Below are positions 1 through 27,869 of a stretch of DNA of 27,869 bases, one piece after another. The notes below the pieces were generated by a model. That model did not search any database and was not told the origin of the DNA. It saw only the letters and a program-made list of their open reading frames with translations. The DNA is taken from IMG/VR virus record IMGVR_UViG_3300025732_000210, positions 1 to 27,869 of that record; one strand, given 5' to 3'. The stretch comes from a virus. Each line of letters starts with the position of its first letter. Position 1 is the stretch's first letter. The position numbers and the translations under genes are program-made.

Positions 1-337
1 GCTTATAGCGTGAACGCATAGCGAAGATAAGTCCTGTTGGACCTGTCATTGGCTGAACGCCGCAGACATCGTATGCGATTAGGTTAGGAAGCGCACGACG
101 AACTAGGGAGATAAGAATTGGATCGTATGAACCAATTGCTGTACCTGCACCTAGACCACCACCAGAGTTAGTTGGTGCTGCTTCGTTAAGTGTGCGGGCT
201 TCCTCAGCCATTGCCTTTTCTTGGTTCTCAAGAATAACGGCAGTAACTGCACGACGATAAGAGTCCTTAATTGGGTTGAGACCGTTATGGTCCAGAACTG
301 GGGACCACTTGTTCTCTAGATTTTCTGTAAGATACAT
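1..337 (-). CDS. 23: Major capsid protein gp23, N-terminal part (runs off the left edge)
   Basis: The first 112 codons of the T4-type major capsid protein are present; the remainder lies beyond base 1. The reading frame starts at an ATG (335-337) preceded by GAAGGA. Residues from about 68 onward (SYDPILISLVRRALPN, then CGVQPMTGPTGLIFAMRSRY) match the very conserved start of mature T4 gp23. The preceding acidic/helical segment is the propeptide. A gp21-type cleavage site, Leu-Asn-Glu followed by Ala, occurs at residues 50-52, which corresponds in position and sequence type to the T4 gp23 maturation site. The gene follows scaffold gp22, as in T4. Identification is very secure; only the 3' part is missing. 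Confidence 0.97.
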   Translation of the reverse strand, partial: MYLTENLENKWSPVLDHNGLNPIKDSYRRAVTAVILENQEKAMAEEARTLNEAAPTNSGGGLGAGTAIGSYDPILISLVRRALPNLIAYDVCGVQPMTGPTGLIFAMRSRYK

Positions 338-354
338 TTTAGTTTCCTTCTTTC

Positions 355-362
355 TATTTTAA
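355..362 (-). promoter_or_regulatory. Weak late-promoter-like octamer before gp23
   Basis: The minus strand reads TTAAAATA between the gp22 stop and the gp23 ribosome binding site. It matches the T4 late consensus TATAAATA imperfectly. T4 gene 23 has its own strong late promoter, so a promoter here is expected, but this octamer is the poorest match in the window. Confidence 0.35.
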
Positions 363-372
363 CTAAGTTAAA

Positions 373-1770
373 TTAACGTGGGAGAGTTCTACCAAGCGCC
401 TGAACGTAGCGACCCATTGGTCCTTCAAGGGTGCTTTCAGTTAGCGCCTGTGGATCATTGGATGACTCTACTCTATCAAGAACTGAATCGTTCTTTACAG
501 CAGTTGGGAAATAGTTCTCTCTTAGTGTCTCGATTTTATCGATAAACTCTTCATCATTTGTATAAGCAACGTTCTCAAGCAGAGAAGCGAACTTGTCTGC
601 CTGGACATCTGTTAGACCTTCGCAAACAGCACCAATTAGTTCTGACTTGCGAGCCTCAGAGATAACGCTGCGTAGTTCAACGTTACGCTGAATTTCTTCA
701 TTAAGTTTTTCTTCTAGTTCCTCAACGGTTGAAGATAGTTCCTCAACAACGTTTACTGAATCTTCTGGAACGTCGATATAATGTTCTGCGAATAGGGCAC
801 GAAGACCTGAAATGAAATCTTCTGTTAGTTCACTACGTAGAGCGGACTCAACAGCAACTTCATTCTCTTCAATCCACTGTTCAACAACATAGTTTAGATA
901 GTCGTCAACGTTGGAAGCAAGTTCTTCCATGATTTCGTTGACTCTCTCTTCTAGAGTCTCGGCATATGCCTGTTCTAGTAGAGCAACCTCTTCTTCTAGT
1001 TTTGACTTAACTGCGGCTTCAAAAATTGTGGTAGCCTTAGCATGGAAATCTTCTGATAGGTTTTCACCTGCTAGAAGGGCATCAACATGCTCGGACATAT
1101 CAACTTCATAGTTCTCTAGTTCCTCAGCAATTTCTTCGGACTCTTCTGAAACGAACTCAAAGTTATCGTCAATGGCTTCCATGATTTCTTCTTCTGAAAG
1201 ACCGGCTTCAATAGCCTCGTTGATGAAGTCTTCTAGTTCTTCAGAAAGTTCAACGTCTTCGTCGCACTTTTCTGACTTACCTTCGTGCTTCTCTTCTTTC
1301 TCGTCTTCTTCCTCTTCCTTCTTCTCATACATCTTACGGGCTTCTTTGATAGCCTTTAGACGCTCGGCAAGAGAAATTCTATCTTCCTCGGAGAATACTT
1401 CTCCTTCAACATCTTCATCCTCTTCAAGATGCTTTGTTGGCTCTGCGTGTGAACCAGAACCCTTTACAGAGGTGTCTCTCTTCTTACCACCAGCAGCCTT
1501 AGCACCTAGATTTTCTTTTGCTGTAGATGTTGGTGTAGCGCCACCTAGATCGTCATAACCTAGAGTTGCTGGTGCTGCGCCTGGATTAGCGTGACGACCC
1601 TCAACTGCCTTTGAACCAGGACGTAGAGTCTTTGCGTTTGCTGTGGATGCTGTAGAAGGATCAACAGGATTTGGATTTGAGATTCTTCCTGGGGAAACCT
1701 CAGGATAAGCACCCTCTTCCAAAATCTTACCTTCTAGAACAGCCTTGGCTGTTTCTGTTAATGATGCCAT
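373..1770 (-). CDS. 22: Prohead core scaffold protein gp22
   Basis: Major scaffold of the T4-type prohead core, normally degraded by gp21 during maturation. The 465-residue product is highly acidic, with long helical/coiled-coil segments. Residues about 260-355 (including NYVVEQWIEENEVAVESAL and LRALFAEHYIDVPEDSVNVV) match the signature region of T4 gp22. The T4 protein is only 269 residues; the extra length here is a low-complexity N-terminal part rich in Ala, Gly, Pro and Ser (about 20-110) and a Glu/Lys/Asp-rich stretch (about 115-170). Many Leu/Ile-X-Glu sites fit degradation by gp21. The start ATG has AAGGAG upstream and a late-promoter octamer just before it. It sits between 21 and 23 as in T4. 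Confidence 0.93.
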   Translation of the reverse strand: MASLTETAKAVLEGKILEEGAYPEVSPGRISNPNPVDPSTASTANAKTLRPGSKAVEGRHANPGAAPATLGYDDLGGATPTSTAKENLGAKAAGGKKRDTSVKGSGSHAEPTKHLEEDEDVEGEVFSEEDRISLAERLKAIKEARKMYEKKEEEEDEKEEKHEGKSEKCDEDVELSEELEDFINEAIEAGLSEEEIMEAIDDNFEFVSEESEEIAEELENYEVDMSEHVDALLAGENLSEDFHAKATTIFEAAVKSKLEEEVALLEQAYAETLEERVNEIMEELASNVDDYLNYVVEQWIEENEVAVESALRSELTEDFISGLRALFAEHYIDVPEDSVNVVEELSSTVEELEEKLNEEIQRNVELRSVISEARKSELIGAVCEGLTDVQADKFASLLENVAYTNDEEFIDKIETLRENYFPTAVKNDSVLDRVESSNDPQALTESTLEGPMGRYVQALGRTLPR

Positions 1771-1790
1771 ATTAGATTACTCCTTTTCTT

Positions 1791-1798
1791 TATTTAGT
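1791..1798 (-). promoter_or_regulatory. Late promoter octamer ACTAAATA upstream of gp22
   Basis: The minus strand reads ACTAAATA followed by AAGAAAAGGAG and the gp22 ATG. The same octamer precedes the 617-residue gene and the HNH/portal region, which supports a shared late promoter recognised by a gp55-type sigma factor. Assignment is by similarity to T4 TATAAATA only. Confidence 0.6.
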
Positions 1799-1802
1799 AA
1801 TT

Positions 1803-2450
1803 TCAAAGTTTTGAAATATAGTTTTCAAAAATCTTCAAGGCAACTTCTTCAATGTCATGTCGAGATGCTTCACGAATTAGTTTCTTTGCTCTTTCGTTAT
1901 GCATTTCCTTCCACTGACCATTTTCAAATACCCACTCTTTACCTTCCATGATGCCTCGCACAAATGCGTCAGGTGCGCTAGGGTCTGCTACAATGTCTGC
2001 CGCTGTAGCCAACTTAAAGTCGTCTTGGACTTGCTGATAACCATTGTGCGCTCTAAGAGACCCTACGCCTCTAGTTGACACACCAAGACTTGCACCGCCG
2101 TCTAGTAGACTCTTAACTATCTTTCCGTTAGGAGTATCTAATATCTTTGCTTTACCAATAAAGTTTGTTCTGTCAGGATGTAACTTAGTAATCATATGTG
2201 AAACACGATCTAGGTTGATTTGAGGATTCTCTGGATGACCTAGTTCACCAAATGCTCTGTTCTTCTGAACATATTCACGATTATATCTGTCTGCTTCTTT
2301 AGAAAGCACATTCATAGGATAGACACGACCGTTTCTATTCTGCTTTTCGGCTTGCATAAAAATACCTTCTATAAAGTAATTTTTAGTGCCGTCTTTAGCA
2401 GTTTCTACAAGGTATTGAACGTCTTGTATTTCTTCTCTAATAAGTTTCAT
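1803..2450 (-). CDS. 21: Prohead core protease gp21
   Basis: Serine protease of the T4 prohead that processes gp23, the core proteins and itself at (Leu/Ile)-X-Glu sites. From Met at 2450 the product is 215 residues, close to T4 gp21 (212). Signature segments: YFIEGIFMQAEKQNRNGRVYP, where EGIFMQAE is shared with T4; GELGHP with the likely catalytic His72; and LGVSTRGVGSL with the likely catalytic Ser125, followed by PSAPDAFV. A longer reading frame opens at 2501, but its extra 17 residues (MLKAVFIVWKN...) have no family match and overlap the preceding gene; the start at 2450 (MKLIREEI) is preceded by AAAGGA, although with an 11-base spacer. Lies between the gp68-like gene and 22 as in T4. Confidence 0.93.
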   Translation of the reverse strand: MKLIREEIQDVQYLVETAKDGTKNYFIEGIFMQAEKQNRNGRVYPMNVLSKEADRYNREYVQKNRAFGELGHPENPQINLDRVSHMITKLHPDRTNFIGKAKILDTPNGKIVKSLLDGGASLGVSTRGVGSLRAHNGYQQVQDDFKLATAADIVADPSAPDAFVRGIMEGKEWVFENGQWKEMHNERAKKLIREASRHDIEEVALKIFENYISKL

Positions 2451-2466
2451 ATACCTATTTATCCTT

Positions 2467-3087
2467 TTATTCTTCCATACTATGAAGACCGCTTTCAGCA
2501 CCTTTTAATGCTCCTCTAGCGACCTTGCCCAAGAAGCCGGCGACACCTGGCTTCTTATTTGGATCTGTTTCTTTTTCTTTTCTATAATCTATTTCTCTGC
2601 CCATAAGAGCGTTACGAAACTTTTCACCTGATGTAATAGGTTTATCTTTAACATCGTCTGATTTTTCGACTGACTTTGGCGGAGCCTTACGTCTTTTTTC
2701 TTGTCCTGTATCTACAGGAGCGGCATCGGATGCTGCCTGCATTTGCTGTTTAGTCGTTAAATAAGATTTTCTAAACTCAGATCCGCCATATTTTCTACCA
2801 AACTTAAGTGCCTTAGCAGTTAACTTTCTCATAAGCGGTTGTGCTTTTATTTTACCGCCTCTAACACGACTTTCTGGATCTGGTTGAACTTCTGGTTGAC
2901 CACCGGTTTTTTTAGTTGGTTTTTCAACTTCTCCAACTCGACCTAAAGCCTCATCCATTTTGCAAGCAACCATACGCTTCTTTTCATACAACTTCTTTTC
3001 CATAATAGCATCTAGTCTATCATTAAAGTGGGATTCTGCTAAAACAAAATCCTTGTCAATAATACTCTCTACAAGTTGTCTAGACAT
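2467..3087 (-). CDS. gp68-like prohead core protein (candidate)
   Basis: This 206-residue protein occupies the place of T4 gene 68, directly before protease gene 21. Its first 45 residues (LVESIIDKDFVLAESHFNDR followed by a helical EKKLYEKKRMVA segment) resemble small core proteins that precede gp21 in environmental T4-like phages. The rest is basic and low in complexity (Lys, Pro, Gly, Asp), ending in a Gly/Ala helix (VAGFLGKVARGALKGAESG) reminiscent of that in the neighbouring 513-residue protein. Ile-X-Glu sites such as IME fit gp21 processing. Its start codon overlaps the previous stop as TAATG, so the genes are probably translationally coupled. Function is inferred mainly from position and the N-terminal pattern. 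Confidence 0.6.
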   Translation of the reverse strand: MSRQLVESIIDKDFVLAESHFNDRLDAIMEKKLYEKKRMVACKMDEALGRVGEVEKPTKKTGGQPEVQPDPESRVRGGKIKAQPLMRKLTAKALKFGRKYGGSEFRKSYLTTKQQMQAASDAAPVDTGQEKRRKAPPKSVEKSDDVKDKPITSGEKFRNALMGREIDYRKEKETDPNKKPGVAGFLGKVARGALKGAESGLHSMEE

Positions 3088-3602
3088 TATGGTATTCCTG
3101 CTGCATTGAAGGCTGCTGGATCGGCTGTCTGACCAGCATCATAATCTCTATTGTCTTTCTTTAGATCAATATAAAATGTAGCGTGATCAAGATTAGCGAA
3201 ATCTGTATTTACAATAATATCACCATTAACATTAGATGATGGTGTAGAAATGGCGTCACCATGACCCATGCCGGTAAAGTTATAATCAAAGAATCCTTCA
3301 CCGATTGTAGCAAATGTTGATGTGCCATTTGAGTTGTTTGTTGTTTCCCACATTAATTCAATATAACCTTTATTCTTTGCTGCGTAACTACCAAAAATTC
3401 TGACAATGGATGTTCTATAAACATCTCTAGCATTTGTGTTGCCTGTCATAATCTTGTTACTGGTATTAAGAGCATATGCAAGACCAGATACGTCTAGAAG
3501 TTTTGTGTTTGCTTCATCGGTGCCATCAGAGTGAATAACATATCTGATTAATGCTCTTTTATTAGTATCAATTAACTTGGTTTGTGTAATCTCATTTGGC
3601 AT
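3087..3602 (-). CDS. Conserved virion structural protein, function unknown
   Basis: A 171-residue, mostly beta-predicted protein with few charged runs. Its pattern (RALIRYVIHSDGTDEANTKL, LDVSGLAYALN, IMTGNTNARDVYRTSIVRI, then GYIELMWE) is one I recognise as a recurring but uncharacterised structural protein family of marine T4-like phages. It is preceded by TTAGGA at good spacing and is followed by the gp68-like gene with a TAATG overlap. Its position among prohead genes suggests a head-associated or decoration role, but nothing in the sequence proves it. No transmembrane segment or signal peptide is visible. Confidence 0.7.
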   Translation of the reverse strand: MPNEITQTKLIDTNKRALIRYVIHSDGTDEANTKLLDVSGLAYALNTSNKIMTGNTNARDVYRTSIVRIFGSYAAKNKGYIELMWETTNNSNGTSTFATIGEGFFDYNFTGMGHGDAISTPSSNVNGDIIVNTDFANLDHATFYIDLKKDNRDYDAGQTADPAAFNAAGIP

Positions 3603-3604
3603 TG

Positions 3605-5146
3605 TTAGTTCCTAATTGAAAAGTTTAATAGTCTCTTGAAGGACTCTAGGTCTTCGTTTAACATACCTTCAACAATCTTTTTATTTTTGGTATTAACCGA
3701 GTCATATACTTCAAGTATTCTTTTAGCCATACTATTATTTAGTGTAACTGTTCTTCCGTTAATAGTCATTTCATGCAACTTATCTTCAGATTCGACCATA
3801 TTACGAATATCAGAAATCTTATTTTCTGCTACTTGTTTTTTACCTAGTCCTTCATACTCTTTTCTGATAATAGCATTCTTTCTGGCAGTATCAACAGCAG
3901 TTTCACCACCATGTCTAAATTCAGGTGTATGTATTTTTGCTTTTGCTTTGTTAATATCGGTACTTAAACGTCTATCTGGATTGTCAATAGTTTGTGAAGA
4001 TTTATCATCTTGTGATTTTCTTAGTAATTCAGATGCGGCATCTAAAGCTGCCGAACCACGTCCTGGTTTTGGAGTTGGGGCCGCTTTTCTAGGAGCCTTT
4101 GTCTTAGGCGTTTTGCTAAGTTTACCAGAAAGTTTTCCTAAACTTTTTCCAGCAAGTCTGGCGCCGCCTGCTAAAACTTTTCCTGCTCCACCTATAGCAA
4201 CATCAATAGCGCCGCTTTTTACCGCACCTGCATAATCTCCTTCTTTAGTCTTTTGATAAGCAGATGCACCTGGTGTTAGTTCTGTAGCAGTTTTAATAGC
4301 ACCGCCTAGATCGCTATAATCCATCCATGGCTTAACTTTTTCTTCTCTAATAATATTTAATTTATTAAGAAAAGACTCTTCACAGTTCCACTTACGAAGG
4401 GCCTTGTTAATTCTCGAATCAGGATCTCTTGCTGTCTTTGCAGAGGTCAAACGCTTCTTCATACCACCCATACGGGCACAGAAAGACTTACGACGATTGG
4501 CAGCCTTACTACCAGGCTTCAACTTTGAAGGTTTAGTAGTAACCGCAGTTTGTAGTTTTGAACCAGGATTTTCACGGCGATATGCCATGACACCTGATTT
4601 CTTTAAACCACCTGATGGATTTTGATGTTTTTTATCTGACCAATCTTCGTTCATATCTTTCTCTTGCTCTTTTGCTTTCTTGTAGGCTTTCTTTGCGCCT
4701 TTGTAGGCACCTATTGCCGCACCTACTGGTGTTCCAACCGCAATACCAGGTTCGGCAGCAATTGAATTACCTACATAAAAACCTTTCATAGCACCTTGAA
4801 CGGCGCCTTTAAGTCCACCTGCTACTGTTTTTGCGGCGGTCTTTAATGCGCCTTCATTCAAATCTAATTCTTCTAATGTATCGTAGATAGTTGCTTCACT
4901 AAGATTTAAATTACCAGTAGGACCAAATGGTATTGATAAGTATTTATCTACCGTTTTAGAGTAATATAATGCCACAACCTGTTTATTAGGATACATTCTA
5001 TATGTAACTCTTCTAAACATTAATAGATTAGGCATTTCAGAAGGTGAAGGAATTGGTGACAATTTATTCTCAAGCACTAAATCCTCAGGAATCTCCTGAG
5101 GTAAAAAGTTATCATATTCTTCTCTTAGTTGCTTGAGTGTTTTCAT
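3605..5146 (-). CDS. Glycine-zipper and basic-domain protein of the prohead gene cluster
   Basis: I do not know a function for this 513-residue protein. Visible parts: an N-terminal globular region (1-95); a Gly/Ala zipper stretch (about 98-160; GGLKGAVQGAMKGFYVGNS then GTPVGAAIGAYKGAKKA) typical of membrane-active or packing helices; a very basic domain (about 168-260; WSDKKHQNPSGGLKKSGVMA, SKAANRRKSFCARMGGMKKR, ARDPDSRINKALRKWNC), which resembles a phage domain of unknown function (probably DUF6321); a second Ala/Gly/Lys region (about 280-360); and a C-terminal helical segment (about 455-513). Leu/Ile-X-Glu sites (IPE, LSE, LNE before Gly, IRE) fit gp21 cleavage. ATG preceded by TAAGGA. Its place between the gp67-like and gp68-like genes suggests packaging inside the head (inference). 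Confidence 0.65.
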   Translation of the reverse strand: MKTLKQLREEYDNFLPQEIPEDLVLENKLSPIPSPSEMPNLLMFRRVTYRMYPNKQVVALYYSKTVDKYLSIPFGPTGNLNLSEATIYDTLEELDLNEGALKTAAKTVAGGLKGAVQGAMKGFYVGNSIAAEPGIAVGTPVGAAIGAYKGAKKAYKKAKEQEKDMNEDWSDKKHQNPSGGLKKSGVMAYRRENPGSKLQTAVTTKPSKLKPGSKAANRRKSFCARMGGMKKRLTSAKTARDPDSRINKALRKWNCEESFLNKLNIIREEKVKPWMDYSDLGGAIKTATELTPGASAYQKTKEGDYAGAVKSGAIDVAIGGAGKVLAGGARLAGKSLGKLSGKLSKTPKTKAPRKAAPTPKPGRGSAALDAASELLRKSQDDKSSQTIDNPDRRLSTDINKAKAKIHTPEFRHGGETAVDTARKNAIIRKEYEGLGKKQVAENKISDIRNMVESEDKLHEMTINGRTVTLNNSMAKRILEVYDSVNTKNKKIVEGMLNEDLESFKRLLNFSIRN

Positions 5147-5156
5147 AATCTATTCC

Positions 5157-5315
5157 TTACTGAGCAAAGTAACTAGAAGCAATGTCTTTTTTCTTCTCTT
5201 CAAGTTTCTCCATGGCCTTCTCTTGTAGAGCATACATGAGATTTTCTTTCATAGAAACTAGATTGTTCTCTAGAATGTCGTCAAGTGCTTCATTAATAAG
5301 GTCTTTGGTATCCAT
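5157..5315 (-). CDS. 67: Prohead core protein gp67, possible nested in-frame product
   Basis: The 3' end of the LT/LysM gene encodes a 52-residue segment beginning at Met566 (MDTKDLINEALDDILENNLV ... KAMEKLEEKKKDIASSYFAQ), the size and pattern of an entire stand-alone gp67-type core protein. The internal ATG (5313-5315) has its own well-placed Shine-Dalgarno sequence, AGAGGA followed by AACAACA, so a separate short product in the same frame is plausible beside the fusion. The segment holds INE and ILE cleavage motifs. Gp67 is an essential core component in T4. Whether it is made separately, released by gp21, or both cannot be decided from sequence. Confidence 0.6.
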   Translation of the reverse strand: MDTKDLINEALDDILENNLVSMKENLMYALQEKAMEKLEEKKKDIASSYFAQ

Positions 5316-7010
5316 TGTTGTTTCCTCTTTTGTTAACTTTTTAATAGCGGTTCTGATGCCATGTTCTCTTTTGGCCCAGGTCTTAATATCTGATTTAGGA
5401 CCTTCAAGTGACTTTTTACGTGACTTCGCACTCTTACTAATATATGATCCGAGTGTTTCTGCTTTTAGTTCATCAATCTGTGCTTCATCAAACTTAATTT
5501 TTTGTCCAGGATAAATTTTGTTTGGATCAGATATATGACTTGCTTTTGCAATTGTATTAACATCGGTATGATGTGACTTAGCAATATCTGATAATGTATC
5601 ACCTTTTCTGATAGTATAATTACTAGATGAAGAAGTGTCCGGTGTTTGTGGTGCTGACATCTTCTTGGCAACATCATTAGATGCAAAAGAAACACCGAAA
5701 TTCTTAGATGTTGTCTCTGGTGTCTTTGCCACTTCTGGTGTCTTAGGTGTCTCTGGTGGTTTGTTTGTTATCTCAGGTTTAGGTGCTGTTGATGTAGCAG
5801 GTTTATCAGAGGCAGATGCGCTCTTAGTTCCAATGACATCTCCTGCAAACTTTTGAAATCTTTTGTAATATGTATCCGCTGTAACACCAGGATTTGCTCT
5901 TTGTGCAGCACGACCCATTTTTCCAGCAGGATTGCCTGTAAAATGTGTTAGAACGGCTCCTCTTTCTCCGTATCTTTCTATCTCACCTTTAGCATTGCTA
6001 CGAGCCACTTTTTCTTGATAATCCGGTGGTGCTGAACTAGCATGAGGATATTTTTTAACATCACCTGGACTACCATATTTTCTAACAACATTTCTCCATG
6101 TGCTGTCTATAAATTGATACTTTCCTGAAGCAGAACTTCTTTTACTTCTTGCAGTATAAGGATCTTTTGTACCACCTGATTCCGTGCCACCTATACCTTT
6201 TAGATATCTATCAACCTGTGCATCAGAAACTTCTTCTTTAACAGGACGTGATGCCTTCTTTTTACCAGGATACTTGATACCACCCTCACGAGCCAACTTG
6301 CTTCCAAAGTCACCTGGCTTATAGTCGTCAGGTCTAGGAGGTAGATCAGCAGGATTTTGTTTGCTAATAAATCTTACTCTTTTTGCCTCATACATAGGAC
6401 GCTCTGTATATCTTGCCGGATTTGCCGGTGAACCTTGCTCTTCCATCTTCTTTGCCTGTTTTCTTGATTTAATATAATTTGCTAAATTGATTGTTGCTGA
6501 ACCTGGTGTGATGGCCCAACCAACTTTACCTGGTATACCTGTGGCCACAGAAGCAACATCTTTAATAGGACTTCCAACATTTCTTGATGCATTATCATAA
6601 GCAGTAGCGCCTGACATTACTGTAGCAAATGTGGCGGCTGTACCTGCGGCGTTTTTAGCTCTTTTCTTTACCTTCTCTGGTACTTTAGGTAATCTAATTT
6701 CATCTACCTTCATAACCTTTCTGGATGCGCCAGTATAATCACCAATAGTTTCTGAATCTCTTTCAGGCTCTGTTGATAGGCCTTCTTTCATAGAAATCTT
6801 GGACTTTTCCATCTTACGAAGTTTTTTATAGTAATCAGGTCTTTCTGATATATGGTCTCTAGCAATCTCTCTTGCATTTTTCATATCTTTATCATGTTCA
6901 TGCTCAACCTTAGAACCCGCATCAATAAGACTATTGACAGTCTTTTGACTTAGTTTCCATTTTTTAGCAATCTCTGATGCTGTTAATGTTTTGACGCTTT
7001 TTAAAGACAC
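5157..7010 (-). CDS. LT/LysM virion muralytic protein with gp67-like C-terminus
   Basis: A 617-residue composite. Residues 1-66 resemble the small phage domain DUF5661 (KVEHEHDKDMKNAREIARDH, then PDYYKKL). Residues about 100-185 are Ala/Gly/Lys-rich. Residues about 262-395 form a transglycosylase/lysozyme-like domain: GIGGTESGG with probable catalytic Glu277, then SASGKYQFIDSTW. A Pro/Thr linker (400-440) follows, then one LysM peptidoglycan-binding repeat (about 464-508; NYTIRKGDTLSDIAKSH ... IYPGQKIKF). The last 52 residues match prohead core protein gp67 of T4-like phages. A gp21-type site IDE (512-514) lies just after LysM. Start is GTG (7008-7010) with AAGGA six bases upstream and a late-promoter octamer before it. 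It directly follows the portal gene, where 67 belongs. Likely role: head-packaged wall-degrading protein (inference). Confidence 0.82.
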   Translation of the reverse strand: MSLKSVKTLTASEIAKKWKLSQKTVNSLIDAGSKVEHEHDKDMKNAREIARDHISERPDYYKKLRKMEKSKISMKEGLSTEPERDSETIGDYTGASRKVMKVDEIRLPKVPEKVKKRAKNAAGTAATFATVMSGATAYDNASRNVGSPIKDVASVATGIPGKVGWAITPGSATINLANYIKSRKQAKKMEEQGSPANPARYTERPMYEAKRVRFISKQNPADLPPRPDDYKPGDFGSKLAREGGIKYPGKKKASRPVKEEVSDAQVDRYLKGIGGTESGGTKDPYTARSKRSSASGKYQFIDSTWRNVVRKYGSPGDVKKYPHASSAPPDYQEKVARSNAKGEIERYGERGAVLTHFTGNPAGKMGRAAQRANPGVTADTYYKRFQKFAGDVIGTKSASASDKPATSTAPKPEITNKPPETPKTPEVAKTPETTSKNFGVSFASNDVAKKMSAPQTPDTSSSSNYTIRKGDTLSDIAKSHHTDVNTIAKASHISDPNKIYPGQKIKFDEAQIDELKAETLGSYISKSAKSRKKSLEGPKSDIKTWAKREHGIRTAIKKLTKEETTMDTKDLINEALDDILENNLVSMKENLMYALQEKAMEKLEEKKKDIASSYFAQ

Positions 7011-7025
7011 AAAAAATCCTTTTTA

Positions 7026-8888
7026 TTATTTAGTTTCTATTAATCTACCATTTTCATTAAGATGTGTTACCACACCATCGGATGTGGCATATCGTCCACT
7101 ACCAACATAAACTAGTTCTAAATCTTTAGCATGTTCGGCTACGGTCTTTTTCTTAGCAGGTGGTGCGGATTTCTTTGATTGTAATTGTGCAAGTTTAATC
7201 TTCTTATCCATCATGGTTGATTCGTGATCACGGCTTGCGGTCTCTGCTTTACCAGGACCTTCATCTGGACCAGTAATTTTTTCAACTTCTTTATTAACTT
7301 GTGCCTGTGCTATTTGCTGTTGAGCGCCAAAAGCAATCTGATTTTCCATATCTTGTTGCTGTTGTGCCTGCTGATCAATTGCCATTTGCTGTTGCTGTTG
7401 TGCTTGCTGCTGGGCAATAATGGCATTTTCTTGTTCCATTTGAGCATTGATTTCTTCAATGTCATCTTCTGTTTGTTGTAGAATATTTTTGCGAACCCAC
7501 ATTTGTGAATAATACTTACCAACAAATGGATCAACTTTAATTAGTGTATCAAGACGAAGATTAAGAAGTTCAGCCTCTTTTAGTTCATCAAAGTTATTGT
7601 CTTTTTTGAAGTCATACCAAATGTCTTCTTTGATTTCTTTCCATTCTTCTTCGGTACAAACTTTTTTAAGAACCAGTTGAACTCTTAGAAGATCATCAAA
7701 TAGTGAAGAGAACTTATTACGTAGGCGAGTAACAAACTTGTTAAACTTTAATTCGTCTCTTGTAATTTCCGTGGTACGACCTAATGTAAAACCTGGACTT
7801 TGTTCCATACGTGAAACAGGAACACCAAGTGCTTTGTATAGTTTGGTCTGAAAATACTTAACGTCTTCTAGTTCACCGAGATTTCTTGCACCTTCTAATG
7901 TGCTAATCTCGGTACCTTTAGAACCTTCACGGCGTGGTAGCCAGAAATCTTCTAGCATTGATAGATGCTTACGGTCGTCCTTGATTTCACCAGTATTGGA
8001 ATCGTAAACCAACTTGTTACGATACTTGACCATGATATCACGGACGTATTGTTCAGCCTTGACTGTTGGCATATTACCAACGTCGATATAGAAAACTCTA
8101 CGCTCGGGAGCACGACTTAGACGATAGATAACAGTGGCGTCCTCTACCATGCGTAGATTGTTAAATGGCTTAATTGATTTGTGTAGATAAGAAAGTACCA
8201 TAGTCTGTTTTGGATCCATGATACCAGAATTAATGTTTACAACGGAGTCGGTGGCAATCTTAGCACCTAGATTGGTACCTGAACCAATCATTCCTCTTTC
8301 ATTGTAGAGATAATATTCAATCTGTCTTTTGATTAGTTCCACACCGGTATTAGGATCACGCATCTTTTGAATTTCACGGATCTTACGAATACGGCGTGGG
8401 TCGATATACTTAACTTCTTGAATACCTGCATCAGGCATTGCTTCGTCAATAACAACTTGATAAAACAATCTTCCGTCAATATACCAACGACGAAAGATTT
8501 CATGTCCCATGTTACCAAAGTTAAGTAGTTTTAAGATATAGTTAAACTCGTCCTCAATACGTTTTTTTAATTGAGGTGTAAGTTTAACATCATCAAGATT
8601 AACATCAACAGAGGTACCAGAATCTTCTACTACGATGGCCTCGTTTACGATTTCATCAATAGCGGCCTCCATTTCTGGCTGAATGGATAACTCTCTATAC
8701 TTTGTAATAAGTTGTGTTTCATTACGAAATGTACCGTCAAGGTCTACATATGTTCCATAGTAACCAGCGCCAGCAACAGTTACCGCACCATCGTTATTCT
8801 CTGGTAAGGTAAATGTTTTCTGTCTTACTTGATCATCTAAACGTGGATCGACCTTGTCAGACCCGATCTGAAATCCGAAAAGTTTTAT
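7026..8888 (-). CDS. 20: Portal vertex protein gp20 (apparent AUA start)
   Basis: Dodecameric portal of the T4-type head. Conserved segments include MEAAIDEIVNEAIVVED, FRRWYIDGRLFYQ, YIDPRRIRKIREI, VIYRLSRAPERRVFYIDVGN, SKGTEISTLEGARNLGELED and PFVGKYYSQMWVRKNIL; the C-terminus is Gln-rich, then charged. The first canonical start in frame is ATG at 8672, but the frame upstream encodes 72 more codons that clearly belong to the family (KLFGFQIGSDK ... GYYGTYVDLDGTFRNETQLI ... KYRELSIQPE). No ATG, GTG or TTG exists in that stretch. Directly before KLFGFQIG stands ATA (8886-8888), eight bases after a perfect AGAGGAG and overlapping the HNH stop as ATAA, where ATGA would be expected. From ATA the protein has 620 residues (T4: 524). 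Portal identity is certain; the start codon is inferred. Confidence 0.93.
   Translation of the reverse strand: MKLFGFQIGSDKVDPRLDDQVRQKTFTLPENNDGAVTVAGAGYYGTYVDLDGTFRNETQLITKYRELSIQPEMEAAIDEIVNEAIVVEDSGTSVDVNLDDVKLTPQLKKRIEDEFNYILKLLNFGNMGHEIFRRWYIDGRLFYQVVIDEAMPDAGIQEVKYIDPRRIRKIREIQKMRDPNTGVELIKRQIEYYLYNERGMIGSGTNLGAKIATDSVVNINSGIMDPKQTMVLSYLHKSIKPFNNLRMVEDATVIYRLSRAPERRVFYIDVGNMPTVKAEQYVRDIMVKYRNKLVYDSNTGEIKDDRKHLSMLEDFWLPRREGSKGTEISTLEGARNLGELEDVKYFQTKLYKALGVPVSRMEQSPGFTLGRTTEITRDELKFNKFVTRLRNKFSSLFDDLLRVQLVLKKVCTEEEWKEIKEDIWYDFKKDNNFDELKEAELLNLRLDTLIKVDPFVGKYYSQMWVRKNILQQTEDDIEEINAQMEQENAIIAQQQAQQQQQMAIDQQAQQQQDMENQIAFGAQQQIAQAQVNKEVEKITGPDEGPGKAETASRDHESTMMDKKIKLAQLQSKKSAPPAKKKTVAEHAKDLELVYVGSGRYATSDGVVTHLNENGRLIETK
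7027..7034 (-). promoter_or_regulatory. Late promoter octamer ACTAAATA overlapping the portal stop
   Basis: The last portal codons read GAA ACT AAA TAA, so the octamer ACTAAATA is built into the gene end and its stop codon. AAAAAGGA and the GTG start of the LT/LysM-gp67 gene follow within 25 bases. Resembles T4 TATAAATA; not tested. Confidence 0.55.
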
Positions 8889-9478
8889 GGCCGTAACTCC
8901 TCTATTTTTTCACAAGAAAAACCTCTATGAGATTTAATCTGTTTATTGCCAATCTTCACCATAGTGGCGTAGAAAAGGTTATGTTTCTCGCAGAATGCTT
9001 TTAGGTTAGTCACCTTTTCTATACTCCCATTTGGAAATGTTACTATCCAATCTTTACTAAACAACTTTTTTATATCAGGTCTACTGGGCATAACCTGTAA
9101 TGCTCTTTTTGTCTTGATCTTCTCTCTAGTTTCTTCGGTATGAGCGACTTTATATCTATGATGTTTTTCGCCAGTATAACAGAATGGATTAGTACCTTTT
9201 GCTTTTCGTTCTAAAGCACTCTTTCTACCAATCTCTGACTGTATTTTAGAAATCTCTTCCGGTGATTTATTCATCCGCATAGAGATTGCTAAACACGCAG
9301 CCCAATCACCTTGTTTATAGTGTATATCATAATGTTCTTGTATAGAAACTGACACAAGATTGTTAATATCATTATTGGCACGGTTACCGTCAATATGATG
9401 GATCTCATAAGTTCTACCATCATCATCTACAGGAATTAATCCATAATGTTGCTCATAAATTTTTCTATATATACTCAT
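8885..9478 (-). CDS. Free-standing HNH homing endonuclease
   Basis: A 197-residue HNH endonuclease. The N-terminal half carries the HNH signature: YEIHHIDGNRANNDINNLV, then HYDIHY (two His of the first motif, Asn, then a distal His). The C-terminal part (about 140-192; DWIVTFPNGSIEKVTNLKAF ... YATMVKIGNKQIKSHRGFSC) looks like a small modular DNA-binding region typical of phage homing enzymes. It sits between tube gene 19 and portal gene 20, which are adjacent in T4, so it is an insertion. Its stop overlaps the apparent portal start, and its 3' end contains the portal ribosome binding site. The ATG has AAGGAG nine bases upstream, partly in a small hairpin. I see no room for a group I intron around it. 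Its target is probably an intron-less allele near the 19/20 junction (inference). Confidence 0.88.
   Translation of the reverse strand: MSIYRKIYEQHYGLIPVDDDGRTYEIHHIDGNRANNDINNLVSVSIQEHYDIHYKQGDWAACLAISMRMNKSPEEISKIQSEIGRKSALERKAKGTNPFCYTGEKHHRYKVAHTEETREKIKTKRALQVMPSRPDIKKLFSKDWIVTFPNGSIEKVTNLKAFCEKHNLFYATMVKIGNKQIKSHRGFSCEKIEELRP
8897..8903 (-). promoter_or_regulatory. Shine-Dalgarno of the portal gene, deciding an AUA start
   Basis: The minus strand reads AGAGGAG, followed by an eight-base spacer (TTACGGCC) and ATA, then the conserved portal N-terminus KLFGFQIG. The site lies inside the last codons of the HNH gene. Spacing is ideal for ATA and there is no canonical start nearby. Confidence 0.75.
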
Positions 9479-9484
9479 ACGCTG

Positions 9485-9534
9485 TGTCTCCTTCTAGACA
9501 TAGAGTCCGTGGGAGCGCCAACTCCGTGACGGAC
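9485..9534 (-). promoter_or_regulatory. Two hairpins in the HNH leader, one holding its ribosome binding site
   Basis: Upstream of the HNH start, GTCCGT (9529-9534) pairs with ACGGAC (9505-9510) around a nested GGAG/CTCC stem. Further downstream TGTCT pairs with AGACA (9496-9500 with 9485-9489), leaving AGAAGG in the loop; the AAGGAG Shine-Dalgarno (9488-9493) straddles loop and stem. In T4, several homing endonuclease genes have their ribosome binding site masked by RNA structure to limit expression; a similar role is inferred here. Confidence 0.5.
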
Positions 9535-9544
9535 ATTTTTTATT

Positions 9545-9565
9545 GGGAGGGGATGAACCCCTCCC
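9545..9565. terminator. Strong 8-bp hairpin between gp19 and HNH
   Basis: A perfect inverted repeat, GGGAGGGG with CCCCTCCC around a five-base loop, much more GC-rich than its surroundings. On the plus strand it is followed by TTTTGTTATTT, the layout of an intrinsic terminator facing opposite to all genes here. On the minus strand, the transcribed one, the trailing sequence is A-rich (AATAAAAAATG), so it would act rather as an mRNA-stabilising or regulatory hairpin. Confidence 0.5.
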
Positions 9566-9571
9566 TTTTGT

Positions 9572-9579
9572 TATTTAGT
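9572..9579 (-). promoter_or_regulatory. Late promoter octamer ACTAAATA before the HNH/portal unit
   Basis: Minus-strand ACTAAATA lies seven bases after the gp19 stop codon and just before the 8-bp hairpin. It is identical to the octamers before gp22 and the 617-residue gene. It probably served gene 20 before the HNH gene was inserted between them (inference). Confidence 0.55.
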
Positions 9580-9585
9580 ATGATG

Positions 9586-10143
9586 TTAGATACCGTCAGT
9601 AGTTGGAATTGGGAATAGTGATTCCCACCACTGATAGGCGAAGGTTACACCATATTCTTCAATCTGGTCACCTGATGCCCAATCTAGATCAATAGCAGCA
9701 ACATCAACCGGGAAGGCACCATAAATCTTATACTGCTTGATGATTTCACCAGTCTTGGCATACTGTGTTACCATAGCCTGTGACTGATAGTTTACACCAC
9801 CTCTAGCAGCAGGATTTCTAAGGTTACCAACGTGTGAGTTGATAGCACTTAGCCAGATTTCTAGATTGTTACGAATGGTGAAATTTTCATCATTGATAAC
9901 TGTAAAAGACCAATCTGGAAATGTTCTTGTACCAGCAACTTTAATCTCACGACCAAAGTATGGAACACTGATAGAAGAAATAGAATCTCCTGGCAAAGAT
10001 GTTGCTCTAGCCTTGAAGATAATATCTGGGCTAAGAGGTGCTGCTCCCAAAATTGGGGGCAGCGTCATCATTACTTCGAAGAGACTAGCACGGGCACCAT
10101 CATCAACCATGCTTGCTCTGAATACGTCAACGTCGAATGGCAT
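9586..10143 (-). CDS. 19: Tail tube protein gp19
   Basis: Forms the inner tube of the contractile tail. The 185-residue product is close in size to T4 gp19 (163). Family features: an N-terminal strand entering the tube fold (FEVMMTLPPILG), KARATSLPGDSISSISVPYF with the conserved Pro-Gly turn, GTRTFPDWSFTVINDENF, and a C-terminal YGVTFAYQWW strand. The ATG is preceded by AAAAGGAG and a late-promoter octamer that starts at the end of gp18. It lies directly after sheath gene 18 as in T4. The following gene should be 20, but an HNH gene intervenes. Confidence 0.93.
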   Translation of the reverse strand: MPFDVDVFRASMVDDGARASLFEVMMTLPPILGAAPLSPDIIFKARATSLPGDSISSISVPYFGREIKVAGTRTFPDWSFTVINDENFTIRNNLEIWLSAINSHVGNLRNPAARGGVNYQSQAMVTQYAKTGEIIKQYKIYGAFPVDVAAIDLDWASGDQIEEYGVTFAYQWWESLFPIPTTDGI

Positions 10144-10162
10144 TTGTTAAACTCCTTTTCCT

Positions 10163-10170
10163 TATTTATT
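10163..10170 (-). promoter_or_regulatory. Late promoter octamer AATAAATA at the gp18 stop
   Basis: The gp18 gene ends TTC TAA followed by TAAATAAGG, giving AATAAATA that overlaps the stop codon by two bases. AAAAGGAG and the gp19 ATG follow within 27 bases. A separate promoter fits the high copy number needed of tube protein. Confidence 0.6.
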
Positions 10171-11923
10171 AGAACTTGCCAACAATTTCGGAGAAGGCAA
10201 CACCGGTGCGAACAGCAACGAAGTTCAACTGAATGAAGTTAATTGCTCTTGCTGGCTTGATGTAAATATCTCCTCTAAATTCGTTGCGGTCAATAACTTC
10301 AGGAGTATTGTTTGTTGTGTCACAAACTACTTTGAAGTCAAAAATACCACGACGACCTTTAACGTCACGTAGGTATGGCTCTACAAGTGCAACGAATTGA
10401 GAACGTGTGAACTCATCATTGAACTCAAATAGAGAATACTTAGCTGCCTTCGTGATTGTCTTTTCTAGAACAATGAATAGACGGCGAACGTTGATGCGGT
10501 CAAAAGCAGATGGCTTACGCTGCATTGTCTTATCGCCGAATAGAACTGTTCCTTCACCTCTAAATGAAACAACAGGATTAATGTTGCTCTTATAAAGGTC
10601 ATCTCTGTTAGCCTTGGTTGGATTCCATGCTAGTTTAACAACATTCTTAATCTGACCACGATTGAAACCAGCAGGTGAGAACCATGGATCACGATCAAAA
10701 TCTGTGCGAGCGCATAGACCAGCAATGTCGGCATTTAGTGGTACCCAACGATAAGTGTTGTTATACTTGTCGAACTGTAGTTTCCAGTTACCGTCAAACA
10801 CACCATAAGAAGATGAATTATAAAGATCAATCTTCTGTTTGATGTTATCAACTTCGCTACCGGCATTATCGACAACATTTGCCATATCTGGAGAAATAAA
10901 TGCCACGCAATCTTTTCTTTCTCCAACAATATTTTCTAGAACATGTTCAGAAACAGTTTGAGGATGTGCGCCGGTCATAACTAGTGAAATATCAACTTCT
11001 TCTGGATTAACGAATAGATCATATGATTGTTCTAGCTGTGCAGATGTTGGTGCACCAACAGAACCACCAAATAGATTCATAGTATATGAAGAATTTGACT
11101 GACCGTATCGTGTAGCAACAAAATGACCTGTATTATTTTGTGTTACTGATGGGAGTCCCCATGAAGATGTTTCGCTTACTTGTGTAACTTCATTCTGTGC
11201 ATGGTTTAGTGCCCATAGATAGTTTGATCTAGTATTGATAACATCAACATAGAAGTTTGAAGATCCATCGTCGTTCTTGGCATCGGCTGCCTTAGATACG
11301 AATGGAAATCTTTCTAAAATTGTGTTAGCAACACCATCTGAGAATTTACCTAGACGGTCAACAACGATAATGTGCATTTCGTCATTGGCGCCGCCTTGTG
11401 ATTGAACAAAGGCTGATGTTCCGGTGACACCTTCATTGTTTGCGCCGTATTGCCAAGATCCATAAGCAACTGCGTCTTGATCTGCCCAAACAGAAACTCT
11501 TAGTGAGTTGCCTAGTTCTCCTGGATACTTGGCAGCAAACATACCGGCAGAGTTAGCAACTGTGCTATTTGTTGTGCCATTTAATTCATAATTATTAATA
11601 TAATCATCTTCATTCTTAATTGTTAAAACTGTTGCGCCAGTAGTAGCATTCTTGGCTACTGTAGTATTAGCGGAACGAACTAGTCTTAGGTTATTACCAT
11701 ATGATAGGAAGTTTGCAGCGGTGAACCATGATGTGAAGTTATTCTGGCTTGGCTTACCAAACCAACGAACAAGTTCAATCTCATTACTAATAGTCTTGAT
11801 TTCATTAACAGGACCCCAATCAAAGTTTCCGGCAAATGCCCCTTCTGTAGTAGATGCGCCAGGAACAATGGTCGTAAGATCGATTTCAGACCAAGCCACG
11901 CCTGGGGAAAGTTGATATGCCAT
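10169..11923 (-). CDS. 18: Contractile tail sheath protein gp18
   Basis: 584 residues, compared with 659 in T4. The N-terminus (AYQLSPGVAWSEIDLTTIVP followed by TEGAFAGNFDWGPVNE) is the classic start of T4-type sheath proteins, and the C-terminal domain (FIVLEKTITKAAKYSLFEFN, DEFTRSQFVALVEPYLRDVK) is the conserved sheath core involved in subunit linkage. The middle (about 100-330) is variable, as in the family, where protruding domains differ; this explains the shorter length. The ATG is preceded by AAAAAGGAG, and the promoter-like octamer lies about 50 bases upstream behind a small hairpin. Gene order 17-18-19 is that of T4. Confidence 0.95.
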   Translation of the reverse strand: MAYQLSPGVAWSEIDLTTIVPGASTTEGAFAGNFDWGPVNEIKTISNEIELVRWFGKPSQNNFTSWFTAANFLSYGNNLRLVRSANTTVAKNATTGATVLTIKNEDDYINNYELNGTTNSTVANSAGMFAAKYPGELGNSLRVSVWADQDAVAYGSWQYGANNEGVTGTSAFVQSQGGANDEMHIIVVDRLGKFSDGVANTILERFPFVSKAADAKNDDGSSNFYVDVINTRSNYLWALNHAQNEVTQVSETSSWGLPSVTQNNTGHFVATRYGQSNSSYTMNLFGGSVGAPTSAQLEQSYDLFVNPEEVDISLVMTGAHPQTVSEHVLENIVGERKDCVAFISPDMANVVDNAGSEVDNIKQKIDLYNSSSYGVFDGNWKLQFDKYNNTYRWVPLNADIAGLCARTDFDRDPWFSPAGFNRGQIKNVVKLAWNPTKANRDDLYKSNINPVVSFRGEGTVLFGDKTMQRKPSAFDRINVRRLFIVLEKTITKAAKYSLFEFNDEFTRSQFVALVEPYLRDVKGRRGIFDFKVVCDTTNNTPEVIDRNEFRGDIYIKPARAINFIQLNFVAVRTGVAFSEIVGKF

Positions 11924-11944
11924 CTTTTACTCCTTTTTATAGGT

Positions 11945-11963
11945 TGGAATGGTTTCTATTCCA
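11945..11963 (-). promoter_or_regulatory. Hairpin in the gp18 leader
   Basis: Minus-strand TGGAAT pairs with ATTCCA around a seven-base loop, in the stretch between the late-promoter octamer and the sheath ribosome binding site. It may stabilise the abundant sheath mRNA. A 6-bp stem is short enough to occur by chance. Confidence 0.35.
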
Positions 11964-11971
11964 TCTCAATC

Positions 11972-11979
11972 TATTTATT
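11972..11979 (-). promoter_or_regulatory. Late promoter octamer AATAAATA upstream of gp18
   Basis: Minus-strand AATAAATA lies in the 74-base gap between gp17 and gp18, one of the longest gene-free gaps in the window. It is one mismatch from T4 TATAAATA and leaves a leader of about 40 bases. Confidence 0.6.
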
Positions 11980-11997
11980 GTTTTGAGTGTTTTCAGA

Positions 11998-13674
11998 TTA
12001 TAGTTTGCTGTTCCAATCATAATTCAGATTATCAAATGGATACATGCTTTCTCTCTCACGTCGCCATACGTCACCACTAGCATCTTGTTCCACAAAGTCA
12101 TCTAAACCGTTATCAATGAAACCAAACGGAACATTATCTACATCCTGAAGATAAGCAATCTCTTTTTGTAGAGCGTATCTGATATCATTTGATACTGTTT
12201 CTTTAAATAGTTTTTGTGCCGTTAGCCATCCAAAATGAACTAATGTCATGGCTAAATCGTCATTCTGACCTTCTTCTGCTTTAAATGTTTTCTTGTCAGC
12301 AGAGAAAGAAAACAGTTCTGTAATTGTATCTTCGTCGTTTAGTATTAGTTTATCGTTCTCAACAAGTGTTTTTAAGTTAGAACAACCGATCATTTTAGAT
12401 TGTGCTGTAATCTTTAATCCAAAGGCCAGTTTGTTTTTACCGGCGGCAAAACCACCAGAGGCCTGCATACCTTGCTTGCCTTTAATTTGAAATTTTAGTA
12501 GATTTTCATACTCAAGTTCATAATGTAGAATATCTGCAACCTGTAGGCCAATAGAATTGATTTCAATTAGAACAAATGCTTCATTATACTTTGTTGCTGC
12601 TGAGTATATAACAGCGGGCAAAAGCATCGGACTAATTTCATTGTTACGGTATTTAGCAACCTGTCTGTAAGGTATTTCTGTAACATCAAAAATTGAGAAT
12701 GCCGAATAATCTAGGCTTTGACCTTCAGAAACGTCGGCACATAGAACGTATGTGTGTTTGTGAATAGGTTGTTCAAAGATATCCATACATTCATTCTTAG
12801 CAATAGGTTCTTTCCAGTGTAATGTGCCTAACTTGGCACCATTGATAAGTGTATTAGATGAACCTAGGAACTCACAACCAAACTCTTGATCAAACTGTCT
12901 TTGACTGGTGTTACGAATAGTTTCTAATGCCCATGCTTCATCTCTACCAGGCACCATGGACCAGTGAATCTCAATAGGTTTATAGTCACTAGTTTTGTCT
13001 ATTGCTTTTTGCCACATCTTATAGAATAAATTCATACCATTTGGTGTAGAAACGATAACAACCTTAGAAGTCTTACCAGAAGAAATAGTAGGATAAGTTG
13101 AATTAAAGAACTCTTCGGCAATGTTATTAGGAACGAACGCAAACTCGTCTAGAAAGATTAGGTTGAATGCGAAACCACGAACAGAACTACCGCTTGTTGA
13201 GTCTGCTAAAACTCTTGAACCATTAGCAAGCCAAATAGAACCTTTGTTCCATTCTTTGATGCCTTGCTTAAGAAACATAGGCAGATACTCAAATGCTAGT
13301 TTAAGTTTGCCTAACAGTTCTCTAGCAGTAGGCGCACGGTTAGCAAGAATAGCAACCACAAAGTTTTCATTAAACAGTATTTGGTGAAGAATATATGCTA
13401 CCGATGTAGTAGATTTACCGACCTGTCGTGGTAACTTACAGATAGAGAAACGATTGTTGTGAAATGTGTCAAGCATCTTCTCTTGAAAGTCCCACATTTC
13501 AAAAGGAATCAAACCACGATCAACGTTAATGATTTTGATATACTTGCGAGCAAAGTAACGAGGATCGTCAGCACACTTGATATATTCATCTAGTTCATGC
13601 TGTGTAAAAGAGTGGCGATACTGCTCGTTAGGCAGATTAGGATTATTCTGATAACTAAACGGTGTTCTGGCCAT
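11998..13674 (-). CDS. 17: Large terminase subunit gp17
   Basis: DNA-packaging motor with ATPase and nuclease domains; 558 residues (T4: 610). ATPase: Walker A PRQVGKST at 82-89, Walker B NLIFLDE at 171-177 with probable catalytic Glu177, and coupling motif VVIVSTPNG at 205-213. The RNase H-like nuclease starts at YVLCADVSEGQSLDYSAF with probable metal ligand Asp314, continues with VLIEINSIG (Glu371), and has its last acidic cluster at QNDDLAM (472-473). These match the T4 triad D401/E458/D542 in order and spacing. The N-terminus overlaps gp16 by 20 bases, which indicates coupled synthesis of the two subunits. The product docks on portal gp20. Confidence 0.97.
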   Translation of the reverse strand: MARTPFSYQNNPNLPNEQYRHSFTQHELDEYIKCADDPRYFARKYIKIINVDRGLIPFEMWDFQEKMLDTFHNNRFSICKLPRQVGKSTTSVAYILHQILFNENFVVAILANRAPTARELLGKLKLAFEYLPMFLKQGIKEWNKGSIWLANGSRVLADSTSGSSVRGFAFNLIFLDEFAFVPNNIAEEFFNSTYPTISSGKTSKVVIVSTPNGMNLFYKMWQKAIDKTSDYKPIEIHWSMVPGRDEAWALETIRNTSQRQFDQEFGCEFLGSSNTLINGAKLGTLHWKEPIAKNECMDIFEQPIHKHTYVLCADVSEGQSLDYSAFSIFDVTEIPYRQVAKYRNNEISPMLLPAVIYSAATKYNEAFVLIEINSIGLQVADILHYELEYENLLKFQIKGKQGMQASGGFAAGKNKLAFGLKITAQSKMIGCSNLKTLVENDKLILNDEDTITELFSFSADKKTFKAEEGQNDDLAMTLVHFGWLTAQKLFKETVSNDIRYALQKEIAYLQDVDNVPFGFIDNGLDDFVEQDASGDVWRRERESMYPFDNLNYDWNSKL

Positions 13675-14107
13675 CTTCTCTCTGTTTCTTTATAGCAGAC
13701 AAAAGTTCTGCCGCTGAACCGACAAATACGGCCTGTTCTACATTTATACTCTCAGCATTTTTCTTACGAGGATCCGTCGCTGGATCTGGGTCTCTCAAAT
13801 CTTTTTTCTGTTTTTGTAGGGTGTATAGGTCTTTCGACGTTTCGCCAATAGTTTTGATGAGAGTAGAAACAACCTCAAAACCTCTTGCGCTCTCGTTTTG
13901 TTTAGCGATTGTGACGATTTCATCTAGTGCGTCGTTACCTTTCGTTATTAGATTACGTAGTGTATGTCTAACTAATCTATAATCTTCATCTTCATCAGGT
14001 AATTCTGAATGAACATCATACTCTACGATTTCTTGTTTAGGAGTTTCAACCTTAACAATCTCGTGAGGAATGTCTAAGACATCCGACAAATTCTTTTCAA
14101 CGCTCAT
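13655..14107 (-). CDS. 16: Small terminase subunit gp16
   Basis: 150 residues (T4 gp16: 164). Matches the T4 protein in the central helical region: DEDYRLVRHTLRNLI, RGFEVVSTLIKTIGETSKDL and YTLQKQKKDLRDPDP. The C-terminal motif INVEQAVFVGSAAELLSAIK corresponds to T4 INIQNATVFMGSPTELMDEI in layout. Forms ring oligomers that regulate gp17 and mark the concatemer for packaging. Directly upstream of, and overlapping, gene 17. In T4, gene 15 comes immediately before 16; here three accessory genes intervene. Confidence 0.92.
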   Translation of the reverse strand: MSVEKNLSDVLDIPHEIVKVETPKQEIVEYDVHSELPDEDEDYRLVRHTLRNLITKGNDALDEIVTIAKQNESARGFEVVSTLIKTIGETSKDLYTLQKQKKDLRDPDPATDPRKKNAESINVEQAVFVGSAAELLSAIKKQREDGQNTV

Positions 14108-14120
14108 GATAATATTGTCC

Positions 14121-14432
14121 TTATTCCTCTACAAAAGGTTCAGGAATAGATGCATTTAAAGGAGGCTCTACGTTAGGCTTAAGCACATCTGGAAATATTT
14201 TTCTAAAGTCTTCCGCTTTCTTAACTTTATCAATTTTAGGATCGTTTGTTACATCTCTAAGAGCCTGTTTCTTAGCAGCAATCTCTGTCTGTAATGTAGC
14301 ATTACCTGTTTCAACGGCTCTCATGAACTGTAAGTCCAAGTCTTCTAGCACAGGTTTTCTGGCGCTTCTAAGCATGTCTTTGTAGACATCTTTAGCTTTG
14401 ACTATATCAATTTTAATTACACCTTTGGCCAT
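14121..14432 (-). CDS. Small conserved phage protein of a fibre cassette
   Basis: 103 residues, mostly helical and charged. The motif LDLQFMRAVETGNATLQTEI then AAKKQALRDVTNDPKI recurs, in my recollection, in small proteins encoded after tail-fibre genes in many phages. Its function is unknown; fibre assembly help is a guess from position. It ends with an acidic/Pro tail (PPLNASIPEPFVEE). Its start overlaps the end of the preceding 102-residue gene by 16 bases, and it has AAAAGGA upstream of the ATG. Confidence 0.7.
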   Translation of the reverse strand: MAKGVIKIDIVKAKDVYKDMLRSARKPVLEDLDLQFMRAVETGNATLQTEIAAKKQALRDVTNDPKIDKVKKAEDFRKIFPDVLKPNVEPPLNASIPEPFVEE

Positions 14433-14725
14433 GGAATATCCTTTTCGTTTATATTTGGTCTGACAGGTGCAGAACCCATTCTTTCAGCAGCCATTTTGTT
14501 TATTACATCTGAATAACCTTGTCCGTATCCATCAGGTAGTGAAAAATCAACAACCCATGCTGATCTAAACGCAGGATCTTGTGGAATCTCGGATGCATCT
14601 ATAATTAGATATGGTGTTCCAACAGGCACATCTTTCTTTGCAACTTCTTCCACTGGATATGGATCAGAAGGCCATAAAAGAGATATGTTTCCATTTCTTT
14701 CAAATACAATTACTTTACTAGACAT
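14417..14725 (-). CDS. Small conserved phage protein downstream of fibre gene
   Basis: 102 residues. The N-terminal part (SSKVIVFERNGNISLLWPSD) followed by VAKKDVPVGTPYLIIDASEI and FRSAWVVDFSLPDGYG is a pattern I know from small uncharacterised proteins that follow fibre genes in aquatic phages, usually paired with a protein like the next one. Predicted alpha/beta, soluble. The ATG is preceded by AAGGA and lies nine bases after the fibre stop codon, so it is co-transcribed with the 656-residue fibre. A chaperone or fibre-assembly role is possible but unproven. Confidence 0.7.
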   Translation of the reverse strand: MSSKVIVFERNGNISLLWPSDPYPVEEVAKKDVPVGTPYLIIDASEIPQDPAFRSAWVVDFSLPDGYGQGYSDVINKMAAERMGSAPVRPNINEKDIPWPKV

Positions 14726-14734
14726 ATATTATCC

Positions 14735-16705
14735 TTATCTAAAGATTGCCACATGGATGTGTCGAGCTGGATAAGTACCAGGTCCATTCCAAGAGAATAG
14801 GAAATATCCCCACCACCAATACCACCACCAGTATGTAGGACCACCCCAATGCCATGTTGATGCTACTTCACAAAACTTAGTATGTAGTGTTCTAATTGTT
14901 AGAGATGTTCCAGAAGCCCATCCAATTCTTCTATATGGATTTTCAATACGGAAGAACTCGGGTGATGAAACTGTTCCTGTTACAGCGTAGTTTGTATCAG
15001 GCATTTCAAAATCAAAGTTAATTTGATAACGACCATCGCCCAAATCTTCTACAGACGAAATACCACCAGCACCTCTGATTTGACTTCTTAGAATGTTACA
15101 AGTACCCGAAAAACTGAATCCGTTAGGAACACGCCATCCGTAAATATAATACCACCACCACCACCAGAAGAACCAACCAAAGTATCCAGGATAATCAAAT
15201 CTATCTGGGTACTCACACTCGACCCAACCGGAAGACTGATTCACGTTAGTAATTTTATAGGTTCTAGCAATACTATCACGACGACAACCTAGAGCCAACC
15301 AACTAGCAAATACTAAAGTTGCGCCGTCAGAATGTCGTCTTCTGGTACCATTACCAGTTCCAAGCACATAAATTGTTGAATCAATTTCTAAGTCATTGTT
15401 AGCAGGATCAGTGACATTAATTCTTAGAATGTTTGTTGTAGCGTTTGCGGTAAATGAAAGACCGGTTAAAGATGCTGCTGTAGACAGTCCATCAAAATTA
15501 ACCCAAGCACGGCATCCATATACAGGTGCAGGATATCCGTATCCAGAGTCAAACTTAACAATACCGTTGGCATCAACAATCATAGCATCCAGAATTTGTA
15601 ATGTGCCATCGTCAGCGGCTTTAAGATATCCTGAGCCGAATGGAATACCATTAGCAGAATAGAAATATCCACCATAACCTCTATCTGAGAATCCTACGAC
15701 ACCATTACCAGTATTAGCAGTACCAAACACACCATTGCCTCTTTGTGCTAATGTAAAGATAGCATCATTGTTACCAGTTGCTTCTGCTTTTAGAGCATGA
15801 TTGTTTGATGATTTGGCATAAACACCATACCAGTTGTTTGACGTTCCGTAAACACCATTTGCTGATAGTAATAAAGTTCCGCCGAATAGTGTGTTAGCAG
15901 TGAAAAGTCTGCCATTGAATACTGCGCCATCTGTATTTGGTAAAGCGGCATTAGCAACACCAAAGGCTGCATTGGCGACTCTAAATGCACCATTGCCTGT
16001 CATATAAGAAGAATTTGCTACTACATAACCAGCATTGATAGTAATGTAGGCAGAATTTACAACTGCATAGGCAGAATTTATTCTACTAAATGCTGTATTT
16101 AAATAACCATAGATACTGTTTGTTCTAGCAAATGCGGCTTCAGCATTTGCTGCCACACCAAAAGAATACAGATAGGTAGCAAAAGCCAAATCATATGCAT
16201 CGTTGGCTTTGGTGTATGCTCTATTCAGTTTAGCGGCTTGTGCTAGTGCCTCGGCATTCAAATCAGCAATTGTGTTTGCCAAATTGAATGCGGCATTAGC
16301 GACAACAAAAGCAGCATTAGCCTTTGTGTGTGCATTAGCACTATTCAGAAAACTACCGTTAGCAAAGTTATAGGCTGAATTAGCAATGATACCGGCAGCA
16401 TTTGCTGTATTTGCTGCATTGTTAGCAAATCTAATAGCGGTTTGAGAAATGAGAATTAGATTGTTTGAAGAATCATAGGCAAGATTTGCCTGATCAAATG
16501 CTGCACCACCTAAAATTAATAAGTCGCCGGCATATTGTTCTAAGTCAGTTTGTAATGTCTCAACATTAGCACTAAGATTTGCTGTATGATCATACAACTC
16601 AGTAAAGTTATTATTGGTCTTTCGGAAAGACACACGAAGCGTATCACCTGTGCCGTCGTTTGATGTTGAACCAATATTGATAGTTTCTTTAGAAAATTCA
16701 GCCAT
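14735..16705 (-). CDS. Tail fibre-like protein with Trp-rich C-terminal domain
   Basis: 656 residues. The N-terminus (ETINIGSTSNDGTGDTLRVS, then FRKTNNNFTELYD) is a common virion-attachment motif of T4-like fibre and baseplate proteins. A long Ala/Asn repeat region follows (about 60-255; ANAAF, NSAY and similar units), predicting a trimeric helical or solenoid stalk. Residues about 275-350 carry Gly-X-hydrophobic-Gly repeats (NGVYGTSNNWYGVYAKS, GNGVFGTANTGNGVVG). The C-terminal part contains a known fibre-tip pattern (GCRAWVNFDG ... MPDTNYAVTGT), but with a large insertion between its halves and two aromatic clusters: five consecutive Trp at 514-518 within GYFGWFFWWWWWYYIYGW, and YWWWYWWWGYFLFSW around 626-632. 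Inserted between 15 and 16. Probably binds the host surface (inference). Confidence 0.82.
   Translation of the reverse strand: MAEFSKETINIGSTSNDGTGDTLRVSFRKTNNNFTELYDHTANLSANVETLQTDLEQYAGDLLILGGAAFDQANLAYDSSNNLILISQTAIRFANNAANTANAAGIIANSAYNFANGSFLNSANAHTKANAAFVVANAAFNLANTIADLNAEALAQAAKLNRAYTKANDAYDLAFATYLYSFGVAANAEAAFARTNSIYGYLNTAFSRINSAYAVVNSAYITINAGYVVANSSYMTGNGAFRVANAAFGVANAALPNTDGAVFNGRLFTANTLFGGTLLLSANGVYGTSNNWYGVYAKSSNNHALKAEATGNNDAIFTLAQRGNGVFGTANTGNGVVGFSDRGYGGYFYSANGIPFGSGYLKAADDGTLQILDAMIVDANGIVKFDSGYGYPAPVYGCRAWVNFDGLSTAASLTGLSFTANATTNILRINVTDPANNDLEIDSTIYVLGTGNGTRRRHSDGATLVFASWLALGCRRDSIARTYKITNVNQSSGWVECEYPDRFDYPGYFGWFFWWWWWYYIYGWRVPNGFSFSGTCNILRSQIRGAGGISSVEDLGDGRYQINFDFEMPDTNYAVTGTVSSPEFFRIENPYRRIGWASGTSLTIRTLHTKFCEVASTWHWGGPTYWWWYWWWGYFLFSWNGPGTYPARHIHVAIFR
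14810..14830 (-). repeat. TGG triplet cluster 2 (WWWYWWW)
   Basis: Three TGG codons, TAT, and three more TGG codons in the last 30 codons of the fibre gene. Together with the other cluster 321 bases away it forms a pair of simple-sequence tracts that could expand or contract by slippage in whole codons. Confidence 0.7.
15152..15166 (-). repeat. TGG triplet cluster 1 (five consecutive Trp codons)
   Basis: Five in-frame TGG codons, flanked by TTC TTC on one side and TAT TAT on the other, in the fibre C-terminal domain. The aromatic flanks show that the region is a real aromatic patch and not just a triplet expansion. Confidence 0.75.
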
Positions 16706-16734
16706 TGATTAATAAATCCTAAGGTTATTTCTTC

Positions 16735-16742
16735 TATTTATG
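16735..16742 (-). promoter_or_regulatory. Late promoter octamer CATAAATA at the gp15 stop
   Basis: The gp15 gene ends GAA ACA TAA followed by ATAG, so the octamer CATAAATA contains the stop codon. It precedes the 656-residue fibre gene, whose AGGA and ATG follow. This gives the inserted fibre cassette its own late promoter. Confidence 0.6.
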
Positions 16743-17745
16743 TTTCTGTATCAGGCCATTCCGTAATCGTTACATCATACCCATAATCATCACCAGGCTC
16801 GGCTGTAATAGGATCAGGTTCAATTTTGATTTCAGCCAACTTTATAGGATTGATTTCAAATGAACTAATCTTACAGACTCCATTAGTTGAAACAGCACGG
16901 ATAGTATTATTAACATAAAACTGACCTTGTGTCGCTCCTAGTATGAGTTTACCGGTATTTGCACTATAGTTGACGACTATTCCGTATGCATTGGCAGTTT
17001 TAAAACTGTTTCCACTATAGACATAATCTTCTGCTTTAAAATTACCATTAGCATTAGTGACATTAAGTCTAGTTATGTATCCAGATTGTAGTGAAGGATC
17101 GTTAAAGATATTCGTGTAAACGGTACGGATAATTTTTGGATATGAAATAGGACCATAGTAATGCATCTTCATAGTAAATGTTAGAGTCCAATTAACATAT
17201 CTTACTGAATCATAGTTACCTTCGTATTCAATGTCATTAGCGACACTGTTAAGTATAACAGGTATGTCTTTCAATGCTCCTAAGTCAGGAATCATATTTG
17301 TTGTGATAGTGAAATCTGGATTGAAGAACGGTAGAATCTGTTCTATAATTTGTGTGCCGTCGTCAATATTGCGAGCATATATGTTGAGAGCAAATGTAAC
17401 ATCATATGGAACACCCATATAAGATGCTGTTACGTGAGTTGTGGTATTTGACTTGGCTGCTCTTAGTAGTGAGTTCTGCTTTCTGGTAGCATCATAAGAG
17501 ATGCCAGTAATCTCAAATGACATACGAGGAAGAATAGTTCCGACACTCTTAAGTAGGTCTGGGTCGGATAGTATTCTTGTAACCATCTTTTCTTTTGGTG
17601 CGTAAATGATAGGCACAAGAAAGCGGCTGGTCTCTTTACCAGTCTGTGTATTCTTTCTAATAAGGTAGATATCATCAAACAAACGACCAAAAAGAATAAC
17701 TGCCTTGCGTGTTAGTTGATGATAAAAGTGACTATTACCTAACAT
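16738..17745 (-). CDS. 15: Tail sheath terminator / tail completion protein gp15
   Basis: Hexameric cap on the tail that joins it to the neck. 335 residues (T4: 272). The N-terminus (NSHFYHQLTRKAVILFGRLF) and the stretch FLVPIIYAPKEKMVTRIL, VGTILPRMSFEITGISYD, VTFALNIYARNIDDGTQIIE and QILPFFNPDF align with T4 gp15 (IRVPITYASKEHF, ETILPRINLHLVDFSYN, IVEQILPYFQPHF). The C-terminal third (about 215-335) is an extension with GNFKAEDYVYSGNS-type loops not present in T4. The ATG overlaps the gp14 stop as TAATG, so synthesis is coupled. Confidence 0.94.
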   Translation of the reverse strand: MLGNSHFYHQLTRKAVILFGRLFDDIYLIRKNTQTGKETSRFLVPIIYAPKEKMVTRILSDPDLLKSVGTILPRMSFEITGISYDATRKQNSLLRAAKSNTTTHVTASYMGVPYDVTFALNIYARNIDDGTQIIEQILPFFNPDFTITTNMIPDLGALKDIPVILNSVANDIEYEGNYDSVRYVNWTLTFTMKMHYYGPISYPKIIRTVYTNIFNDPSLQSGYITRLNVTNANGNFKAEDYVYSGNSFKTANAYGIVVNYSANTGKLILGATQGQFYVNNTIRAVSTNGVCKISSFEINPIKLAEIKIEPDPITAEPGDDYGYDVTITEWPDTET

Positions 17746-18647
17746 TATGGTGTTCCAAACGGATTAGTTTCGGACAGGTCTAGTATGCTATCTGTCTCTA
17801 GTTTAAACTCTTGATTGTCATAATCATCATACTTATTAAAGTCTGTTCTATCATCATATGACACCGATCTGTATATAGACCTTGATACATTACCATAAAC
17901 AAATGAGTTTGCTACAAACTGACCTTCAATGTTGTGTAAGAATAGAGCACCATTTGCTTTGTAAAATTCTGAGATGGTTGCAGAAGCAAAATTATTTGCC
18001 CATGTTCCATCAGTTGATTGATAAACAACTTCACCATCAAGGTATTCGGTTCTAGGTGAAGAATAGTTGGTGGACACATCAAGCATAATTCTAGTGGTAT
18101 ACTGATTTTCTTCGGCCACCTCATCAATGTCTTCAATACCTGTATTGATTTCTTCTTGACTATAACGAAATGCTTCGCAACGCATTTCATACACAAACGG
18201 CAGTCTTTTACCAAGTGAATGAAACATAAGTTCTTGTTCAACAAACTTAATTTCAATCAAACTTTGTAATAATGGAATATAAAGTAAATCACCTTCTTGT
18301 GGACGCTCTCTGATAGTTGATGGTATAATACGTTTGAATGACCTTAGTGAAATAATCAGATTAGACGTTTCTCTAATCTCTAGTCCAAACTTAGAGAAGA
18401 AATCTTGATCGCCTTCAAACCCGGCAAAATTGCCGATGTAGGCTTCAATAAGAAACGCTTTTTCAAACTTTGATTTGCTATATTCACCAAAAATCATATC
18501 ACCAGAGTCAAAGGATTCTCTTGGAATGTAATAGATATTATGGCCCATAATTTGTATGGATTCAACAATAACATCTTCCATGAGTCTATGCTCATTAGAA
18601 ACTCTATTTTGCGATGGAAAGTTGTTAAAGTATCCTGATACCGGCAT
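17745..18647 (-). CDS. 14: Neck protein gp14
   Basis: Head-completion/neck protein that pairs with gp13 to close the portal and receive the tail. 300 residues (T4: 256). Strong N-terminal match: EDVIVESIQIMGHNIYYIPR and DMIFGEYSKSKFEKAFLIEA, then FEGDQDFFSKFGLEIRETSN and RPQEGDLLYIPLLQSLIEIK, which parallel T4 segments [49 protein letters not shown] and EPKEGDLIYFPMDNSLFEI. The C-terminus contains a Tyr/Asp-rich tail (SYDDRTDFNKYDDYDNQEF). One base separates it from the gp13 stop, and AGGA lies within the gp13 end. Confidence 0.95.
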   Translation of the reverse strand: MPVSGYFNNFPSQNRVSNEHRLMEDVIVESIQIMGHNIYYIPRESFDSGDMIFGEYSKSKFEKAFLIEAYIGNFAGFEGDQDFFSKFGLEIRETSNLIISLRSFKRIIPSTIRERPQEGDLLYIPLLQSLIEIKFVEQELMFHSLGKRLPFVYEMRCEAFRYSQEEINTGIEDIDEVAEENQYTTRIMLDVSTNYSSPRTEYLDGEVVYQSTDGTWANNFASATISEFYKANGALFLHNIEGQFVANSFVYGNVSRSIYRSVSYDDRTDFNKYDDYDNQEFKLETDSILDLSETNPFGTP

Positions 18648-18648
18648 C

Positions 18649-19398
18649 TTATCCTACCAAGAAGCCAGGAGGGGCCTCGTATGTGTTTCTAATCTCTTGT
18701 TCAACACCAGCGATTTCGTTCATAGCCTGTTCATAAATCTCTGAACCACGCATAGTGACACCGCCTGGCAGCATCATCTTATCAAACTTGGACATATTCT
18801 GTCCCCATTGCTTTTTGACATATGCTGTTGCTAGTTTCTTAAGCATACGGTCATTCCATACCTGTGAGTATGTGGTCGGATCGGTGATAACAAATCCTTC
18901 AATGATAATAAACTCACCTTCGGCAACATCTGAGTCCCAATCCCAATCAATGTAAAACTTATCTGTCAGACGATTAAAACGAACAGGAGTCTCACCAGTA
19001 AAGATAAGGTCTAGTGTCTGTAGATGCTGCATTGTTAGAGAGTAATTGACATAAGATGTGGATGATAAGTCCCATAGATCGTTTAGACGTAGTTGATAAC
19101 GTAGATCAAACATATTCATGGCCATCTTGTTCTGACCTACCTTAAATACACGGGTAGCGCCAATCAGACTATCAGATACAGTAACATATCTATTTGTCTT
19201 ATCGGTGTTTGTTACTTGATGCTTTACATATGTTCTCTCGGTTCCATTAAAGTGGAATTCGTTCCAGAACTCAAATGCAAGTTCAACTGCATCATTCACC
19301 TGCTCGTCATCCACGTTAATTTGCATAACAGGATAACCTAACTGACGTAGGCAGAAATCTTTTAATTCTTCTTTGTTGGCAGGTTTATTAAGTGACAT
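18649..19398 (-). CDS. 13: Neck protein gp13
   Basis: 249 residues (T4: 309). N-terminal match to T4: NKPANKEELKDFCLRQLGYP followed by QINVDDEQVNDAVELAFEFW and EFHFNGTERTYVKHQVT, compared with T4 [20 protein letters not shown]. The C-terminal motif MMLPGGVTMRGSEIYEQAMN, with the final PPGFLVG, equals T4 MMLPGGVTIDGQ ... PPFGILVG. Works with gp14 in head completion. The ATG has AAGGG five bases upstream and a late-promoter octamer overlapping the end of the preceding small gene, which it overlaps by 11 bases. Confidence 0.94.
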   Translation of the reverse strand: MSLNKPANKEELKDFCLRQLGYPVMQINVDDEQVNDAVELAFEFWNEFHFNGTERTYVKHQVTNTDKTNRYVTVSDSLIGATRVFKVGQNKMAMNMFDLRYQLRLNDLWDLSSTSYVNYSLTMQHLQTLDLIFTGETPVRFNRLTDKFYIDWDWDSDVAEGEFIIIEGFVITDPTTYSQVWNDRMLKKLATAYVKKQWGQNMSKFDKMMLPGGVTMRGSEIYEQAMNEIAGVEQEIRNTYEAPPGFLVG

Positions 19399-19585
19399 TT
19401 TTACCCTTGTTATTTATTACCTTATCTGGCAAAGGACTTTCTGTTATACTATTCTGAATCTGTAAGTCTGCTTGTTGTTTCACAGATGTAAAAGTTTCTA
19501 GACTTGTTTCTAGAGGAAGTTTGGCTAGTCCTGCTAGAATGATGTTTATCTGAGTGATGCTTAATTCAAGTGAAATATTTTCCAT
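19388..19585 (-). CDS. Small conserved phage protein, function unknown
   Basis: 65 residues. The N-terminal pattern LELSITQINIILAGLAKLPL followed by a helical Gln-rich stretch (KQQADLQIQ) belongs to a small family often seen in phage structural regions; no function is known to me. It is probably real: it has AAAGGGA before the ATG, a CATAAATA octamer upstream, and an 11-base overlap with gp13. The last 20 residues (PDKVINNKGKNVT) are encoded by the stretch that also holds the gp13 promoter octamer. Confidence 0.7.
   Translation of the reverse strand: MENISLELSITQINIILAGLAKLPLETSLETFTSVKQQADLQIQNSITESPLPDKVINNKGKNVT
19411..19418 (-). promoter_or_regulatory. Late promoter octamer AATAAATA before gp13
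   Basis: Minus-strand AATAAATA inside the 3' end of the 65-residue gene, 12 bases before the gp13 start. It would leave a very short leader holding only AAGGG, as is common for T4 late genes. Confidence 0.5.
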
Positions 19586-19605
19586 AGCAATTTCCCTTTA
19601 TTAGA

Positions 19606-19613
19606 TATTTATG
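19606..19613 (-). promoter_or_regulatory. Late promoter octamer CATAAATA before the 65-residue gene
   Basis: Minus-strand CATAAATA in the 41-base gap after the Gly-rich gene, followed by AAAGGGA and ATG. It probably starts the neck gene unit (65-residue gene, 13, 14, 15). Confidence 0.6.
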
Positions 19614-19626
19614 ATTTCTATATTAG

Positions 19627-21153
19627 TTAGTCCCAGGATATTGTCACCGCACCGTTGGCTCCAGGACCAGCAATTCTTGCAGATCCGTCAGAGTTTCGGC
19701 CGCCGAGGCCTTGTGAACCCACTGTAACTGTTACAACGGTAGCAGAAGATATGTTAGCTGTGCCATAAGTTCTTCTGGAACTACCACCTCCACCGCCGCC
19801 TGAACCTATACCTAGCTGACGTTTACCTAACAAATATTGCGCTTCTGCATATCCTGATCCACCGCCACCATAAGGTAATCCGTCAGTTTTCTTTCCTGCC
19901 TGATTTTGATCTGCTGGAAAACTAACAGATACGTCCGCTCTTCCACCACCGCCTTGTGCTGTTGCACCAGCAGCACCACCATATCCACTATATGTAGTAT
20001 TGTTAGAACCGGCACGATATATAGTAATGCTGCCGGTTTCACCAGATGCATTTGTTGCACCTGTTCCTGATCCTGTTCCTCCTGCTCCACCAGAGTTGCT
20101 ATTGTCTGTCTGAGAACCTGTTGCAGCACCACCGCCAGTGCCTGTCTGCAATGAACCAAATGAACTTGTTCCACCTGCTGTGCCTGTTCCATACTGAGTA
20201 TTTGTTGAAGCTCCACCACCACCTGCGCCCCATACATTTACAGTCATTTGTGATGTAAATATAGGAACAACAAATGAATATGTTCCAGGGCTCGTAAATG
20301 ATTTAGAGCCTGAACCTTTGTCTGCGGTTTCTGTAGATGGAAATGATCTACCAGGGCCCCAAATAATTCTTACAGCACCGTTGTCACCAGTAGCACCAGC
20401 AAATGAAGTTCCTGAGTCTCTACCACCTCCGCCTCCACCCCAGTCCGATCCACTTCCTCCAGAACCGGCAGTACCATCACCACCATCAGATACGTTAAAA
20501 AGATCAGCACCACCGGCTACACCACCAGTGCCGCTTGATCCTATTGCACCATAAACATTAACACCTCCGCCTCGGCCGCCTTGGTCATTACCACCGCCTC
20601 CGCCTCCTCCACCTCCGCCAGCGCCGTTGCTGCCTGCTGTTGTTCTTGATCCACCGCCTGCACCACCATTACCAGAATATCCACCAGCACCACCACCACC
20701 TGATCCAGAATCTGCGTCAGCGGTTCCGCCAGCACCTCCGTTACCACCACCATCACCAGTATATCCGCCGCCTGCACCACCATTGGTTGTAGCACTAGCA
20801 CCACCTTTGACGCCGCCATTTCCAGCAACAGTTGCCGCAGATATAAAGTAACTCTGTCCTCCATCTTGGGCACTACCTGCTGTTGCACCTCCATTACCAC
20901 CAGCACCAACAACTACAGTATAATCAGCACCTGGTGTAACAGATATATTATTTTTATAACCGAGGCCTCCTCCACCTCCGCCTCCTCCACCAGAAGCATT
21001 ATAGCAACCTCCACCTCCACCACCAATACAAACCGCAGATACAAGATATACGCCTTGAGGACAGGTCCATGTAAATGTTCCTGCTGTTGTATATTCTGAT
21101 TGTCCTATTTGCGGTTCTTTGAAAGATGAAAATAAAGGTTGATTACTAGACAT
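19627..21153 (-). CDS. Poly-Gly adhesin-like protein
   Basis: 508 residues with dense runs of 5-9 Gly. Two related halves: the first (about 18-270) opens with YTTAGTFTWTCPQGVYLVSA and holds most poly-Gly loops; the second (about 280-508) opens with SKSFTSPGTYSFVVP and ends with GANGAVTISWD, while the first half ends with the similar GDNGAVRIIWGPG. This resembles the glycine-rich fold in which polyglycine-II helices pack between beta strands, as in the distal adhesins (gp38) of some T-even phages. It lies directly downstream of the giant fibre gene, with start and stop overlapping as TAATG, so it probably tips or decorates that fibre. Adhesin function is inferred. GGT/GGA/GGC triplets make the DNA highly repetitive. 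Confidence 0.78.
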   Translation of the reverse strand: MSSNQPLFSSFKEPQIGQSEYTTAGTFTWTCPQGVYLVSAVCIGGGGGGCYNASGGGGGGGGGLGYKNNISVTPGADYTVVVGAGGNGGATAGSAQDGGQSYFISAATVAGNGGVKGGASATTNGGAGGGYTGDGGGNGGAGGTADADSGSGGGGAGGYSGNGGAGGGSRTTAGSNGAGGGGGGGGGGNDQGGRGGGVNVYGAIGSSGTGGVAGGADLFNVSDGGDGTAGSGGSGSDWGGGGGGRDSGTSFAGATGDNGAVRIIWGPGRSFPSTETADKGSGSKSFTSPGTYSFVVPIFTSQMTVNVWGAGGGGASTNTQYGTGTAGGTSSFGSLQTGTGGGAATGSQTDNSNSGGAGGTGSGTGATNASGETGSITIYRAGSNNTTYSGYGGAAGATAQGGGGRADVSVSFPADQNQAGKKTDGLPYGGGGSGYAEAQYLLGKRQLGIGSGGGGGGSSRRTYGTANISSATVVTVTVGSQGLGGRNSDGSARIAGPGANGAVTISWD

Positions 21154-24100
21154 TAAGTTAGCCCTGAACCAGATATAACAAATACGTTAGATGCCACACA
21201 CAAAATATTAGCGACACCTCTTTGAAGAAGTGTTCTATCACCTGTGGTTGCTGTTCCTGCAAAGTATGCCGTGGTACCAGTTGTAGTAATTGTTTGTGAT
21301 GATCCTGAGTTATTAAATATGGTAACAATATCACCAGCACTCATAACGTTAGCTGGAACGATAATACCACCAGTAGTAATTGAAATAGTTTTACCGGTGT
21401 CTGTTGCCACTAAGGTATATTGTGATGATTTACTATCAACCGGCGCTCTACGAACGCTGCCGTGTGAATCAGAAATACTTCCATTAAATGTGTGAGTGCC
21501 GCCAGGTGTTCCCAATTGCAATCTATAAGTATTAACACCATCGGACCAACCACCAATTCTGAATACGTTATCTGTATCAAGTCCCATGTTAACAGCATAA
21601 GCACCGGCTCTATGGAAAGATACTGTTGCTGGTGCTGTGGTTGAACCTCTGATCGACATTGATCCAGTATCATTAGCAACGGATGTGTTGGCAGCAGTGT
21701 CGGTTTTACCAGTTATTAGACCTGTGAACACTGCTCCAGATAACGCAGCGTAACTTGATAACTGTGATGTAGTAGCATAGCCAGCAGATCCTGTAATTGC
21801 AGTAACACGACCTTGTGCATCCAAAGTAATTGCAGAAATACCGGATGAATATGAACCTGCGCCAGGTCCAGTTGAAGGTAGTGAAATTGTGCCGGTGGAA
21901 GTAATGGTACCACCGGACAAGCCAGTGCCTGCTGTAATAGAGGTTACACCGGAAGATGTAACATATCCACTAGGATTAGATGCCAAATAGAAAGAAGACG
22001 CCTGAATACCATCAACGGTATCAGCGTCAAGACCTGAACCAGAACCATCATTGCCAGCGTGCCATAATTTATTCCAAGCGGTAGTACCTGAATTGTTAGT
22101 TGCTCTATAATATAATGCATTAGAATCAAAGAAACTACCTGCAAATTGCATAGAGTAATAGTTAGCATCATTACTATGCGTTGATGTTATTAAATGATAC
22201 CAAGTTGCTGTGCTTTCTGGCCAACCATTTGCGGTTTGAGCGTTTGATGTTTGCCAAAAACCTGAATCAATTCTACTATTAATAGTATCGTCAGTTCCTA
22301 CACCAAATCCAGAAGCAGACTGAATAACACGACCTGTTAGTGTGCCTCCTGCTAGTGGTAGATAGCTGTTTAATTGAGTTGTGGTAGCATATCCTGCTGA
22401 ACCAGTTACGGCAGTTACTCTTCCATAAGCATCTACTGTTACGGATGAGATACCAGAACTGTAAGTAGCAGCACCAGCACCGGCAGTTGCAAGATCAATC
22501 GCTGGTGTAGTTCCACCAGAACTTGTTATTCTACCAGATGTTCCTGTTACAGACGTTACAGCATCTGTAATACCAAATCCTGAAATTGTTGTGGGCTTAC
22601 CTGTGATGCCAGACCAAGGTGCAGCATCTGCGTATCCTGCACTAATTTTTTGCCATGCACCAAGAGCATTGTTTTCAACGTATCTGATAGAGATGTATGG
22701 TGTAGTAACATTTCTTGGGTATGCTATATGCATACCGTATGATCCTGCACCAGTTGCCGGATATTCATTACCTAGACCAACATATTCAGAATAATATTGT
22801 GTGGCACTGTTTACACCAGGACCGTTTGTGTTTCCTTGAACGTATCTCCAACCAAAATTATAAGATGGTGAAGTGGCATCAAATGCTGTTCTTGTTCCGT
22901 GATTATCACCCATATTATTAAACAGACGATGTTCATCTGTCATATTATCAATAACAGAAGCACTTAATGTTCCACCAAGTGTTAAACTTCCTGTAGATGT
23001 AACTGTTCCTGATAGTGTAAGTCCTGAAACTGTGCCTGTTCCGGAGACAGATGTGACACCAGAGGATGTTACATACCCTGCTGATCCTGTAACGGATGTA
23101 ACTCTACCGTAAGCATCTACTGTAACAGAGGAGATACCAGAACTGTAAGTAGCAGCACCAGCACCTGCGGTAGCAAGATCAATCGCTGGTGTAGTTCCAC
23201 CAGAACTTGTTATTCTACCAGATGTTCCAGATACTGAAGCAACTTTACCATTAGCGGCAGCAAAGGCGGCAGTGGTGTTAGTTGCTGTAGCAACTGTGGC
23301 AAAGTCAACCGATAATGTTCCTGTTGAGGTAATAGTGCCACCAGTTAAACCCGTACCTGTAGCAACAGAGGTTACAGCAGACGTTAGATATCCTGCTGAG
23401 CCGGAAACGGCTCTAACACGACCATATTCATCAACCGTTATAGAGGAAATACCACCAGAAACAGCAGCGTTAGTACCACTAGAATATGTCGCAAGTGAAA
23501 CGGTTCCTGTTGAAGTGATAGTGCCGCCGGTAAGACCAACACCTGTAGCAACAGAGGTTACACCGGAAGATGTAACATACCCTGCTGAACCAGTTACGGC
23601 AGTTACTCTACCGTAAGCATCTACTGTAACAGAGGAGATACCAGAACTGTAAGTAGCAGCACCAGCACCGGCAGTTGCTAAGTCTATTGCTGGCGTAGTT
23701 CCACCAGAACTTGTTATTCTACCTGAAGTACCTGATACAGACGCTACCTTAGAATTAGCAGCAGCAAAGGCGGCAGTAGTGTTAGTTGCAACACCATTAG
23801 CATAAGCAAAGGCAGCAACACCATTTGTAGTTGTAGTAAATGCTGCTGATGCCCAAGCATTACCAGAAGCACCTACAACATTTGTATAAGCATTTCCCGC
23901 TGCTCCAACTGCCTGTGCATAGGTATTAGCATTTGTTACAACTGTGCCTGCGTAAGTATTACCAGCCGTGCCTACTGCCTGTGCATAGGTATTACCGGCT
24001 GCTCCAACTGCCTGAGCATAAGCATTACCGCTGTTAGCCATTGCTCCAGCATAGTTATTAGCAGATTGAATGTCTGTGTTGGATGCTATTAAGCGATAAT

Positions 24101-27100
24101 TAGTTCCATCATTAGTGAAGGTCCATCTATCAGAGCCTTCGTTCCACAATAGAGCAACGTTAGCAGATGATCCACGCTTTACTTCAACTCCAGCGTCTTC
24201 AGATGGTGCAACCGCAGCAGGAATATCATTATTCAATGTGATTAGTGCATCACCAATTAACAATGTTTGCGTATTGGCATATGTTACGACACCAGATGTA
24301 GTTAGATTACCTTGAACAACTAGATCGCCTGAAATGGTGTCACCAGCTTTTTTAACATAAGTTGTATTTGCAAATGTATTTGCACCATTGGCAGCAGCGA
24401 AAGCGGCAGTTGTATTAGTTGCTGTAGCAACTGTGGCAAAATCAACCGATAGTGTTCCAGTTGAGGTAATAGTTCCACCAGTAAGTCCTGTACCTGTAGC
24501 AACAGAGGTTACACCGGAAGAGGTTACATAACCAGCAGAACCAGTTACGGCAGTTACTCTACCGTAAGCATCTACCGTAACAGCGGAGATACCGGATGAA
24601 TATGATGCTGCACCTGCTCCAGCGGTAGCAAGATCAATAGCGGGAGTGGTACCACCAGATGACGTAATACGACCAGATGTTCCTGATACAGACGCTACCT
24701 TAGAATTAGCAGCAGCAAAAGCGGCAGTCGTATTAGTTGTTACACTATTAGCACTATTAAAGGCGGCATTAGCAATTACACCGGCCTGATTAGCAGCAGT
24801 AAAGGCGGCAGTAGTGTTGGCAGTAACGTTATTAGCAATCACACCGGCCTGATTAGCAGCAGCAAAGGCAGCAGTCGTATTAGTTGCCACACCATTAGCA
24901 GCAGCAAAGGCAGCAGTCGTATTAGTTGCTGTAGCAACTGTGGTAAAGTCAACCGATAGTGTTCCTGTTGATGTGATGGTACCACCAGTAAGTCCTGTGC
25001 CTGTAGCAACAGAGGTTACACCAGAAGATGTAACATATCCTGCTGAACCAGTAACAGAGGTAACTCGTCCATAAGCATCTACCGTAACAGCCGAGATACC
25101 GGATGAATATGATGCTGCTCCAGCACCAGCAGTTGCTAAATCTATAGCAGGAGTTGTTCCACCAGAACTTGTTATTCTACCAGATGTTCCTGATACAGAT
25201 GCTACCTTAGAGTTAGAAGAGGCGAATGCGGCAGTTGTATTAGTTGCCACACCATTAGCAGCAGCAAAGGCAGCAGTCGTATTAGTTGCTGTAGCAACTG
25301 TGGCAAAATCAACCGATAATGTTCCGGTTGACGTAATAGGTCCACCAGTTAAACCCGTACCAGATGCAACAGAGGTTACACCAGAAGAGGTTACATATCC
25401 TGCTGAACCAGTTACGGCAGTTACTCTACCGTAAGCATCTACCGTAACAGCCGAGATACCGGATGAATATGATGCTGCTCCAGCACCAGCAGTTGCTAAA
25501 TCTATTGCTGGCGTAGTTCCGCCGGATGATGTAATACGACCAGATGTTCCTGATACAGACGCTACCTTAGAATTAGCGGCCGCAAAGGCAGCCGTGGTAT
25601 TTGTTATAGTACCAAATGTAGCAACGGCAACAGCATTAGCACTGTTGGCCATAACACCAGCATAGTTATTTGCTGATGTGGTAGAAGTATTGGTATATGC
25701 TCTAGCGGTAACTAAGTTAGCATCTACAATGGTCTGCGTCCAAGAGTTACCGGAGTTGGCCATAGCACCAGCATAGTTGTTGGCTGCTGTTCCAACCACA
25801 TTGGCATAAGCATTACCTGAGGCACCTACAACTACAGTATAAGCATTCCCGGATGTTCCTACCGCTACTGCATAAGCATTGATAGAAGCAAACGATGCGA
25901 TAACATTTTGTCCAGCAACCAACAATGTGGGCGAAGAAATGTTAGCAGAACCAGTAATGTCTAGTTTGTAGATACTAGAGTTTGCTGCTCCTGTGCCGAT
26001 GCCAACGTTACCGTAGAACTGACCAAGTGTGATTTGCTGTGATGCGACATTAACCTCAATAAGAGGAATACCAGAAACATCATTGACTGCAAAGATTGAT
26101 CCGGTCAAATCATTCGTAATAGAGAATAACTGGCCTGCTGATCCTTCAAACGACAAAGTTCCGTTGGAATCAGGATAGTTTCTTAGAGTTACATTGCTTG
26201 TAGTGCTGGCAGAGTTTGTAATCCATACAAGATTAGATGTGTTTCTATAGAAAACATTGGCACTGAATGTATGATTATTAGTCCATGAATATGCTAATGA
26301 TGTATTCGTGCCGAGCGTGTTGGCATATGCATTGACTGAGTTAGCCATTACACCGGCATAGTTATTAGCAGCAGTAGTAGATGTATTAGTATATGCTCTA
26401 GCAGTTACTAGATTAGCATCAACGATGGTAGAGGCATAGTTATTTGCTGCTGTTACAGATGTGTTAGTGTATGCTCTAGCAACAACCAGATTAGCATCAT
26501 TGATTGTAGTGGCATATGCATTAGCAGCATTAGCCATTACACCGGCATAGTTATTGGCAGCGGTGGTAGATGTATTAGTATATGCTCTAGCAGTTACTAG
26601 ATTTGCATCATTGATTGTAGTGGCATATGCATTAGCAGCATTGGCCATAAAGCCTGCATAGTTATTAGCAGCGGTAGTTGATGTGTTGACATATCCATTT
26701 GCAGGAGTTAAGTTTGCTACTCCTGTAATCGGACTACCATTAATCAAAACATTAGATGCGTTGATAGTTCCGTTAACATCTAACTTATAAATGCTACTAG
26801 TTGACGATGTTTTACCAATGCCTACGTTTCCATAAAACTCGCCTAATGTAATCTGCTGAGATGATACATTGACTTCGATGAGTGGAATACCAGAAACATC
26901 ATTGACTGAAAAGATAGAGTTAGACAGGTCGTTGGTGATAGAGAATAACTGGCCAGCAGAACCCTCGAAAGATATAGTTCCATTGGATTCAGGATATACT
27001 CTAAGAGTTACATCGGTATTAACAGTCGTATTACCGCCAGAAAAGACAACCGTAGGATCGCCTGTTGCTGAACCTGTATTTGGTGTGATTACAATGTTCT

Positions 27101-27116
27101 TATAATTATTAGCCAT
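21153..27116 (-). CDS. Giant repeat-built tail fibre protein
   Basis: 1987 residues. In order: two copies of an N-terminal domain (about 32-120 and 306-394; SFEGSAGQLFSITNDL, NDVSGIPLIEVNV, QQITLGEFYGNVGIG); stalk repeats (ANNYAGVMANAANAYATTIN and relatives); six modules starting VASVSGTSGRITSSGGTTPA with SSGISAVTVDAYGRVTAVTG and a TGLTGG turn; an inserted domain near 950-1010 (GDALITLNNDIPAAVAPSED, LLWNEGSDRWTFTNDG) known from phage fibres; a region near 1390-1500 (MGDNHGTRTAF, YISIRYVENNALGAWQKISA); a fibre motif GLDADTVDGIQASSF near 1700; and a C-terminal domain (about 1885-1987; SSQYTLVATDTGKTISI, AGDIVTIFNNSGSSQTI) common at fibre ends. ATG has AGGA upstream and an exact T4 late promoter. 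Likely trimeric receptor-binding fibre. Confidence 0.88.
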   Translation of the reverse strand: MANNYKNIVITPNTGSATGDPTVVFSGGNTTVNTDVTLRVYPESNGTISFEGSAGQLFSITNDLSNSIFSVNDVSGIPLIEVNVSSQQITLGEFYGNVGIGKTSSTSSIYKLDVNGTINASNVLINGSPITGVANLTPANGYVNTSTTAANNYAGFMANAANAYATTINDANLVTARAYTNTSTTAANNYAGVMANAANAYATTINDANLVVARAYTNTSVTAANNYASTIVDANLVTARAYTNTSTTAANNYAGVMANSVNAYANTLGTNTSLAYSWTNNHTFSANVFYRNTSNLVWITNSASTTSNVTLRNYPDSNGTLSFEGSAGQLFSITNDLTGSIFAVNDVSGIPLIEVNVASQQITLGQFYGNVGIGTGAANSSIYKLDITGSANISSPTLLVAGQNVIASFASINAYAVAVGTSGNAYTVVVGASGNAYANVVGTAANNYAGAMANSGNSWTQTIVDANLVTARAYTNTSTTSANNYAGVMANSANAVAVATFGTITNTTAAFAAANSKVASVSGTSGRITSSGGTTPAIDLATAGAGAASYSSGISAVTVDAYGRVTAVTGSAGYVTSSGVTSVASGTGLTGGPITSTGTLSVDFATVATATNTTAAFAAANGVATNTTAAFASSNSKVASVSGTSGRITSSGGTTPAIDLATAGAGAASYSSGISAVTVDAYGRVTSVTGSAGYVTSSGVTSVATGTGLTGGTITSTGTLSVDFTTVATATNTTAAFAAANGVATNTTAAFAAANQAGVIANNVTANTTAAFTAANQAGVIANAAFNSANSVTTNTTAAFAAANSKVASVSGTSGRITSSGGTTPAIDLATAGAGAASYSSGISAVTVDAYGRVTAVTGSAGYVTSSGVTSVATGTGLTGGTITSTGTLSVDFATVATATNTTAAFAAANGANTFANTTYVKKAGDTISGDLVVQGNLTTSGVVTYANTQTLLIGDALITLNNDIPAAVAPSEDAGVEVKRGSSANVALLWNEGSDRWTFTNDGTNYRLIASNTDIQSANNYAGAMANSGNAYAQAVGAAGNTYAQAVGTAGNTYAGTVVTNANTYAQAVGAAGNAYTNVVGASGNAWASAAFTTTTNGVAAFAYANGVATNTTAAFAAANSKVASVSGTSGRITSSGGTTPAIDLATAGAGAATYSSGISSVTVDAYGRVTAVTGSAGYVTSSGVTSVATGVGLTGGTITSTGTVSLATYSSGTNAAVSGGISSITVDEYGRVRAVSGSAGYLTSAVTSVATGTGLTGGTITSTGTLSVDFATVATATNTTAAFAAANGKVASVSGTSGRITSSGGTTPAIDLATAGAGAATYSSGISSVTVDAYGRVTSVTGSAGYVTSSGVTSVSGTGTVSGLTLSGTVTSTGSLTLGGTLSASVIDNMTDEHRLFNNMGDNHGTRTAFDATSPSYNFGWRYVQGNTNGPGVNSATQYYSEYVGLGNEYPATGAGSYGMHIAYPRNVTTPYISIRYVENNALGAWQKISAGYADAAPWSGITGKPTTISGFGITDAVTSVTGTSGRITSSGGTTPAIDLATAGAGAATYSSGISSVTVDAYGRVTAVTGSAGYATTTQLNSYLPLAGGTLTGRVIQSASGFGVGTDDTINSRIDSGFWQTSNAQTANGWPESTATWYHLITSTHSNDANYYSMQFAGSFFDSNALYYRATNNSGTTAWNKLWHAGNDGSGSGLDADTVDGIQASSFYLASNPSGYVTSSGVTSITAGTGLSGGTITSTGTISLPSTGPGAGSYSSGISAITLDAQGRVTAITGSAGYATTSQLSSYAALSGAVFTGLITGKTDTAANTSVANDTGSMSIRGSTTAPATVSFHRAGAYAVNMGLDTDNVFRIGGWSDGVNTYRLQLGTPGGTHTFNGSISDSHGSVRRAPVDSKSSQYTLVATDTGKTISITTGGIIVPANVMSAGDIVTIFNNSGSSQTITTTGTTAYFAGTATTGDRTLLQRGVANILCVASNVFVISGSGLT
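22420..25580 (-). repeat. Six-copy fibre module array
   Basis: About 145-base core units that encode VASVSGTSGRITSSGG... and ...AVTVDAYGRVTAVTGSAGY recur six times (near 22.43-22.55, 23.10-23.24, 23.60-23.75, 24.56-24.71, 25.06-25.21 and 25.42-25.57 kb). The two rightmost copies share at least 65 identical bases, beginning at 25081 and 25441, exactly 360 bases apart. Copies keep the frame, with spacers of NTTAAFAAAN-type repeats of different length. Confidence 0.85.
25950..26200 (-). repeat. Second copy of the duplicated fibre N-terminal domain
   Basis: Encodes NVTLRNYPDSNGTLSFEGSA ... NVGIGTGAANSSIYKLDITG, a close copy of the domain encoded at about 26770-27020. Amino acid identity is high while the DNA has diverged at many third positions, so the duplication is not recent. 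Confidence 0.8.
26330..26690 (-). repeat. Stalk repeats encoding NTSTTAANNYAG units
   Basis: Near-identical units of about 190 bases. The stretches starting at 26341 and 26530 are almost the same for 80 bases. They encode TTAANNYAGVMANAANAYAT and DANLVTARAYTNTS. Confidence 0.8.
26770..27020 (-). repeat. First copy of the duplicated fibre N-terminal domain
   Basis: Encodes VTLRVYPESNGTISFEGSAG ... GNVGIGKTSSTSSIYKLDVN near the start of the giant fibre; paired with the copy at about 25950-26200. Confidence 0.8.
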
Positions 27117-27137
27117 TTGTTCCTGTCTCTTTTAGAC

Positions 27138-27145
27138 TATTTATA
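27138..27145 (-). promoter_or_regulatory. Exact T4 late promoter TATAAATA upstream of the giant fibre
   Basis: The only perfect match to TATAAATA that I found. It is built around the stop codon of the LamG-like gene (GGT ATA TAA ATA). A 20-base leader with AGGA and the fibre ATG follows. Confidence 0.75.
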
Positions 27146-27851
27146 TACCATATCTTCCACGAAGGGCATTGAAGTTTTGTCGTATTTCTGCTTCTGATAG
27201 GGCACGATTATAATATAAAATGTTTGCGATATTTCCATTGAAATATGCAGATGCAGGAGCATTAGGCCAACTGGCGATACTTCCCGAACCTAAAAAATAA
27301 TAATAATTGGTAGCATAAAATGTTTGTGTTTTTGTAATTGTTGAATAAGAAGATCCATTCAAATAACTTATTTGTGACCCAGAAGAAAAGGTTACGGTTA
27401 TATTTTTCCAATTACCATCATTTACAACAGAAGATGTTGCTGCGGTAGTTGTAACTCCACTCCAAAAACAACTTGTATTTAATGTTCCATTAGATGCTAC
27501 ATATATCGCAGGAACATAACCACCACCACCACCAGGAGTAGCGGATTCTTGCTGTCCTAAAATTATTCCGGTTGAAGATGTTTTAAACCAAATTGAAAAC
27601 GTAAAAGGATTTCCGGTTTCGTGTTTTAATAAATTTGTAGGTAAAGTTACATAATCATTTGAACCATCAAAAACTATACTTCCATTATTCAAACTACTAA
27701 AAGTTGGACCATTGACTAATGTTCCATTATTATTGTTATTACTTAAATCAGTCCATGTAGTACCGCTACCAGGATAACTACGAGTGTTACCAGCATCAAG
27801 AGATAAACCTAGTCCGCTATTTACTACTTCTGGTCCAGCATAAGCACTCAT
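27141..27851 (-). CDS. LamG/concanavalin A-like lectin-domain protein
   Basis: 236 residues forming one complete LamG-type jelly-roll. Features: GLGLSLDAGNTRSYPGSGTT then WTDLSNNNNNGTLVNGP, the typical entry; GSIVFDGSNDYVTLP; FTFSIWFKTSS; NDGNWKNITVTF; and the closing GNIANILYYNRALSEAEIRQ with NALRGRYGI. This domain is frequent in phage structural proteins, where it is thought to bind glycans. No signal peptide. Its ATG overlaps the stop of a preceding gene as ATGA, and AGAGGA lies 11 bases upstream. The preceding gene ends with the same last six residues, suggesting tandem paralogues. Probably a virion decoration or receptor-binding component encoded with the fibre genes (inference). Confidence 0.82.
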   Translation of the reverse strand: MSAYAGPEVVNSGLGLSLDAGNTRSYPGSGTTWTDLSNNNNNGTLVNGPTFSSLNNGSIVFDGSNDYVTLPTNLLKHETGNPFTFSIWFKTSSTGIILGQQESATPGGGGGYVPAIYVASNGTLNTSCFWSGVTTTAATSSVVNDGNWKNITVTFSSGSQISYLNGSSYSTITKTQTFYATNYYYFLGSGSIASWPNAPASAYFNGNIANILYYNRALSEAEIRQNFNALRGRYGI

Positions 27852-27869
27852 ATTCCGTATCTTCCTCTT
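27848..27869 (-). CDS. 3' end of an upstream gene, probably a second LamG-like paralogue
   Basis: Only the last six codons and the stop are in the window. They read Arg-Gly-Arg-Tyr-Gly-Ile-stop, identical to the last six residues of the LamG-like protein that follows, but with different codons (for example TAC/TAT and GGA/GGT). The TGA stop overlaps the next ATG as ATGA. Paralogy is inferred from this short match and the tandem position. Confidence 0.5.

Follow-up and report, generated by a model that had tools for sequence, protein, structure and literature searches.

In phage lambda, the scaffold of the C/Nu3 pair corresponds to the C-terminal end of a longer head gene, read in the same frame from an internal start of its own, and the stretch shared by the two products carries the long form into the procapsid. 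Internal starts are also found within two T4 head genes, 17 and 21. In T4, gp67, the internal proteins (IPs) and Alt are core proteins, the IPs and Alt are ejected, and tagged foreign proteins can be packaged (PMC9958956; PMC9026906). IPI-III and Alt carry a capsid targeting sequence (CTS); they are core-targeted, trimmed by gp21, which cuts after L/I-X-E, located inside the head, ejected, and variable between phages (PMC9026906). T7 gp16 is a lytic transglycosylase that resides inside the head and is ejected at infection (PMC8954989).

The stretch of DNA analysed here, called the window, comprises 27,869 bases of an IMG/VR virus record and contains the clustered head and tail genes of a phage of the T4 superfamily. 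The order on the minus strand is gp17, gp18, gp19, an HNH gene, gp20, ORFs of 617, 513, 171 and 206 aa, gp21 and gp22. The gp20 is ~58% identical to Synechococcus phage portals and the gp21 ~60% identical to its Synechococcus phage counterparts. The features of the locus are as follows.

7026..8672, minus strand: portal gp20 (Portal_T4, E 7e-167), frame open upstream to about 8886
5157..7010, minus strand: 617-aa ORF with DUF5661, variable cargo (predicted transglycosylase, LysM) and gp67-like tail; homologues in 63 IMG/VR contigs
6804..6980, minus strand: DUF5661 domain, residues 11-69 (Pfam E 4.9e-12), found in 27/32 distinct family members
5829..6230, minus strand: predicted SLT-type lytic transglycosylase domain, residues 261-394, putative catalytic Glu277 (AlphaFold, weak sequence matches)
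5493..5618, minus strand: LysM domain, residues 465-506 (Pfam E 4.7e-15)
5469..5477, minus strand: gp21-type motif I-D-E, residues 512-514, the sole [LI]xE from residue 57 to the tail
5331..5468, minus strand: module LKAETLGSYISKSAKSRKKS...TAIKKLT, residues 515-560, common to relatives
5323..5330, minus strand: Shine-Dalgarno (SD) sequence AAAGAGGA serving the internal start; SD core and wobble G both present in 34/34 contexts
5157..5315, minus strand: very probable nested gene 67, from the in-frame ATG (residue 566, invariant) to the stop, 52 aa; phrog_1064 matches
3605..5146, minus strand: 513-aa neighbour, N-terminus MKTLKQLRE CTS-like, DUF6321 at residues 174-253 (Pfam E 3e-16)
3087..3602, minus strand: 171-aa gene in the portal-gp21 gap, conserved in relatives
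2467..3087, minus strand: 206-aa gene before gp21, with gp67-like N-terminus (residues 1-46; phrog_1064, hhalign) and variable rest
1803..2501, minus strand: prohead protease gp21 (Peptidase_S77, E 5.5e-36)
373..1770, minus strand: scaffold gp22 (T4_CASP, E 2.8e-68)

The 617-aa ORF starts with GTG at 7010, preceded by the SD sequence AAAGGA and 16 bp from the portal stop, and ends with its stop at 5157. It is this ORF, with the gp67-like tail as its 3' end, that lies directly after gp20, the place of the T4 gp67 family. In this place, in the helical core-protein segment and in the operon with gp21 and gp22, the locus resembles T4 gene 67 (gp67, PIP). However, T4 gp67 is encoded by a gene of its own as an 80-aa protein that has an acidic tail, whereas the sequence here lacks the acidic tail and lies within a long cargo ORF. 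Lambda C/Nu3 appears to be the closest arrangement, and gp67 is very probably nested in the same manner and not lost into the fusion. The long form of lambda is a protease, whereas that of the window family is a variable cargo and the protease is encoded separately. Compared with T4 IPI-III and Alt, the window family would use the C-terminal gp67 domain as its tag, carries many modules per polypeptide, and is located between gp20 and gp21. T7 gp16 differs in being a large podovirus ejectosome protein that is not tagged or proteolysed as proposed for the 617-aa protein.

We estimate at roughly 60% the probability that the gp67 tail brings the long form into the prohead, where gp21 trims it and it remains in the head. 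The first start would yield a modular cargo protein ending in the gp67 domain, and the internal ATG would yield free gp67 of 52 aa, from which the prohead core is built. Through the gp67 tail, perhaps together with DUF5661, the long form would be incorporated as the core assembles. Once the prohead is finished, gp21 would cut hydrophobic-x-E motifs between the modules, destroying the gp67 part and freeing the cargo (here the transglycosylase-LysM unit), which would stay with the DNA and exit with it at infection; the window's version of the cargo would then open peptidoglycan locally. Action of a packaged enzyme on the wall during infection is plausible because T4 ejects its internal proteins and Alt (PMC9026906) and T7 carries a transglycosylase, gp16, in its head (PMC8954989). 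What the sequence supports is that the ORF is a fusion, that its internal start is conserved, that the motifs are enriched and placed as described, and that cargo is exchanged between phages; packaging, cleavage, ejection and enzyme activity are what we infer.

The earlier note placed DUF5661, a transglycosylase, LysM and a 52-residue gp67-like tail in one 617-aa ORF after the portal, and this composition was confirmed on the minus strand. By sequence the SLT-type transglycosylase is sub-threshold (PF06737, E 0.13; phrog_4067, 1.6e-5). An AlphaFold model of residues 261-394 (pLDDT 79, built from a three-sequence alignment) has a lysozyme-superfamily fold: it matches almost exclusively members of the lysozyme/lytic transglycosylase superfamily, with lytic transglycosylases at the top (Z 9.2-8.1), and also a T7 core protein chain (Z 7.0). 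Foldseek E-values alone are not significant in the PDB, and the best in viral models is 2.8e-3. Glu277 is invariant across the three transglycosylase copies, which are mutually ~40% identical, and its position at the end of the first helix, in an E-S/T motif, agrees with model helix 3-18. The structure supports the prediction that residues 261-394 form an SLT-type lytic transglycosylase.

No description of the function of DUF5661 or DUF6321 was found in the papers searched. A DUF5661-like segment is present inside a DUF2213-annotated protein in the head cluster of the unrelated Vibrio phage vB_VpaM_VPs20 (L096:3404-4669), hinting that DUF5661 is a head-associated module. DUF5661-like proteins are also encoded between the terminase small subunit and terminase large genes of S-SRM01 (L094:5881-7707), where the protein carries related modules, and of DSL-LC02 (L095:4857-6854); no phrog_1064 match was found in these two genomes.

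The earlier note proposed to seek the same fusion in T4-like genomes; a gp67-like tail fused to a long ORF, mostly with other middles, recurs in 63 IMG/VR contigs, all uncultured, that were retrieved with the whole 617-aa protein and the tail as queries. In 63/63 contigs the tail is the C-terminus of a long ORF and no stop ever separates them, and each of the 11 larger contigs has the tail exactly once. The typical layout is DUF5661 at the front, a mosaic of short modules, and the tail last. Pfam analysis of 32 distinct members gave DUF5661 in 27, DUF6321 in 15, LysM in 3, DUF5872 in 2 and glucosaminidase in 1. Peptidoglycan hydrolases occur in 4/32 distinct proteins: the transglycosylase accompanies LysM in all three of its carriers (window, L061, L076), and the fourth (L070) has the unrelated glucosaminidase. 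A hydrolase is thus an optional module, one of many, and is lacking in most relatives. The cargo slot of two contigs (L052:3904-4872 and L099:455-1402) is occupied by a 323-aa domain, 74% identical between them, for which no Pfam, NCBIfam or PDB sequence match was obtained and whose AlphaFold pLDDT of 56 is too low; it is a candidate for a new packaged enzyme or effector.

The window protein starts MSLKSVKTLTASEIAKK, which is not a CTS-type N-terminus of ~10 residues ending in [LI]xE. Members lacking DUF5661 tend to start with a short peptide ending in hydrophobic-x-E, and the start of L053, MKSFKVFINE, resembles MKTYQEFIAE, the targeting sequence of T4 internal proteins, of which the T4 genome has two copies. 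This suggests that CTS-like starts serve as alternative front tags in some members without DUF5661. Among 50,697 named GenBank phages there was no homologue of the whole protein, and consensus-like query peptides of the tail and of the 206-aa N-terminus found no match. A scan of genome contigs with the tail profile yielded no confirmed match and therefore no hint of a host. When the transglycosylase-LysM region was used as query, a single locus that is not part of the family, L097, was matched, and the ORF concerned resembles a podovirus internal virion protein. A Gp5_OB search of the larger relatives found no match, and the controls were likewise without one, so this search has no bearing on whether they have a tail lysozyme.

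T4 gp21 provides the cleavage motif used here, which is short and degenerate and may differ for the gp21 of the window phage; in the 32 middles, with tail and DUF5661 excluded, [LI]xE occurs 152 times against 83.6 expected (z 8.4), an enrichment of about two-fold. As for the controls, [LI]xD has a z of 1.8, [LI]E is depleted, and [VMF]xE shows the same degree of enrichment as [LI]xE. The scaffold gp22, whose T4 counterpart is degraded by gp21, has 25 [LI]xE against 11.4 expected, and gp17, gp18, gp19 and gp20 are near expectation. The [LI]xE motifs sit at module joints, and their enrichment could reflect the joining of modules instead of cleavage. The earlier note placed the IDE site exactly between LysM and the gp67 part; it is present directly behind LysM, but a module of ~46 residues (LKAETLGSY...KKLT) precedes the tail, which begins at Met566. 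The same joint, [LI]xE-LKxETLG, follows the hydrolase unit in all four copies (window, L061, L070, L076), and none of the four units has an internal [LI]xE. Upstream, the unit is bracketed by LKE in L061, LNE in L070, IYQE in L076 and VKE, which is not [LI]xE, in the window. This placement would fit the release of an intact enzyme.

These features bear on the possibility that the long form is not delivered and has a role in head assembly alone, its modules being fillers of the scaffold or segments that bind DNA, which gp21 would remove, and the hydrolase being incidental or degenerate. Such a role would suit the absence of a recognisable enzyme from most members, the presence of DUF6321, a domain of unknown function, and the degradation of T4 gp22 and gp67 after assembly. 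It seems unlikely, however, in view of the recurrence of two unrelated hydrolase folds, one with an invariant putative catalytic Glu, and of the [LI]xE motifs being at the joints and absent from the enzyme units.

Assignment of the tail, on which delivery into the head would depend, comes from profile comparisons. The T4 gp67 family profile phrog_1064 ('prohead') matches the window tail with E 0.0016 and 15/18 distinct tails, at best with 8.6e-6; for comparison, it matches T4 gp67 with 2.9e-31, gp67 of Pelagibacter phage HTVC008M with 1.2e-7 and, at a weak 0.03, the P-RSM4 gene that follows the portal. By hhalign, the tail matches T4 gp67 with P 2.6e-4, and the profile scores against 200 shuffles give z 4.8 for T4 gp67 and z 6.9 for the stand-alone HTVC008M gp67. 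The latter gives an ungapped alignment with the tail of about 51 positions, scoring above all 200 shuffles. The similarity between tail and gp67 is short and pairwise weak. Isolated relatives have a stand-alone gp67-like gene directly after the portal, of 68 aa and with an SD in HTVC008M and of 116 aa in P-RSM4. Acidic stretches continue the T4 and cyanophage gp67 proteins, and the family tails stop before them; that of the window ends ...IASSYFAQ. Because an acidic C-terminus is absent from all family tails, they are called gp67-like (core-helix homologues) and not full-length gp67; of the complete gp67-like sequence claimed for the last 52 residues, the helical part stands and the acidic C-terminus of T4 gp67 is missing. 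Motifs of the [LI]xE type within the tail are INE-A, ILE-N, LQE-K and LEE-K.

The first codon of the tail is ATG in 34/34 distinct upstream contexts, with an SD core at the proper distance in 34/34; the contexts are related sequences and not independent, and their upstream amino acids differ widely. An SD core precedes other in-frame ATGs in 71/542 cases (13%). Where codon -4 encodes Glu, it is GAG each time (29/29, against a background of 19% GAG), and where it encodes Lys, it is AAG each time (5/5, against 43% AAG); GAA and GAG are both used for Glu inside the tail, and the AGGA/GGAG core is kept even after a change from Glu to Lys or a register shift (L039). Since the wobble G is kept while the upstream amino acids differ widely, it is best read as a nucleotide-level constraint, and the conserved SD and start under this constraint are those of a nested in-frame gene. 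Free 52-aa gp67 is very probably also made from the internal ATG. The long form starts with TTG or GTG in 21/32 members, which would favour free gp67 over tagged cargo.

A second site in several contigs, 1.5-2 kb downstream of the tail, is also matched by phrog_1064. It belongs to the 206-aa gene, among whose relatives phrog_1064 matches 16/19 N-termini and the first about 46 residues are conserved. By hhalign, this N-terminus matches T4 gp67 with 2.3e-5 and the tail profile with 3.3e-5. By these profile matches the clade has two gp67-like segments on variable sequence, one C-terminal and one N-terminal, and either the long-ORF tail or the 206-aa N-terminus is a candidate for the role of T4 gp67. 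A separate gene 67 elsewhere, which the earlier note counted against its own model, is partly present in the form of this N-terminus.

That gp67 is present as a fusion alone, as first proposed, is not supported, given the internal SD and ATG conserved in 34/34 contexts. A sole function as fusion tag, with no free gp67, agrees with the continuous ORF of every copy but is improbable, because synonymous sites elsewhere in the tail vary while the internal start is kept, and because a second gp67-like segment is present in the 206-aa gene.

It is quite improbable that the hydrolase is an endolysin or a tail-associated lysin that is in the head operon by chance. LysM is typical of endolysins and T4 has the tail lysozyme gp5; here, however, the hydrolase is inside a head-core protein encoded between the portal and gp21 genes, DUF5661 and gp67 flank it in frame, and the slot holds other modules in relatives. 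That the conserved SD and ATG are an unused relic of a recent two-gene fusion, an idea favoured by the separate HTVC008M gp67 gene with its good SD, is hardly credible, since the upstream sequence has widely diverged or been replaced, yet the wobble G is kept in 34/34 and the core persists despite the Glu to Lys change or the register shift.

Other genes of the window deserve mention. The 513-aa protein has 10 [LI]xE against 4.3 expected; its C-terminal ~75 residues (MAKRILEVYDSVNTKNKKIVE..; 3605-3830, minus strand) are strongly conserved across the clade and its middle varies, and this C-terminus is possibly another core or tag segment. A conserved internal start in the 513-aa gene was rejected, being inconsistent across members. 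The 171-aa gene may encode a decoration-type protein, judging from a by-eye resemblance to HTVC008M, and the true start of gp21 is probably MKLIREE at 2453. An HNH endonuclease-like gene lies between gp19 and gp20 (8885-9478, minus strand). The portal frame runs upstream without ATG, GTG or TTG to ATA-AAA-CTT (about 8886), where a relative (L002) has GTG-AAA-CTT, and the ATA may be an AUA start codon of the portal gene that overlaps the HNH stop. A 1987-aa fibre-like repetitive protein with many near-identical repeats (21153-27116, minus strand) is adjoined by a 236-aa LamG-like protein (27141-27851).

Of the earlier interpretation, the gp67-like tail and the site behind LysM are retained, and it is amended by the nested free gp67 and the second gp67-like segment. 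Its broader proposal, that a wall hydrolase is carried by a core tag, is strengthened by the recurrence of the fusion and by two unrelated hydrolase folds in one slot. Delivery as such is not a new idea, since T7 gp16 is already an example of a muralytic enzyme inside the head. More tentatively, the locus may be a general cargo cassette, in which a nested scaffold gene would provide both the free core protein and a fixed packaging tag, and in-frame upstream proteins between protease sites would be loaded, trimmed and injected, wall hydrolases being one class of payload. If this is true, a contractile-tailed phage would gain a head-borne wall enzyme. Protein sorting into the T4 core has been described as still mysterious (PMC9958956), and a core protein that is fused to exchangeable payloads and has an internal start would be an example of a tag encoded in the genome. 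The gp67 tail would suggest that T4-type heads can be loaded by a C-terminal tag as an alternative to the known CTS, and the family would let packaged payloads be predicted from sequence alone in uncultured phages.
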